From NCBI RefSeq assembly GCF_000250735.1, contig NZ_AHZV01000334.1, positions 1-64,000 of the forward strand: DNA of 64,000 bases, written 5' to 3'. This document shows, piece by piece, positions 1-64,000 of this stretch; the first letter of the stretch is position 1; the number at the start of each line of letters is the position of its first letter. The stretch is from Anaerophaga thermohalophila str. Valhall. GTDB taxonomy: Bacteria; Bacteroidota; Bacteroidia; Bacteroidales; Marinilabiliaceae. A model generated the notes under the pieces. The model saw nothing but the letters and a program-made list of their open reading frames with translations. It made no database searches and was not told where the DNA came from. Made by a program: the position numbers and the translations under genes.

Positions 1-62
1 CAGGTTAAATCTAAAAGTCTAACGATCTGTTGGAATTAAAGACCTCTCAAAAAAGTATCATT

Positions 63-1412
63 ATGAGTAACAAGAAAAATACACGAAGGGAATTCCTGAA
101 AAAATCAGCAATAGGAGCAGCAGGACTAACTTTTGCAGGCATGGGCATGACAGCCAGGAGCTATGCCTCGATAATGGGTGCCAATGACCGGCTGAATATT
201 GCAATAATTGGACTGGGGCGAAGGCTGGGCGCATACATTCCGCCAATCGCAGCTGCCGAAAGTAATGTAAGACTGCTCTATTTATGTGACGTTATGCAAA
301 GCCAGATGGTAAACGCAGGCAAACGATTTGCAAAAGTTCTTGATTACACCCCGAAACAGGAAGAAGATTTCTTTAAAGTCATTGATGATCCTAATGTAGA
401 TGCGGTGTTAATTGCCACTCCCGATCACTGGCATGCTCCGGGTACCTGGCTTGCCAATGCCGCCGGAAAACACGTCTATGTTGAAAAACCATGTACGCAT
501 AATCCGTATGAAGGTGAACTGCTGGTGAAATCGCGCGACCGGTATGGTAAAATAATCCAGATGGGAAATCAGCAACGCTCATCAGCAGAAACCATCGAAA
601 TTATCAATGAAATCCATAACGGGGTGATCGGGACACCATACCTGGCTAAAGCTTTCTATTCCAACGCCCGGGGACGAGTCGTGAATCCCACCGAAGCTCC
701 GGTACCGGACGGACTGAACTGGGAGTTATGGCAGGGACCTGCACCGCGCAAAACCTACAAACACAACACATGGGATTACAACTGGCACTGGTATGGATGG
801 GATTACGGAACAGCCGAAACCGGTAATAATGCCGTCCACGAGCTGGATGTTGCCCGATGGGCATTACAGGTTTCTTTTCCGGAAGAAGTAATTGTTGATT
901 CGGGGAAATACCATTGGCCCGATGATGGCTGGACCATGTACGATACTATGGATGCAACTTTTCGCTTTCCCGGGAAAAAGGTTATAAAATGGGACGGCAA
1001 AAGCCGAAACGGACACAAAACGTATGATGGCGGCCGCGGAACCATTATCTATGGAACAGAGGGGAGCGTATGGGTTGACCGTGGCGGGTACAAACTTTTC
1101 GATCGTAGCGGTAACCTCCTCCGCGAAAGGCAATCGGGAAGCAGTGAAGGAGGCACACAACTTGGAGGCGGAGGCGACATGTCAACGGTGCATGTCCGGA
1201 ATTTCTTCGAGGCCATACGCGGTAAAGAAAAGCAACGTTCTCCCATTGATGAAGGCGCCATAAGCACATTGTTAGGACATCTGGCAAACATATCTTCCCG
1301 AACCGGGGAAATACTTAAATGCAATCCGGAAAACGGACATATTACAAACAGCTATAAAGCAATGGCATTGTGGGAGCGCGAATATGAGAAAGGATGGGAA
1401 CCAAAACTTTAA
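63..1412 (+). CDS. Tat-exported Gfo/Idh/MocA family oxidoreductase
   Basis: Secreted NAD(P)-dependent sugar oxidoreductase of the Gfo/Idh/MocA family; the substrate cannot be told. The N-terminus has a twin-arginine signal (NTRREFLKKSAIGAAG) ending near SYA, so the protein is probably exported folded with its cofactor. The mature part opens with the Rossmann strand and loop NIAIIGLGRRLG (residues about 45-57) and has the family EKP motif in VYVEKPCTHNP near residue 141. The C-terminal half is a typical Gfo/Idh beta-sheet domain rich in Trp and Gly. The ATG at 63 is preferred over an in-frame TTG at 30 because it sits just before the Tat motif. The 3' end overlaps the next gene by 29 bp, which implies one transcript. 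Length (449 aa) is normal for secreted family members. Confidence 0.9.
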   Translation: MSNKKNTRREFLKKSAIGAAGLTFAGMGMTARSYASIMGANDRLNIAIIGLGRRLGAYIPPIAAAESNVRLLYLCDVMQSQMVNAGKRFAKVLDYTPKQEEDFFKVIDDPNVDAVLIATPDHWHAPGTWLANAAGKHVYVEKPCTHNPYEGELLVKSRDRYGKIIQMGNQQRSSAETIEIINEIHNGVIGTPYLAKAFYSNARGRVVNPTEAPVPDGLNWELWQGPAPRKTYKHNTWDYNWHWYGWDYGTAETGNNAVHELDVARWALQVSFPEEVIVDSGKYHWPDDGWTMYDTMDATFRFPGKKVIKWDGKSRNGHKTYDGGRGTIIYGTEGSVWVDRGGYKLFDRSGNLLRERQSGSSEGGTQLGGGGDMSTVHVRNFFEAIRGKEKQRSPIDEGAISTLLGHLANISSRTGEILKCNPENGHITNSYKAMALWEREYEKGWEPKL

Positions 1413-2271
1413 GCATCCATATCATAAATCTGCCTTCCTGATGAACACTGTCCTGGACATTGTTATCTGGGGCTGTGAAATGGAATATGCAGAAAATGCA
1501 TCATCCGCCATTATCAACAAGATAAAGAGGCTTCAGGAAGTGCTTGACAGATATGATAGCAAAGCTGAAACTTACCAAATAAACCAGAAAGCATCACGAG
1601 GGACTGTTCCGGTCAGTCCCTTGCTGATGCATTTTATCCGGCTGGGCATCGACTATCTCAATCAGACTGATGGTTATTTCAACATTTTTGGTGGTAAAAT
1701 TTACTCGTGCCTAAAAGAAAACAGTAGCGTAAACACACTTCAGCCCCCATTAGCCGCCCATACCGAAGAAATGATACAGATAAACGGAAGACACAACACA
1801 GTGCATTTTCTGACAGATAATGTATCACTTGATTTTGGAGGAATGGGAAAAGGAATTGCATTGGATGCAGCAGCCGGCATTCTTGAAAAGCAGGGAATAA
1901 TCAATGCCTTTTTAAGCTTTGGAGGAAGCTCTGTTCTAACCAGGGGGCATCATCCGCACGGAGATTTCTGGCCTTTTGCTTTAAAATCGGGCAACAAGCA
2001 GGACGAAGTCTGGAAACTCACAGATACCGCCGTTTCGGTGAGCGAGGCGAAAACCGGCCAAAATAAACGCCCACACATTTGGAATGTAAAAGAAGAGATA
2101 CCGGTATCATCAGACCGGATTTCATGTGTTCAGGCACAAACCGCTGCCGTTGCCGAAGTTTTATCAACGGCACTCATTGCAGCACCTGCCGAAAAACAAA
2201 AAAGTATCATTCAAAATTTTAAAGTAATACAATGGAGAGTATTCGATACCACTCACGAAGAGAGTTCTTGA
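1384..2271 (+). CDS. apbE: ApbE-like FAD:protein FMN transferase
   Basis: Member of the ApbE family, which attaches FMN covalently to Thr/Ser of flavoproteins using FAD and Mg2+. Visible family blocks are MNTVLDIVIWG (MGT-like block, residue 20), LDRYDSKAE (residue 55), TDGYFNIFGGK (residue 97), the hallmark DFGGMGKGIALDAA (about 150-163), a Gly-rich FLSFGGSS segment and the AVSVSEAK...PHIWN block that replaces the usual ATSGDYE...HIIDP. At 295 aa it is slightly short. No signal peptide or lipobox is visible, although most ApbE proteins are exported. It overlaps the gene before by 29 bp and the reading frame after by 40 bp, so translation is probably coupled. Lying between two Tat oxidoreductases, it may serve an unseen flavoprotein; that is inference. 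Confidence 0.8.
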   Translation: MRKDGNQNFKHPYHKSAFLMNTVLDIVIWGCEMEYAENASSAIINKIKRLQEVLDRYDSKAETYQINQKASRGTVPVSPLLMHFIRLGIDYLNQTDGYFNIFGGKIYSCLKENSSVNTLQPPLAAHTEEMIQINGRHNTVHFLTDNVSLDFGGMGKGIALDAAAGILEKQGIINAFLSFGGSSVLTRGHHPHGDFWPFALKSGNKQDEVWKLTDTAVSVSEAKTGQNKRPHIWNVKEEIPVSSDRISCVQAQTAAVAEVLSTALIAAPAEKQKSIIQNFKVIQWRVFDTTHEESS

Positions 2272-3520
2272 AAAAACTGGCCATCTCAGGATCGGCAGCA
2301 ACATTGGCTTCCATGCCCTGGCTTAATGCATTTGCCGACAATAATCCAACGCGTAAAATCCATCGGACAGGGTACGGCTTGCAGTAATTGGCACCGGCAG
2401 CAGAGGTCAACAATTGATGCGCTTCTTGTTGGATTTGACAGAAACAAAAGACATGGAAATTGTGGCTCTCTGCGATATTTACAGACCACATCTTAGTGAG
2501 GCGATAAAAATGTGCGACGCAAAAGGTATTAAGGTAAAACAATATTTACATTATGAGGATTTACTTTCAAGTGAAAAACCCGATGGGGTAATCATTGCGA
2601 CCCCCCTCCATCAGCATGCACATATAACCATAGATTGTTTAAAAGCTGGCATCCATGTTTTTTGTGAGAAAGCCATGGCCAGGACTTTGGATGATACCAG
2701 GGCGATGTACGACGCTCATATCGAAACCGGAAGAATCCTTCAAATTGGTCATCAGCGTCTTTTCAACCCCGTTTATCTCGAAGGAATAAAACGCATTCAC
2801 GACGGAAAACTCGGCCAATTAGGTCAGATTCGTGCGTACTGGCACCGAAATAACGATTGGCGACGTCCGGTTCCTGACAAAACCGAAAAAATGGAACGCT
2901 TCATCAACTGGCGATTGTATAAAGAATACTCGGCAGGACTACTCACAGAGCTGATGTCCCATCAGATACAGGTGGCCAACTGGGCCCTGGACAAAACGCC
3001 TGTTTCGGTCACAGGAACAGGAAGTATCGTATTCTGGAAAGACGGGCGTGAAGTTGATGACAACGTGGCGTTGATCTATTCTTACGATAACGGGGTTCAG
3101 TTCATTTATGGCTCAATGACGAGCAATAAAAAATATGGTCTTGAAGAACAGATCATGGGCCATAAGGGCACCATAGAATTTGAGACCAACCGGTATTATA
3201 CCGAAACACCCCCTCCTGCCCCTGGCATCCTTCAATTACTGAACGATATTGAATCGGGGCTGTTTGAAAAGGTAAACATAGGAGGTGCAAGCTGGGTTCC
3301 TGAAACAGCTGTAAAATATAACGGAGAGCCCATCATTGAAAATACAGATTTTTACGATACAGGGTTACAACTTGAAGGATTTATCAGCCACGTAAGAGAA
3401 GGAAAAGCGCCCGAAAAACTCATCAGGGAAGGCTATAATGCAAGCATCTGGACCTTACTGGGAGAAAAAGCCATAGAGACAGGCGAAAAAATAACATTAC
3501 CGGAAAAATATCAGATATAA
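2232..3520 (+). pseudogene. Tat-exported Gfo/Idh/MocA oxidoreductase, frameshifted near residue 47
   Basis: A second secreted Gfo/Idh/MocA oxidoreductase. Frame 1 starts at ATG 2232 with a Tat signal (SRREFLKKLAISGSAATLAS) and ends at TAA 2385-2387. The rest continues in another frame from about 2372: VRLAVIGTGSRGQQL, the NAD-binding loop, then a continuous frame to 3520. That frame contains the HVFCEKAMA (EKP-like) motif and the C-terminal sheet domain. One extra G in the GGG run at 2370-2372 would join the parts into a protein of about 430 aa. A start at ATG 2414 would lack both the signal and the glycine loop and is unlikely to be functional. The gene overlaps apbE by 40 bp. Either the sequence lacks a base or the gene is recently broken. 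Confidence 0.85.
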
Positions 3521-3521
3521 G

Positions 3522-3758
3522 ATGAAGAACATAATCATTACACCTGCACAGATCAAAAAAGAACTGTTCATCTGGCTTCTTTGCCTGATCGCCGGAACCG
3601 GACTTAACATTTATGCAATCATTTATTACGAAACCATGTGGAGCGAACTTTATACCCAGGCCGGATACGTCATCGCTTTGAGTTTTGTTATCTACCTTAT
3701 TCTATGGGTATTCAGAGGATTATTCAGACTGATTCGATATCTGACTAAAAAATTTTAA
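3522..3758 (+). CDS. Small two-helix membrane protein, function unknown
   Basis: A 78-residue protein with two hydrophobic helices (about residues 15-35 and 46-66) joined by a short YYETMWSELYTQAGY loop, and a basic C-terminus ending LIRYLTKKF. No catalytic motif is visible. It starts one base after the stop codon of the preceding oxidoreductase and so belongs to the same operon. The family is not recognised. A membrane accessory role for the operon is possible but unsupported. Confidence 0.7.
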   Translation: MKNIIITPAQIKKELFIWLLCLIAGTGLNIYAIIYYETMWSELYTQAGYVIALSFVIYLILWVFRGLFRLIRYLTKKF

Positions 3759-3790
3759 AGTAGCCAGGCCTGGCCCTGGCCGGAGAGTCT
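3759..3790. terminator. GC-rich palindromic gap between convergent genes
   Basis: The 32-bp gap between the small membrane protein (+) and the helicase gene (-) holds the self-complementary motif CCAGGCCTGG next to a second CTGGCC, so several alternative hairpins are possible. There is only a short T run, so this is a weak candidate for a shared terminator. Confidence 0.3.
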
Positions 3791-6295
3791 TTACCGGTTA
3801 ACCGGTTTCAAAACATCTTCATTCCTTGTAAACGCAACATGATTGATAATAAGTCTGAGCTCGTCCCATGAAACTTCATCACCGAAATGTTGTTTTATCC
3901 GGGTCAGGGTGTCTGCATGGTTCTCTTTAAGCCAGGCCTCAACTGCCTTTACTTTTTCGGAAGAAACAAACTGAAATACATTTACCTCCCCCTTGCGCAC
4001 AAAATGGCTGATATGATTATATATGGTACCCCTGGTCAATTGTCGCTCTTTGGCAATCTCATCAATATTCTTTCCTTTTTTGAAAAGGTTAAACGTCACC
4101 TGTTTGGTATCAACCTTTTCTTTCTTCGGGGGAGGCGGAGGAATCTCATATATTTCTTTTTCGTCACCGGGCAAAGCAAGATTTTTCTCCTTACAATAAT
4201 CAAGAACAATATCAAGTACTTCCCGCCCGTATTGTTCCAATTTGCTTTTCCCAAAACCGTGAATCTTTTTTAACGCCTTGAGTGAAGCGGGAAGTGTATC
4301 GGCTATATGACGCATCGATTTTACCTGAAGAATCATATAAACCGGGCGATTCGACTCATCCGCCTGTTCATCCCGCCAGCTTTTCAATCGTGCATATAAT
4401 TCGGGGTGAGCAACTGAAGCACTTACAGATTTTTGCTTTGCGGCCGAACTTTTCGGTATTTTCCCATTCTCCAATAAACCTTTGGCTTTTGCTTCGAGAT
4501 ATTTCTTTACCGCAAATCCGTCCCTGCACCCGTCGAACGTGTACCGGCGAACCATTATTTCATCGCGCAGACGCTCGAAGGCCTGATTTAAAGTTTTTCG
4601 GACAGCTTTATTATCCGTTTCAATAGTGAATTTTTCAAAAGGATTAGCAAGGCCTTTTCCGGTCTGTTGATAAAACCACGCGCAGGCCTTCTTCAACCTG
4701 TCCTGTAAAAGACTTTCATTTCCCTTATTTCCTTTTTCATTAATGATTCGCTCCACCTGAGCAATAAACTTCTCTGCCACCGGTTTTAATTCCGATGTTA
4801 CAAGTGTTTTCATTTTCCCGAGTTCAACGTGAAGTTCCTTTTCCACAGAACTTTTGTTTTCGTAAACTGCTCTCAGAGTATAGGATAACTGCCTTTCCAG
4901 AGACGTGAAGTCGAACATTTCCTTCAGAAGGGAGAAGCGGTAATTTCTTTTTGACTGCTCCAGTGCATCATCATCAGCAGGGTTTTCTTCCACGTTGCGG
5001 ATAAAATTTTTCACTTCAGGATCTGTTTTCAGTGCTCTTACATCAAGAGGATTAGTCAAAACAAGCCCTTCGAGTGTTTTGCATCTACTCAGTGCAACAT
5101 AAACCTGTCCGTGAGCAAAAGCAGCATTTGCATCTATTATAGCTTTTTCGAAGGTAAGCCCCTGGCTTTTATGAATAGTAATCGCCCAGGCAGTCTTCAG
5201 CGGATATTGCGTAAAAGTCCCTTCAACCTCTTCCCGAATTTCCCTGGTTTCTTCATCAATCTTATATTTGGTGTTATCCCAGCTGTCGGGCTTTACGGCA
5301 ATTGCTTCCGGATCATCCGGACATTTTACGAAGATGGTTTCTTTTGAAAACCCTGTTACCTTCCCTATTTTACCATTGTAATACAGCTTATCCGGTGACG
5401 AATCATTCTTTACAAACATAACCTGAGCGCCTGTTTTTAGCACAAGTTCATAATCTGTCGGAAAATTGCTTTCGGGGAAATTCCCCTCAACAATCGCCGG
5501 AAATTTCCTTGGATTGCCGGCAAGCGCTTCGAGCCGGGCATTATTTATTCTACGGGATTGGTAATTGTGAGTAGTCAAAGTGATGTACCCTTCCAAATTG
5601 CCTTTCAGCACTTCCGGCCGGTGACATTTATTGAGTAAGTTCAAACCTCGTGTATCGAGCCGGTTGTCTCTTATTTTATTCAGCAGTTCAATAAATTGTT
5701 CGTCCTGTTGACGAAAAATGTGCTTCAGCTCAATGCTCACATAATCTGTCTTCTGTAAAGCATGACTTCCAAAGAAAAAAGCCGATTGATAATGCGGCCT
5801 CAGCAATTGCCATTCGTCCTCTTTCACAACCGGCGCGAGCTGCTGAAGATCACCAATCATCAGAAGCTGTACACCGCCAAATGGTTTGTTACTTTTTCGG
5901 AAGCGGCGTAAAACCTCATCGATACCGTCGAGAAGGTCTGCCCTGACCATACTCACTTCATCAATAATCAGTAAATCAAGTGTTCTGAGGATATCAATTT
6001 TTTGCCGGCTGTAGCGGTGAGGATGGCGTGCCTCCTGACCACTCCCTCCGGTTGATCCGGGCAATATTGGTCCAAAAGGAAGCTGAAAAAAAGAATGAAT
6101 GGTCACCCCCCCTGCATTAATGGCAGCCACTCCGGTCGGAGCAACAACAACCATGCGTTTGGGAAGTTCTTTCTGCAAATTGTGAAGAAAAGTGGTTTTA
6201 CCGGTCCCGGCTTTGCCTGTCAGAAAAACATTACGGTTGGTAAATTCCACAAATTCGCGGGCAAGTCGGAGTTCAGGGTTAGTTTGGAAAGTCAT
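3791..6295 (-). CDS. PIF1/RecD-like superfamily 1 helicase with HRDC and C-terminal HTH domains
   Basis: ATP-dependent DNA helicase of the PIF1/RecD group. Walker A is LTGKAGTGKTTF (residues 25-36), followed by VVAPTGVAAINAGGVTIHSFF (motif Ia region) and Walker B LLIIDEVSMV (about 109-118). The motif V/VI region is AWAITIHKSQGLTFEKAIID followed by VYVALSRCKTLEGL. The region near residues 630-705 resembles an HRDC domain (GFGKSKLEQYGREVLDIV). The last 100 residues resemble the helicase-associated HTH that follows RecQ-type proteins (GKNIDEIAKERQLTRGTIYNHI). At 834 aa the size fits this fusion type, which is common in Bacteroidota. It is transcribed alone and converges on the upstream operon. 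Likely role: unwinding of DNA or RNA-DNA structures in the cytoplasm. Confidence 0.9.
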   Translation of the reverse strand: MTFQTNPELRLAREFVEFTNRNVFLTGKAGTGKTTFLHNLQKELPKRMVVVAPTGVAAINAGGVTIHSFFQLPFGPILPGSTGGSGQEARHPHRYSRQKIDILRTLDLLIIDEVSMVRADLLDGIDEVLRRFRKSNKPFGGVQLLMIGDLQQLAPVVKEDEWQLLRPHYQSAFFFGSHALQKTDYVSIELKHIFRQQDEQFIELLNKIRDNRLDTRGLNLLNKCHRPEVLKGNLEGYITLTTHNYQSRRINNARLEALAGNPRKFPAIVEGNFPESNFPTDYELVLKTGAQVMFVKNDSSPDKLYYNGKIGKVTGFSKETIFVKCPDDPEAIAVKPDSWDNTKYKIDEETREIREEVEGTFTQYPLKTAWAITIHKSQGLTFEKAIIDANAAFAHGQVYVALSRCKTLEGLVLTNPLDVRALKTDPEVKNFIRNVEENPADDDALEQSKRNYRFSLLKEMFDFTSLERQLSYTLRAVYENKSSVEKELHVELGKMKTLVTSELKPVAEKFIAQVERIINEKGNKGNESLLQDRLKKACAWFYQQTGKGLANPFEKFTIETDNKAVRKTLNQAFERLRDEIMVRRYTFDGCRDGFAVKKYLEAKAKGLLENGKIPKSSAAKQKSVSASVAHPELYARLKSWRDEQADESNRPVYMILQVKSMRHIADTLPASLKALKKIHGFGKSKLEQYGREVLDIVLDYCKEKNLALPGDEKEIYEIPPPPPKKEKVDTKQVTFNLFKKGKNIDEIAKERQLTRGTIYNHISHFVRKGEVNVFQFVSSEKVKAVEAWLKENHADTLTRIKQHFGDEVSWDELRLIINHVAFTRNEDVLKPVNR

Positions 6296-6406
6296 AACTG
6301 AGGTATTTATATTCTTAAAAGACGAACAACTCTTCGATATTTTTTTGAGCAGTTTTATTCATATCACGCCGTTAATGTTTTACAGATATCTGGTAATTAA
6401 CTATTT

Positions 6407-6570
6407 AGTGTCTGTCCATAAGGTACCATTTGCTGTGTTACGCTCGCCGCCAAAATCCTCATTTACGATTAGTAAACTCCGGTTTTGGCGGCTTCGCAAG
6501 CCTTGCAAATGGCACTTTCTGAACAGACACACATATTGTGAAAATTTTTTCGAGTTTATGGACAAACACT
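6407..6570 (+). mobile_element. MITE-like palindromic repeat, family A, copy 1
   Basis: 164-bp element. Outer ends are AGTGTCTGTCCATAA and TTTATGGACAAACACT. Nested inside is a second inverted repeat (TGTCTGTCCATAAGGTACC against a complementary copy ending at 6529) and a central stem GCCGCCAAAA/TTTTGGCGGC. The motif CTATTTA occurs on both sides and could be a target duplication. It has no coding capacity. Other copies lie near 9992, 15534, 24529, 43681 and 63660. Confidence 0.8.
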
Positions 6571-7265
6571 ATTTATATGACTCACAACACAAACCACAAC
6601 TCTCTCACCCAAAATCCGCAAGCGATTGTTTAAAATTGCGATGTATTCGTTGCGGATTCTATTGATTCACTCAATCATCAAAAATAAAGGATTAGAGTTA
6701 ATTTTTCAAAAATCATACGACAATACTACAATTTCCTTGCGGATTTTGTGTGATAATTTATCAGGCAAAAGAAAAAAACTCCCTATTTTTGTATATCTCA
6801 TATACCCAACTTATCCCTCTCAAATACATTTTTCAATAATTCAACCAACAGCAAGTCCCGGGTTTGATCGGATTTTTAAAAAAAGTATAACCCCTTGCAG
6901 GAGGAGTTCGATCAGACCAATAATTTAGACTAATTTTACACTGATGAAACAAGCATGGCAGGGAATGACATAATAGATTGTCAGATTGTTAAGTGTTAGA
7001 TTGTTAGATGAAGTTATAACTTAACATTCTAACAACTTAACAATTCTAACAGCCGGAACAACTTATACAGATGTAAAATGAAACGAGCATGACAAGGTTT
7101 GTCACAAGAAAACATGTATAAACCCAATCATGCGAGTTCCATCAAACCAATAAAGACTAATTTTATACTGATGAAACGAGCATGGCAAAGTTTGCCACAA
7201 TAAGCAATATGTTTAAACGCTTACATACGAGTTCCATTAGGCCTTAAAAATCAAATTATATACTA
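6571..7265. other. Gene-free AT-rich region built of dispersed repeats
   Basis: No convincing gene. 6574-6662 is a module (CACAACTCTCTC...CGATGTATTC) that recurs inverted at about 27995-28080. 6973-7054 is a 'GATTGTTAGAT...AACAATTCTAACAG' palindromic module that recurs near 10588 and 24839. 6903-6960 and 7129-7200 are copies of a leader module (GAGTTCCATCAAACCAATAA...TTTTATACTGATGAAAC) that recurs at 10741. The promoter of the peptidase gene at 7266 presumably lies here, but no clear -33/-7 pair is seen. Confidence 0.6.
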
Positions 7266-9428
7266 ATGAAAAAACACTTAGCCATTATAGTATCCGGCCT
7301 GGCAATAATAGCAGGCTGTACAGACAAAAATAAAACAGATATGCGTCCTGCTTTCAATCCTGAAAAAGTTCAAGTAGAAAATGGTATACTTACACCGGAA
7401 ATATTGTGGTCATTTGGCAGAATTGGTAATGTTAAAATATCACCTGATCACAAAAAAATTCTCTACACCGTAACCTGGCCTGATATCGAAAAAAATTCTT
7501 TCAACACCGATCTTTTCGTGTCGAATATAGACGGCACGGACAAAAAGCGGATAGTTCCATCCTTCAAAAGAACATGGACACTCAGTATTTCGTTTGGAAT
7601 AAAAAGGAAAGTATCGGTAGACAGAGAAAAAGAAAACTTCAGCATTTCAGATGTCAACTGGCGACCCGATGGAAAGAAGATCACTTTCATAAGTAATAAA
7701 CCGGGAAGCAAACAATTGTTTGAAATGCTGCCCGACGGGAAAGAAGTCGTTCAAATAACAGACATCCCAGACGGTATTAAAGGGTACAAATACGCTCCAA
7801 ATATGGAGCATCTGCTTTTCGTCAGGGATGTAAAACTGGATGAAACACCTGCCGAAAAGTATTCAGACTTACCAAAAATAAATGCACGTATAGAGGAAGA
7901 CCTGATGTACAGGCATTGGGATCACTGGCACGATTACAAATACAGTCACATTTTTGTTACCTCTTATAAACCCGACAAATTAATTACGGATGCAACCGAC
8001 ATAATGGAAGGTGAACGCTATGACACTCCTCTTCAGCCATTTGGAGGTATGGAGCAAATAACCTGGACTCCCGACAGCCGGAAAATAGCTTATACCTGCA
8101 AGAAAATGAGCGGAAAAGAGTATGCGCTTTCTACCAACTCCGACATTTACCTTTACGATATAGATACAAAAACCACAAAAAACCTAACGGAAGGAATGCC
8201 AGGATACGACAAAAACCCGGTATTCTCTCCCGACGGATTGCGAATGGCATGGGAAAGTATGCCACGTGACGGGTATGAAGCCGACAAAAACCGGCTGATG
8301 ATAAAAGACCTGGAAACAGGAAGAGTAATTGATTATACGGCAAATCTGGATCAGGACATACATAACCCCGTCTGGAACCTGATGGGAGATGCCCTCTTCT
8401 TTATCAGTAACCGCCATGCCACAGAGGACATCTACCGCATTAATCTGCCAGGCGGTGATATTCACAAAATCACTGAAGGTGTGCATAACTACACGTCAGT
8501 CATTCCGGCCGGTGGTCAACTTATCGCTACCAGAACGAGCATGAGCATGCCGACTGAAATTTTTGCTGTCAATCCCATAGATGGAACAGCTGCAAATATT
8601 TCGAAAGTCAACCAGCCCATTCTCAATAAACTTACTATGGGTGAAGTAGAGAAACGCTGGATTACAACCACCGACAATAAAAAAATGCTCACATGGATCA
8701 TCTATCCTCCCAATTTTGATCCCGGCAAAAAATATCCGGCACTCTTGTATTGCCAGGGAGGGCCACAAAGCAGTGTCAGCCAGTTTTGGAGTTATCGGTG
8801 GAACTTCCAGATGATGGCTGCCAACGACTACATAGTTGTTGCCCCAAACCGGCGCGGCTTGCCTGGATTTGGTCGTGAATGGACAGAGCAGATCAGCGGG
8901 GATTATGGCGGGCAAAACCTGCAGGATTACCTCAGTGCTATAGACACACTTGCAAAAGAGCCTTTTGTTGATGAAGAAAACCTTGGAGCCGTTGGCGCAA
9001 GTTACGGCGGCTATTCTGTTTATTGGCTTGCAGGAAATCATGACAATCGCTTCAATGCCTTTATATCTCATTGTGGTGTGTTCAATCAGGATATGATGTA
9101 TACAACCACGGAAGAAATGTTTTTCGTTAACTGGGATTTGGGTGGCCCTTACTGGGAAAAACCCGATAAAAGATATAATTTCTCTCCACACCTTTTTGTT
9201 GATAAATGGGACACTCCGATGCTGGTCATTCACGGCGGGAAAGATTTCAGAATCCCTTACACGCAGGGGATGGCTGCCTTCAATGCGGCACAATTGCGAG
9301 GCATACCCTCGAAATTCCTGTTTTTCCCCGAAGAAAACCACTGGGTACTTTCTCCTCAAAACGGAATTCTTTGGCAACGCGAATTCTTCGGATGGCTCGA
9401 CAAATGGCTGAAGGAAGGGAAAAGCTAA
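7266..9428 (+). CDS. S9 family prolyl oligopeptidase-type lipoprotein peptidase
   Basis: Serine peptidase of clan SC family S9 (DPP/acylaminoacyl peptidase type). The N-terminus MKKHLAIIVSGLAIIAGC is an SPII signal, with lipidation expected at Cys18. Residues 40-420 form a WD40-like beta-propeller with repeated TPDSRKIAY and SPDGLRMAW strands. The C-terminal alpha/beta-hydrolase domain has the nucleophile in GASYGGYS (Ser about 579), Asp in HGGKDFRIP (about 659) and His in EENHWVL (about 691). The length of 720 aa fits. It probably trims peptides at the outer membrane or in the periplasm. It is monocistronic: the nearest downstream gene is convergent. The ATG is preceded by an AT-rich leader resembling the repeated TATACTGATGAAA module. 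Confidence 0.92.
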   Translation: MKKHLAIIVSGLAIIAGCTDKNKTDMRPAFNPEKVQVENGILTPEILWSFGRIGNVKISPDHKKILYTVTWPDIEKNSFNTDLFVSNIDGTDKKRIVPSFKRTWTLSISFGIKRKVSVDREKENFSISDVNWRPDGKKITFISNKPGSKQLFEMLPDGKEVVQITDIPDGIKGYKYAPNMEHLLFVRDVKLDETPAEKYSDLPKINARIEEDLMYRHWDHWHDYKYSHIFVTSYKPDKLITDATDIMEGERYDTPLQPFGGMEQITWTPDSRKIAYTCKKMSGKEYALSTNSDIYLYDIDTKTTKNLTEGMPGYDKNPVFSPDGLRMAWESMPRDGYEADKNRLMIKDLETGRVIDYTANLDQDIHNPVWNLMGDALFFISNRHATEDIYRINLPGGDIHKITEGVHNYTSVIPAGGQLIATRTSMSMPTEIFAVNPIDGTAANISKVNQPILNKLTMGEVEKRWITTTDNKKMLTWIIYPPNFDPGKKYPALLYCQGGPQSSVSQFWSYRWNFQMMAANDYIVVAPNRRGLPGFGREWTEQISGDYGGQNLQDYLSAIDTLAKEPFVDEENLGAVGASYGGYSVYWLAGNHDNRFNAFISHCGVFNQDMMYTTTEEMFFVNWDLGGPYWEKPDKRYNFSPHLFVDKWDTPMLVIHGGKDFRIPYTQGMAAFNAAQLRGIPSKFLFFPEENHWVLSPQNGILWQREFFGWLDKWLKEGKS

Positions 9429-9535
9429 CTGAGATGATGAATTGGGTGAGTTGGTGAGCGATTGAACTGTTGAGATGAAGATGATGAACTGTTGACACTT
9501 TGCCATGCTCGTTTTATTAGCAAACAGCACAAAAA

Positions 9536-9901
9536 CTACCGCTTTGTCGACAGTTCTTGTGCTGCCCGTATGCGACGCCGACCTACAACAACCATAAATA
9601 CAATGGAAACAGCTTTCAGCAGAAATCCGCTCATCATAATCCAGTGCCCCAGATCGGTTCCGGGAATGGCACTCTTCAGATACCCACCGCCCCCTACCAT
9701 TGCTATTCCGACGAACAACATAACAACGTAACGTCCGGCAGCCAGGGTGCCATTCAACAACCCGATAACCAGATAAGCTATTTTTAAACCAATTCCGGGA
9801 ATAAGAATATAATGATACCATTCAAAACCGGTCAACCGGAGTCCTATCCCCAAAAAGACCAAAGCCAGACCTGTAAATAAAAGATATTTGTAATTCAACA
9901 C
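9536..9901 (-). CDS. Four-helix membrane protein, function unknown
   Basis: 121 residues with four hydrophobic segments (about 5-22, 30-50, 55-78, 86-106) separated by short loops with many Gly, and a basic C-terminus VGRRRIRAAQ. The third segment carries a VGGGGY motif. No family is recognised with certainty; it superficially resembles small GldL-type or DUF membrane proteins of Bacteroidota. It converges on the S9 peptidase gene. The 107-bp gap contains purine-rich GATGA repeats and no clear terminator. Confidence 0.65.
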   Translation of the reverse strand: MLNYKYLLFTGLALVFLGIGLRLTGFEWYHYILIPGIGLKIAYLVIGLLNGTLAAGRYVVMLFVGIAMVGGGGYLKSAIPGTDLGHWIMMSGFLLKAVSIVFMVVVGRRRIRAAQELSTKR

Positions 9902-9991
9902 AAGACCATTAAATTTAGATTCCGGGATTTTTATTTCCGGCAGTTCTTATCCAACAGAAAGATAAGATTATTGTTCGAATCTTGATTATTG

Positions 9992-10155
9992 AGTGTCTGT
10001 CCATAAAGTACCATTTGCTGTGTTACGCTCGCCTCCAAAATACTCATTTACGAGTAGTAAACTCCGTTTTTGGCGGCTTCGCAAGCCTTGCAACTGGCAC
10101 TTTCTGAACAGACACACATATTGTAAAAATCTTTGCGAGTTTATACAATAGTCCG
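9992..10155 (+). repeat. MITE-like repeat, family A, copy 2 (decayed right end)
   Basis: Same structure as the 6407 copy: AGTGTCTGTCCATAAAGTAC at the left, inner complement ending at 10115, conserved ACACATATTGT spacer and GAGTTTATA. The outer right end has lost the GGACAAACACT sequence. The central stem is GCCTCCAAAA/TTTTGGCGGC with one mismatch. Confidence 0.75.
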
Positions 10156-10785
10156 TTAAAAAAGCCTTAACGCAATGACGCAAAGTTTTTAATATGAAAG
10201 AGTCGCGACCTGTGTCATTAATTATGTAAACAATTAATTATCAGACATCTGTAAAAGTTTAACGGAGTATTGTTATAGACACGCACTATTTAAAGCATTC
10301 GATTCGTAATTCAATGGATTGGAAAAAAACTTACATTCTATTATAATAGTTTTCTTATCTTTATCATAACCTGAGAGTCACTCTCAAACAAAAATCACCC
10401 ACATCCATAGCGAGTTTATTTTTTTTTTTGGAGCAGATGATTACTGACAGGCAACGTATCACACTGAAACTATATGAAACGAACATGAATCTTGGAGTGC
10501 CAAATTGTAAAAAAGACATGAACAAGATTGGATATTGCCGATCTTCGATTCATCGTGAGTTCCATGCCATAATAGGTCATTAGATATTTAGATTGTCAGG
10601 ATTGTTAGATGATTTAATAACATATAACATTCTAACAACTTAACAATTTTAACAGCCGCGTAATAACTATTAAATGTAAGATGTAAGATGAAATGAACAT
10701 AGACAGGGTTACCACAACAAGAACATGTATAACCTTCAATCATGCGAGTTCCATCAGACCAATAACTTAGACTAATTTTATACTG
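10156..10785. other. Gene-free repeat mosaic upstream of the SDR gene
   Basis: No gene seen. A 'TTAATTATCAGACATCTG...AGTTTAACGGAGTAT' stretch at 10230-10270 recurs at 28077-28115 and, inverted, near 6368-6402. The 'GATTGTTAGAT...TCTAACAACTTAACAATTTTAACAGCC' module lies at 10588-10658, and the leader module at 10741-10791. A poly-T tract of 10 lies near 10420-10430. Confidence 0.55.
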
Positions 10786-11604
10786 ATGAAAAGCAGCACA
10801 ATGCTAATAACCGGTGCTTCTTCGGGTATCGGAATGGAAACGGTTCGTTATTTTGCAAGACGCGGATGGAAAGTAGCCGCCACAATGAGAAATACATCTA
10901 ACGCGGGAAACCTGATTAATATCCCAGGCGTTGCTGTATACAGGCTGGATGTTACACAACCCCACAATGTTGAAGAAACGATAAACAAAGCCTGGAATGA
11001 CATGAACGGGATTGACGTCATTGTCAATAATGCCGGATACGGTGCCATAGGTATTCTCGAAGGGGCCAACGACGAACAAATCGTCAGGCAGATGGATACC
11101 AACTTTTTTGGAACATTAAGAATCATCAGAAACATACTACCCTTAATGCGAAAACGCGGGCGGGGCACAATCATAAACCTGTCATCCATTGCAGGCCGTA
11201 TGGGGCTTCCTCTTTATTCGTTGTATCACTCCAGCAAATATGCTGTAGAAGGTTTTACCGAAAGCCTTTATTACGAAGCCCGCCCATTCAATATAAAAGT
11301 TCGCCTGATTGAACCTGGCCCCATTCGTACCGAATTTAACGGCCGCTCGAAAGATGAAATTATCCCTCCCGACGATGAAAGATACATCGCTATTTCACAA
11401 AAAGTCTCCCATTTCTATAATGCAACCTTTAAATATGCTGCTGAGCCCAAAGTTGTGGCAAGTACAATTTTCAGGGCAGCCAGATCAAAAGGAAACAGAC
11501 TTCGCTATCCGGCAGGTTTCCAGGCCCACATGTTTCTTTTTTTCTACCGGATTATGCCACTGCCTGTTTTTCGACTTGTCACAAGATTGTTGATCAATAT
11601 TTGA
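10786..11604 (+). CDS. Short-chain dehydrogenase/reductase (SDR)
   Basis: Classical SDR oxidoreductase using NAD(P)H. It has the nucleotide-binding TGASSGIG (residues 8-15), the NNAGYG motif (about 81-86), catalytic Ser in INLSSIAG (about 133) and the YxxxK pair in YHSSKYA (Tyr about 146). The Arg after the second strand (ATMRN) suggests an NADP preference. The length of 272 aa is typical; the C-terminal hydrophobic MFLFFYRIMPLPVF suggests membrane association, as in 17-beta-HSD-like members. The substrate is unknown. The ATG lies inside the dispersed leader module (TATACTGATGAAA), so the repeat supplies the 5' leader. Confidence 0.9.
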   Translation: MKSSTMLITGASSGIGMETVRYFARRGWKVAATMRNTSNAGNLINIPGVAVYRLDVTQPHNVEETINKAWNDMNGIDVIVNNAGYGAIGILEGANDEQIVRQMDTNFFGTLRIIRNILPLMRKRGRGTIINLSSIAGRMGLPLYSLYHSSKYAVEGFTESLYYEARPFNIKVRLIEPGPIRTEFNGRSKDEIIPPDDERYIAISQKVSHFYNATFKYAAEPKVVASTIFRAARSKGNRLRYPAGFQAHMFLFFYRIMPLPVFRLVTRLLINI

Positions 11605-11609
11605 CATTG

Positions 11610-11657
11610 GATGAGGGAATGAGGGGATGAGAGAATGAGGGCGTGAAGAAGTGAGAG
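11610..11657. repeat. Degenerate GATGAGGGA/GAGAATGAGG tandem repeat
   Basis: Short purine-rich imperfect 8-10 bp tandem repeat directly after the SDR stop codon. It is non-coding. Confidence 0.6.
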
Positions 11658-11758
11658 ATTATAGAATGTTCCCATCTCCTCGTCTAAATATCTAATAATC
11701 TAACACCGAATCGTCTGTTTTTTGAACAACTTTACCCTGCATCAGTTAAACTTTTTTC

Positions 11759-12925
11759 ATGAAAACCCGTCAATTTATTATGTTTTTTGCTATAGTTCTC
11801 ACAGTTCAGATACTGGTCAATTTATACCTGACCGTAAGAGGATATCAGGCTCTGGAAGCATATCCCAAAATCAGACCATGGTTCATTGTTTTCATGGTGG
11901 TAGCCACGTTTTCGTATTTGCTCGGCCGAACTTTGGAAAAAAGCATGTACAACCCGCTTACCGTTTCGCTTCACTGGCTGGGCGCATTTTGGTTTGCGGT
12001 GATGCTTTATGCCACACTCCAGGTTTTTGTCATCGATCTGGCCCGATTGGTGAACCTTGGCATTCCTTTTATTAAAAAAATTTCGGGGACAGATTACACA
12101 AAATTCAAATTCTTTACCGGGGTTGTGGTAGCAGGAATTACGTTTCTTATTGTTACAGCCGGACATATTAATGCCTGGTATCCGCGCATTGTCAACATCC
12201 CGCTAACCATTAATAAAAGCGGCGGAAACCTCGACAGTCTGAAAATTGTGGCTGTCAGCGATGTACATCTGGGGACAATCATAGGACCTCGAAAAACAGC
12301 CAAACTGGTGAATACCATCAACAGCCTTGAACCGGATATTATCCTGATGGCCGGGGATGTGCTCGATGAAGATGTAGGCCCGGTAATTCGTCAAAACCTG
12401 GGTGATTCATTGTGTAAACTGGAAGCGCCTATGGGTGTCTACGCCTGCACCGGCAACCACGAATACATCGGAGGGGGCGAACCCTCCATCCGTTATCTCG
12501 AACAACATGGAATAAAGGTATTGCGCGATACAAGTATCCTCATTGAAAATTCTTTCTATTTGATTGGAAGAGAAGACCGTCATACCAATTTCAGGTCAGA
12601 CAAAAAACGAAAATCGGTGGATGAATTACTGGCAAAGGTTAACACTCAAAAACCTGTAATTCTTTTAGACCACCAGCCCTATAACCTTGAAGAGGTCGCC
12701 AATACCGGTGTCGATCTTCAAATATCAGGACATACTCATCACGGACAGATGTGGCCCTTTGGCTACATCACAAAACGAATCTACGAAGTAAGCCGGGGCT
12801 ACAAACAAAAAGGGAACGCCCATTTTTATGTAAGTACGGGATTTGGCACCTGGGGCCCGCCGGTTCGTACGGGAAACAGACCCGAAGTAATGGTTTTTAC
12901 CCTGAATTTTAACCCGGCTGAATAA
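11759..12925 (+). CDS. Membrane-anchored metallophosphoesterase
   Basis: Calcineurin-like phosphoesterase of the YkuE/YaeI-like membrane group. Three to four N-terminal helices (about residues 5-27, 39-57, 70-95 and 118-140) precede the catalytic domain. The metal motifs are VSDVHLGT (D and H near 168-170), MAGDVLDED (about 198), GNHEYIGG (about 231-238), ILLDHQPYN (about 302) and SGHTHHGQ (about 323-330). A periplasmic or cytoplasmic orientation cannot be settled by eye. Related proteins act on phospholipid headgroups or UDP-diacylglucosamine. It stands alone, and a 150-bp AT-rich leader separates it from the SDR gene. Confidence 0.85.
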   Translation: MKTRQFIMFFAIVLTVQILVNLYLTVRGYQALEAYPKIRPWFIVFMVVATFSYLLGRTLEKSMYNPLTVSLHWLGAFWFAVMLYATLQVFVIDLARLVNLGIPFIKKISGTDYTKFKFFTGVVVAGITFLIVTAGHINAWYPRIVNIPLTINKSGGNLDSLKIVAVSDVHLGTIIGPRKTAKLVNTINSLEPDIILMAGDVLDEDVGPVIRQNLGDSLCKLEAPMGVYACTGNHEYIGGGEPSIRYLEQHGIKVLRDTSILIENSFYLIGREDRHTNFRSDKKRKSVDELLAKVNTQKPVILLDHQPYNLEEVANTGVDLQISGHTHHGQMWPFGYITKRIYEVSRGYKQKGNAHFYVSTGFGTWGPPVRTGNRPEVMVFTLNFNPAE

Positions 12926-12964
12926 AGCTCAATAGATCGTCAGATTTTTAGATATAAGTAATTT

Positions 12965-13001
12965 AGTCAGTAGTTTTTAGTCAGTAGTCAGTAGCCAGTA
13001 G
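12965..13001. repeat. AGTCAGTAG short tandem repeat
   Basis: Four imperfect units of AGTCAGTAG in the gap between the phosphoesterase gene and the convergent TonB receptor gene. It is followed by a T8 run near 13043. Confidence 0.6.
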
Positions 13002-13064
13002 TGTGAATTATAAACGCTAACATACCTCTCTGCGTTTAGGCTTTTTTTTACTGACTATTGGAGA

Positions 13065-15395
13065 CTAAAACTCCATAATTATTCCAATTGTTGGTAATAC
13101 GGTTCCCGAAGTGGTGCGCAACTCTTTCAGGGCATATCTCTGCTCCTCTTGGGGAGCTTCGGGGTTTTCAATAACCGGATCGCCGTTTTCATCGAGTTCT
13201 CGTATGAGTTTTGGCGCATCATCGTTCTTCTTGTTATAGACATTCTGAACATCAAAATAGACACCAAGAGAAAACTTCGGAAAAATCCAGGATTTGTCTA
13301 TTCTCAGGTCCAGTTGATGAAACGGCTCCAGTCTTTTTTCATTAAAACGGCTGTAATCAAGATATTCCCGGCCGTTCAAATCCCAGGCAGCCACATTTTC
13401 AGACCGCTCCAAGTCGTAAGGTGTATAAGGTAACCCTCCGGCAAATCTCCATTTTAAACCAAAGTCCCAGTTTTTCTTAAATGATTTATTGAATGTTAGC
13501 GTAAACAAGTGACCTGCATCCCATGATGACGGCACATACTCTCCATTAACATCTGTAAATAAGCTGTTTACCCAGGTATATGCAAGTATATAACTATAGC
13601 CTTTGGCCGATTTTTGGCGCACCAGGAGCTCTGCACCATAGGTTTGACCATCAGAAGAGCTGGTAACTTCCTCATCGCCTAAAACACCATAGTCGGCCCC
13701 TTTGCTGGCCAATGCCACCGAATCGGTTATCGAAAAAGGATAATTACCGTAGTTTTTCAGAAAACCTTCCAGACTAACCCGGGTATAATTATTAGGACGC
13801 CACTCAACACCTCCCACAAAATGGTCGGCATAGATATAACTCAATCCGTTTTCTTTATTCACGAGCGTTCCCTGGTTGTTTCGAAACCCTATTGTTGTAT
13901 AAGGAGGCAACTGGAAATATCTGCCCGTATTAAAATTCAGGCTGAAGGTTGGAGCTAATCTGTACGATAAAGTAAGGCGGGGACTGAACTGCTCCGGCAA
14001 ATTATTCATATCGTCACTGAAACTATTGGCATCCATCCTAAGGCCAAATCGCACATCAAGTTTATCGTCGGCCAGGGTTCGCGAAACCGATCCAAAAATT
14101 CCATAACTATAAAAATCAACATCCGAATTGTAATTGATCTCGGTTGGAACACCTTCACGAAACACCCTGGTATAAGTGCGATTGTAATAGGATATCCTTT
14201 TAAGATTCAGACCTGCACGAATAGTGTATGCCCCCGGATTACTGTAAAGTTCGAACCTGAGCCTGTCCTGTATCTCATCGCTGACATAATCATTTAGCAA
14301 TTTTGCAGGGTCATCTTCATCATTATCCTGATATTTGGAAATTACGTTATTCAAATGACTACGGCTTAGGGCAACTACAAAATAGTTTTGCTCCATGAAA
14401 TGCTTAAAGCTTGCACCTATCGTATAATTCCACTGCTCGAACGAGGGCAGATATTCAAGAATATACCTGTTTTCCCCGGTAGGATCAGGAGACGGGTTGT
14501 ATTTAAACTCATCAATGGCGCCAACGCCCAACAATAAAAGTTCATTTTTGGAGTCAAACCGGGTACGCGTACGAAACTGAAAATCGGTAAAAGTAGGTAA
14601 GAACGGCAATCCCAACTGGTCAAATAAAAACTGAAGGTATGATCTTCGTACTGAAAACAATCCTCCGGTCTTCTCACCGAGCGGTGTATTGGATGAAAGC
14701 GATAATTCAGAAGCACCAAGTGTAGCCTTAAAAGCCGGTTTTTCTTTATTGGCATCAATCTGTTTAAACTCGAATACAGAGCTCAAAGCATTCCCTCTGT
14801 CGGCAGGAAAGGCACTCGAATAAAAGTCTACTTCCCGGATAAAATCAACATTGAGTATCCCCACCGACCCCCCGGAGGCACCTTGTGTGGAAAAATGATT
14901 TAACACGGGAATTTCTATTCCATCCAGAAAAAAACGATTCTCAGAGGGTCCTCCTCCCCTCACAATCAAATCGTTTCGAAAAGAGACATTTGCGCCAACA
15001 CCGGGAAAGCTCTGAAGCACTTTCGCAAGGTCGCGTGCTGCACCGGCACTTTTTTCAATCTGTTCAATTCCAATCCGCCGCAAAGAAACGGGTGTTTCTC
15101 CCCTGCGTACAAAAGCACCGGCACTAACTTTTACTTCGCCAAGCTCAGTGGTCTTTTGCTGCATAGTAATTTCAACATAGTTGGAACGAACAGCCGAAAG
15201 ATTAATCTCTTCAGTAAGTTTTCTTTCGTAACCTACTGATGACAGTTGCAGCCGAATAAATCCGGGTTCAATATCTTCAAAAACAAATTCTCCCTTCTCA
15301 TTGGTAGTTGTACCCCTGCCTGTACCTTCAATCACAATATTGACAAACGGAACGGGTTCGTTGGTATATGCATCTTTTACCAACCCACGCAACAC
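13065..15395 (-). CDS. TonB-dependent outer-membrane receptor with carboxypeptidase-like N-terminal domain
   Basis: Outer-membrane active transporter, not paired with a SusD. Residues 1-85 form a CarboxypepD_reg-like beta-sandwich (VPFVNIVIEGTGRGTTTNEKG), followed by the plug (SFPGVGANVSFRNDLIVRGG, FFLDGIEIP) and a beta-barrel ending in GTVLPTIGIIMEF with the terminal Phe. The coordinates given start at GTG 15395, but the frame stays open upstream to 15482 and encodes a convincing signal peptide (ISIYLTVFFITANIFSLYGQ) without any ATG, GTG or TTG in frame. One extra A in the AA at 15467-15468 would place GTG 15472 in frame, so the true gene is probably 13065-15472. The ligand is unknown; siderophore, vitamin or peptide are all possible. 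Confidence 0.85.
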   Translation of the reverse strand: MLRGLVKDAYTNEPVPFVNIVIEGTGRGTTTNEKGEFVFEDIEPGFIRLQLSSVGYERKLTEEINLSAVRSNYVEITMQQKTTELGEVKVSAGAFVRRGETPVSLRRIGIEQIEKSAGAARDLAKVLQSFPGVGANVSFRNDLIVRGGGPSENRFFLDGIEIPVLNHFSTQGASGGSVGILNVDFIREVDFYSSAFPADRGNALSSVFEFKQIDANKEKPAFKATLGASELSLSSNTPLGEKTGGLFSVRRSYLQFLFDQLGLPFLPTFTDFQFRTRTRFDSKNELLLLGVGAIDEFKYNPSPDPTGENRYILEYLPSFEQWNYTIGASFKHFMEQNYFVVALSRSHLNNVISKYQDNDEDDPAKLLNDYVSDEIQDRLRFELYSNPGAYTIRAGLNLKRISYYNRTYTRVFREGVPTEINYNSDVDFYSYGIFGSVSRTLADDKLDVRFGLRMDANSFSDDMNNLPEQFSPRLTLSYRLAPTFSLNFNTGRYFQLPPYTTIGFRNNQGTLVNKENGLSYIYADHFVGGVEWRPNNYTRVSLEGFLKNYGNYPFSITDSVALASKGADYGVLGDEEVTSSSDGQTYGAELLVRQKSAKGYSYILAYTWVNSLFTDVNGEYVPSSWDAGHLFTLTFNKSFKKNWDFGLKWRFAGGLPYTPYDLERSENVAAWDLNGREYLDYSRFNEKRLEPFHQLDLRIDKSWIFPKFSLGVYFDVQNVYNKKNDDAPKLIRELDENGDPVIENPEAPQEEQRYALKELRTTSGTVLPTIGIIMEF

Positions 15396-15533
15396 TGCAG
15401 TTTGCCCGTATAAGGAAAAAATATTGGCAGTGATGAAAAATACTGTAAGATATATAGAAATATTCCTTGCACTTATTTGTTAAACTTTTAGGTTTAAATC
15501 ATTAAACAACAATCTGAGAAAGATGTTTAATTC

Positions 15534-15697
15534 GTGACTGTCCATAAAGTGCCATTTACTGTGTTACGCTCGTCCGAAAATTAGTCATTTACGATGAATA
15601 AACTCAGTTTTTTCGGACTTCGCAAGCCTTGTAAATGACACTTTCTGAACAGACAAATGATAAGCAGGAAACTTTTCCTACTTTATAGACAGGTACT
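15534..15697 (+). mobile_element. MITE-like palindromic repeat, family A, copy 3
   Basis: 164 bp, the same length as the 6407 copy, with GTGACTGTCCATAAAGTGCC at the left, its inner complement ending at 15655, and an outer end CTTTATAGACAGGTACT. The central stem is GTCCGAAAA/TTTTCGGAC: different bases from copy 1 but still complementary. It lies between the divergent TonB receptor and ClC genes. Confidence 0.8.
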
Positions 15698-15700
15698 AAA

Positions 15701-15757
15701 TTGTGTCTGTCTATAAAGCAGGAAAAACATCTTCTTACTTTATTGACGGGCGTTAAT
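15701..15757 (+). repeat. Short derivative of the family A outer ends
   Basis: TGTGTCTGTCTATAAAGCAGG and a complementary TTACTTTATTGACGGGCGTTAA arm about 20 bp apart form a mini-palindrome directly after copy 3. It resembles the outer ends of the family joined without the middle part. Confidence 0.6.
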
Positions 15758-15850
15758 GGCTTTTCTTGTGGAGAAGATTTTATTAACTTAAACCCAAAAT
15801 TTGACAAGCGGAAACAGGAAAACCGAATACACGGTGTACAAAGAACAAAC

Positions 15851-17647
15851 ATGAACATTAAAGGGAAATTAGCACCAGACAGAATCTTAGGGAGTTTTTT
15901 GAAATGGCGCATAAGACATGTCAGCAACCGTCAATTCATCATGTTTTTGAGCATTATAGTTGGCATCGCCTCCGGACTGGGAGCTGTAGCCATCAAAAAC
16001 AGCGTTCATTATATCAGTGTGTTGGTACAAAATGTAATTCATTCAGAGGGACCTGCCTATGTGTTCTTTATTTCTCCTTTTTTCGGAATACTTTTAACAG
16101 TTATATTCATTAAATACATACTCAAACGGCCTGTCCGCCATGGGATTCCAAATGTGCTCTACGCCCTTTCTAAAAGGAAAGGCCGAATCCGTCGACATAA
16201 TATGTTCTCAAGCATTGTCACCAGTGCATTAACTGTAGGTTTTGGGGGAAGTGTAGGACTTGAAGGCCCCACTGTTGCGACCGGTGCAGCTATAGGTTCC
16301 AATGTTGGCCGCTTATTTCGACTCAATTTCAGGCAAATCACGCTCTTACTGGGATGTGCGTCAGCAGCAGCCATGTCGGCAATTTTTAAAGCACCTATTG
16401 CAGGCATTGTTTTTGCCCTTGAAGTGATTATGCTTGATCTCACCCTCACAGCAATTGTTCCTTTGCTTATGGCTTCAGCTTCGGCAGTACTTACCTCCTA
16501 TCTTTTCATGGGGCAACAGGTACTTTATCCGGTAAATATTACCGAAACCTTTGTAATGGAAGATTTATTGTTCTACATCGTTCTGGGAATCATTACCGGA
16601 TTTGTTGCTGTCTATTTTACAAAAGTATACCTGTACATTGAACGGATATTTCTGCGTATGAAGAAAGCCTCCACCCGGCTGATTGTTGGCGGGGCAATGT
16701 TAGGTGTTTTACTTTTCTTTTTCCCGTCATTATACGGCGAGGGGTATGACATCATCAACACAGCCCTAAGCGGCGACGCTTCTTTTATTTATGACCAGGA
16801 GTTATTCTCCAACCTTCAGTATTTCTGGCCGGTTACCGTTGTTTTAATGTTGATGGTGATAGGGTTCAAAGTTGTGGCAACATCCATCACATTTGGCAGT
16901 GGTGGTGTGGGCGGTATTTTTGCACCAACCCTGTTTATGGGCGCCAATACCGGCCTTCTTTTCGCCTTTGTAGCTAACCAGATAGGATTTCACGGCCTTT
17001 CGGAACAGAATTTTGCACTGGTGGGTATGGGAGGCCTCATAGCAGGAGTTTTGCAGGCTCCGCTGACCGGTTTGTTCCTCATCGCTGACGTTACCGGCGG
17101 GTACGAGCTTTTTCTGCCGCTCATGATAACCGCTACCATCTCTTTTGCAACGGCCAAATCGTTTGTAAAAAACTCGGTCTACACACACCAGCTTGCCCGA
17201 CGGAAAGAACTTCTCACCCACGATAAGGACCAGGTGGCATTAACTTTAATGGATGTCACGAAGCTTATAGAAACCGATTTTTCAAAAATTTCGCCCGATG
17301 CCTTGCTGGGAGACCTTGTCAAAGTAGTTTCTAAAGCTCATCGTAACCTGTTCCCGGTTGTCGATGATAAGGGAATGCTTCACGGCATGGTAAAGATGGA
17401 CGATATAAGAGATATAATATTCAAACCCGAACTTTATGATACTGTGAAAGTAAAGGACATCATGTATATGCCTGAATATTACATCAGTCCTGACGACAGC
17501 ATGGAAGACCTGGTAGAGATGTTCAGAAAATCGGGACGATTCAATATCGCGGTCATCGACAAAGGCAAATATCTTGGTTTTATATCAAGAGCCCAGGCAT
17601 TTACGGCCTATAGAAATTTTGTAAAACGATTTTCGGGAGAGTATTAG
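15851..17647 (+). CDS. ClC-type chloride channel/antiporter with C-terminal CBS domains
   Basis: Voltage-gated chloride channel family membrane protein; Cl-/H+ exchange or Cl- conduction. About ten or more membrane helices. The selectivity and gating motif GGSVGLEGPTVATG (about residues 131-144) keeps the gating Glu, and SGGVGGIFAPTLFMGA (about 350) forms another ion-binding loop. The C-terminal 120 residues carry CBS-like repeats (VVDDKGMLHGMVKMDD and VIDKGKYLGFISRAQ) that usually bind adenine nucleotides. ATG 15851 is chosen because the upstream open frame (from 15701) is made of family A repeat DNA and shows no protein-like sequence. The length of about 598 aa is usual for ClC-CBS fusions. 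Confidence 0.9.
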   Translation: MNIKGKLAPDRILGSFLKWRIRHVSNRQFIMFLSIIVGIASGLGAVAIKNSVHYISVLVQNVIHSEGPAYVFFISPFFGILLTVIFIKYILKRPVRHGIPNVLYALSKRKGRIRRHNMFSSIVTSALTVGFGGSVGLEGPTVATGAAIGSNVGRLFRLNFRQITLLLGCASAAAMSAIFKAPIAGIVFALEVIMLDLTLTAIVPLLMASASAVLTSYLFMGQQVLYPVNITETFVMEDLLFYIVLGIITGFVAVYFTKVYLYIERIFLRMKKASTRLIVGGAMLGVLLFFFPSLYGEGYDIINTALSGDASFIYDQELFSNLQYFWPVTVVLMLMVIGFKVVATSITFGSGGVGGIFAPTLFMGANTGLLFAFVANQIGFHGLSEQNFALVGMGGLIAGVLQAPLTGLFLIADVTGGYELFLPLMITATISFATAKSFVKNSVYTHQLARRKELLTHDKDQVALTLMDVTKLIETDFSKISPDALLGDLVKVVSKAHRNLFPVVDDKGMLHGMVKMDDIRDIIFKPELYDTVKVKDIMYMPEYYISPDDSMEDLVEMFRKSGRFNIAVIDKGKYLGFISRAQAFTAYRNFVKRFSGEY

Positions 17648-17794
17648 GAAGAGGCTGAGGTTGAGATTGAGCATTTACTGATGCATAGAGCAAAGCGCAT
17701 AGGGCATGGAGGAAAACGCATTAGTGAAGACTGCTTTGATCAGGTCTGTGCTCTTTGCACCCTGCTCAATGCCCCATGCTCCTGGCCCCAATTC

Positions 17795-18178
17795 CTACTC
17801 AAACAGTCCCTCGTCCCTGATAAGCATTAAAATAGCAGATTGTGGTACAATAATATATTTCTGATTATTGAATTCTATTTCGAAACCACTGTTTTGGAGA
17901 TAAATAGCCAAATCGCCTTCTTTGGGTTGCAGTGGCACGTAACGAACATTTTCATTTTTCGATTTCCAGGGTTCATCTTCCTCTGCAATAGCAGGAATAG
18001 GATAACCGGGGCCTACTTTGATCACATACCCCGAATGCACTTTCTCTTTTTCCTGCACATTGGGTGGAAGAAAAAGCCCTGACCTGGTACGTTTTTCTGG
18101 CGTTTTAGGCTGAATAAGAACACGATCGCCAACCACAATAAATTTACTCAGGTCTTTTTCGTCAATTCCGGAAATCAT
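17795..18178 (-). CDS. GroES-like co-chaperonin family protein
   Basis: Divergent Cpn10/GroES-fold protein. The core reads FIVVGDRVLIQPKTPEKRTRSGLFLPP, then VHSGYVIKVGPG, then KEGDLAIYLQNSGFEIEFNNQKYIIVPQSAILMLI, matching the order of GroES strands. At about 127 residues it is longer than GroES (about 95). The excess is an N-terminal extension and an acidic insert (PAIAEEDEPWKSKNENV) after the GPG turn. No groEL is adjacent, so it is probably not the main co-chaperonin. ATG 18178 is preferred to an in-frame TTG at 18190. A TATATTTG box lies immediately upstream at 18188-18195, so the leader would be very short. Confidence 0.8.
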   Translation of the reverse strand: MISGIDEKDLSKFIVVGDRVLIQPKTPEKRTRSGLFLPPNVQEKEKVHSGYVIKVGPGYPIPAIAEEDEPWKSKNENVRYVPLQPKEGDLAIYLQNSGFEIEFNNQKYIIVPQSAILMLIRDEGLFE

Positions 18179-18187
18179 TTTTTGCTG

Positions 18188-18225
18188 CAAATATAAAAAT
18201 AATCACAGTTAAAACTCTATTTTTG
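18188..18225. promoter_or_regulatory. Candidate divergent promoter pair (TAnnTTTG boxes)
   Basis: The 76-bp gap between the GroES-like and YfcC genes contains TATATTTG on the minus strand (18195-18188) and TATTTTTG on the plus strand (18218-18225). Both fit the Bacteroidota -7 consensus TAnnTTTG. No good TTTG at -33 is seen for either, so the call is tentative. Confidence 0.4.
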
Positions 18226-18254
18226 GAGTTGACTAAACAGAAAGACCATTGCCA

Positions 18255-19844
18255 ATGATTAAAAAAGTTCCCCACACTTACGTTATTGTTTTTTCTTTAA
18301 TTGTTATTGCAGCTGTTGCCACATGGTTTGTGCCCGGGGGTGAATATGTCCCGGCAGGAGAAATTCCGGAAGATGGTTCAGCACCAGAAGTTGTTTTCAA
18401 ACGAGTTGAGAGCCAGCCGCAGACCTGGCAGGTTTTTTCGGCCCTTTTCGAAGGCTTTGAAAAGCAGTCGGGTATTATTGTTTTTATTCTGATGATCGGT
18501 GGTGCATTCTGGATTTTGAATGACAGTAAGGCCATTGACATTGGCATTTTATCTTTCCTGAATTTCACCCGTAAACTGGATAAACACAAAGCCATCAGGA
18601 TAATTGGCGCTAACAATCTGATCATCGTGATGATTATGCTCATGTTCTCGGTTTTTGGCGCTGTATTTGGAATGAGTGAAGAAACTATCGCTTTTGTAGT
18701 GATACTTGTCCCGCTGGCTATTTCGATGGGCTATGACAGTATTATGGGGGTAGCCATGGTGTTTGTAGCTGCCGGATTAGGATTCGCCGGAGCCGTGTTG
18801 AATCCGTTCACTATCGGAATAGCCCAGGGATTAGCCGGACTTCCTCTTTTCAGCGGTTTTGAATACCGTTTGTTTTGCTGGATTGTTATCAATATTGTGG
18901 GGATATCATACGTATTATGGTATGGCTCCCGTATTAAAAAGGACCCGGCAAGATCGCCGGTTTATGAAGAAGACCACCATTGGCGACATGAAATAAGTGA
19001 AAACAGCACTGCTACAAATCATGCAACATACAAAGCATCGTGGGTAATATACTTTTTATTACTAGCCGCACTCATCCTCTTTTCGGTACAGTGGCCTTCA
19101 ACAACCCTGAAAATAGGAGGAGGCGAAGGCATTACCGGCTGGTTTATACCCGCACTTACAGCACTTTTTGCCATAATGGGTTTCATTGCTTTAAGAAAAT
19201 CGTCACCAGCCTTTGTCCTTGTTATTTTGGGTTTCACCATATTGTTTCTAATCGTCGGTGTTATGGGTTTCGGCTGGTACATCATGGAAATTGCCACCCT
19301 GTTTTTCGCCATGGGTATTTTATCGGGCATAGCAATGAACAATAGTGCCGACCGGATCACTCACCTGTTTCTGGAAGGCGCAAAAGACATCATGTCGGCC
19401 GCTTTGATTGTTGGTCTTGCAAGAGGCATCATCGTTATACTTGAAAACGGGAAAATTGTACATACCATACTACATGCAATGGCAGGAGGCATGCAAGACC
19501 TGGGAAATATTGCTTCGGTTAGTGTAATGTATGTCATTCAAACCTTAATAAATATCATTATTCCCAGTGGTTCGGCCAAGGCTGCGCTTACCATGCCCAT
19601 CATGGCTCCGTTCAGCGATCTTATTGGTCTGTCGCGCCAAGCCACTGTTATGGCCTTTCAGTTTGGCGACGGCTTCACCAACCTTATTACTCCCACATCC
19701 GGAGTGCTTATTGGCGTACTGGGGGTAGCCCGAATTCCTTACGTGAAATGGGCCAGGTGGATAGGGCCACTCATTACCATATTGATCATCCTTGGATTCT
19801 TACTTCTTATCCCTACCGTAACAATGAATTTAAATGGTTTTTAG
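18255..19844 (+). CDS. YfcC/DcuC-like carboxylate or amino-acid carrier
   Basis: Integral membrane carrier of about 530 aa with 11-13 helices, of the YfcC family (C4-dicarboxylate/arginine-ornithine-like, ion transporter superfamily). The N-terminus MIKKVPHTYVIVFSLIVIAAVATWFVPGGEY, with helix 1 followed by PGGEY, is typical of the family. The second half mirrors the first: IIPSGSAKAALTMPIMAPFSDL and FQFGDGFTNLITPTSGVLIG are the conserved re-entrant loops. The substrate cannot be set from sequence. ATG 18255 is preferred over the TTG at 18249. It is divergent from the GroES-like gene and probably monocistronic. Confidence 0.85.
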   Translation: MIKKVPHTYVIVFSLIVIAAVATWFVPGGEYVPAGEIPEDGSAPEVVFKRVESQPQTWQVFSALFEGFEKQSGIIVFILMIGGAFWILNDSKAIDIGILSFLNFTRKLDKHKAIRIIGANNLIIVMIMLMFSVFGAVFGMSEETIAFVVILVPLAISMGYDSIMGVAMVFVAAGLGFAGAVLNPFTIGIAQGLAGLPLFSGFEYRLFCWIVINIVGISYVLWYGSRIKKDPARSPVYEEDHHWRHEISENSTATNHATYKASWVIYFLLLAALILFSVQWPSTTLKIGGGEGITGWFIPALTALFAIMGFIALRKSSPAFVLVILGFTILFLIVGVMGFGWYIMEIATLFFAMGILSGIAMNNSADRITHLFLEGAKDIMSAALIVGLARGIIVILENGKIVHTILHAMAGGMQDLGNIASVSVMYVIQTLINIIIPSGSAKAALTMPIMAPFSDLIGLSRQATVMAFQFGDGFTNLITPTSGVLIGVLGVARIPYVKWARWIGPLITILIILGFLLLIPTVTMNLNGF

Positions 19845-20085
19845 TGTTGATAGATGTTTAGATGTCAGATTATGGCAGGGGTATATGATGATTTGTATTA
19901 AACTTCAAACAGACTTTCTAAAACAAACGATTAGAAAGAATTATCTATTGACAGTTAATGGGTTAACAGACTACTGCAATGTGGTATTTCGTAAAAAATA
20001 CACCATGCGGACTGATTAAAATTTCCATCCCTGATCTTGTTGTTTTTGTTCCAGGTTTGTTAATATTGCAAAAAGACAATTTCTT

Positions 20086-20610
20086 ATGGCACGTCCCGAA
20101 AAAATTCTTAAATATTGTCCCAGCTGTGGTTCAGGGCTTTTCAAACCCGATTCACCAAAGTCGTTTCATTGTAGCAGTTGCGGTTTTAAATTTTTCATTA
20201 ACAGCGCTGCTGCTGTTGCCGCTGTTATTGAGAATGATGCAGGCGAAATATTACTGACAGTGAGAGGTGTAGAACCGGCTATCGGCGCACTGGACCTGCC
20301 GGGAGGCTTCGTTGACCCAATGGAAAGCGGAGAAGAAGCATTAAAAAGAGAAGTAAAAGAAGAACTGAATCTGGATGTATCAGAAATGCAATATCTGATA
20401 AGCTATCCAAATGAATATATCTATAATGGTTACTCGGTTTTTACGACCGATTACGGATATGCCTGCAAAGTTAAGAACTTTGACAACATAAAAGTAGCCG
20501 ATGACATAGCCGATTTTCAGTTTTTCAATCCGAAGGAAATTGATTTTAACAAAATCAGCAGCAATTCAATTAAGAAAATACTAAAGTTTTACCTGTCAGA
20601 GAAAAAGTAA
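20086..20610 (+). CDS. Nudix hydrolase with N-terminal zinc ribbon
   Basis: Cytoplasmic Nudix pyrophosphohydrolase. A zinc ribbon (CPSCG...CSSCG, residues about 10-33) is followed by the Nudix fold. The Nudix box GGFVDPMESGEEALKREVKEEL (about residues 71-92) fits GX5EX7REUXEE exactly. The ribbon plus Nudix layout resembles NudC/NADH pyrophosphatase-like proteins, but the protein is short (174 aa) and lacks the NudC SQPWPFPxS motif, so the substrate stays open. Its TAA stop overlaps the ATG of the next gene (TAATG), implying coupled translation. Confidence 0.88.
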   Translation: MARPEKILKYCPSCGSGLFKPDSPKSFHCSSCGFKFFINSAAAVAAVIENDAGEILLTVRGVEPAIGALDLPGGFVDPMESGEEALKREVKEELNLDVSEMQYLISYPNEYIYNGYSVFTTDYGYACKVKNFDNIKVADDIADFQFFNPKEIDFNKISSNSIKKILKFYLSEKK

Positions 20611-21254
20611 TGACCAACGAATTATTAATACTTCTCTGGAGTGCCGCCAGCATTGGTTTTGTGCATACTATTCTGGGTCCGGATCATTATTTACCATTCA
20701 TCATGGTGGGCAAAGCCCGCAACTGGACCGTAAAACGCACCATTGGTTTAACAGCTCTTTGTGGAGTAGGCCATGTGCTGAGTAGTGTCATAATTGGCGC
20801 TGTTGGTATTTTAATCGGCATTCAGCTTCAGAAGCTGACCTGGTTTGAGGGTTTTAGAGGAAATCTTGCAGCCTGGGGGCTCATCGCTTTTGGACTGGTT
20901 TATGCCATTTGGGGATTAAGACATTATTTCAAACACAAGAACCCGGGAAACCATAGTCACGCGCCTGGCAATAAAGCCACTCCCTGGATGCTGTTCATAA
21001 TTTTTCTGCTGGGTCCCTGCGAAGCGTTAATCCCTTTGTTGATGTATCCTGCCGCTCATGAAAGTATGCATGCCGTTATCATGGTTACCGCTGTATTTTC
21101 TGTGGCCACCGTTGGCACAATGCTGTTAGCTGTTTGGATTGCTTCCCTGGGATTGGCTCAGGTAAATCTCAATAAACTTCAACCATTGTCACACTTCCTG
21201 GCAGGTATCATCATTTTTGCCTCAGGTATGTCCATACAATTTCTGGGATTATAA
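20610..21254 (+). CDS. TauE/UreH-like six-helix membrane transporter
   Basis: 214-residue protein with about six helices. The first helix carries IGFVHTILGPDHYLPF, a His-x-x-x-x-GPDH signature like that of NicO/HupE/UreH-type metal or sulfite exporters, and a later helix has LGPCEALIPLLMYPAA. A His-containing loop (KNPGNHSHAPGNK) lies between helices 3 and 4. A role in Ni/Co or sulfur-anion movement is possible; family membership is clearer than substrate. It starts within the stop codon of the Nudix gene (1-bp overlap) and is followed 12 bp later by a small ORF, so the three probably form an operon. Confidence 0.75.
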   Translation: MTNELLILLWSAASIGFVHTILGPDHYLPFIMVGKARNWTVKRTIGLTALCGVGHVLSSVIIGAVGILIGIQLQKLTWFEGFRGNLAAWGLIAFGLVYAIWGLRHYFKHKNPGNHSHAPGNKATPWMLFIIFLLGPCEALIPLLMYPAAHESMHAVIMVTAVFSVATVGTMLLAVWIASLGLAQVNLNKLQPLSHFLAGIIIFASGMSIQFLGL

Positions 21255-21266
21255 AATTCAACGAGC

Positions 21267-21623
21267 ATGAAACAGTCAACCGATTTAACCGGCTTCTGGC
21301 GCTTTCGTGAAGAGTTTGACGATGGCGAGGACTTAGGCGAAGCACGGCTGTTTCAAAACGGGAAAAATCTGTCGGGTCATTTAGTATTTAAAGAAATGAT
21401 TCCGGGTGAACCTTCCATGTTTATCAGAACCAAACTAACAGGAAAAATTGAAAACGGGAAGGTTCATCTCAACGAAACTTCAGTTATTGTTTTATCTGAG
21501 GGCCACGGAGATTATGTGCCTGAGGAAAGAACAGGTCTGCTCAATGCCATGGGACAGATCGTCGGTTCGGGTGAAGACAGACAAGGCGTTCACGGGGTGT
21601 TTGTGCTGGAACGTATTTTGTGA
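21267..21623 (+). CDS. Hypothetical protein, small soluble beta-rich
   Basis: 118 residues, no signal peptide or membrane helix. The pattern LTGFWRFREEF...LSGHLVFKE...TKLTGKIENGKVHLNET suggests a beta-barrel, in the manner of small lipocalin-like folds. No family is recognised. It lies 12 bp after the TauE/UreH-like gene and probably shares its transcript. Confidence 0.7.
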   Translation: MKQSTDLTGFWRFREEFDDGEDLGEARLFQNGKNLSGHLVFKEMIPGEPSMFIRTKLTGKIENGKVHLNETSVIVLSEGHGDYVPEERTGLLNAMGQIVGSGEDRQGVHGVFVLERIL

Positions 21624-21719
21624 TCAAAGTTTTTATTTTTCTTCCGTTTTTGTCAAATTATTTGTAAATTTTATGCTTGACAAGACATTAAAGCTTTGTT
21701 CCACCAAAATCCACCAGTC

Positions 21720-22547
21720 ATGAAACGTATTATTCTTCTTACCGATTTCTCGGAAATTGCCAGGAATGCTGCCCTCTATGCGCTCAAAATGTTTGAAGAC
21801 CAAAACGTTCATTTTCAACTCCTGAATAATTTTGATGTTGAATTCAGTGGCAGTCCCTACATCATGCAGGTAAAAGAAGAGATGGCTGAAGAAAGTATGC
21901 GAGGCCTGCGCAAGGAATTGTCATTGCTCCACGCCAAACATCCGGATGCCAGAATTGAACTGGCTTCACGTTTTGGGGCCATGACAGAAGTTATAAGAAA
22001 AGAAATTCATGATTACCAACCAGACTTAATCGTATTAGGCTGTAAAGGAGAAACTGCTCTTGAACATTTTCTGCTTGGAAGTAACGCCCTTGAAATTATT
22101 AAATATGTTCACCATCCTATGTTGGTAGTCCCACGAAAAGCAAAATTTGCCCCACCCGAAAAAATTGTTTTTGCAACCGATCTTCAGGATGTAGATTTAC
22201 AAAAAATGGTTGAGCCACTCACTGATCTGGTAAATACCTACAACAGCGAGTTACTTTTTTTGAATGTTCTGGAGAACAAATATGTGAACCGGGTCGAAGC
22301 CGAAGAAAAGATTGCATCTTATTTTCCAGGTATCAAATTAAGTTTTCACTTTATAGATCACGACGGCGATCTGTGTAAAAGCATCCTGAAATTCATGGAA
22401 GAAAAAGGTGCGACACTTCTGACTCTTATCCGGCACCATCACAAATTTTTCCAAAGAATTTTCAATCCGCATATTATCAGAAAAATGGTGCGTCATCCAC
22501 ACCACCCGATGTTAATACTACATGAAGCGGAGAATGGTAATGTTTAG
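21720..22547 (+). CDS. Universal stress protein with two UspA domains
   Basis: Cytoplasmic tandem UspA protein. Domain 1 (residues 1-140) begins MKRIILLTDFSEIARNA and has the ATP-binding signature G-x2-G-x9-G-S seen as GCKGETALEHFLLGSN, followed by HHPMLVVP. Domain 2 (about 148-275) begins KIVFATDLQDVDL but its glycine loop is degenerate (LIRHHHKFFQRIFN), so it probably does not bind ATP. ATG 21720 is chosen over an in-frame start at 21696 because it begins the first beta strand. It is transcribed from its own AT-rich leader. Confidence 0.88.
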   Translation: MKRIILLTDFSEIARNAALYALKMFEDQNVHFQLLNNFDVEFSGSPYIMQVKEEMAEESMRGLRKELSLLHAKHPDARIELASRFGAMTEVIRKEIHDYQPDLIVLGCKGETALEHFLLGSNALEIIKYVHHPMLVVPRKAKFAPPEKIVFATDLQDVDLQKMVEPLTDLVNTYNSELLFLNVLENKYVNRVEAEEKIASYFPGIKLSFHFIDHDGDLCKSILKFMEEKGATLLTLIRHHHKFFQRIFNPHIIRKMVRHPHHPMLILHEAENGNV

Positions 22548-22674
22548 GGGGTAGGGTTGTTGGACTTTCAACAGTTTTTAAGGAAATAAAAGAAATGAGA
22601 AAAAATTTGATACAATAGCAGGAAATCTTATTGCCCGTGTGCCAAAATTGCAATTCGTGAATTCGGATGTTCGT

Positions 22675-23520
22675 TTAACTTTTCAGTATTTCTTTAAAAG
22701 CTTTATTAAATATATCTTCCAGGGTTTCGGACAGAATCTCTTCCTCTTCGGATTCTTCAACCGAGTCATCTTTTTGTGAATCCCAGTATTTCAGGTGCCA
22801 GTCATTATTCTCAAATTCAAGTGCAGTCATATGATCCACCCAGTCGCCCGAGTTAAGATAAGTGATAGCACCTGCCGGTGATTTAATACGCTTTTTTGCC
22901 GGCCTGTGTATATGCCCGCAAATCACATAATGATATCCTTTTCTAATTCCAAGACGTGAGACCATACTTTCAAAATTGGAAACAGTATCTTTCTTCCCTC
23001 CTTTCACCTTGTCTTTTATTTTTCCTGCCAGGGAAATCGGGTTTCCTCCAAAAAAGACCAAAAAGAAGTTAACCAGCTTGTTTATTCCGGCCAAAATGCC
23101 ATATCCGGCCGAGCCCATCTTGGCAAGCCATTTAGAATGATGCATTACCACATCAAAAACATCGCCGTGAAATATCCATGTCGACTTTCCTTCAATATTC
23201 AGGACAATCTTATTATCTATCTGAAAATGTCCAAAATCAATTCCGGTAAAGCGTCGCCCTACCTCGTCGTGATTGCCGGGAATAAAAATGATCTTTGTTC
23301 CTTTCTCAGCCATCTTAAAAAGATAACGAACAACTCTGATGTGAGAAGTAGGAAAATAGCGTCGGGAGAACCGCCATACATCAATGATATCACCATTAAG
23401 AACAAGAATTTCGGGCTGTATGGTTTTTAAATAGGAATAAAGTTCATTGGCTTTACTATTGAAAGTTCCGAGATGGGCATCGGAAATAACGGCTGCCTGT
23501 AATTTTCTTTTTGGACTCAT
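22675..23520 (-). CDS. Metallophosphoesterase, UDP-2,3-diacylglucosamine diphosphatase-like
   Basis: Calcineurin-fold phosphoesterase of the LpxH-like group. Metal motifs are VISDAHLG (residues 10-17), LNGDIIDVW (about 41-49), PGNHDEVG (about 81-88), IFHGDVFD (about 116-123) and ICGHIHRP (about 199-206). Members cut UDP-2,3-diacylglucosamine to lipid X in lipid A synthesis; several Bacteroidota carry paralogues, so the exact role is inferred. The acidic C-terminal tail (DSVEESEEEEILSETLED) is a lineage extension. It lies 14 bp downstream of the epimerase gene on the same strand and is probably co-transcribed. Confidence 0.82.
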   Translation of the reverse strand: MSPKRKLQAAVISDAHLGTFNSKANELYSYLKTIQPEILVLNGDIIDVWRFSRRYFPTSHIRVVRYLFKMAEKGTKIIFIPGNHDEVGRRFTGIDFGHFQIDNKIVLNIEGKSTWIFHGDVFDVVMHHSKWLAKMGSAGYGILAGINKLVNFFLVFFGGNPISLAGKIKDKVKGGKKDTVSNFESMVSRLGIRKGYHYVICGHIHRPAKKRIKSPAGAITYLNSGDWVDHMTALEFENNDWHLKYWDSQKDDSVEESEEEEILSETLEDIFNKAFKEILKS

Positions 23521-23534
23521 AAAAAATGGTTATA

Positions 23535-24527
23535 TCAACCAAAACATTGTTTATATGCACCAATAATTCTATCCACCAAATCTCCTCTGGCAGGATCAAT
23601 TTGTATGCGTCCCGGTTCTTCCTCAAACCATCGAATCGTTCGCTTAATGCCCTCACTAAAAGGTATGACAGCCCGGAAACCGGGAACAAAACGTTTAATT
23701 TTTGAATTGTCAAAAATGACACTTTGGGCCTTGTCACCAATCAGGCTTCCATAAGAATGTTCATCAAACCGCGCAATAAAATCAGAGGGAATATGAACAG
23801 CCTTTAAGGGGGCACCGGCAGCCTCGGCCACCCACTCATAAATCTGATTCCAGGTCATAATCTCGTCGGAAGTAATATGAAAACTGTGACCAATAGACTG
23901 CCTGTGTCCTAAAAGTCCGTTAAATCCTTTAGCAAAATCCTCTGAATGTGTAATGGTCCAGAGTGAAGTCCCGTCTCCATGAATAATTACCTCTTTCCCG
24001 TGTCTGATCCTCTCTATTATGGTAAAATCTTTCCAGCCACATAAAGGCACCGGTATAACAGTATCATAAGTAAGTGAGGGTCGAACAATTGTTATGGGAA
24101 AACTATCATTCCTGAATCTTTGGGTAAGATAGTCTTCACATGCAATTTTGTCGCGTGAATACTGCCAGTAAGGATTATACAGGGGGGTAGATTCTGTAAT
24201 AACAGGATGCCCCCCGGGCTTCTGGTAAGCAGAAGCTGAACTGATAAAGATGTATTGCCTGGTATGCCCTTTAAATATCTCGAAATCACGTTTAACATCT
24301 TCAGGAGTAAAAGCAATCCAGTTGACAACCACGTCCCACTTTTGTCCTTTAACGGCCTCTGCAACAGCATTCTTATCAGAATGATCCGCTACGATATTAG
24401 TGGCTCCCTTTATCTTGACAGAACCGGTTCCTCTGTTCAGAAGATACAGGTCAATTCCGCTTTTTACAGCCAGACGACTCGAGGCTGCACTAATATTTCC
24501 GGTTCCTCCTATGTAAAGTACTTTCAT
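23535..24527 (-). CDS. NAD-dependent epimerase/dehydratase (extended SDR)
   Basis: Extended SDR with the nucleotide-binding loop YIGGTGNISAASSR (residues 4-17). The sequence FISSASAYQKPGG lies in the position of the catalytic Ser, and YWQYSRDKIACED has the YxxxK pair (Tyr near 126). The C-terminal half (SLTYDTVIP, ITSDEIMTWNQIYEWV) resembles isoflavone-reductase or CSP41-like nucleotide-sugar epimerases. The ATG at 24527 is chosen because the eight residues before it show no fold and come from the family A repeat. That repeat ends one base before the start codon, so the 5' leader is repeat DNA. It is followed by the phosphoesterase 14 bp downstream. Confidence 0.85.
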   Translation of the reverse strand: MKVLYIGGTGNISAASSRLAVKSGIDLYLLNRGTGSVKIKGATNIVADHSDKNAVAEAVKGQKWDVVVNWIAFTPEDVKRDFEIFKGHTRQYIFISSASAYQKPGGHPVITESTPLYNPYWQYSRDKIACEDYLTQRFRNDSFPITIVRPSLTYDTVIPVPLCGWKDFTIIERIRHGKEVIIHGDGTSLWTITHSEDFAKGFNGLLGHRQSIGHSFHITSDEIMTWNQIYEWVAEAAGAPLKAVHIPSDFIARFDEHSYGSLIGDKAQSVIFDNSKIKRFVPGFRAVIPFSEGIKRTIRWFEEEPGRIQIDPARGDLVDRIIGAYKQCFG

Positions 24528-24528
24528 T

Positions 24529-24692
24529 ATTGCTGGTCTATAAACTTTCAAAAAATCTTACAATATGTGTGTCTGTTCAGAAAGTGCCAGTTGCAAGGCT
24601 TGCGAAGCCGCCAAAAATGGAGTTTACTTTTCGTAAATAAGTATTTTGGCTGCAAGCGTAACACAGCAAATGGTACTTTATGGACAGACACT
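24529..24692 (-). mobile_element. MITE-like palindromic repeat, family A, copy 4 (inverted)
   Basis: Reverse-oriented 164-bp copy with AGTGTCTGTCCATAAAGTAC at 24692 and the outer end near 24529, one base from the epimerase start codon. The central stem GCCGCCAAAA/TTTTGGCTGC matches the subtype of copies 1 and 2. Confidence 0.78.
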
Positions 24693-25009
24693 CATTAGTA
24701 TAAAATTAGTCTAAGTTATTGGTCTGATGGAACTCGCAGGTAAGCATTTATACATATTCTTATTGTTGCAATCCTTGTCATGCTTGTTTCATCTTACATC
24801 AAATAAGGTGTTACGACTGCTATAATTGGGGATTGTTAATGTTGGTAATGCTGTTAGAATGTTATAAGTTATTAAATCATCTGACAAATTAACAACCAAA
24901 CAATCCTAACAACCCTAACAATCCAAAAATCTAATCATATCATTGAAAAATCTGTGTACGCCCGGCTCTGCCGCTTTGCTTGCAAAGAATCTGCGATATC
25001 TGTGGTGTC
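24693..25009. other. Gene-free repeat region
   Basis: 24697-24740 is an inverted copy of the GAGTTCCATCAGACCAATAAC leader module. 24839-24940 is an inverted copy of the TTAACAATTCTAACAG module. No gene is seen. Confidence 0.5.
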
Positions 25010-25110
25010 CCTCAACCTCAACCTCAACCTCAACCTTAACCTTAGCCTCAGCCTTAGCCTCAGCCTTAGCCTTAACCTCAGCCTTAGCCTTAACCTCAGC
25101 CTCAGCCTCT
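25010..25110. repeat. Hexanucleotide tandem repeat CCTCAA/CCTTAG/CCTCAG
   Basis: About 100 bp made of roughly 16 degenerate 6-bp units (CCTCAA first, then alternating CCTTAG, CCTCAG, CCTTAA). It lies 30 bp beyond the stop codon of the beta-mannosidase gene. A short stretch of the complementary motif (GAGGCTGAGGTTGAG) also occurs at 17651-17665. Confidence 0.85.
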
Positions 25111-25139
25111 AACCCTCTATCCTCAAGCTTTTCCCTATG

Positions 25140-27731
25140 CTACAAATCATTCAATGTGGTAACAATCAGCTCATTCTCCACATCCAGATCCTTATCTGTT
25201 TCCAGGTCAACTACCACCGATTCTCCCGGGAGAATATCAAAATAATTATCGGAAAAATGCCCTGAACCATCGGGAGTGTCCAGGAAAACGTTCTTTGCAA
25301 GATTTTTGGAAGATACCGTCACACTGTACCCGTCAGGTGTTTTTACTGAAGATATCTCTATCTTTGTTTCAGGAAGCTCAAGAGCTTTGGGACGCTCAAA
25401 ATAGAGCAGGTTATCAGCAATAATCTGTCCGCCGGACTGAAATTCAACGGAGAGAAGCAGAGAATTTAATTCATGACCGTCTGCTTTTTCTGCCAAACTA
25501 TTTTCAAAAATAATCTTTGAAGAATTGGCCGGAACTTCCGCTTCAACCTCTTCAGAGAACAAAATATTTCCTTCAAAATCAATCAATTTCACAAACAATT
25601 CACCCGAAATAGACTGGAGGTAATCATTTACAGCATAAACCCTGACCTTGCCATCTTCATTGACAGGGGAAATCATAATCGGCTCATTGGCTTCACGCAC
25701 AAAATAATGTGAAGCTTTCCAGCGACCGTAATAATCGACCGTTGACCATGAAATGGTAGGCCAACTGTCGTTCAACTGCCAGTAAAGCGACCCCATACAA
25801 TGAGGTTTGTTTCTCCGGTGTGCTTCAATGGCTGTTTTATAGGCTTTAGCCTGAAGCAATTGACTAACGTAAACAAAATTTTCAAACGAATCCGGAACAT
25901 CATAATATTGTTCCATATACCATTTTATCATATCATTACCATCAAAACCGGGCCGGATGTAAGGCATTCTTCCGCGCTGACGGTGCCGCATAACTTCAGA
26001 GTCATAGCTCTCATCCTGCTTTTCGGTGAACTGACGAATGGTATGCATAGAGGGGAAGGATTGCAATCCGTATTCACTGACAAAGCGAGGAACATCTTCT
26101 TCGTAAGCAGAAAAGGGTTTTTGCCCGAACCAGATGGTCCAATCGTGTTCATCACCGGATTTCCGGTTGGCTTTTGTCCCTCCATAACCCATTGGGGATG
26201 ACGGCCAGTATGCCCGCTGGGGATCGTATTTTTCAACGGCACCAGGGAGTATTTCGTGGAATATCTTTTCGTAGGTATTCCAGACAAAATCTCTTACATC
26301 GGGCTCATACATCTCCTTCCAACCCCATTCGTGCCAGCCGTGGAAATTTTCATTGTTTCCACACCATAATGCTAATGAAGGATGATTACGTAAACGCTTA
26401 ACGTTATATTCGGCTTCTTTACGGATATTTTCCAAATGATCTTCATCGCCCGGTTGAAGGGCACAGGCAAACATAAAGTCCTGCCAAACCAAAATGCCGT
26501 TTTCATCGCAAAGCTCGTACAAATAGTTATCACCATAAATGGCGCCTCCCCAGATTCTGATCATATTCATATTGGCCTCAACCGCATTATTGATAAGTCG
26601 CTGATACCTTTGCTTTGTAATCAAAGGAGTAAGTGTCTCGGATGGTATTACATTGGCCCCTTTCATAAAAACGGGAATCCCGTTCAATTCAAAATAAAAC
26701 GTATGTCCCGTCTCATCGGGTTCCTGTACCAGTTTAAGTGTGCGAATGCCATAATTTAGTTGATGTGTATCCAGCAATCGAATTTCGTCTTTCAGAGAAA
26801 AGTTGAAACTATAAAGATGCGGTTCCCCGAGTCCGTTTGTCCACCACAATTTGGGATCATTCACCTCCAACTCGAAAGGTATTTCATTCGTACCCTGTTT
26901 AAGTTCAACATTTTTACTAAATCCGTCGGAGACACCGTCCAACTCCAGCTCGATAGCGTATTTGCCTGATTTTGTAGTGCTTATAGTTACATATCCGGAA
27001 ACTTTTGCGGTTTGCTCATCGGCTTGATCGGTTTGAACATAAATATCTTCTATAACAGCTTTGCTCCAGGCTTTCAGTACCACCGGCTTCCAAATACCTG
27101 AAGTAACAAGTCGCGGCCCCCAATCCCATCCGTAATGGAAAGGTGCTTTGCGCGTAAAAACGTTTGTCCGCTCCCCTTCGGGCGCTTGTTCATTAACAGC
27201 AGGAATAGTATACTCCAACTCTTTCAATTTTTTCATTCCCTCTTTGACGGGAGAATGAAAATAGATACGCAGTTCATTTTCACCCTCTACCAAATTCTCC
27301 CTGACATCGACATGCCAACCGACAAACATATTGTCCGCTTCCAGAATTTTGGTATCGTTCAGAAAAACATCGGCATAAGTATCCAACCCTTTGAAAGCAA
27401 GCTCTATAACATCGGGGCCCGACAAAAGAGATTCATCCACATTAAACGTTGTTCGATAAATCCAGTCTTCATCCTCAATCCATTGCACATCGTCCTCATT
27501 CATTCTGTAATGAGGATCTTCTATGACCCCGTTTGCCATAAGATCGGAATGAACAGTACCCGGAACTTTTGCAGGCATCCACTCATCGGTTCCTGCTTGT
27601 GAAAATTCCCAATTATCATTAATTTCAAGAGTCACGGGAGCTCCTTCAAATTGCTCTTTACAAGAGCCCGAAAACATTAAAATTCCGGAGAGGAAAAAAA
27701 GCATACCTAACAAAGATTTCTTTTGAAACAT
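25140..27731 (-). CDS. GH2 beta-mannosidase, lipoprotein
   Basis: Exo-beta-mannosidase releasing mannose from beta-mannosides (mannan or N-glycan core). An SPII signal ends LSGILMFSGSC, with Cys24 as lipidation site. The GH2 sugar-binding domain (GTVHSDLMANGVIEDPHYRMNE) and immunoglobulin-like domain precede the TIM barrel. The acid/base is the second Glu-type residue in LWCGNNENFHGW (about 457-468) and the nucleophile is Glu in RFVSEYGLQSFP (about 552). RIWGGAIYG and FMFACALQP are conserved beta-mannosidase blocks. The length of 863 aa is normal. It is divergent from the PUL sensor-regulator at 28461, about 730 bp away, so membership of that PUL is uncertain. Confidence 0.93.
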   Translation of the reverse strand: MFQKKSLLGMLFFLSGILMFSGSCKEQFEGAPVTLEINDNWEFSQAGTDEWMPAKVPGTVHSDLMANGVIEDPHYRMNEDDVQWIEDEDWIYRTTFNVDESLLSGPDVIELAFKGLDTYADVFLNDTKILEADNMFVGWHVDVRENLVEGENELRIYFHSPVKEGMKKLKELEYTIPAVNEQAPEGERTNVFTRKAPFHYGWDWGPRLVTSGIWKPVVLKAWSKAVIEDIYVQTDQADEQTAKVSGYVTISTTKSGKYAIELELDGVSDGFSKNVELKQGTNEIPFELEVNDPKLWWTNGLGEPHLYSFNFSLKDEIRLLDTHQLNYGIRTLKLVQEPDETGHTFYFELNGIPVFMKGANVIPSETLTPLITKQRYQRLINNAVEANMNMIRIWGGAIYGDNYLYELCDENGILVWQDFMFACALQPGDEDHLENIRKEAEYNVKRLRNHPSLALWCGNNENFHGWHEWGWKEMYEPDVRDFVWNTYEKIFHEILPGAVEKYDPQRAYWPSSPMGYGGTKANRKSGDEHDWTIWFGQKPFSAYEEDVPRFVSEYGLQSFPSMHTIRQFTEKQDESYDSEVMRHRQRGRMPYIRPGFDGNDMIKWYMEQYYDVPDSFENFVYVSQLLQAKAYKTAIEAHRRNKPHCMGSLYWQLNDSWPTISWSTVDYYGRWKASHYFVREANEPIMISPVNEDGKVRVYAVNDYLQSISGELFVKLIDFEGNILFSEEVEAEVPANSSKIIFENSLAEKADGHELNSLLLSVEFQSGGQIIADNLLYFERPKALELPETKIEISSVKTPDGYSVTVSSKNLAKNVFLDTPDGSGHFSDNYFDILPGESVVVDLETDKDLDVENELIVTTLNDL

Positions 27732-27836
27732 AGTTATTTAGAATTTATCCGAAAAACTTAACTTCTTTTAGTTGCCAGAAGAACATAAAAGTAATCATCA
27801 TTACAATATCTGGCAAGTTGACCACGATTTTATTTA

Positions 27837-27875
27837 TGAGTCCACTCCTAAAAATCTCTCTTAGGAACAGACTCA
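27837..27875 (+). repeat. Solo ends of MITE-like family B
   Basis: TGAGTCCACTCCTAAAAATC joined directly to TCTTAGGAACAGACTCA, i.e. the two inverted ends of the 143-bp family B element without its centre. Confidence 0.55.
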
Positions 27876-28460
27876 TTTAAAAAAAGCCTAAACGCGGAGA
27901 AGCAATGACGCAAAATTTTTATTTAGACAGGCACTATTTAGAAAATCACTCATTTGGTTGAAGTATGAGACCATAAGAGATGATTTACTTTATCGAATCC
28001 GCAAGGAATACATCGCAATCTTAAACAATTGCTCACGGATTTTGGATGAGAGAGTTGTGATTTGTGTTGTTAATCGTTTAATTATCAGATATCTGCAAAG
28101 GTTTAAAGGAGTATAGATTATTATCCGTGCAAAAATAGCTTTTCCCGATTTACAGGAGAACTTGCATGAATGATCGATAATTACTCTTTTCCCGGAAAAG
28201 TGGAATAAGTTGTGAAAATTTTTGGAATGTTCGTTTTACTGATGCTGACTTGTTGTTTAGTAGTATGCACGCTTTTGCCATCCCCTGAATTATACTTATT
28301 TTTGGATGGATGTAAAGAAAATGAGTTCACACCTGACAGGCTTTTAGCCCAGACTCATTATTACAGACCCAACTTTAATAAGTCTCGTTTAGTAGCAGAC
28401 TCATTAAAAAATTTCCTGACTTACATAGACGCACTTTATTATTGAGAAGATAATATTCTT
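27876..28460. other. Gene-free region between divergent beta-mannosidase and regulator genes
   Basis: Contains the inverted copy of the CACAACTCTCTC module (27995-28080), a TTAATTATCAGATATCTG palindromic stretch (28077-28115) and a direct-repeat module at 28154-28239 shared with 39619-39703. The short open frame 28212-28445 is made mostly of repeat DNA. No clear promoter is seen. Confidence 0.5.
28154..28239 (+). repeat. 86-bp dispersed repeat, copy 1 (partner at 39619)
   Basis: AGGAGAACTTGCATG, a small palindrome CTTTTCCCGGAAAAG and GTTGTGAAAATTTTTGGAAT are shared in the same order and orientation with 39619-39703. The two copies bracket the 28.4-39.3 kb PUL. Confidence 0.65.
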
Positions 28461-31363
28461 ATGCCTGAATATTTGAACAAGCAAAAAAACAGCCGGTACA
28501 TTTTCAGAACCGGTGCTTTAATAGTGGTTATTTCATTGTCACTTTTCGCTGAAGCCCAGTCAAACGCAAGGAGAATTATAATTGGGAACCCGCCGGTATA
28601 TCATTTTTCGCACACCGATTACAATAGTGATTCTCAATTCTGGACAGCTTGCCAGGATTCTTCCGGAGTGATGTATTTTGGCAATAATTACGGAATACTG
28701 CGATTTGACGGAGAGAGATGGGACAAAACAACAATGCCCAACAACAGCTCGGTCAGAAGCTTGTACTGTGCAGCCAACGGCACAGTTTATGCTGGAGGTT
28801 TTAATGAATTCGGAATAATAAAAAACAATACAGACGGAAGTTTTTCTTACCACTCACTAATCGGTAATCTTCCATCCAGATACAGGGATTTCGGGAATGT
28901 CTGGAAAATCATGGAAAAAAACGGAACCATCATTTTTCAGAGTTTTGATTATTTATGTCTCCTGAGTAATAATAATTACGAGATAATTGAGCCATCAGAT
29001 TATTTCGGCTATGCCGGTGAATGCAAGAATCAAATATTTGTTTTGGATAACATTTTGCTTACATTGGATGTAAGTACATCTCAATTCACTCCTTTTATTT
29101 CAAATAATCTGCTGAACAATGAAGAGATTCTGAATATTATACCTGGTAACGCAACATCCAATATACTCATCCTTACAAAAGAAGGAAGCCTTTATACAGT
29201 TGATATCAATACCAGGACCATTCTGAAAAGAGATAATCTTAGTTCCAGAAACTCAGGCCAGGTTTTTACGTCGGTTCTTCGTTCGTCCTCCGGGACTATT
29301 TATACAGGAACATTAAGCAAGAAATTGTCTTCGTGGCAATACAAAGACAATCAGTTAAGGCACATCCGCACCTTTAGCGATTTACAAGACCACACCGTGC
29401 TCAATATTTTTGAAGCACGTGAAGGCATTATCTGGATATTACTGAATAAAGGTCTTGATTTTTTCGATCCCAATGCACACCTTACTTCTGTTTTTCAGGG
29501 ATCATCCATCTATGATGTTGTTTTGTATAAAAATCGTCTTTACATAGCCACAAACCAGGGTGTTTTCAGAACGGATCAACCGGTATCCGACAACATCATT
29601 AATCTAAGTGAATTTGAAAAGCTACCCAGTCTGGAAGGCCAGGCCTGGTCTCTAAAAATAATAGAAGAGGAGCTTTTTTGCTCTCACGACAGAGGGTTGT
29701 TTCATATTTACGGCAATCAGGTGAAAAAGATAGGAGACTTCTCCGGAGTATGGAAACTATATCCGGTGTCACAAACGGAAAGTCAATATTTTGTATGCAC
29801 TTACAATGGTTTGGGTCTAATTTCGGTTACACCTTCGAATGTCATAGTATTGCATGAAAAAATCTACGGATTCGATGAATCCACACGTGATTTGATGGCA
29901 ATTCAAGGCGATCGACGTTCTTACTGGGTTTGTCACGGATATAAAGGAGTATTCAGAATAAAGACCAATGATTCCAACTCACGGGTGGTTTCTACAGAAC
30001 ATTTCAATGAGCAGAACGGATTGCCCTCTTCTTTCAATATAAACGTGCATCGTTGGAGAAGCAAGAATATTTTTTCCACTAATCATGGCCTTTATACGTT
30101 CGACTCAACCACGGGACAGTTTGTTGCTCATAAGGAATTGACCAATATTTTGGGAGATGAAAAAAACATTCGCCAGCTTGTTGCACACGGAGACACTACA
30201 TGGTGCGTTATTGATGACCAGATAGCCTTTGTTAATCACAAACAGAATAACAAGGTAATAACAGGACCCTTCCTGTCTCTGAAAGGAACTCTCAATCGTG
30301 GAATGGAGTGTATTGTTCCACTGAAAGGAAGTAATGAGGTTCTTATTGGCACCACCAACGGTTTGTTTGCTTACAACCCTGCATCAACAAAAACTGCAAG
30401 TCCGGATAATCTTCCCAAAACGCAAATTCAAATCGTTACTTTCAGCATGAAAGATTCGACTGCCACACGCCGGCCCGATGCCTTAGAACCCCCAATAGTA
30501 ATTCCCAACGATGCCTATAATATAAGTTTCAAATTTTCAGTATCATTTATCAGGGACAAGGCCAATATTCGCTATGCCTATTTACTGGAAGAACGAATGG
30601 ATAAATGGGCGCAATGGCAAGAGAAACCGGAAGTCAGCTTTTCTTTTTTGAAGAGCGGCAATTATACATTGAAAGTGAAAGCACAAAGTCTCTCGGGAGA
30701 ATCTGCTTCGCCTGCACAAATCAGTTTCACTGTTGAACCGGTATGGTATGCCACCTGGCCATGGGTCATTTTTTGGTCGGCTTTGGGACTTGCACTGGCT
30801 TTCAGTATTTTTAAACGAATACAGAAAATCATTTTGAAAGAAAAGGAAAAAACCCGCCAGGAAGAAAAAGAACTACAAAAAGCAAGAGAGATTGAACGGG
30901 AAAATCAAATAATTATACATGAAAAAGAACGCATCGAAGCCGAAAACATTGAAAAAAGTAAAGACCTGGCTAACAATGCCATGCTAATTGCAAAGAAGAG
31001 AGAATTGCTGATTGATATACAATCAAGACTCAATAATATCCGGAAAAATGCCAAGAATGACATAGTTCGCAAAAACATTCTGGACATTGTACGAAATATC
31101 CAGGTAAGTTTGAACGATGAAAGACAATATCAACTCTTCGACATTAATCTTGAGCGGGTACATCAGGAGCTCTTTGACGAATTAAAAAACGATATCCTTT
31201 TATTACAACAAAAGAACTTAGAATGTGTGCCTTCATAAAAATGGAATTAACCAACAAAGAAATGGCCAGTATATTTAACATTTCAGTAAGAGGGGTAGAA
31301 ACGGCCAGGTACCGATTGAAAAAGAAATACCCCGAAATCCATGAATTGATTGGTCAGCCCTGA
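28461..31363 (+). pseudogene. Membrane sensor-regulator with beta-propeller, Y_Y_Y and LuxR-type HTH; frameshifted before the HTH
   Basis: One-component glycan sensor. A signal peptide (VISLSLFAEAQ) leads to a large periplasmic region of Reg_prop-like repeats (residues about 60-680) and a Y_Y_Y-type domain (about 690-765). A single helix (WVIFWSALGLALAFSIF, about 766-783) and a long Glu/Lys-rich coiled coil (790-860) follow. Frame 1 stops at 31238 (ECVPS). The natural continuation runs in the next frame from 31196: PFITTKELRMCAFIKMELTN, then IFNISVRGVETARYRLKKKY, a LuxR-type recognition helix, to TGA 31361. One missing C in CC at 31196-31197 explains the break. Without it the protein has no DNA-binding domain. 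It is expected to control the adjacent PUL. Confidence 0.85.
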
Positions 31364-31391
31364 TCAGGGAATCAGACGAGTGGCAAATAAA

Positions 31392-31428
31392 GAGCAATAG
31401 CCCTGTACTATATTCCGGGCTATTGCTC
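31392..31428. terminator. Strong perfect hairpin, likely bidirectional terminator
   Basis: GAGCAATAGCCC and GGGCTATTGCTC form a perfect 12-bp stem with a 13-nt loop, 28 bp after the end of the regulator. On the minus strand the stem is followed by CTTTATTTG, so it could also end transcripts coming from the glycan-binding protein gene. Confidence 0.7.
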
Positions 31429-31459
31429 AAAACCTCCACCAATAATTCAAAGGAATTAT

Positions 31460-31602
31460 TAGTCCACTCCTAAAAGTCTCTTTTTACTAATCTCTTTGTT
31501 GCACTAATTTTTTAAATCCTCATAAACAATCAGTTAACTCCGATTCAAAAAATTTCTTGCGCATAGACCTTGACAAAAATACCTCTTTTAAGAGCAGACT
31601 CA
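31460..31602 (+). mobile_element. MITE-like repeat, family B, copy 1
   Basis: 143-bp element with inverted ends TAGTCCACTCCTAAAAGTCTC and a complementary arm ending AAGAGCAGACTCA. The interior shares ATCCTCATAAACAATCAGTTAACTCCG-like sequence with the copies at 33069 and 47784. It lies 20 bp beyond the 3' end of the surface glycan-binding protein gene. Confidence 0.7.
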
Positions 31603-31621
31603 ATTATCAAATTAGTTTTAG

Positions 31622-32947
31622 CTATTGTTCCAAAACAGACAGAACAGCATTATCTTTCCCGGCAGTTATGTCCACTTCAAAAACATAAGTAGCGCCCTCC
31701 GCCAGCGTTACTCCTTCAATCAATCCAAGATTTCCGGGATCTCTCCCATTTGTTCCATCACCAACAAACACAATATCACTGTTGGTTGTCAGGTTATCGT
31801 TTTTGTATTCACCTCCCCACCCTTTCTGATGAAAGAATTTAAAGTTGATGGCGGCAGCATTGACAGATTCGCCTGCAATTACTGTTACCTGGTACTTCTT
31901 TGGCGTTATTTGTGACATGCAAAGTGCTTTATCAGTATTCCATCCTACTTCATTAATTAACGAAGGTTTTCCAATATCTGTTCCGATTATCCAAAGAGCC
32001 CCGCTTCCGTCATCCTGGAGGGTTGCCAGTTCATCTCCCTGCATGGCTTCCACAACAAAATAACTAAACTCGAAGTTAGCTGTAATCCTGTACTTTCCGG
32101 TAACGGGAAGGAAAGTAAAGGTGCCGTCTTCATTGCTCCCAAAAAAGTCGGGGTCGATCCACCATTGTTCAATATCCGGGATTCCGTCTACTTCAATTGT
32201 TTGGTTTTGTTCCAATTCCAGTTCCACTTTATAGTTGTTGTCATCCACCATTGTCATTTCTTTGCCGGCAAATTCAAGCGTTATAAATGGTGCCCCTTGA
32301 TAAGTAAGCGTATTAAAAGTAATATCATACTCTCCCGCTGTATAATTTGAGAATGTTATCGGAGCCTCTGTACCTTGTATTATACCACCATTTTCCCACC
32401 CAAAAGTAATTACATTTCCATAATCATCAAGTACTGGTGTTTTGATATATCCTTTTACTTTCTGCGGAAAATTATCTGTAACCTGGTATTGATACAAATC
32501 AATCCGGTTCATTTGGTATTCTGTCAGCTCTGTTACAAAAGTAAGATACGGATAATCGGGACGTGAGATATCCAAATTATAGTTCTGTTCCTCAATAGCG
32601 AACTCAATATTTTGAAGGACAAACTTCAGGGTTGCCGTCCCATCGGGAATGTCCTTAAGAAACGGCACATAAATTTTCCCATTGTATTCTCCTTCTGTTT
32701 TGGTACGAATTACAGTTTCCTCTACCATTTCATTGCCAAAAAACAATTGTGCTTTAAGAGTAGATAATGGTACCTCTTCAGCATCCCTTACATCAGCAGA
32801 AAAAGGGATACTGTCACCAAAATGAGCCTGATTGATTTCATTGTTTAATGTCAATTCCGGTTGTCCGGTTACCTCTTCGTCTTCTTCACACGAAACAAGA
32901 AACAAAACCGGTAGTAATAAGCTGAGATAAAATATTGTCTTTTTCAT
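31622..32947 (-). CDS. Surface glycan-binding lipoprotein (SusE/F-position, DUF5125/DUF5121-like)
   Basis: Outer-membrane lipoprotein of 441 aa. The SPII signal MKKTIFYLSLLLPVLFLVSC places Cys20 first in the mature chain, followed by the acidic EEDEEV export tag typical of surface lipoproteins. The rest is beta-rich: an Ig-like N-terminal domain (about 30-125), a middle domain (about 130-245) and a C-terminal domain (about 250-441) with many Trp and Tyr, fit for glycan binding. By position (after SusC, SusD, GH30) it matches the SGBP of the B. thetaiotaomicron beta-1,6-glucan PUL. Family B repeats flank it on both sides. Confidence 0.75.
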   Translation of the reverse strand: MKKTIFYLSLLLPVLFLVSCEEDEEVTGQPELTLNNEINQAHFGDSIPFSADVRDAEEVPLSTLKAQLFFGNEMVEETVIRTKTEGEYNGKIYVPFLKDIPDGTATLKFVLQNIEFAIEEQNYNLDISRPDYPYLTFVTELTEYQMNRIDLYQYQVTDNFPQKVKGYIKTPVLDDYGNVITFGWENGGIIQGTEAPITFSNYTAGEYDITFNTLTYQGAPFITLEFAGKEMTMVDDNNYKVELELEQNQTIEVDGIPDIEQWWIDPDFFGSNEDGTFTFLPVTGKYRITANFEFSYFVVEAMQGDELATLQDDGSGALWIIGTDIGKPSLINEVGWNTDKALCMSQITPKKYQVTVIAGESVNAAAINFKFFHQKGWGGEYKNDNLTTNSDIVFVGDGTNGRDPGNLGLIEGVTLAEGATYVFEVDITAGKDNAVLSVLEQ

Positions 32948-33068
32948 ACTTAATCTGTTAATTTGAAAATTTTAAAACATGATGAAACGAGCATGTAAGA
33001 TTTAAACGCATCCTCATTATGCAAAGCCTTGCCATATTCACATTTCATCTTTTCTGTTTTTCAAAGTA

Positions 33069-33211
33069 TGAGCCCGGTCTAAAAAGCATCTTTATTGCCA
33101 AACTCTGTGTTGTTTTAAATTTTTGCATCCTCATTAACAACAAGTTAACTCCGGTACAAAAAATTAAAACGCCTTGATTTTGACAAAAATATGCTTTTTA
33201 TACCGCACTCA
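33069..33211 (+). mobile_element. MITE-like repeat, family B, copy 2
   Basis: 143 bp with ends TGAGCCCGGTCTAAAAAGCA and the complement of TGAGTGCGGTATAAAAAGCA (17 of 20 matching). It ends 5 bp before the stop codon of the GH30 gene and has the same orientation as the 31460 copy. Confidence 0.8.
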
Positions 33212-33215
33212 AGGA

Positions 33216-34706
33216 TTATTGATTCCATCGATACGATACAACCGACTGTGCCGGAACGTCATAAGAAAAATGGTTATCCCGGTCGCTTATGGTTATCATT
33301 TTTTTTTCATCCGTATCGTTCATAAGGACAAATGCAAAGGAGCCGTCCTTGTTTTCAAAAGCACTGTAAATAACGCCGTCGGCTTCATATCCTGATGTAC
33401 CGATACGAACAGCTCCGGGTTTTACTACTGCAGCGAGATGCCCTATAATATAATAATGCGAATTGCGGGTAATCGTTTTATAATCATCTGCACTGATGTC
33501 AACCGCTCCAAAGCAGGTTTGGCAGCCGCCTTCTCTGTTGGGGCCACGATTTGAATCAAGCATCAGATTCCAGACGATGACTGCTCTACACCATTTATTT
33601 ACGGTCTCCAAAGCAACGTACTCCATATCGTCCATCAACCTTTTTGACAAGTTTCTGCCATCATTCCATGTGCCGATAGAAGTTTCAGTAAAAATGAGCT
33701 CCTTATGGGGTGCTTTTTCATGAATATCGAGTAACTCGTCGCTCACACCGCCGTAATTATGGTAGGCCGCACCTTTGATATACTGTCCTGCTTCTTCATC
33801 CTGATATATCTTAACAGGATAATCCTGTTGATCACTCATGTTGTCATAATTGTAGTTGTGATCAAAAACATAAAGTTTTGTGTCCAGGCCAGCTTCTTCA
33901 AGTGCCGGGCCCAACACTTTTACAAACTCACGTTGCTCTTTCCATCCCATAAACAGAGAAGCCGAATTACCCCTGTTCAATGGTTCATTCTGAGGGGTAA
34001 TGGCATCAATGTGGATGCCGTGTTGTGCAAAAGCCTGTATCCACTTCACAAAATAGGTCGCATACTCGTCGTAGTAGTCGGGGTTCAGATGCCCGCTGGT
34101 CCAGGAGTTGTAGGGTTGCAAATCAGTCAGGTTATTCACTTTCATCCATCGCGGACTTGTCCATGGAGACCCCAAAATTTTAAGATCGGGGTTAATCTCC
34201 AATACATCGTGCAAGACAGGAATAACATAATCGAGTTCCTCGGATTGCAAACCAAAGTTTTCAATACCTGGAGTGTCACAGCACGTATATTCGCTGAGAG
34301 AAAAATCGGAACATCCAATAGATATGCGAACATAACTGAATCCCATTCCAGTATTATGAGAAAAGGTTTCTTTCAGGAAGGTTTCACGGTCAGCTGCATC
34401 CATTTGCATCAGGTTATAGCATGATGAACCGGTAAGAGCTGCACCAAACCCGTCCATTTCCTGGTATCTGACAGCAGGATCGATGGTAATAGTAGTCGGC
34501 GACATATTGGAAGTTTTGCTGAAATCCACAGCTCTTTGGGCAAAATCGTAAGCCCGGTCTGATGTAGTGATGAATAATTTCACATCCCCTGTTTCCTTTA
34601 CATCGGGAACCGTTTTGCCCGGATCATTGTCCTTATCTTCTGAACAAGCACCACACGACATAAACACCAATCCCATTATTAAAACATATAATATTTCTCT
34701 GATCAT
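33216..34706 (-). CDS. GH30 family endo-beta-1,6-glucanase-like lipoprotein
   Basis: Glycoside hydrolase of family 30 with the conserved QEMDGFGAALTGSS start of the barrel (about residue 84). The acid/base is Glu in ITPQNEPLN (about 240) and the nucleophile Glu in IFTETSIGTW (about 338). SYVRISIGCSDFSLSEYT and GSPWTSPRWMK are further GH30 blocks. The C-terminal beta-domain ends in DVPAQSVVSYRWN. An SPII signal ends LVFMSCGACS. The sequence style and neighbours (SusC, SusD, SGBP) resemble the GH30_3 enzymes that cut beta-1,6-glucan, though subfamily assignment needs a search. The length of 496 aa is normal. Confidence 0.88.
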   Translation of the reverse strand: MIREILYVLIMGLVFMSCGACSEDKDNDPGKTVPDVKETGDVKLFITTSDRAYDFAQRAVDFSKTSNMSPTTITIDPAVRYQEMDGFGAALTGSSCYNLMQMDAADRETFLKETFSHNTGMGFSYVRISIGCSDFSLSEYTCCDTPGIENFGLQSEELDYVIPVLHDVLEINPDLKILGSPWTSPRWMKVNNLTDLQPYNSWTSGHLNPDYYDEYATYFVKWIQAFAQHGIHIDAITPQNEPLNRGNSASLFMGWKEQREFVKVLGPALEEAGLDTKLYVFDHNYNYDNMSDQQDYPVKIYQDEEAGQYIKGAAYHNYGGVSDELLDIHEKAPHKELIFTETSIGTWNDGRNLSKRLMDDMEYVALETVNKWCRAVIVWNLMLDSNRGPNREGGCQTCFGAVDISADDYKTITRNSHYYIIGHLAAVVKPGAVRIGTSGYEADGVIYSAFENKDGSFAFVLMNDTDEKKMITISDRDNHFSYDVPAQSVVSYRWNQ

Positions 34707-34815
34707 TATCGAATTATTTTAAGATTCTGTATAAAAACTCATTGGCCTTCCCATGCAGACACCAGGCAATAAGCATTAAAAACATTGTCAACTAACCAAA
34801 TGCCTGAACATGCTT

Positions 34816-36330
34816 TTAATAGCCGGGATTTTGATCAAGATTAGTATTAGCATCTAATGCTGTTTGGGGAACTGGAAGCAGTTCAGAATTTTCTGTATAG
34901 GGTCTTGCCTGCGGTAATCTTCCGCTGTCGCGATTGTTGATTGAATTCATAACTGTTTGCAATTTCCCGTTTCGGATAAGATCGAACAGTCGATGTCCTT
35001 CAAAAGCAAGCTCTAACCGACGCTCATTCAGCACTGCATCCGTCATTTGCTCTTTGGAAGATTTAACAGATTCCGGCAACCCTGGAAGATTAACTCTTGC
35101 CCTGATTTGGTCCACAATAGTTGAAGCTGCATCAAGTTCACCGTTCCAGACCAGCGCTTCCGCCTTAAGCAACATAATATCAGCGAGTCTCAGTTTAATG
35201 ATACTATTATTGCCGGAACGCATTTTGTACATAAAAGGATAATGATCAGACGGATAGTACAAACTCCATCCGGCCTCGTAATAAACTATCGACTGATTCA
35301 TCCGGATGTCATCTCCTTCCGCTTCAAAAGCAGATATGAGGTCTCTCGAAGGTGTTACCCATTTTGCCCATGAAAAATTCTGGTCCCAGTCAAGCAAATT
35401 GCGACCAAACATCTATGTTACCCAGTTTCCACTACCAGTAAAAAACTGAATCTCAAAAATAGATTCGGATGTGTTGCGCGCGGCAATATCGGTTCCTGCC
35501 TCATTCATTCTAAAAAGAAGTGAATAATCATCAACCAGTGAGAATCCGTCATTAATAACAGAATCGCAATAAGCAATCACTTTATCATAGTCACGAACAG
35601 GTTCTTCAGCGTAGGCTTTGGCCAGGAGCGAACGGGCAACCGCTTTGGAAAGTATTGTTTTATTCTGGCTTGCTTCCGGTGCATCCGGTATGGCTGAAGT
35701 TAGATCTTTAATAATTTGCTGGTATGCCTCCTGCGGTGTGTTTTGGGAAGGGAAATAAGTCGGATAAACTTCTTCGATATTAGCAGCTGTAATGTCTTCG
35801 GCCTCTTTGGTAATTACCGGTATGTTTCCCCAAAACCTTACCATATCGAGCATAACCATTGCCCGGAATATTTTCGCCTCGGCTTTCCATTGAGCTCTTT
35901 CTAAATCGGAGAAAGAGGGATCGGGAACCAAATCTATATTTTCTATAATGGAATTGACATAAGCAATATCTTCCAGATAGCGGTTCCAGTCACGTGTTAT
36001 CACACTGTTACCCCCGTCCAGCGAATTATCTTCGAAAGGCATAACCTCAGCGCCAACGGTACCTGCATAAGCATTATCAGAACGGACCTCTGTAATCATT
36101 AAATAATCGAGATACCAGTGTTCCTGACGTCCTCTGAATAGTTCGTACATACCTTCATATTGGGAAAGCATTTCACTGCGGGTCTCAAACTTAATACGAT
36201 CTCCAGAATCATCGGAGCGTCCCAGAGTCACTTCCGAGAATTCGGAAACAGGGTCTTTGTCCAGCGAGCAGGAAACCAACGCCAAAAGCATCAGAATACC
36301 AATTACTTTGGTTAGTATATTAGTTCTCAT
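34816..36330 (-). pseudogene. susD: SusD-family outer-membrane lipoprotein interrupted by an in-frame TAG
   Basis: Starch-utilisation-type nutrient-binding lipoprotein, partner of the SusC just upstream. An SPII signal (IGILMLLALVSCS) and the SusD TPR-like N-terminal part end at ...FFTGSGNWVT followed by TAG (35415-35413). The very next codon continues the same frame with MFGRNLLDW and the C-terminal SusD domain (RLADIMLLKAEALV, LNERRLELAFEGHRLFDLIRNG), ending DQNPGY. Together the two parts give about 504 aa, the usual SusD length. A single change from TGG or CAG to TAG explains the stop. This may be a real nonsense mutation, a stop that is read through, or a base-call error. The N-terminal piece alone should not bind glycan properly. 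Confidence 0.9.
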
Positions 36331-36342
36331 AATATTAATCGA

Positions 36343-39330
36343 TTAAAATTCAACATTAACACCAAAAACAAACGATTTTGTCTGGGGATAAGTACCCCAG
36401 TCGATGCCCTGAACAGCACCACTATTTCCCCATTGGTTAACTTCGGGATCCATACCCGAATAGTTGGTAAGTGTAAGCAGGTTGGTAGCTGTTACATAAG
36501 GCTGCAACCTGGCAATTCCCAAACGACTTAGGAAAGCCTTTTTAAATTCATAAGCAAGGGTAATGTCTTTTACTCTTAAATAGCTGCCATCTTCAACAAA
36601 ATAAGAAGACGTTTTGATATCGAACCCGGCTTTAGGCGTATCAGTAATCTGGCCGGGAATTCTCCAGCGGTCGAGAATCGCTTTCGACTGATTCTTGCCA
36701 TCATACATACCTTCAGTTTCGATACGCGAAGCATTGTAAATATCGTTACCATAGCTTCCCTGGAGCAACAGGTTCAGAGAAAAACCCTTATAGGTAATCG
36801 TATTGGTCATCCCGAAAGTAAAATCGGGATTGGGATCACCAATATAAGTCCGGTCAGTGGTAGAAAGAATACCATCTTCGTTAACATCACGATACATTAA
36901 CTCCCCTGTTTCCGGATCAACGCCATCGCTGATGTATCCGTAAAAGCCGCCCAATGGTCTCCCGGGTTCAATCCGAACAGCATATTCATTGACAAATTCA
37001 CTTGTGACAGCATAATTGTAAACTTTAGTCAGCTCAAGAGCGGTCAGTTCATTGCGATTGAATGAGATGTTAAAATCGGTATCCCATCTGAAGTTTGGGC
37101 GTGTAAAATTGTGAGAACTCAGCATGAACTCAAAGCCGGTGTTTGTCATTTCGCCCTCATTTCGACTTATCGTATTTGCAGCAGCTGATCCTGCAGGAAG
37201 GTCTACTGTCATCAACATATCGGTGGTCTTTTTATAGTACCAGTCCATCATAAATGTCAGGCGATTTCTCAAAATAGTCAAATCAACGCCAACATTTGTC
37301 TGGGTAGTGGTTTCCCAGGTAAGATCAGTGTTACGCAAATTGGCCTGACTAAGAATGACCGTGGCATTCTGATTCCCTTCCTCCCACCAGTTTTGACGAA
37401 TAATATTATACCGTTCCAAATAGGCATAGTCGCCGAGTCCCGACTGATTACCTGTTTGTCCCCATCCGCCTCTGATTTTCAAATCATCGATCCAATCGAT
37501 ACCAGCCATAAAAGGTTCGGATGACAAACGCCATGCTGCGGAAGCAGATGGGAAATAGCCCCAGCGGTGATCGGGATGAAGCTTAGAAGAACCATCGGCA
37601 CGCATATTTAAAGTCAACAAATATTTGTCGCTGAAGTTGTAGGCCAGGCGGCCAAACCAGGACATAATAGCCCATTCGGAGGCAACCGTACCATTGCCTG
37701 GCGATATTTTATTGGCGGCATTCAATGTTTTTATACTTCCATCACGATAATGAGAAGCGCTTTGATAACTTTGTGACCATTCAGAGGTGGTTCCGGAGCT
37801 GCCCGCCATTAAATCAAAACTATGGTTGTCAAAAGATTTGTTATAGTTCAGTACATTATCATAGACCATTACCGTACTTAGAGACCGGTTGTCGCTGCCC
37901 AGTCCGTAATTTGATCTGCCCCAGGCTGTTTTAACCGGATCAAGGAAGGAGACAGAGTGATTATAGCTCCTGTCAAGAGTGATGGAAGATTTCAATCTCA
38001 GATTGGAAGCAAATGTTATCTCAGCTTGTCCCGTAGCAAGTAAGCGTTGAGTATTGGATCGATTGTCTTCACTTCTTGACATATTTTCAACAGGATGCGT
38101 AATGTTTACCCCGTAAAAATTGTTGTAATACCGGTCAGGTTTTTCGGTATCCCAAATTGGCGCATAAGTAGGTGTATTAATTACTGATAAGACGACACCT
38201 GCCCTGTTCGCTCCTGTTCCGGAAATAATTCCATTCCCTGTATAATCTGAATAGGAAACATTTGCACCTACATTCAGCCACGGACGTATTTCATTCTCAA
38301 GGTTAGCTTTGAAATTGTAGCGCTCAAAGAACGAGACTTCAATAACGCCTTCTTCACGCGTATAACCGCCGGTTATATAATAATTCATTTTTTCATCACC
38401 ATTGGAAGCAGAAATCTGATAATTCTGTGTCAGTGCCGTTTGGTAAGTTTCTTCGTACCAATCGGTCTGATCAGTTAGATTATCGGGCAATGAAATGTTC
38501 AGTTCCATATCGCTCAATAATTCACGATATTGTTCCAGATTCAAAGGTTCTATTTTGTTGGTTAAATCGGTTATGCCAACATGACCGTTGAAAGTAATTT
38601 TTGCTTCGCCGGATTCTCCGCTTTTGGTCGTAATTATCACGACTCCGTTGGCAGCACGCGATCCATAAATAGCTGCTGAAGAGGCATCCTTCAATATCTG
38701 CATGCTTTCAATTTCATTCGCAGAGAGATAAGAAATATCTGTCATTGGAACCCCATCTACAACATACAAAGGATCGTTATTACCATTTAAAGAAGTTGTA
38801 CCACGAACTCGCACAACCATCCCTGCATCCGGAGCGCCGTTGGGTTTAATGACAGAAACCCCGGCAGCACGACCCTGAATGGCTTGTGCTACATTTGTAA
38901 TAGGTTTCTTTTCCAGTTCTCTGGTAGAAACCGTTGATATGGACGTGGTAACATCCTTTTTCTTTACGGAACCATAACCTATTACCACCAACTCGTCGAG
39001 GGTGGCCAGCTCTTCCTCCATTTGAAGATTGATAACGGTGCGGCCGTCTACCGGAATTTCAGTTGTTTTCATTCCGATGAACGAAAATACAAGCGTTGCG
39101 GCAGGGTCAGCAGAAATGCTGTATTCACCATTCATGTCGGTGATTGTTCCCATAGTAGTTCCTTTTATGATTACAGAGGCTCCTGGTAAAGGCATATCCT
39201 GCTCATCCGTGACAGTTCCGCTAACTGTCAGTTCCTGAGCCAAACTCCCCTGGGTAAGCAGGAAAAACCCACTCAAAAGGAATAAACTGCATAAAATTTT
39301 TTGTTTCAAAATTTTCGTTTTTTTCTTCAT
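36343..39330 (-). CDS. susC: SusC-family TonB-dependent oligosaccharide importer
   Basis: Outer-membrane importer of 995 aa, working with the SusD 12 bp downstream. A signal peptide (LFLLSGFFLLTQGSLAQ) leads to the CarboxypepD_reg-like domain (VSGTVTDEQDMPLPGASV, residues 34-115), a TonB-box region (LDELVVIGYGSVKKKDV) and the plug with PLYVVDGVPMTDI and AAIYGSRAANGVVIITTK, the SusC signature. The barrel ends in FVFGVNVEF with terminal Phe. From the neighbours (GH30 and SGBP) the cargo is probably beta-1,6-gluco-oligosaccharide. It is the first gene of a minus-strand operon susC-susD-GH30-SGBP. Confidence 0.94.
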   Translation of the reverse strand: MKKKTKILKQKILCSLFLLSGFFLLTQGSLAQELTVSGTVTDEQDMPLPGASVIIKGTTMGTITDMNGEYSISADPAATLVFSFIGMKTTEIPVDGRTVINLQMEEELATLDELVVIGYGSVKKKDVTTSISTVSTRELEKKPITNVAQAIQGRAAGVSVIKPNGAPDAGMVVRVRGTTSLNGNNDPLYVVDGVPMTDISYLSANEIESMQILKDASSAAIYGSRAANGVVIITTKSGESGEAKITFNGHVGITDLTNKIEPLNLEQYRELLSDMELNISLPDNLTDQTDWYEETYQTALTQNYQISASNGDEKMNYYITGGYTREEGVIEVSFFERYNFKANLENEIRPWLNVGANVSYSDYTGNGIISGTGANRAGVVLSVINTPTYAPIWDTEKPDRYYNNFYGVNITHPVENMSRSEDNRSNTQRLLATGQAEITFASNLRLKSSITLDRSYNHSVSFLDPVKTAWGRSNYGLGSDNRSLSTVMVYDNVLNYNKSFDNHSFDLMAGSSGTTSEWSQSYQSASHYRDGSIKTLNAANKISPGNGTVASEWAIMSWFGRLAYNFSDKYLLTLNMRADGSSKLHPDHRWGYFPSASAAWRLSSEPFMAGIDWIDDLKIRGGWGQTGNQSGLGDYAYLERYNIIRQNWWEEGNQNATVILSQANLRNTDLTWETTTQTNVGVDLTILRNRLTFMMDWYYKKTTDMLMTVDLPAGSAAANTISRNEGEMTNTGFEFMLSSHNFTRPNFRWDTDFNISFNRNELTALELTKVYNYAVTSEFVNEYAVRIEPGRPLGGFYGYISDGVDPETGELMYRDVNEDGILSTTDRTYIGDPNPDFTFGMTNTITYKGFSLNLLLQGSYGNDIYNASRIETEGMYDGKNQSKAILDRWRIPGQITDTPKAGFDIKTSSYFVEDGSYLRVKDITLAYEFKKAFLSRLGIARLQPYVTATNLLTLTNYSGMDPEVNQWGNSGAVQGIDWGTYPQTKSFVFGVNVEF

Positions 39331-40037
39331 TGCATTTTGTTTTAGTTAACATTGCTATTTCCTCTGACGATGTGTGAACATCTATTAAAAATTCAAAAGC
39401 GAAGTAAATTTTTTGACAACAGGAAAAGAAAAAACAGTTTACATCTTAGTTACACCATTCCGGAGAAGAGCACATTCTTTTCTACTTCATATCAATATAT
39501 ATTACTGATTTACTGACAATAAAAGGATTAAAATATGATTTACTAGGGAGAAAAATGTTGCTTATATATTTTTCTTCATTGGCATAAAAATTAGTCGAAA
39601 AACCTGCCCGAAGTTATTAGGAGAACTCGCATGGTTAATGGATACTCACTCGTTTCCCGGGAAAACGGGATGAGTTGTGAAAATTTTTGGGATGTTCGTT
39701 TTATGTATCTCTTTTTGTGCAATATCCTATGAACTTACTCATTACTTTTACAAACAATGACAATCATTGATCTTTCGCAATAAATTATTAAGACATAAAT
39801 AAACGACTATACCTGACTAACAGAGATAATGGGAAAACTTTCTAAACAAAGCCCTCAAATAATTCTTGTTGTTTCATAAAGAAATATAAACAGGCAAACA
39901 ACCGGTCAAAATATCCGTAAAATCTTACCACTTCACAGTACCTGCTTTATTTCAATTATGCCTTCATAACTCAATAAGAGTAGAGGAGAGCTTCTTTTTC
40001 TATAAATCATTTGAAACCAAAAACCGCATTACACATT
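39331..40037. other. Intergenic region between divergent susC and chemoreceptor genes
   Basis: AT-rich, no gene. It contains the direct-repeat module at 39619-39703. No TAnnTTTG box with good spacing was found for susC by eye, so the promoter is unassigned. Confidence 0.5.
39619..39703 (+). repeat. 86-bp dispersed repeat, copy 2
   Basis: Same orientation and order as 28154-28239: AGGAGAACTCGCATG, palindrome CGTTTCCCGGGAAAACG, GTTGTGAAAATTTTTGGGAT. Confidence 0.65.
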
Positions 40038-41599
40038 ATGAAGCAATTCAGACTATCCGACTTAAAATTCGGTACTAAAATTTTACTGGGATTTTCCGTT
40101 ATTATTTTATTATTTGCAGCCAATGCTTTTTACACTATGACAATGCTTTATCTGGAAAGGGATCAACTCATTCAGATCAATGCCGAATATGTTCCTGCAA
40201 CAGACTATTCCACCAAAATTCAGACACATTGGCTCAAATCCAGATACCATATCATCAGGTATGCGAAAGGGGAAGGTCTGGATGAAGCAAAAACCGGGCA
40301 AGCTCATGCAGATTCGGCCCATACTTTAATAACGCAGGCGATGGAAATGGTACAAAAACCGACGCTTCGGAAGAAATAAAGGAAGCTTTCAGGGAAATTG
40401 ACCGGGACATAAACAAATTTGAATCAATGCTAAACCAATACATTGATATCAAAGAAAGCTCATTCATTGCAGATGAAGAAGTTGAAACGAATGAACTGGC
40501 CACCATATTATCAGAAATGACCGCATTATCCGAAATGATAGACGGTGAGAGCGAAGAAATTGCAAATACCTCATTCAACGATATTGTTTCTAAAATAAAG
40601 GATGCCGAAAATGTAATGATAGAATCCATTGCTCTGCTCACCACCGTTTTAATAGTAATCATTGCTCTGGGACTTATTCTGGCTTACTTGCTTTCTTCAT
40701 CATTTGCCAAAAGTATCAAAAACGGAATTAAAATAACCGAACAAATATCGAAAGGCGACCTTACGGTGGATATCAATCATAAATACCTTTCCAGAAAAGA
40801 CGAAATAGGAAGCCTGGCCAGAGCAATGGATCACATGAAAAACAACCTGGAGCGCGTTATCGGAAACCTGATGAACGGAATTGCTAATATCACCCTTGCA
40901 GGAGATGAACTGAGCAATGCTGCGCAGAAAATATCTTCTGGTGCCAACGAGCAGGCATCTTCTGCCGAAGAAGTTTCGTCAACCATGGAAGAGATTGCAT
41001 CGAACATTGAGCAAAACTCAGCCAATGCAAGCAAAACAAAAGATGTTGCATTACATGCCACAGAAAGTGTCGAAAAAGGAAACAAAGTTGTACAACAAAC
41101 AGTAGAATCAATTAATTATATCTCAGAAAAAATTAAGATCATTAATGATATTGCTTTCCAGACAAATATTCTTGCTTTAAATGCAGCAGTGGAATCGGCC
41201 CGTGCCGGTGAAGAAGGAAAAGGATTTGCGGTGGTTGCTTCAGAAGTTCGGAAATTAGCCGAACTCAGCAAGGATGCTGCCGATGAAATTATAAAAATTT
41301 CGACCCAAACAGTGAACATCTCTAACGATGCCGGTGATGCTCTGAAGAATGTAGTACCTGAAATTCAGGAAACCTCATCGCTGGTTGAAGAGATTACAGC
41401 ATCCAGCTTTGAACAAAAATCCGGAGCCGATCAGGTTAATGAAGCACTCTCACAGCTCAATCTGGTTATACAGCAGAATGCTGCTTCTGCCGAAGAAATG
41501 AGCAGCACTTCCGAAGAGCTCGCCAATCAGGCGGAAGAGTTGCGCCAACTGGTTAAGTTTTTCAAAACCGATACAGGAGATGCTACTTTGGAGAAATGA
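40038..41599 (+). pseudogene. Methyl-accepting chemotaxis protein, frameshifted in the sensor domain
   Basis: Chemoreceptor with N-terminal helix (ILLGFSVIILLFAANAFY), four-helix-bundle sensor region, second helix ([20 protein letters not shown]), HAMP domain and a long signalling coiled coil. The hairpin tip [30 protein letters not shown] is fully conserved. Frame 1 ends at 40379. The sensor bundle resumes in the next frame with [15 protein letters not shown], from about 40358 through 41599. One missing A in the AAAAA run at 40354-40358 explains it. ATG 40038 is better than the TTG at 40011. A downstream start at ATG 40427 would lack the first membrane helix. No che genes lie nearby and the ligand is unknown. 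Confidence 0.88.
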
Positions 41600-41613
41600 T
41601 TCTGATACTCAAA

Positions 41614-41660
41614 TTCTTGCAAACAAGCGGCCGCTCAGCTCCCCCACTTGCTTGCAAGAA
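41614..41660. terminator. Long hairpin after the chemoreceptor gene
   Basis: TTCTTGCAAACAAG and CTTGCTTGCAAGAA pair over 13 of 14 positions around a GC-rich loop, 15 bp after the stop codon. No T run follows, so it may be a processing or stability element rather than an intrinsic terminator. Confidence 0.4.
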
Positions 41661-41770
41661 CTTATGGGATAATCATTTTCAAGAGATTGAGGGCACTTTT
41701 CGCCGTTTTAACGAGTCCCAATACTCCGGCCATCTGTTCGCCCTCTTTCTTCTTATTGGTTGAATGAAGC

Positions 41771-41935
41771 TAGTGTCGTGTCAAGCATAAAATGTCGCAC
41801 CAGGCATCACTGATTTTCGTTTTTTCTTCATGATAAAAAGCTTACGTAGCTATGGCTATGCGCGCTTTTTCTCATTTTGAAAAAAGCAAAAATCAGTTTC
41901 AACTTATACGACAGTTTATACATGACACGACACTA
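41771..41935 (+). mobile_element. MITE-like palindromic element, family C
   Basis: 165-bp element with both ends reading inward TAGTGTCGTGTCA (perfect 12 bp, then GCATAAAATGTCG against TGTATAAACTGTCG). The interior is also self-complementary: CTGATTTTCGTTTTTTC against GAAAAAAGCAAAAATCAG, and AAAAAGC against GCTTTTT. The whole element would fold into one long hairpin. It is the only copy in the window. Its right end forms the stop codon of the GH43 gene at 41933. Confidence 0.75.
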
Positions 41936-43276
41936 TTCAAACTTAATCCAGTCAACAGAAAATGCGGTATTCTCGTCAGAAACAACAAAAAGATCATGAA
42001 CACCGGTAGGACTATTCTTTAACCGTGTATTCTCAACTGCCCAATCATTGGTATTTTTCATATCTACAGTGGCCAGGACATCTCCATCGGGAGCATCAAG
42101 GCGGATTTCGAAACGACTGCCTGTTGGGGACATAACTTTTGTGCCAACTACTTTGTAGTTTTTGTCATTAAAGTCGACTTTATTATACCTCACCCACTCT
42201 CCTTTTTGACTTAAAGTAACTTTCCAGCCTTTATGTGTGTCAAGCGTGTCAATAAAGGCTGTTTTTACACCATCCCCGGAAATATCACTGTAACGGTCAA
42301 TCTGAATCCGTTTATCGGCACGTGTTATGCCTACCCCACGTAATGTTGGCGTTACTTTCCGGATGGTACCATCGGTATTAAAAAAGAGGCTGTCGGCTCT
42401 GATAGAACGGTTTTTGTCGAAATGGGGTGAAAGATCGTTGTGATGATAGAACAAATACCACTGATCGTTATATTCGATTATAGAGTGGTGGTTAGTCCAG
42501 CAACCGGTAGGCGATTCGTCCATAATTACGCCCTTCATTTCGAAAGGCCCCATAGGATTGTCACCTACGGCATATTCTAAACGTTCGGTTTTATTTTCGA
42601 CATGAGGAAAAGTTAGATAATAAGTGCCATTTCTCTTAAAAACCCAAGGTCCTTCTTTTAGTCCCTCTGAGGGCAAATTCTCAATTTTGTGCGGCTCTGA
42701 TGCCAGTTCCAGCATATTATCTTTTAGTTTAGCCACGAAAATATCGCCCATCGACCAGTAAATATAGGCTTGTCCATCGTTGTCAATCAGAATATTAGGG
42801 TCAATCCCAAAAATACCTTCGATTGGTTCATCTTCCACAACATACGGTCCTTCGGGATTATCGGCTATAGCCACCCCAATACCAAAACCTTTCCGGCCGT
42901 TAGGTCCAACGTTCTTTGTATTGGCAGGGTAATAAAAGTAATACTTGCCGTTGCGTTCGATACAATCGGGCGCCCACATACTGTAAGATGTAGAATCCAC
43001 CCAGTCGGCATCGTACTGACTGACAATCATACCGTGATCGATCCATTGCGTAAGATTCTCAGACGAAAATACGTGATAATCTTCCATGCAAAACCAATCC
43101 TCCCTTAAGCCTTTTCCCTCAGGAGCAGGAATGTCGTGCGATGGAAATACATAAACTCTATCGTTGAAAACCCTTGCCGACGGATCGGCAGTAAACTGAT
43201 CCATAATCAGGGGATTTTGGGCTAATAGAGCCGGAATAGTTACTATCCATGCAAGAATACTTAATATTGTTTTCAT
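41933..43276 (-). CDS. GH43 glycoside hydrolase with C-terminal CBM6-like domain
   Basis: Five-bladed propeller enzyme of family 43 (beta-xylosidase or alpha-L-arabinofuranosidase). A signal peptide MKTILSILAWIVTIPALLAQ directs it to the periplasm. The catalytic base lies in FTADPSARVFNDRVYVFPSHD (Asp about 31), the pKa-modulating Asp in FGIDPNILIDNDGQAYIYWS and the acid Glu in LKEGPWVFKRNGTYYLTF. About 120 C-terminal residues look like a CBM6 beta-sandwich (RYNKVDFNDKNYKVVGTKV, SPTGVHDLFVV). ATG 43276 is chosen because the 25 residues before it lack signal character. The stop codon TAG is shared with the end of the family C element, so the last few residues may have been altered by its insertion. 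Confidence 0.88.
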   Translation of the reverse strand: MKTILSILAWIVTIPALLAQNPLIMDQFTADPSARVFNDRVYVFPSHDIPAPEGKGLREDWFCMEDYHVFSSENLTQWIDHGMIVSQYDADWVDSTSYSMWAPDCIERNGKYYFYYPANTKNVGPNGRKGFGIGVAIADNPEGPYVVEDEPIEGIFGIDPNILIDNDGQAYIYWSMGDIFVAKLKDNMLELASEPHKIENLPSEGLKEGPWVFKRNGTYYLTFPHVENKTERLEYAVGDNPMGPFEMKGVIMDESPTGCWTNHHSIIEYNDQWYLFYHHNDLSPHFDKNRSIRADSLFFNTDGTIRKVTPTLRGVGITRADKRIQIDRYSDISGDGVKTAFIDTLDTHKGWKVTLSQKGEWVRYNKVDFNDKNYKVVGTKVMSPTGSRFEIRLDAPDGDVLATVDMKNTNDWAVENTRLKNSPTGVHDLFVVSDENTAFSVDWIKFE

Positions 43277-43495
43277 AATAAAAAAGTTTAACGGGTATTG
43301 AAAGGCCATTTTGCAATCGGTTTTTCTATTTGCCTTCTTCAACCTTTTCATGATAATGGGGGCAGGTTTCAGGAGCCTGGTAAATTTGCCGGTAAAAACT
43401 ACACATCAAAAAAGAAGCCACCCACATCATTAAATAGTGAGCAGCTTCCAATCTACTAATCAACAAATTCCTTTCAGGGTGTGAATTGCTTTAAA

Positions 43496-43587
43496 AATTC
43501 CCCGGAGAAAACTTTTAAATTTCCTAATCACTAATCACTTTTTGATCAAGCAATAAGAAACAGCACAGAACAAGTCTCCGGGGAATT
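43496..43587. repeat. 13-bp perfect inverted repeat upstream of a GH43 gene
   Basis: AATTCCCCGGAGA at 43496-43508 and its exact complement TCTCCGGGGAATT at 43575-43587, 66 bp apart, 220 bp before the start of the GH43 gene at 43276. It could be a structured leader or operator. Confidence 0.6.
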
Positions 43588-43591
43588 CGAG

Positions 43592-43628
43592 AAAAACGGA
43601 TTTTTAAATCGTTTAATCTAAAAATCCG
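43592..43628 (-). terminator. Intrinsic terminator on the minus strand
   Basis: CGGATTTTTA/TAAAAATCCG is a perfect 10-bp stem with a 12-nt loop. Read on the minus strand it is followed by TTTTTCTC, a classic rho-independent layout. It lies between the GH5-GH43 gene (upstream in transcription) and the GH43 gene at 43276, so the last GH43 probably has its own promoter. Confidence 0.7.
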
Positions 43629-43680
43629 CTCTTCACCAGCTATTTAAAGAGCTTTTTTTCATTATCCACTTTGCTTAATT

Positions 43681-43811
43681 AGTGTCTGTCCATAAAGTGC
43701 CATTTACTGTGTTACGCTCGTCCGAATATTACTCATTTACGATGAGCAAACTCCGTTTCTGAACAGACACATGAAAAGTAGGAAACTTTTACTACTTTAT
43801 AGACACGCACT
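43681..43811 (+). mobile_element. MITE-like repeat, family A, copy 5 (internal deletion)
   Basis: 131 bp: AGTGTCTGTCCATAAAGTGC at the left and ACTTTATAGACACGCACT at the right, but 33 bp shorter than full copies. The right arm of the central stem and part of the inner inverted repeat are gone. The GTCCGAATA left arm places it with the copy at 15534. Confidence 0.75.
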
Positions 43812-44042
43812 AAATAAATAAGCTGATACAAATGTAAAGTTGACTTTTATAAATTCTTTTCGATTTCAGATACTATATTTTTAAAATTGAATATAAATTC
43901 AATAGATCGTTAGATTTTTAGATACGAGACGGTTCATTAGTATAAAAAAATTAATGCTCAACTCCCCTATATTATCAGAAAAACGAAATGTTCAGTTCCC
44001 AAAAGGGCCTGAACATTTTGTTTATTGAAATCTGGTCTCAGA
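43812..44042. other. Short AT-rich gap after the GH5-GH43 gene
   Basis: No gene. A single GATTTCAGATAC (43862-43873) resembles the 12-bp direct repeats found upstream of the GH43 gene at 63187. Confidence 0.4.
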
Positions 44043-47000
44043 TTAAAAAGTACCGTCCGCCACTATTTTTACATATCCTTTTTCCGAATTCCCCATAATA
44101 TAGACTCCTGCAGGCAAGCCTGAAGTAGAATTTTTTCTTTTAACCCCGTTTCGGAGCTTTTGTCCCGTAACAGAATATACATCCACAATATCATCAGGTT
44201 TGATCTTTTCATAAATCACTTCCTGAATTGAAGTATTGTATTCATCGGAATTTGATAAAAACACATCATCAATAAAAATAGGACTTCCACCCAAAGACCA
44301 AAAACCGACAATATAAATATGCGATGGATCAACAGCTACTATTTGACCATCCACCTCTTTTTCCATTCGGTTAAGGTCAATAATTAATTCTGCTTCATTT
44401 TCAACATCATGGGTATATGGAGAAGACCAATAGCTATTCTCATCAAAAATACGGAAGGAGGCTCCATTTCCCGGAACTTCCTTTAACCTGACAACTAAAT
44501 ACTTATATCCGGACAAATCCAATCCGTTATCGTATTGCCAGCCACCGAAACCATACTGTCCTGTAATTAATTCGCCAGTTGTTTCGTCAAAAGTTCCGTT
44601 TTCCCATATAGAGGGATTAAATAGTTCATTGGTTAACGGAAAAGTGCTAACCACCACATTAAATTCAATGGTTTGTTGGTTTCCTACTCTGTCCTGGTAA
44701 GTCGCGGTAATATGACTCTCGCCGTTTTCGCCGGCAACAATTTGCCCGTTTACGATATTGACCACATCCGGGTTACTGTTCGAATAAGTAGCTTCTGTAG
44801 AAACATTTTCCGTATGCCCGTCCTGAAACAGGGCGGTAATTCTCAATGTCCTGCTGGTTCCCGTTAGCAATTGCATCTCAGTATTCTCCACAGAGAGGCT
44901 TTCGATTGTTAGCTGATCTTCGGTGAATCCGGAAAAATTGTCATCGTAGAACATCTCCTCGGTAAAAAATTCCTCTGTAGTAAACCAATCAATATCAACG
45001 TATCCACCTGTAGTCTCAGTTGCATAATTAAAGATGCAAAACTTATTTCCTGTAAAGACGGACAGATCGAAGGCCATATCCAATTCCTGTCCAAAACGGG
45101 TGTAGGTTTCATTATCAGTGCTGTAATAAAAACGGGCCTTACTGGTGCCATAATTGGCTACAGCACGCAGGTAAACAACTGTATCTTCCAATGCAATACC
45201 GGTTTCTATATTGCCATCGCTTTCTGTAATTAGTTTTCGCTCTCCGTCTGTCACGGTTACACCAATAAATGCATAGGGATTCTGAAAAACAGCCAGCCCG
45301 GCCACATCTCCTTCTTTCATATTGGCAACATGCATCTTAATGGTACCATACGAATCAACTCCTTCCGAATGATATCCAAATATCCTCTGCGTAAGTGTAT
45401 TTCTAGCCTCGGGAAGTTCTGAAAACACATTAACTGTCTTTAAACGTAAAAAGCCCGCACGGTCAAACAAAGACCACCTGGAATTGTCCGGATTGTGATT
45501 CCAGCCCCATTGCAATCCAGGTTTATAATCCCTGAAATTGTCGTTAGTTGGCAAAACTTTTACAGGAAATTCACGCCCGACATCAGGCTTTCGATAAGTG
45601 GTAACGCCTTTTCCGTCTTCACCGATCTCCGGCCAGTTATCCACCCATGTAACCGGCTGCAGGTTGGGGAAACGACCGTAAGCACCTTTATCATAAAATA
45701 ATATAGTCCACCATTCCCCGGTTTGCGTTTCTATCAAAGCCCCCTGATGGATATTGTCATCATCCAGAAGCAATTTCTCTTCGTAGGATCCGAATATATC
45801 AGTTGATCTGAAAGCAACCTGTGAAGCCGGCCATCCGCCATAAGTTGCATAAATGTAATAATACCCGTCTATTTTGTACATGTGACAACCTTCAAGTCCT
45901 TCATCGGGTCTTTCAATCACCGTCCGGTCCGCTCCCACTGCTTCAAAATTTTCATCCAGTTCGGTTATCTTGATGGTATTAATGCCATAAACCACATAAG
46001 TTTTACCATCATCGTCGAAAAACAGTCCGGGATCGTAGTAACTACGCGAAAGCTGCTCCAACGTCCACGGGCCTTCGGGATTGGTGGCTGTTAGCAGAAA
46101 CCCGCCCTCATCCAGCGTATTAAACATGATGTAAAACTTACCGTCATTATATCTTAAACTTGATGCCCATTGTCCTCGAGCATACCGGTTTTCTCCGTTC
46201 AACAGGTTATAGGCATCACTCGATTCTATCATTTCCAGGGGATTGCTGCAATACTCCCAGTTAACGAGATCATAACTTTTCAGCAAGGTAGCACCCGGAA
46301 AGATATGCATTGTGGTACTTACCATATAATAAACATCATCCACGCGTATAACGTCGGGATCAGGAAAATCGGCATGTATCAAAGGATTGGTATATGTTCC
46401 GTCACCATTATCACTATGGGACTGATATTCAAACTCAGGACGAGGATAGTTTTCGTTGGCATAATCCCGAAACCAATGATAAACAGGCCAGGGACATGCT
46501 TCCGGGTCATTCAGGAATGTATAGGGTTCGCCATCAGCAGGGGCTTCATTGGTAAAATCTGCAAGCAAGTGCGGACTGGTAAAAAGCAACCAGCTAACAT
46601 TGCCTGAATCATCCATTATTTTCTTGAAATTTGCTCCAAATCCATCTCCTCCGGCGGTTCCTGTTATTCCGGTTCCCCAGGATACATCCTCATATTTCCC
46701 GGGTGCCCAGTCCATTTCCGTTATCATAATTGGTGCAAAGTCAGAAACCGGCTTTACATTTGCATCCCACTCTCTTTTAAATACATCATAGCCATCAGCA
46801 CTTCCAAACCAACCCGGATAAATATGAACGGCATAGCCGATATTCTCCCCCTCAATGGGATTTACTGCATAACCTTTATATTGAGACTGGTATCCCGAAC
46901 CGGGAACCCATAAAACATTATGGAACCCATTTTCACGAATTTTATCTACAACAGGCTGGAAAATGTCTTTCAATGCATCGAAATGAGCCTGGCTATTGCT

Positions 47001-47627
47001 TCCAACACTTCCGTCAGCTAACTTAATTCTCACGGGCTCATTGGCAAGTTCAAACATGACCTCGTCCATTGCTTTGATCTTGGGATGAGATGAAACAATA
47101 TCCCATACATTAAGTAAGTACTCTGCATAATTGTATTCATCGTTAACCCCTATTACTTCCGGACAAACGCCAGGAGGCCGGATAACTACATACAACCCTT
47201 TAGAGATAGCATACTCAGCCATGGGGACAAAAACCTCATCAAGATATTTTCTGAAGCGGGTTTCACTGAAACAATTGGGCAGTTCATGACCATCAGGCGT
47301 ACAACCAGGTTCATTCGACCAGTAAGGGTCCATGTGTAAACGGATAAAATTCATTTTCCAACCGGCATCCAAAATATCATCAATGAGTCCCTGGTTGTAT
47401 GTCAGGCATCCTTCCACATCATAATTATCCCAGTATTGTCCGCGTTCGTTAAACCAGGGACTGTATGTTTGAGCAAAACCATGCAGATTAACAGTGTTGC
47501 CATGGGTGTCTTTTAAATATCGGCCTTCCACATGCAAACGGGGTGTGGGCATACCTTCCCATGCGAAAACCATATCAACAGATAAAAAAAACACAAAACT
47601 TAAGAGTAGTAAAAATCTGGCATTCAT
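44043..47627 (-). CDS. Bifunctional GH5-GH43 enzyme with Ig-like and carbohydrate-binding domains and a T9SS-type tail
   Basis: A 1194-residue secreted xylan or arabinoxylan enzyme. Layout: signal peptide (1-22); GH5 barrel (about 25-375) with acid/base Glu in MFELANEPVR (about 195) and nucleophile Glu in IMITEMDWAPG (about 304); GH43 propeller (about 410-700) with ADFPDPDVIRVDDVYYMVST, YDPGLFFDDDGKTYVVYG and DEGLEGCHMYKIDGYYYIY; a ConA-like beta-xylosidase C-terminal domain (about 720-900); a bacterial Ig-like domain (about 935-1015); a beta-sandwich glycan-binding module (about 1020-1130). The end reads VDVYSVTGQKLRNGV...LPAGVYIM, a type A T9SS sorting signal. It follows GH10 on the same strand with about 500 bp between, and family B and terminator sequences intervene. 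Confidence 0.88.
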   Translation of the reverse strand: MNARFLLLLSFVFFLSVDMVFAWEGMPTPRLHVEGRYLKDTHGNTVNLHGFAQTYSPWFNERGQYWDNYDVEGCLTYNQGLIDDILDAGWKMNFIRLHMDPYWSNEPGCTPDGHELPNCFSETRFRKYLDEVFVPMAEYAISKGLYVVIRPPGVCPEVIGVNDEYNYAEYLLNVWDIVSSHPKIKAMDEVMFELANEPVRIKLADGSVGSNSQAHFDALKDIFQPVVDKIRENGFHNVLWVPGSGYQSQYKGYAVNPIEGENIGYAVHIYPGWFGSADGYDVFKREWDANVKPVSDFAPIMITEMDWAPGKYEDVSWGTGITGTAGGDGFGANFKKIMDDSGNVSWLLFTSPHLLADFTNEAPADGEPYTFLNDPEACPWPVYHWFRDYANENYPRPEFEYQSHSDNGDGTYTNPLIHADFPDPDVIRVDDVYYMVSTTMHIFPGATLLKSYDLVNWEYCSNPLEMIESSDAYNLLNGENRYARGQWASSLRYNDGKFYIMFNTLDEGGFLLTATNPEGPWTLEQLSRSYYDPGLFFDDDGKTYVVYGINTIKITELDENFEAVGADRTVIERPDEGLEGCHMYKIDGYYYIYATYGGWPASQVAFRSTDIFGSYEEKLLLDDDNIHQGALIETQTGEWWTILFYDKGAYGRFPNLQPVTWVDNWPEIGEDGKGVTTYRKPDVGREFPVKVLPTNDNFRDYKPGLQWGWNHNPDNSRWSLFDRAGFLRLKTVNVFSELPEARNTLTQRIFGYHSEGVDSYGTIKMHVANMKEGDVAGLAVFQNPYAFIGVTVTDGERKLITESDGNIETGIALEDTVVYLRAVANYGTSKARFYYSTDNETYTRFGQELDMAFDLSVFTGNKFCIFNYATETTGGYVDIDWFTTEEFFTEEMFYDDNFSGFTEDQLTIESLSVENTEMQLLTGTSRTLRITALFQDGHTENVSTEATYSNSNPDVVNIVNGQIVAGENGESHITATYQDRVGNQQTIEFNVVVSTFPLTNELFNPSIWENGTFDETTGELITGQYGFGGWQYDNGLDLSGYKYLVVRLKEVPGNGASFRIFDENSYWSSPYTHDVENEAELIIDLNRMEKEVDGQIVAVDPSHIYIVGFWSLGGSPIFIDDVFLSNSDEYNTSIQEVIYEKIKPDDIVDVYSVTGQKLRNGVKRKNSTSGLPAGVYIMGNSEKGYVKIVADGTF

Positions 47628-47783
47628 AGTTCATTTTTTTAGTTGCCTGTAGCCTCTGGTACATTACCCCTTTTATTCAATAATTATTAGTTGTCTTTTT
47701 ATCAACCATTAGTTTTCACTTATCAGCTTCCTGCTATTCTCAGCTATCTCCTTACGCTTCTGATTCAGATATTTTTTCATCAT

Positions 47784-47926
47784 TGAGTGCGGTATAAAAA
47801 GCATATTTTTGTCAAAATCAAGGCGTTTTAAATTTTTGTACCGGAGTTAACTCGTTGTTAATGAGGATGCAAAATTTTAAAACAACACAGAGTTTGGCAA
47901 CAAAGTTGCTTTTTAGACCGGGCTCA
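47784..47926 (-). mobile_element. MITE-like repeat, family B, copy 3 (inverted)
   Basis: 143 bp, opposite orientation to the copies at 31460 and 33069, with ends TGAGTGCGGTATAAAAAGCA and the complement of TGAGCCCGGTCTAAAAAGCA. It lies between the GH10 and GH5-GH43 genes. Confidence 0.8.
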
Positions 47927-48064
47927 TTATTACAACGACCTCCTTAAATTCAGGATCATTAACAACATTGATATTCTCATCGTAATCGAATTTATGGTCA
48001 TAAAGCATTTGACCAACAACCTGATCATCAACGATACTTTCGGTATAGAAGCAAGCGACAAAAG

Positions 48065-48100
48065 AATAATAAAACTCCCCCCGGGAAGAACCGGGAGGAG
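48065..48100 (-). terminator. Intrinsic terminator after the GH10 gene
   Basis: On the minus strand a CTCCTCCCGG/CCGGGGGGAG stem (48075-48100, one G-T type mismatch) with a short loop is followed by TTTTATTATT (48074-48065), 26 bp after the GH10 stop codon. Confidence 0.8.
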
Positions 48101-48125
48101 CTGCTATGAAAAAAAAAATCAAAAA

Positions 48126-50327
48126 TTACTCAGTCTCAACAAACTCTTCGCCTGCAAGTCCTTCAGCAAATCCGGCATAAGTATGTTTACGATAATCGAA
48201 GTCCTCTGTCCAGAGACCTATAGGCTCTCCACCTCTCCAGGATGAAGATGATGGAGGATCTGCAGGACTCCAATGTGCAATGCCATATCGCTGGTTTGCA
48301 GGAATAATTTCAAAATACTTTCGAATGATGAAATTATAGAACTCAGCCATTGCCATATGTTGTTCTTGAGTCACTCCATCATCTATCATTACAGCATCGC
48401 CGTTCTCATCCACCAGCCCCATATCCAGCTCGGTGATTTTCACCAATTTGCCGGTTTCTGCCAACAACTCATACATTTGTACAATATGCTCTTCCTTACT
48501 GGCTTGTGTTTCCGGATTCATATGGTATGAAACATGCATCTGCGTGCCAATGCCATCAATGACAGTCTCACCATCCGACTCCCATTGTTCAATCCAGTGG
48601 ATCAAGCTTTTCAGCTTTTGGTTGTCATCCCAGTCAGACTCCAGATTGTAATCGTTGACAAATAATTTCATATCATCCGGGCCATATTCACGTGCCAGTT
48701 CCACAGCCGTACGTACATAGTTGTCTCCAAGATAGTCCTGCCAGTAGAAATTATTTTCAGGATCACCAGTGTCAGCCGATTGAAGGTCATAATACCCGTC
48801 ACCATCGTTATCTGCACCTGAAATCGGTTCATTAACTACATCCCATGACTTCACATAACCATCGGTGGCTTCCATCATTCCAGCAATCCATTTGTCCAAT
48901 GCATACGTTAAAGTATCAGCCTTCTCTTCATCTGTTAAGGGGATTTTATTTCCTGATTCTTCTATTTCAAAATAGATATCATCGAAATAATAGGTATTAG
49001 CTTCATCAAAAACAGCGAGGTTAAAAGCGATGGTGCTCATTCCGTCCTGTGCGGCATCTATTGTACCAGAGTAACTGTATTCCTGCCACTCGGTAGTAAA
49101 GTTAGGGCTTCCGACCATATACCAGATGAGGTATTGTCCAGGCTCGGCATGTGCCTGAGATTCCGAAGGGGCAGGTTTTTCAGCTCGAATCTTCATGCTG
49201 AAGCGATACTTTTCACCCTCTTTGAACACATGAGGAACCCTGACAAAGAACTGTGTGTCCCAAGGGTTTGTGGGATTATCACCAGACTGCACCACAATGG
49301 CTCTGCCAACACCGTCAGCACCGGTACCGGGTGCACCAACTGTGGCAGTTTTAGGACCATCTGTCATCTCAGTAGCAAAAAAGCAGGAAAGGTCATCACT
49401 TTCCACATCACTGTTGGTAACCAGATTGGTCCACCAAGAGATAGCGGCAGCCTCTTCATGCGTTACTTCTACCCAGTCTATCTCATAAGTTCCCACGTAA
49501 TGTCCCGATTGTAGCATAACAAAGCTACTTTCTGCAGTACCAGTTAACTCTGCTGTCACTTCCTGCCATTCTTCAGTAAATGAAATTGTTGTATTTTCCT
49601 GGCCACCCCAGTCTCCCATTACCAAAGTAATATCTCCGGGAGTAGAGCCTTTTATGCGTAAAGTCACCTTATACTTGGTACCAACTTTGGTTGGAATCCC
49701 ATCGGCAATATGAAATTGTACATCCCAAAAATTAGGTGTCGCTTCCTCATTGGTTACAACCAATATTTCATTCTCAACCACTGGATCTACATAGCTAGAA
49801 GACCAAAAGGTATATGCTCCTCCTAAATAATCTTCAGTTCCGTCAACTACCTCCACCGTTGCATCAGGATCAATATCAAGTTCTTTATCGGCGATGATGC
49901 TTTCAAGGTATTTTTTATTCTGCTGTGCATGCCAGACAAGGGTGTGTCCATAAATCTCAGTATTTGCTTCTTTGGCTGCAGAAACGAACTGAACAACCTG
50001 GGAAAAATCCATCGAACCGTCATCTTGAACAACAGATCCATATTTCATGGCATTTCCAGCGGTGATCTCATCGAAATTGGAATTTACAAGACTGTATAAT
50101 GCTCCTTTTTCAGAATATCCACTTGCAGAAACTCCAGCCCCCAACTTAAAGTCTGGATTTTTATTGCGATCAACGTATGATTTCAATACGTCATATTCTT
50201 TTAAATATTCTTTCTCTGCAATACTTTTCGGCTTTGCTACATCATATTCAAGCATACTATTGTCTGCACAGGATGCCAACAATAATAATGCAATAGTGTA
50301 TTGCCAGTATTTATTCAAAAGTTTCAT
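48126..50327 (-). CDS. GH10 endo-beta-1,4-xylanase lipoprotein with two CBM modules inserted in the barrel
   Basis: Surface endo-xylanase of 733 aa. An SPII signal ends YTIALLLLASC. The GH10 barrel starts LGAGVSASGY and reaches YGHTLVWH (about residue 130). It is then interrupted by two CBM4_9/CBM22-like beta-sandwiches (about 180-300 and 305-455, each ending in a WDVQF/WDTQF and a YEIDWVEV/YYFDDIYF strand). The barrel resumes with LTYALDKWIAGMMEA, the acid/base Glu in WDVVNEPIS (about 498), MKLFVNDYNLE, IDGIGTQMHVS and the nucleophile Glu in KITELDMG (about 632). This inserted-CBM form is known from Bacteroides and Prevotella xylan PULs (Xyn10C type). It is the last gene of the tandem SusCD operon and is followed by a terminator. 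Confidence 0.94.
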   Translation of the reverse strand: MKLLNKYWQYTIALLLLASCADNSMLEYDVAKPKSIAEKEYLKEYDVLKSYVDRNKNPDFKLGAGVSASGYSEKGALYSLVNSNFDEITAGNAMKYGSVVQDDGSMDFSQVVQFVSAAKEANTEIYGHTLVWHAQQNKKYLESIIADKELDIDPDATVEVVDGTEDYLGGAYTFWSSSYVDPVVENEILVVTNEEATPNFWDVQFHIADGIPTKVGTKYKVTLRIKGSTPGDITLVMGDWGGQENTTISFTEEWQEVTAELTGTAESSFVMLQSGHYVGTYEIDWVEVTHEEAAAISWWTNLVTNSDVESDDLSCFFATEMTDGPKTATVGAPGTGADGVGRAIVVQSGDNPTNPWDTQFFVRVPHVFKEGEKYRFSMKIRAEKPAPSESQAHAEPGQYLIWYMVGSPNFTTEWQEYSYSGTIDAAQDGMSTIAFNLAVFDEANTYYFDDIYFEIEESGNKIPLTDEEKADTLTYALDKWIAGMMEATDGYVKSWDVVNEPISGADNDGDGYYDLQSADTGDPENNFYWQDYLGDNYVRTAVELAREYGPDDMKLFVNDYNLESDWDDNQKLKSLIHWIEQWESDGETVIDGIGTQMHVSYHMNPETQASKEEHIVQMYELLAETGKLVKITELDMGLVDENGDAVMIDDGVTQEQHMAMAEFYNFIIRKYFEIIPANQRYGIAHWSPADPPSSSSWRGGEPIGLWTEDFDYRKHTYAGFAEGLAGEEFVETE

Positions 50328-50347
50328 ATTCTTTCGGTTTAAAACGG

Positions 50348-51379
50348 TTAGTTAACACTATAAGAAGGACTGAACGTCTCTATTGTAACACCACGGTCAC
50401 GAACCACCAGAGTATCTCGTGTCTGGTACTGTTTGATCTGGAAATCAATTTCATAGTCAAGATATAAGACATCGCGGTCTTTATTGCCCCAACTATTTTT
50501 ATCGCCATCTTTTACAAATTCACCTGTTCCACTTGCAGTATAACCAGTTGTTCCTGATGTAATGGTACAATTATTATTGTCATCAAAAGTCAGAATCAAC
50601 TCACAAGTCAATGTGTTAGTTCCATCTGTAGTACTTACAGGAAAAATTACAGAATTTAAAGAAGCTGTTTCCAGACTGACCACCTCGTCGTCCTCAACAT
50701 ATTCTTCATGCCTGACCTCAGTTCTAGTTTCGCCACCTTCAGTAATCACATCCTCACCTCGACGCAGGTAATTAGCATGCCAGGGATTGATGAATTTTAC
50801 ACAATAGAGGACAAAATCCTTGGGTTGAATTTCCCAGTCGGCAGCGTTAGTTCTGATGGGAGCATCAACCATTGGAACCCCCGAGAGTATAGAGTCTGCA
50901 TTTGTAACACTATTCATTTTCAGTGGAATCACATAGGTGTTTTCCAGAGAATTTGGATCTGCAAAAAAGGCATCCGACAATTGTACTTCAACACCTCCCT
51001 CAAGTTCACCCTCCAGTGTTATCTTATTTGTTGCCAATGAGTAATAATCGTCAGGCATCGGTAGTACCGGAGTGGACCCTTCATCAAAGTACAAATTATC
51101 ACACAATGCATCATCTACAGAAATATCTATTTCTATGTTTTTTTCATTTTCGTAAACGCCCCCCATAGTAGCATATATTTTACATTTATGCTCATTATCG
51201 AGGCTATTGTCATAGATATCTTCGCCCAACACTATTGTCCTTACCGGATATTGATAAGGAAAATAGACAGTGGTATATTCAAAATCAGGAAAATCCACGT
51301 CTTGGTTCTCACACGAAATCATCGTCAGCAATGCAAAGATTCCTGCAGACAATATCGATAAAATTTTAATCCGTTTCAT
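50348..51379 (-). CDS. SusE-position xylan-binding lipoprotein (DUF1735/XusE-like)
   Basis: 343-residue surface lipoprotein. The SPII signal ends AGIFALLTMISC, then ENQDVDFPDFEYTTVYFPYQYPVRTIVLGED opens a DUF1735-type beta-sandwich (residues about 30-180). A second beta-rich domain (about 190-343) contains LTLTFDDNNNCTI-like strands. In Prevotella and Bacteroides xylan PULs this position between SusD and GH10 is held by XusE, thought to bind xylan at the cell surface. It lies between SusD (51410) and GH10 (50327), with gaps of 30 and 20 bp, in one operon. Confidence 0.8.
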   Translation of the reverse strand: MKRIKILSILSAGIFALLTMISCENQDVDFPDFEYTTVYFPYQYPVRTIVLGEDIYDNSLDNEHKCKIYATMGGVYENEKNIEIDISVDDALCDNLYFDEGSTPVLPMPDDYYSLATNKITLEGELEGGVEVQLSDAFFADPNSLENTYVIPLKMNSVTNADSILSGVPMVDAPIRTNAADWEIQPKDFVLYCVKFINPWHANYLRRGEDVITEGGETRTEVRHEEYVEDDEVVSLETASLNSVIFPVSTTDGTNTLTCELILTFDDNNNCTITSGTTGYTASGTGEFVKDGDKNSWGNKDRDVLYLDYEIDFQIKQYQTRDTLVVRDRGVTIETFSPSYSVN

Positions 51380-51409
51380 ATTTCAAGTATTTATCTTTTT
51401 ATTAATCAA

Positions 51410-53197
51410 TCAATTCCAACCCGCATTTTGTTCAAGATTATCCCATTTCAGAATTTCCTGATACGGAATTGGTCCATGATACATATAGTCTTTGTACATC
51501 CTGGGTTCAACATCAATTGTCTCATATTCTTTTCCTCCACCGGTTTCAGCAATTTGCATTCCAAGTGCTGTTTCATTTAACTTATTCAGTTCTACATTCC
51601 ATCGACGTAAATCCCAGAAACGATGATTCTCGAAGCAGAGTTCCAGACGACGTTCATTACGAATCAGTTCACGCATTTGATCTTTACTGCCTGCAACTTC
51701 ATCCAAATATGGATCACCATTACCATTCCCAACACCGGCTCTTTGACGGAGAGCTCCTATGACATCGTATGCCGAGTAGCCGTTTCCACCGGTACCTGTT
51801 GGTCCCCAGGCTTCGTTTGCCGCTTCGGCATAAGCCAGAAATATTTCAGTATAGCGGATACGGGCAGTGTAATGCTTTTGCTCGGTATCATACTCAGGAT
51901 TGGGATTACAATCCGAACGTAAAAGTTTCCGTAGATAATAGCCTGTGCGGGTGGACAGCCCACTTTCACGGTTTATCGCATCTTCATTATCTCCATAAGT
52001 ACCGGTAACAACCACAGCATCGTTAGGTCCTTGCGTACTTTCATTAATTACGATGTAATTTGTTAAACGAGGATCGCGATTATCATAAGGGGAAGAAGCA
52101 TCAAAATTACTTGAAGGATGGTTAATGGGATATCCATTAGCCATGGGGAAAGCATCCACCAGATTCTGGGTGGGATTCACCCGCCCATTTCCGTATTGTG
52201 AAGGTGGAAAATTATCAGTCTCTAAATCATTGCTTTGACTAATATCACTTCTCCATATAATCTCAGCAGGAGTAACCCCGGATCCCAAGCCATCAATTTC
52301 ACCGGTATTGGCAAACCATGTCCAACCGTCATCATCCATACCACTAACTCCATTTATACGATCCAGCACAATTGCGGCATAGTTTGCGGCATCTTCCCAT
52401 GTCATTTCTGTTCCGTCAGTGTATGAAGGACTTGCTGCCAAAAGTGCAACCTGTGACCGCACGGCCTCCACAATACGACCGGAAATGCGTCCCCGCATGT
52501 GATTGCCATTTACCCGATTATAATCACTGGCATTGGTTACTCCTAATTCCTGATATTTCTGTGGAACTTCTGAATCTGACACATCACCATAATCCAGAGG
52601 TAACAATTCCAGGGCTTTATCAATATCAGCCATTATCTGCTCTACGCATTCCTGAAATGTATTCCTGGGGACATTAAATTCAGAGTCTTTATCCTCAGGT
52701 TCTGTAACAATCGGTACGCCAAGTAAACGACCATCTTCGGTCCATCCGCCATGAGACAATAACAGATGATACATCTGAAGGGCCCGTAAACCATAAGCTT
52801 CGCCTTTTAAACGATCGTTAAACATTGTCCTTATCACTTCATCTTTTGCCCAAACAACATCATCGGCATTGGCCAAGAAAATATTCAAATATTGAATGGC
52901 ATTTCTCCGCCCTTGCCACTGTGATGTCGGATTGTTGTCAGACGACCAGGAGCCGGTGGCCATACTTAAATAATCATTTTCAAAGTCATTGGTCACAGCA
53001 TCATCGGTCGCCAAATCACTATTGGGCGAATTCGAATAAGGAAGAAGAATATATGCATTCGCAAGTATGCCCTGGGCATACGTTGGTTCCTGATGCATTG
53101 CATCAAGCCCCCGAATGTTCTCTATTTCCGGAGTAAAAACATCCTGACAGCCTGTAACCAGGAACAATAGAACTAAAATTTTAATAATATTTTTCAT
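51410..53197 (-). CDS. susD: SusD-family xylan-binding lipoprotein (second of the tandem)
   Basis: Outer-membrane SusD/RagB protein of 595 aa partnering the SusC 32 bp upstream. The SPII signal IIKILVLLFLVTGC gives Cys17. The N-terminal TPR-like half has RGLDAMHQEPTYAQGILANAY. The C-terminal part has RIRYTEIFLAYAEAANEAWG and IRNERRLELCFENHRFWDLRRWN, the standard SusD blocks, ending LEQNAGWN. It is the fourth gene of the operon SusC-SusD-SusC-SusD-SusE-GH10, matching XusD by position. Confidence 0.92.
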   Translation of the reverse strand: MKNIIKILVLLFLVTGCQDVFTPEIENIRGLDAMHQEPTYAQGILANAYILLPYSNSPNSDLATDDAVTNDFENDYLSMATGSWSSDNNPTSQWQGRRNAIQYLNIFLANADDVVWAKDEVIRTMFNDRLKGEAYGLRALQMYHLLLSHGGWTEDGRLLGVPIVTEPEDKDSEFNVPRNTFQECVEQIMADIDKALELLPLDYGDVSDSEVPQKYQELGVTNASDYNRVNGNHMRGRISGRIVEAVRSQVALLAASPSYTDGTEMTWEDAANYAAIVLDRINGVSGMDDDGWTWFANTGEIDGLGSGVTPAEIIWRSDISQSNDLETDNFPPSQYGNGRVNPTQNLVDAFPMANGYPINHPSSNFDASSPYDNRDPRLTNYIVINESTQGPNDAVVVTGTYGDNEDAINRESGLSTRTGYYLRKLLRSDCNPNPEYDTEQKHYTARIRYTEIFLAYAEAANEAWGPTGTGGNGYSAYDVIGALRQRAGVGNGNGDPYLDEVAGSKDQMRELIRNERRLELCFENHRFWDLRRWNVELNKLNETALGMQIAETGGGKEYETIDVEPRMYKDYMYHGPIPYQEILKWDNLEQNAGWN

Positions 53198-53229
53198 AGC
53201 TTAATTCCTAATTTGATATTTTTTCATTT

Positions 53230-56103
53230 TTAGAATACTGCTTTTACACCCAGATTATAAAACCTTGTTTGAGGTGCATTCGTTACCTCCATTTCCAGGG
53301 TCTCGCGCTCGGGAGAGATGGTCAACAAATTGGATCCACTAACGTAAGCAGATAATTCCTTGAAAAAGATATTCTGTAACAAACTTTTCGGTATATCATA
53401 AGTAATCTGAACTTTAGCTATATTGAACCGGTCGGTGCTGTATAACCAGAAGTCAGAGTTTCTGAAATTATTACTTCCACTTTGCGTCGTTAACCTGGGA
53501 TAGGTTGCTGAACCTTTTGTTTCCTCTGTCCAACGGCCGCGAACAACTTCTGAATATTTCCGATCACCGTAAACCCAATGATAGTTGTCATCTTTCATGG
53601 CATAAGCGCCAAAATAACCTGTTCCTAATACAAAAAATGTTAAATTATCCCACTTAGCAGTTACGTTTACACCCAAAGTAAAAGGATTACCATACCAGCC
53701 ACCTTTACCAAGAAAAACCTCATCCCTGCTATCTATAACATTATCATTGTTCTGATCTACATACTTTATGTCTCCGGGTTTTACTGTTCCACCAAAAGTT
53801 TGTGTAGGTGAATTGTCAATATCTGACTGATTTTGGAAAAACCCGGCCGATTCAAGCCCCCATATTCCGTCAACAGCTTTGCCCTGACGTTTCTGATAAT
53901 CATACTCATAATTCGTATCATCGCGTCGAGTGGCTTCAGTTGTATAATAAGTCCCTGACACCCCAAGTGTCAAATCAACGTCACCGAGGTCTTTATTATA
54001 ATTCACACTAAAATCTATACCCATTCGCTGATCATTATTATAATTAACGTTTGGTACAAATGATGCTTCGGGATAATAAGTGAAAAAATAATTCGGATAT
54101 AAACCCATAGGCTGAGTAACCATCCCTTCCATGGAGTTCATAAAGAAAGAAGCATCGGCATTAATCGTGTTTTTCCATAATGAAGTTCTCAAGTTTGCCG
54201 ATAGTTCTTTCCGCTTAATAAAAGTCAAATCTTCATTTTCACCTTGTATGGCATTTGTTGATCGCTCTGCAGCCCCATCATACCAACCCCACCAGGCGCC
54301 ATCAGACTGATTAAAGCTTCCGGCATATTCATAATGCCCATCAATACTCATATCGGTATGAAGAACACTTCCTGAGACGCTCAATATAAGATCATCAATT
54401 ACTGATGAATTAGAAAGGAAATTTTCTTGTCCCATTCTCCACCCCAAGGTTACCGAGGGAGAGAAAGCATTTCTATTCCCTTCAGCAAATTTGGCCGAGT
54501 GAACAATTGCTCCGGCTAAATCGGTATAATACTTATTTTTAAAATTGTAACTTAACTGAAGACCCAGATTAGCATTGGCTGTATTGTGATAAACGCCTGA
54601 CTCTGCTTGTTGGTAGCCTGTAGCCACCAAAACAGCCGAAATATTATGGTTATTATTTACCGTAGTTGAGTAATCAAACCACCCGGAAAAAGCAATCGTC
54701 TGACGGTAGTTTTCATCACTAAAATCAGGATTTCCCGATTTTTCATCATTGCCTTCTTTTTCCAATTCACCAATAACATCATCGCCATTGTAATTATACC
54801 ATCTTGGAATATAAACAGCATATTCATTCTCATACGCAGAGGTAAAAGATGTTGCATAATCTACAGCAAACTGTGTATGGAAAGAAAGACCTTGTAAAAA
54901 ATTTTGCAAGTCGAAATCAATGCCTGTATCGAACTGAAACTGACGATTTTTCCATTTATTATAACCTCCGGCATAAGAATCTGCGAAAACATTCTTATTA
55001 TCTACTTGTGTCCCTGCAAGAAAATATTTCCCATCAATAATATTGCTGCTATTATTGACCAATGACAAAGCACTTAAGGCATTCCCATCGATATAACTTA
55101 GCGGAACCAGTGGAGCTATCCGGTTAGGGCGCATTGACGCTGCATAGGTCCAATAATTATCAACATTTTCATCATCGTCGGGATCACTATCAGTATAATT
55201 GATACCTCTGGATGTATAAAATGTTGCATTGGCATTAATATACGCATCAATAAAATCATTTAATTTCACATCAACATTCCCACGTACATTTAATCGCTCA
55301 TCATAATTATTGGCAGCCTCACCAAAGTTAAGGAAATCGCCCTGCCGATAATAGCCAATATTAGTATAATACTGAGCTCGCTCATTTCCACCTACTAACT
55401 CGGTTAATATATCTGTACGGTTATAGGCTTTCTGAAGGTAGTCTGAAGAATAAAAATCCACATTAGGATAACGATATGGATTACTTCCTGATGCATGATT
55501 ATAAATGTCTTCCTGACTGTACAGGGGGTCTCTTCCATCGTTGACCAAAGCCTCATTATAGAGTGTCATATATTCGGCTGAATTTAGATACTTCGGATAA
55601 CTTTTCGAAACATGAAATCCGGTATTAACACGAACATTAACCTGAAGCGGCTGAGCTTTTCCACGTTTTGTTGTGATATAAATCACACCTTTTGCAGCAC
55701 GACTTCCATAAAGAACAACAGCCGAAGCACCTTTAAGAAAAGTAATATCTTCAATTTCACTTGGCAAAACATTATCAGCATCTCTGGGAACACCATCTAT
55801 GAGCACCAGCCGATCATCCATCCCCCATAATAAATTGCCGTTCCAGCCACCGATGTAGCCCTCCATATTTTCCAAACTATAAGTATGATAATTTTTATTC
55901 ATCAAATCTTCTACATCGACTACAGAAACACCTCCTAAAAGGTTACTTTTGGCAACCTCTCTAAAGGCAACCTGAACCAGGGTATCCTGTTTTACTTTAT
56001 CTATCGTATCAGTTTCATTTTCTGCAGTTGTTTGTGCCTTAATAAAGAAGGGCAACAAAACAAACGACGCAAATAAAATGAATCCTATTTGTATATGTTT
56101 CAT
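53230..56103 (-). CDS. susC: SusC-family importer lacking the N-terminal carboxypeptidase-like domain (second of the tandem)
   Basis: TonB-dependent xylo-oligosaccharide transporter of 957 aa. A signal peptide (LFASFVLLPFFIKAQ) is followed almost directly by VQVAFREVAKSNLLGG and the plug (VLIDGVPRDADN, VVLYGSRAAKGVIYITTKRG). The usual 80-residue CarboxypepD_reg-like sandwich is absent. The barrel ends RFYNLGVKAVF with terminal Phe. SusC proteins without this domain are known, and XusC-like members are often of this form. It pairs with the SusD at 51410 and follows the first SusD by 42 bp. Confidence 0.92.
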   Translation of the reverse strand: MKHIQIGFILFASFVLLPFFIKAQTTAENETDTIDKVKQDTLVQVAFREVAKSNLLGGVSVVDVEDLMNKNYHTYSLENMEGYIGGWNGNLLWGMDDRLVLIDGVPRDADNVLPSEIEDITFLKGASAVVLYGSRAAKGVIYITTKRGKAQPLQVNVRVNTGFHVSKSYPKYLNSAEYMTLYNEALVNDGRDPLYSQEDIYNHASGSNPYRYPNVDFYSSDYLQKAYNRTDILTELVGGNERAQYYTNIGYYRQGDFLNFGEAANNYDERLNVRGNVDVKLNDFIDAYINANATFYTSRGINYTDSDPDDDENVDNYWTYAASMRPNRIAPLVPLSYIDGNALSALSLVNNSSNIIDGKYFLAGTQVDNKNVFADSYAGGYNKWKNRQFQFDTGIDFDLQNFLQGLSFHTQFAVDYATSFTSAYENEYAVYIPRWYNYNGDDVIGELEKEGNDEKSGNPDFSDENYRQTIAFSGWFDYSTTVNNNHNISAVLVATGYQQAESGVYHNTANANLGLQLSYNFKNKYYTDLAGAIVHSAKFAEGNRNAFSPSVTLGWRMGQENFLSNSSVIDDLILSVSGSVLHTDMSIDGHYEYAGSFNQSDGAWWGWYDGAAERSTNAIQGENEDLTFIKRKELSANLRTSLWKNTINADASFFMNSMEGMVTQPMGLYPNYFFTYYPEASFVPNVNYNNDQRMGIDFSVNYNKDLGDVDLTLGVSGTYYTTEATRRDDTNYEYDYQKRQGKAVDGIWGLESAGFFQNQSDIDNSPTQTFGGTVKPGDIKYVDQNNDNVIDSRDEVFLGKGGWYGNPFTLGVNVTAKWDNLTFFVLGTGYFGAYAMKDDNYHWVYGDRKYSEVVRGRWTEETKGSATYPRLTTQSGSNNFRNSDFWLYSTDRFNIAKVQITYDIPKSLLQNIFFKELSAYVSGSNLLTISPERETLEMEVTNAPQTRFYNLGVKAVF

Positions 56104-56145
56104 TGTTTATTTCTTTGATAAATTACACTATATTTCTTTAATGAA

Positions 56146-58095
56146 TTACCATCCGGGATTCTGGCTGAACTCAGGATACATAGAAGTATCCGAAATCTTA
56201 AGAGGAAGCCAATAGTGTTTTTTCCCGAACTGACGGGTCAATATCACTTTTTCACGGAAATTGGCAACTTGTGCATCGCGCGGATCATTGTCCTCATAGA
56301 AAGAATCATCTTCAACCCGCTCGAACTCCTGAGATGTTTTAATATTATAAGGCTCTTCTGTTAACAACAACCATCTCCGTAAATCATTAAAACGAAATCC
56401 TTCGAATGCCAATTCAACTGCTCTTTCTCTGCGCACTTCATCCATAAACAATTGTGGATCGCCAGTAAACTTTGCAGCCACATGACCAGCACCTACGCGG
56501 TCGCGAAGAGTATTAATGGCATCTTCAGCCGTTTTTGAGAAGTTAGAAGCACTGTATGTTGCTCCGCCGGCTGCTGCACAAGCCTCGGCATACATTAAAT
56601 AAATATCGGCTAAACGCATATAGGGCAAGTAAGTATGAAGATTACCAGACCAGTTGTAGGCTCCATCATACTTATTAGCAGTATGAGGGACCAATTTTTG
56701 ATAAAAATATCCTGTACGACTGGCATTGCTTACTTGCCGCATGGGACCGTCCGTATAAAGACTGGCATATCTAAGGTACTCCATATCCTCTGGCATAGAG
56801 CTATTCACGTACTGAAAACCATCAAATACAATATCATGATAGAACCTTGGATCGCGATTTTGAAATGGATAATTGGGATCAAACCCTGATTCGGGATCAT
56901 CCAATGGCAAGCCATTTTCCATCCCATATAGATTCACATAATTGGCTGTTGGCTGATGAATTATATTATCATGCTCAACAAGTCCCTGTACTTTTGGTCC
57001 AAAAGTCTTTGTGGTGTTCCAGTTACTACCATTAGCATCAGGAGAAGGACCGCGAAAAATAGCTTCAGTCGAACCTGGCATCAACCAACCTTGTCCTGTA
57101 GTATAAAATATATCACTGTATTTTGTATCTGCATCGGACTCATGATTATATATATCCTCATAATCAAATTCGACCAGAGCATATTGAGTTTGGCCGCTTT
57201 CAACCAGACTCAATAATTCGCCAAAAGCTTCTGCAGCTTGTGTACAATAATCTACATCGTAATTATAGGTGTTTCCACCCCCGGTTTCAGCCCCATTTTT
57301 CATTAGAGGACTTCCTGCCCACAAGTAATTTTTACCTAAATAACCAAGTGCCATTATCTTGTTAACACGAAGTTGATTTTTGCCTGGTGTCTGACTACCT
57401 GGTCCTGTGTTGTCCCAATTAACAGGTAACAAATCTGCTGCTTTACGAAAATCAGAGCCAGCCATGTCGGCACACTCCTCATAAGTCAAACGCGGTTCAG
57501 AGAGCTGTTCTCCAGCCGGCAAAACTTCATCAATATATGGCATACCTCCAAAATACTGCATTAACTGAAAATGCCACCATGCTCTGAAGAAATACAACTG
57601 ACCTTCGATCAGCGCAATTTCTTCCTGGGTAGCCTCTGTTAATTTATCCAGATTGGCCAAACCAATATTAGCCTTGCGAATAGAATACCATGCATGCGGC
57701 CATATGGCATGATCAAACTTATTTGTGGAAGAAGGATCGGCATTATCTTTGTCCAACCAGCTACCATTTTGAGCCATTCTGCCTGCCTGCCAGGCCCAGA
57801 AATTACCAATATCGACCTGATGCACCATGTGCCAGTCGGCCTCCGGATTCATAATCTCATCATCTCCCCAGTTCCAGGAAGTTGTCCAATATGATTTTTG
57901 TTTGTCGGGAATACAATTGTATATCTCTTCAATGAATCCCTGAAAATTCTTGAAATTCTTAAACGCCTCTTCCTCAGACACAATTGCCTCTTCTCCCTTT
58001 TCCAAATAATCTTCACAGGAACTATTTCCGAAAAGCATTATGAACAATATGCCTCCCCACAAAAATGCTTTATATAATTCTTTCATTGTCTTCAT
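56146..58095 (-). CDS. susD: SusD-family xylan-binding lipoprotein (first of the tandem)
   Basis: 649-residue SusD/RagB lipoprotein, larger than average. The SPII signal ends LFIMLFGNSSC, then EDYLEKGEEAIVSEEEAF, a typical SusD opening. Later blocks are LYFFRAWWHFQLMQYFGGMPYIDEV, LPYMRLADIYLMYAEACAAAGG and VRRERAVELAFEGFRFNDLRRWLL, ending YPEFSQNPGW. It starts 4 bp after the SusC gene at 58100 and matches XusB by position. Confidence 0.93.
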   Translation of the reverse strand: MKTMKELYKAFLWGGILFIMLFGNSSCEDYLEKGEEAIVSEEEAFKNFKNFQGFIEEIYNCIPDKQKSYWTTSWNWGDDEIMNPEADWHMVHQVDIGNFWAWQAGRMAQNGSWLDKDNADPSSTNKFDHAIWPHAWYSIRKANIGLANLDKLTEATQEEIALIEGQLYFFRAWWHFQLMQYFGGMPYIDEVLPAGEQLSEPRLTYEECADMAGSDFRKAADLLPVNWDNTGPGSQTPGKNQLRVNKIMALGYLGKNYLWAGSPLMKNGAETGGGNTYNYDVDYCTQAAEAFGELLSLVESGQTQYALVEFDYEDIYNHESDADTKYSDIFYTTGQGWLMPGSTEAIFRGPSPDANGSNWNTTKTFGPKVQGLVEHDNIIHQPTANYVNLYGMENGLPLDDPESGFDPNYPFQNRDPRFYHDIVFDGFQYVNSSMPEDMEYLRYASLYTDGPMRQVSNASRTGYFYQKLVPHTANKYDGAYNWSGNLHTYLPYMRLADIYLMYAEACAAAGGATYSASNFSKTAEDAINTLRDRVGAGHVAAKFTGDPQLFMDEVRRERAVELAFEGFRFNDLRRWLLLTEEPYNIKTSQEFERVEDDSFYEDNDPRDAQVANFREKVILTRQFGKKHYWLPLKISDTSMYPEFSQNPGW

Positions 58096-58099
58096 ATTT

Positions 58100-61000
58100 T
58101 TATAATGTTATTTTGACACCAAGATTGTATCGTCTCATCATAGGATAAGCACCCTGACCACCTGCCCCGGCAAAGTTTGACTCCCGGTCGTCAGGCATAT
58201 CTGACCATACCCAAAGATTGTTACCATTGATGAAAACTCTCAACGAATTAAAGCCAATCCTCTTAATCCATCCACTGTTATCGAAAGTGTATGCAATTTC
58301 TGCATTCTTTAAACGGATATAAGACCCGTCAAACAAAAATTGAGTGCCGGAATGGTAGCTTGGAGTAGACATCCAACGGGGAACGACAACATCGGCATTC
58401 GGATTGTCCTTCGACCACCACGAGCCCAGGTCATATACAGTATTTAATTGACTTCCAAAACTATTAAGCGGAACATATCGCGTCACATTATTAACACCAT
58501 AAAATTGTACAAAACCGCTAAACCCTTTCCACTCAAAACCAACTGTCGCATTATAGGTGTTTTGCGGTGTACCCGAATAACCATAAGGGATTTGGTCTTT
58601 ACTGTCAATTACGCCATCGCCATTGAAATCAATAATCTTATAATCACCAACCAATTTCTCTCCGTCATTTGTATCATGAGGTGTTGTTGCATATAGCTCA
58701 TCATAGCTATTAACAAACCCTGCATCTACATGTGCCCTGTTCTGTCCAATACTATAGCCGGCATCTTTCTGATAATCGGGCAACAACTGAGGTTCTTCCA
58801 TTTTAATGATCTCATTTTTTGCGTGAGTCATACTCATGTTCGCCCATAAACGCAGCCGGTTAGGAAGAACTTTATTGATACGTAGCTCTGCTTCATAACC
58901 TTTTACCTCTACTTCTCCAAGATTAGCAGCAGGAGGATCTGCTCCGAAGTAGGATGGAACTGAACGGTCTTCTCCTGAAATGAGTACATCCTCACGCCTA
59001 TCTTTGAAGATATCGATGCTTCCGGCAAACAGACCATCAAAAAAGGCAAAGTCTGCACCATAGTTTAACTTCTTCACAGTTTCCCAACGAACATCAGGAT
59101 TACCTATCGATGCAACTCGATACCAGGTATAAGGACTTTCACCCTGGTTCATATCCATTGATGTTTGGCCACCATATTCCCATACTGTTCTGTACAATCC
59201 CAGTGCATTTCCTATGGATGAATCATCCCCAATCTCACCGTAAGAAGCCCTCAGTTTTAACATATCGAGAAAACCGATTGACTGCATAAAAGATTCTTCA
59301 GATATCATCCAACCAACAGCTCCTGAACTAAAAAAAGCAAAACGGTATTCAGGGCCAAATTTATCGGATCCATTATATGCACCATTATATTCCAAGAAAT
59401 ACCTGGTATTGTAATCATAAGTAGCCCGGAAAGCCCAGTCTTCTCTCTTAACCGGGATAAATCCAAAATAATCTGCAGTATTCTCTTCACGAGAAAAAAG
59501 GCCCATCCCTGTCAGGTTATGATTTCCAAAACTACGAGCCCAGTCTAACTGTAATTGATAGTATAGTTTCCGTTGATCTAAACTGGCAGAACCTGCTTCA
59601 ATATTCCACAATACAGACTGCATATAGTCAAATTTGTTATTAGCCTCATAGTCCTGCTTAAAATAAACATCTCCAGTTTCAGGGTCAATCCACTTTTGTT
59701 GCGGATCGTTGTAAAGGTCATTAATGCCCCGATTTGTTTCAACAAAAGTATTATCCCATGCTATTAATCCCTTAAAATTCAGGCCTTCTGTAATAAAATC
59801 AAGCTTCTGCTCAAGAGTGAAATCAGTATTGATCCGTGTAGTAGTTGTTGTCATACTTCCGGCAACAGCCAAATTCATAGCCGAATTCGATACATTCGAG
59901 ATATCGGGATAATACCCCCACGATCCATCAGAATACTTAGGAAGAAACACATCGGGAGCGATATTATATGCACCTGCCCATTGCTGAGCAACTGCCCAGT
60001 CGGAAGAATTCGTCTGCCCCCAGGGAGATTTTTTCGCCCCGTTTGACCCAGCTATATTAACCTTAAAAGTAGTACTTCTGGTAATCTCAAAATCTAGATT
60101 ACTTCTAACATTCAATCGGTTATAGCCATATCCCGATTCATAATTACGACCATTGTCCCATACATTAAAAAGATCGCCTTCATGAATAAAGTCTGCAGCG
60201 GCGTAATATTTTACAAAATCAGTACCTCCACTTACACTTAAATTGGCATTATACGACATGGCATAATCCTTAAATATAGCATCCTGCCAATCGACATTAG
60301 GATAACGCTCTCTCTGAGCTACGGTTGTTTGATTTCGATAGTTTTCGATAACTGACTGAGGAGTCATGTAATCCCATGAATCAGGGTTTAAAGACAATTC
60401 ATGCTCAACAGCAACATTCCTGGCCATCAGAGCATCATAAGAATCGTATTTATTAGGGAGTTTCGATGGGGCTTTCAGTGTCACATCTCCACCTACGTCA
60501 ATACGTGCTGAGCCTTTTTTACCCCGTTTGGTAGTTACAAGAATAACGCCATTGGCACCTTTTACACCATAAACGGCAGTAGCCGAAGCATCTTTTAATA
60601 CTGAAATACTTTCAACAGAGCTTATATCCACACTACTCAAAGGACGTTCGATGCCATCTACCAAAACAAGAGGTTCACTATTATTCCAGGTACTGGCGGA
60701 ACGAATCAAAATTTGCGGGTTTTCTTCTCCTGGCATTCCGGAGCTGGACATAGTAATAACTCCAGGAAGATTTCCTGTCAAAGCAGCTCCAACATTGGGA
60801 ACTCCGGCTGAACGCTCCAATACTTCGCCTGTGGTTTGAGTAATGGAGCCTACAACACTTGCTTTCTTTTGTTGACCATAACCGACAACTATCACGTCGT
60901 CCAAAGCAATTGACGAACTACTTAAAGTTACTGTAACGTTGGTCTGAGTACTTACATCTATTTCCTGGGTATTCATCCCAACAAAAGACACCACAATAAC

Positions 61001-61270
61001 ATTTTCATCATCAGGGATTTCCAGCGAAAAACGCCCTTCCATATCCGTAACACTTCCATACGACGTATTACCCTTAACTACTACTGTTGCCCCAGGTATC
61101 GGTTCATTATTATCGTCAAGGACGATCCCGCTAACCGATTTCATATCCTGCGAGTAAACAGCAAAACTCAAACAAAACATTATCAGTAACAAAACGCCCT
61201 TCGGGTTGAAGCTCAACCTTATTAAGGACCAGCGATTTGCCTGATATACATTCTTATCAATTTTTTTCAT
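58100..61270 (-). CDS. susC: SusC-family TonB-dependent importer (first of the tandem)
   Basis: 1056-residue outer-membrane importer, XusA by position. An N-terminal extension precedes the signal helix (GVLLLIMFCLSFAVYSQ). A CarboxypepD_reg-like domain (VSGIVLDDNNEPIPGATVVV), the TonB-box region (LDDVIVVGYGQQKKASV) and the plug (PLVLVDGIERPL, TAVYGVKGANGVILVTTKRG) follow. The barrel ends RRYNLGVKITL. The gene before it (GH43, 61455) is on the same strand 184 bp upstream with no clear promoter between, so the xylan operon may start at the GH43. Confidence 0.94.
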   Translation of the reverse strand: MKKIDKNVYQANRWSLIRLSFNPKGVLLLIMFCLSFAVYSQDMKSVSGIVLDDNNEPIPGATVVVKGNTSYGSVTDMEGRFSLEIPDDENVIVVSFVGMNTQEIDVSTQTNVTVTLSSSSIALDDVIVVGYGQQKKASVVGSITQTTGEVLERSAGVPNVGAALTGNLPGVITMSSSGMPGEENPQILIRSASTWNNSEPLVLVDGIERPLSSVDISSVESISVLKDASATAVYGVKGANGVILVTTKRGKKGSARIDVGGDVTLKAPSKLPNKYDSYDALMARNVAVEHELSLNPDSWDYMTPQSVIENYRNQTTVAQRERYPNVDWQDAIFKDYAMSYNANLSVSGGTDFVKYYAAADFIHEGDLFNVWDNGRNYESGYGYNRLNVRSNLDFEITRSTTFKVNIAGSNGAKKSPWGQTNSSDWAVAQQWAGAYNIAPDVFLPKYSDGSWGYYPDISNVSNSAMNLAVAGSMTTTTTRINTDFTLEQKLDFITEGLNFKGLIAWDNTFVETNRGINDLYNDPQQKWIDPETGDVYFKQDYEANNKFDYMQSVLWNIEAGSASLDQRKLYYQLQLDWARSFGNHNLTGMGLFSREENTADYFGFIPVKREDWAFRATYDYNTRYFLEYNGAYNGSDKFGPEYRFAFFSSGAVGWMISEESFMQSIGFLDMLKLRASYGEIGDDSSIGNALGLYRTVWEYGGQTSMDMNQGESPYTWYRVASIGNPDVRWETVKKLNYGADFAFFDGLFAGSIDIFKDRREDVLISGEDRSVPSYFGADPPAANLGEVEVKGYEAELRINKVLPNRLRLWANMSMTHAKNEIIKMEEPQLLPDYQKDAGYSIGQNRAHVDAGFVNSYDELYATTPHDTNDGEKLVGDYKIIDFNGDGVIDSKDQIPYGYSGTPQNTYNATVGFEWKGFSGFVQFYGVNNVTRYVPLNSFGSQLNTVYDLGSWWSKDNPNADVVVPRWMSTPSYHSGTQFLFDGSYIRLKNAEIAYTFDNSGWIKRIGFNSLRVFINGNNLWVWSDMPDDRESNFAGAGGQGAYPMMRRYNLGVKITL

Positions 61271-61454
61271 TGCAATTTTGGTTTATTTTCATTTACAATT
61301 CTAATTTGTTATCAGGATAATAAATGTATCCAGTTGCTAAGTAACTTTTTTTCAAATCCGATGTCGTCAAAAAAGGAATGACGAGAGTTACAATTATTTT
61401 TCATAGCCTTTTCTTTTTAGGTTTAACATTAAAATTTTCATAATACCTTGATTC
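61271..61454. other. Gap between GH43 and first susC
   Basis: 184 bp, AT-rich, no gene. No TAnnTTTG box on the minus strand and no strong hairpin seen by eye. Confidence 0.4.
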
Positions 61455-63187
61455 TTAATTATTCTTTGTGGCATACATCCCTATTGTTGTTCCGGTAAAT
61501 CCCCACGAATTGTCAGTAGATAAATAGTGTGCATCCACATCACCAATGAACAGTTCCGGTTCATTATCGCCCAATGAAAAATAGAAATCCCATAACTTTC
61601 CCCTGGAATGTATTTTAAAAGTTATGGGGTTATCTTCACTATTAATTAAGGAAGCAGCCAGTACTTCTGTGTCTTCTCCTGATATTTTCTCGAGTGCAAC
61701 TCTCTCTTTTTTACCTTTTTTGCTGATTGAAAGGAAATATTGATGCGCCTCATCTTTGAAAAGCAAAAGTCCGGCAGCATCATTGTCATTGCCGGGATTA
61801 AAAAAAAGTTTTGCGGAGCATTCAAACTTGTGGTGCTGAATCCGGCGACAAACAAATGCAGGGGTTTTTCTTTCTGTAGTTTTTATGTCACTAAATTCGA
61901 GGGATAAAAATCCCGGATTTTCGGTAAGAGAATAAAGTTCATCAGCCGGGTTTCTTAATGTCATCCATTCGTGTCCAAGATTAGGAGAGTTAAAATCATC
62001 CTTAATTTCAAAATTTCCGAAAGTGATGCTGTCTTTTCTCTCCACTCCCTTTTTCCTGACAATCATTGGAATTAATTCATTTCCTTTCGTCATGTAAGGG
62101 AAGCCATCATCACTCCATCTGACCGGCATCATAAATGTTTCACGCCCAAGGTTTTCAAATTCACCATTGATAGGGCGGCAAGCCAAAAAGACAGACCACC
62201 ACTTTCCGTTCTTATCTTCAATAATATCGGCATGGCCGGCACTGGTGACAGGCATCCTCCGATTGGGGTCCAGATGTCGTTGTGTTAAAATGGGATTATC
62301 TTTCCATGGCTTAAACTTACCCATTGGAGAATCTCCTTTAAATATAACCTCCCTGTGATCTACGGAAGTACCCCCTTCAGCACACATCAAAAAATATTCT
62401 CCGTTTATTTTGTAAAGATGCGGGCCTTCAATCCAAACAGGTTTTTCTTCAATATTGACACCGCCATTGACCAACATCTTACTTTCGCCTATGGTTTCTT
62501 CCTTCGCCACATCAAATTCATGTATTCTGATGGCACGATGACCTTCGTATAAAACATCTCCATCAGGAGCATCATTGTTCACGATGTAAGCTTTCCCGTC
62601 ATCATCAAAAAAGAAAGAAGGATCGATTCCTCTTACATCGGGCAACCAAACAGGGTCTGACCATTTACCAAAAGGGTTTTTCGTTTTAACAAAAAATTAC
62701 CTTTCCTGATATTGGTAGTAATCATATAGTAAGTCTCATTATGAGGATTGTAACTAATCGCAGGTGCAAATATTCCCTCACTTACACGCTGACCATCTAA
62801 CTCAAGTTGAGACTTTCGATCCAAAATATGTCCGGCTTGTCTCCAGTTAACCATATCCTTACTATAAAAAAGAGGAACACCCGGGAAGTACGAAAATGAA
62901 GAAGTGACCAAAAAATAATATTCTCCGTCCGTACAAATACTCGGATCGGAATACCAGCCAGGAAGGATTGGGTTATAAAAATAATCCTCGCCGGGAAGAG
63001 GATTGTTCGTATAAAAGTCGTCCTGGCCTTTATAGTGGAAATAATCGAAATTAGCAGCTGCTTTATCAGAAATAATTACTTTCGTTCCCTCACTGTCAGT
63101 ACCCGCAATGTTGCATGCCCCAATAACTATAAACAACCCGCCAATAATGGCAGCCTTCATTAAAACATTTAATGTTTGTTGTATCAT
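61455..63187 (-). pseudogene. GH43 beta-xylosidase-like lipoprotein with ConA-like C-terminal domain, frameshifted
   Basis: Family 43 enzyme of about 577 aa in two frames. The 5' part (63187-62633) has an SPII signal ending GLFIVIGAC, the catalytic base in GWYSDPSICTDGEYYFLV (about residue 79) and FAPAISYNPHNETYYMITT. It then drifts out of frame after RKGNF. The 3' part (62690-61455) continues VKTKNPFGKWSDPVWLPDV, with GIDPSFFFDDDGKAYI (about 189) and the acid Glu in WIEGPHLYKINGEYFL (about 254). It ends in a ConA-like beta-sandwich. One missing T (an A on the plus strand) in the six-base run at 62691-62696 explains the break. Likely role: release of xylose or arabinose from xylo-oligosaccharides. 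Confidence 0.9.
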
Positions 63188-63274
63188 TTGCGTCCCTTAT
63201 TAAATAGTATTGCCAATTTGCAAACAGGAATCTGCAAAATTTTATCGGCCTTAACATTTCAATACATTTCACAA

Positions 63275-63282
63275 CAAAAGTA
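63275..63282 (-). promoter_or_regulatory. Candidate -7 promoter box for the GH43/xylan operon
   Basis: TACTTTTG on the minus strand fits TAnnTTTG and lies 88 bp upstream of the GH43 start codon. No TTTG is seen at -33, where a 12-bp direct repeat begins instead, as expected for an activator-dependent promoter. Confidence 0.5.
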
Positions 63283-63307
63283 AATGGGACTTTTTTTAAG
63301 GTATTTT

Positions 63308-63340
63308 AATTTTAGATATACAATTTTAAATTTCAGATAT
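63308..63340. promoter_or_regulatory. Candidate operator: pair of AATTTCAGATAT direct repeats, proximal
   Basis: AATTTTAGATAT at 63308-63319 and AATTTCAGATAT at 63329-63340 start exactly 21 bp apart, two helical turns. They sit 26 bp upstream of the candidate -7 box of the GH43 gene. AraC-type regulators bind such phased direct repeats next to the -35 region. Confidence 0.6.
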
Positions 63341-63424
63341 TTTTACCAATAAACTGAAATACTGACTTTTAATCAGTGATGAAAGTAAAAAAACAAAAAT
63401 GTAAGTGTCGGATACACCCTTTTT

Positions 63425-63457
63425 AATTTCAGATATGCAATTTCTAATTTCAGATAC
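63425..63457. promoter_or_regulatory. Candidate operator: pair of AATTTCAGATAY direct repeats, distal
   Basis: AATTTCAGATAT at 63425-63436 and AATTTCAGATAC at 63446-63457, again exactly 21 bp apart, lie 117 bp from the proximal pair. The flanking TGCAA and ACACAA are also similar. Confidence 0.6.
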
Positions 63458-63659
63458 ACAAGAAATAAGAATACTTTGGTATCAAAAACTATATCAATCA
63501 CTTAAATAGAAATATAGAAGTTGGAAGTAAAATTAAATCAACCCTATTATCATTGGTAAGATTTGTTAATTTCTGAAAATGAAGATTGGAAAAAGTGACT
63601 TTTATGAGTGGACGGATGTATTGCCCTTTTAATTATCGTTTATAAAACTGGCAAAAATT

Positions 63660-63833
63660 TTTACAATATGTGAAGGCTTCTGAAAAAGCTAATTGTTTAC
63701 TCTTTGAGAACTCCGTGAAACTCTCCTTAAGGAGTCGGGTAAGTTTTTAGACAGTCTTTTACAAAAATTACCTCGAGATGAGTCTTTGGGCGGTAAGCGT
63801 AACACAGGAGATGGTACTTTATGGACAGACACT
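63660..63833 (-). repeat. MITE-like repeat, family A, copy 6 (degenerate, inverted)
   Basis: The end AGTGTCTGTCCATAAAGTAC at 63833 and the GTGTTACGCTTACCGCC-like arm are clear. The distal TTACAATATGTG spacer is present near 63660 but the sequence between is rearranged. Its terminal TAG is the stop codon of the AraC-type regulator. Confidence 0.55.
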
Positions 63834-64000
63834 ATTTAGCATTCAAAATGTCTGTAGGTAATTTTCCGTAAAATTTTTTAAACACTGTGCTAAAATATCC
63901 AAGACTCGAGAAACCAGCTTTCTCGCTAATTTCAGTAACAGTATGCTCTCCAGATTGGAGTAACTCAAGTGCATAATTAAGCCGGACGGACTTAATAAAA
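63832..64000 (-). CDS. C-terminal AraC-type HTH of a regulator, partial (5' end beyond window)
   Basis: About 55 residues open to the window edge: FIKSVRLNYALELLQSGEHT, VTEISEKAGFSSLGYFSTVFKKFYGKLPTDIL. This is the second helix-turn-helix of an AraC/XylS domain (GFSSLGYFSTVFKK recognition region). In Bacteroidota xylan PULs this is typically the output end of a hybrid two-component system, but only the tail is visible, so that is inference. It is on the same strand as the xylan operon and ends about 645 bp upstream of the GH43 gene. The TAG stop lies at the end of a family A repeat. Confidence 0.85.
   Translation of the reverse strand, partial: FIKSVRLNYALELLQSGEHTVTEISEKAGFSSLGYFSTVFKKFYGKLPTDILNAK

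Follow-up and report, generated by a model that had tools for sequence, protein, structure and literature searches.

A GH5-GH43 enzyme of a Marinilabiliaceae PUL with a predicted short type IX secretion tail

Short C-terminal sorting domains (CTDs) of type IX secretion system (T9SS) cargo were described in Prevotella intermedia by Ye and colleagues (2025). Five of their cleavage sites were determined, and according to the available text of that paper short and long CTDs both supported cleavage and glycosylation (PMC11969387). The same text states that P. intermedia is the sole species of the phylum reported with both CTD lengths, and in our search of open-licence papers we found none that describes short CTDs in any other species. 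T9SS cargo is often tallied with the profile TIGR04183, for example in the available part of PMC5831590, and the T9SS of one species does not always accept the CTD of another, as reported in the available text of PMC11285876. That two export routes can meet in one PUL is also described: in the chitin utilization locus of F. johnsoniae, the T9SS-exported ChiA is found beside lipoproteins (PMC5127042, available text).

Here we describe an enzyme of Anaerophaga thermohalophila str. Valhall. The window, by which we mean the whole stretch of 64,000 nucleotides that was analysed (contig NZ_AHZV01000334.1 of assembly GCF_000250735.1), contains an uninterrupted ORF at 44043..47627 that encodes a GH5-GH43 multimodular enzyme of 1194 amino acids; this and all other features below are on the minus strand. 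Judging from its sequence, we are fairly confident that the protein is a multimodular hydrolase directed at xylan or arabinoxylan, and that its tail of 62 residues is a short T9SS sorting signal resembling type A.

The chain starts with a signal peptide (residues 1-22, MNARF...MVFA/W, 47562..47627) that has no lipobox cysteine and whose cleavage point was judged by eye. Then follow a GH5 catalytic module (residues 22-400, 46428..47564), assigned from Pfam, alignment and a structure model, and two modules assigned from Pfam, a GH43 catalytic module (residues 412-666, 45630..46394) and a GH43_C2 ConA-like module (residues 695-884, 44976..45545). The Pfam E values are 1.2e-14 for GH5 (88-305), 2.6e-41 for GH43 (412-666) and 8.9e-33 for GH43_C2 (695-884). 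Further towards the C-terminus, structure models and fold comparison identify a Big_2/LigA-like Ig module (about residues 905-994, 44646..44915) and a jelly-roll, CBM-like module (about residues 995-1129, 44241..44645). The jelly-roll model matches 7zkq (Z 12.4), 6r3m (Z 10.8), 1v0a (Z 10.7), 6sgf (Z 9.4) and 2c24 (Z 8.4); by this comparison of models its fold is that of CBM11, CBM30 and CBM86, and of complex I assembly factor structures. A disordered linker with a cleavage-like T/SI (residues 1132-1138, 44214..44234), recognised from the pLDDT of the model and from motif comparison with PMC11969387, leads into the predicted short C-terminal T9SS sorting tail (residues 1133-1194, 44046..44231), which was assigned from sequence and model and ends at the stop codon. 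A first-pass annotation of the window had proposed ConA-like, Ig-like and binding modules in this chain, which we can identify as the GH43_C2, Big_2-like and CBM-like jelly-roll modules, and the tail letters it quoted (VDVYSVTGQKL...GLPAGVYIM) are indeed found immediately 5' of the stop codon.

The same annotation placed two catalytic modules with their key acids in one chain, and Pfam and the alignments confirm this. The GH5 acids E197 (ANEP) and E304 (ITE) do not vary across 27 aligned sequences, and D423, D532 and E579 of the GH43 module align with the Asp, Asp and Glu of 6mly and 3zxj; we take these five residues to be the catalytic ones. Membership of GH5 (TIM barrel, two catalytic Glu) is supported by the model, which has a pTM of 0.84 and matches GH5 structures with Z scores as high as 27.9, and membership of GH43 is supported from sequence by the Asp, Asp and Glu of this five-bladed propeller family. 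In comparison with solved enzymes the GH5 module is a distant one: identity is at most 22% in the best 50 alignments, and the matches of PDB profile and fold searches are mostly endoglucanases. For the GH43 part the nearest solved protein is 6mly, a bifunctional GH43-CE (349.7 bits), and the next is HiAXHd3 (3zxj, 216.5 bits). Both share the GH43 and the ConA-like module with our enzyme and differ in the fusion partner. HiAXHd3 is an arabinofuranosidase that removes arabinose from doubly substituted arabinoxylan, but its specificity and that of 6mly can be carried over to our enzyme with reservation at most. The GH10 neighbour described below fits xylan as the substrate, and nothing in the analysis points specifically to mannan. 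A literature search for a GH5-GH43 fusion with arabinoxylan gave no clear precedent among the matches listed.

The locus qualifies as a PUL: two SusC/D pairs adjoin the GH10, GH5-GH43 and GH43-CBM6 genes in a minus-strand cluster. Next to the enzyme are a GH10 with CBM4_9 (48126..50327), a DUF5627/BT_3987-N protein (50348..51379), both assigned from Pfam, and a SusD-like protein (51410..53197) assigned by profile match; all three are lipoproteins by the lipobox pattern. Profile matches further identify a SusC-like TonB-dependent transporter (53230..56103), a SusD-like protein with NSSC near the end of its signal (56146..58095) and another SusC-like TonB-dependent transporter (58100..61270). 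These are followed by a GH43-GH43_C2 lipoprotein gene that is split across two frames (61455..63187; ORFs, Pfam and lipobox pattern). On the other side of the enzyme, a GH43-CBM6 (41933..43351, Pfam) has a signal peptide and neither a lipobox nor a tail. A third SusC is found nearby, and its SusD is broken. Of 12 partner ORFs examined for the lipobox pattern, seven have it: the GH10, two of the three SusD, the DUF5627 lipoprotein, a GH30, one GH43 and a SusE/F-like lipoprotein. It is absent from the enzyme itself. It was claimed earlier that the GH10 and SusD proteins are SPII lipoproteins; this is borne out for the GH10 and two of the three SusD, and does not extend to the third, whose NSSC fell outside the pattern used. 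Among 48 related loci, five (L117, L129, L146, L147 and L148) have the enzyme next to a GH10, a DUF5627 lipoprotein and the second SusD, and the remaining loci have other neighbours or end early.

Like the chitin locus of F. johnsoniae, this PUL combines a multidomain enzyme, here predicted to be exported by the T9SS, with two SusC/D pairs and lipoproteins (PMC5127042, available text). ChiA differs in that its substrate is chitin and not xylan, its family is GH18, and its CTD is of type C (PMC10202324, available text). The use of two export routes in one PUL, as put forward in the first-pass annotation, is likely here, but it is not new. In Ca. Paraporphyromonas polyenzymogenes multi-catalytic GH5 enzymes likewise carry T9SS CTDs beside a lipoprotein GH5; according to the available text no archetypical SusC/D PULs are present in that organism, and its CTDs were identified through TIGR04183, whereas our tail stays below the cut-off of that profile (PMC5831590).

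Against TIGR04183 the tail scores 14.8 bits within the whole protein (cut-off 23), and against PF18962 it scores 14.5 bits (cut-off 27). In isolation it reaches 20.1 bits against TIGR04183, the best of 11 tails, none of which reaches the cut-off of TIGR04183 or PF18962. It aligns with the second half of TIGR04183 (positions 14-56 of 72), whereas the PxP-bearing first half of the canonical type A CTD (TIGR04183, PF18962) is absent. A PxP motif was sought in the 62 residues and is absent, and three strands are seen instead of the approximately seven of a type A CTD. The motifs of short CTDs are present: Y1151 and G1155 for motif B, G1174-V-Y1176-I1177 for motif D and the basic K1187 for motif E, and the motif residues are kept in all 11 aligned tails. 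In the model the tail forms one three-stranded sheet (model residues 255-259, 265-271 and 285-287) behind the disordered linker (model residues 240-246, pLDDT below 50). The block-mean pLDDT of the tail is 83, 85, 85 and 73, and then 50 and 40 at the end. The fold comparison of the C-terminal model barely covered the tail, so the absence of solved CTDs from its matches says nothing against it.

Among the features of short-CTD cargo, a signal peptide, a tail at the extreme C-terminus and a T9SS in the host are present. As in the short CTDs of P. intermedia, there are three predicted strands, the motifs B (YxxxG), D (GxYI) and E (a basic residue), a cleavage-like T/SI in a disordered linker and no long first half (PMC11969387, available text). 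Unlike them, the tail measures 62 residues from the putative cleavage point (NT/SI) to the end, compared with the 40-55 residues and the consensus PT/GI reported, and its cleavage site is predicted from sequence. In addition, the host belongs to the Marinilabiliaceae, its other CTDs are mostly canonical, and the cargo is a GH5-GH43 PUL enzyme. A cleavage-like [TS][GSA][IVM] is found in 15 of 33 short-tailed homologues, and PTGI itself in L123, L143 and L149.

The genome encodes the secretion machinery. SprA (2781.8 bits), PorU (1241.5 bits), PorV (513.8 bits, at L194:8557-9744), PorN, PorM, PorL, PorK and a PorP family protein are each matched over the curated cut-off, so the objection that the first-pass annotation had foreseen, a genome with no T9SS genes, does not apply. 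There are 20 other CTD matches over the TIGR04183 cut-off in the genome, and PxP is present in 16 of the 19 that were read (the 20th, L001, was not among them). A profile built from the 11 short tails (A1) finds the tail of the enzyme as the only strong one of its type in its own genome.

We searched A1 together with SprA in 151 genomes of the family f59. The tail and SprA are both found in 98 genomes, the tail only in two, SprA only in 13 and neither in 38; 110 of the 111 SprA matches are over the cut-off. Some of the lower-scoring matches are other CTD-like tails (by eye L082, L083 and L086), and in f59, where the 30 best tails were read, weaker hits may be other CTD types. We therefore also made stricter counts at E<=1e-8, where 59 of 60 tail-positive genomes have SprA and one does not. 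In these co-occurrence counts relatedness is handled solely by contrasts within genera. Among the genomes listed, both are present in G549, G563 and G591 of genus g79 and neither in G117, G222 and G475, and in genus g229 both are present in G565 and G579 and neither in G452 and G478. The five genomes with neither have 0, 2, 0, 0 and 1 TIGR04183 matches, respectively. The two tail-only exceptions, G454 and G477, carry 18 and 32 such matches, so it is likely that SprA was missed in the draft. The larger set, drawn from the order, comprises 393 genomes, 96 with the tail and 371 with SprA. The 20 listed genomes without SprA all lack the tail, and two more that are without SprA by elimination (G414 and G423) are absent from the tail list. 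At E<=1e-8 the tail is found in 23 of the 393 genomes, from 13 families.

We also considered whether such tails might be widespread in Bacteroidaceae that lack a T9SS, and independent of that system. The genome counts pointed the opposite way, and the idea was rejected.

PxP is found in none of the 30 best-scoring f59 tails. Such a tail is present on the homologue of the GH5-GH43 enzyme in the relative G007, beside 73 TIGR04183 matches, and in G490 the short-tail profile has 28 matches and TIGR04183 has 25, which may overlap. In other genomes the same tail type is found behind unrelated sequences. This bears on the reading that the tail is a plain structural extension of the jelly-roll module, with no role in secretion. 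In agreement with such a reading, a jelly roll is conserved in front of the tail in an alignment of 31 homologues, all selected for reaching the tail. However, a mere extension would hardly follow unrelated sequences, be separated from the jelly roll by a disordered linker and co-occur with SprA, and we consider this explanation very improbable.

The homologues of the GH5 module were then sorted by their ends, using patterns of our own making for the tail and signal classes. After removal of five duplicate loci and ten open or truncated proteins, 51 complete proteins remain, the one in the window included. Without a lipobox, 33 have the short tail, four a long CTD, five a third type of tail (EYYTxxG...) and five none or another. 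In this last class L135 resembles the third type by eye, and the other four (L138-L140 and L144), from the Bacteroidaceae genomes RGIG351, RGIG7235, RGIG7327 and RGIG7298, are full-length GH5-GH43 proteins with a signal peptide and no tail. The four proteins with a lipobox (L030, L031, L035 and L036) all lack both the tail and the GH43 module. The signal call is uncertain for L128 and L133, which have a Cys within the signal. Two of the four long CTDs, those of L017 and L127, are on full-length GH5-GH43 homologues, at the same end as the short tail, and the bin ZodW_Metabat.292 has both forms, L127 with its long CTD and L132 with a short tail. A FastTree midpoint tree, drawn with no support values, nests some of the long-CTD, third-type and tail-less forms among the short-tailed ones. 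By these sequence classes the predicted C-terminal signal is exchanged within this enzyme family, which fits a functional cassette.

A tail that tracks SprA, resembles short CTDs and is swapped among homologues is most likely a working T9SS signal. The first-pass annotation had predicted type IX secretion from this tail, and that prediction gains from the T9SS genes, the tracking of SprA and the homologues with long CTDs. The tail has the features of a short CTD and not of a canonical one.

What counts against a sorting signal is the score below the cut-offs, the position of this tail as the lone strong one of its kind beside 20 other CTD matches, its 62 residues versus 40-55, the cleavage-like motif in no more than 15 of 33 short-tailed homologues, and the four tail-less homologues. 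The score, the lone position and the tail-less homologues also speak for a tail that is vestigial or foreign and unread by the host T9SS; the enzyme would then be periplasmic and trim imported oligosaccharides. Incompatibility of CTDs between species is documented (PMC11285876, available text), so a tail acquired from elsewhere might have no effect here. The homologue in Marinilabilia salmonicolor is 79-80% identical. By module, identity to three Marinilabilia is 86-89% in the catalytic modules and lower in the tail core (65-70%) and the linker (44-56%), but the Ig module (61-64%) and the signal peptide (24-38%) diverge equally or more. The finite dN/dS values of the tail core, 0.17-0.26, come from modules with saturated synonymous sites and are therefore not interpretable as selection on the tail. 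A vestigial tail is also difficult to reconcile with motif residues kept across 11 aligned tails, with long CTDs that replace it in some homologues and a lipobox in GH5-only relatives, and with a tail type that tracks SprA. In our judgement it is unlikely.

If the tail is a working signal, the export, cleavage, anchoring or release, and substrate that we infer would be as follows. The N-terminal signal peptide would direct Sec export, whereupon the tail, with its three-stranded sheet and motifs B, D and E, would be recognised by the T9SS and PorV and the chain would cross the outer membrane through SprA. PorU would probably cut near T1132/S1133, within the disordered linker, and may anchor the enzyme at the cell surface, where it could act beside the lipoprotein GH10, the SusD and the SusC proteins of the same PUL. 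A variant compatible with this route is that the enzyme is released to the medium after cleavage. Such an outcome has a parallel in ChiA, which is fully secreted as a soluble protein through the T9SS (PMC5127042), with a CTD type unlike that of our enzyme (PMC10202324; available text of both). On the other hand, the short CTDs of P. intermedia supported cleavage together with C-terminal glycosylation, that is anchoring (PMC11969387, available text), and PorU and PorV are both present in the genome. We regard release as possible but somewhat doubtful.

In relation to what has been published, the present analysis adds a predicted short CTD in this lineage, the occurrence of such tails in many genomes other than those of P. 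intermedia, and the swapping of tails among members of a single enzyme family. We lean towards the view that short T9SS CTDs are a portable, order-wide cassette that often scores below the cut-offs, and that one enzyme family has been naturally re-routed, some members ending in a short CTD, others in a long CTD or a different tail and some without any, with lipoprotein members among the GH5-only forms. If short tails work as signals, the T9SS cargo lists of many Bacteroidales may be too short. The natural variants of this one family would provide ready-made pairs for testing what each signal does. They would allow a direct test of the minimal T9SS signal and of what decides, within a PUL, whether an enzyme is displayed through the T9SS or as a lipoprotein.

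Three genes are broken in a stretch of about 28 kb inside the window, which suggests that draft errors may lie behind the interruptions. One SusD gene (34816-36330) has an in-frame stop codon, TAG, near 35413-35415, and an ATG follows directly after it. A methyl-accepting chemotaxis protein (40011-41599), situated between two parts of the PUL, is covered by two ORFs in different frames. The third is the GH43-GH43_C2 lipoprotein gene (61455-63187), which is divided over two frames with the break near 62633-62645; this split may reflect either a sequencing error or real decay. Adjoining copies of both parts of this gene are present in several relatives.

Among the homologues of the GH5-GH43 enzyme a third type of C-terminal tail can be observed, with the pattern EYYTxxGxR...GIxIVxxxxxDGTxxxxK. 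It is found at the C-termini encoded at loci L025, L028, L163, L154, L155 and L166, and that of L135, classed as none/other, resembles it. Possibly, this tail is another T9SS signal. Other homologues (L138, L139, L140 and L144), all from Bacteroidaceae MAGs of ruminant guts, have a signal peptide and neither a tail nor a lipobox. Further, a homologue is found together with SusC/SusD genes in a record labelled as a Clostridium sp. MAG (L137), which is probably a misnamed Bacteroidales bin.

The profile built from 11 short tails of the enzyme's type has 20 to 28 matches in each of four genomes of genus g242 (G490, G560, G545 and G465), indicating that the short tail may be a main T9SS signal in this genus. 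The standard CTD model, TIGR04183, has 25 matches in G490 and 15 in G560.
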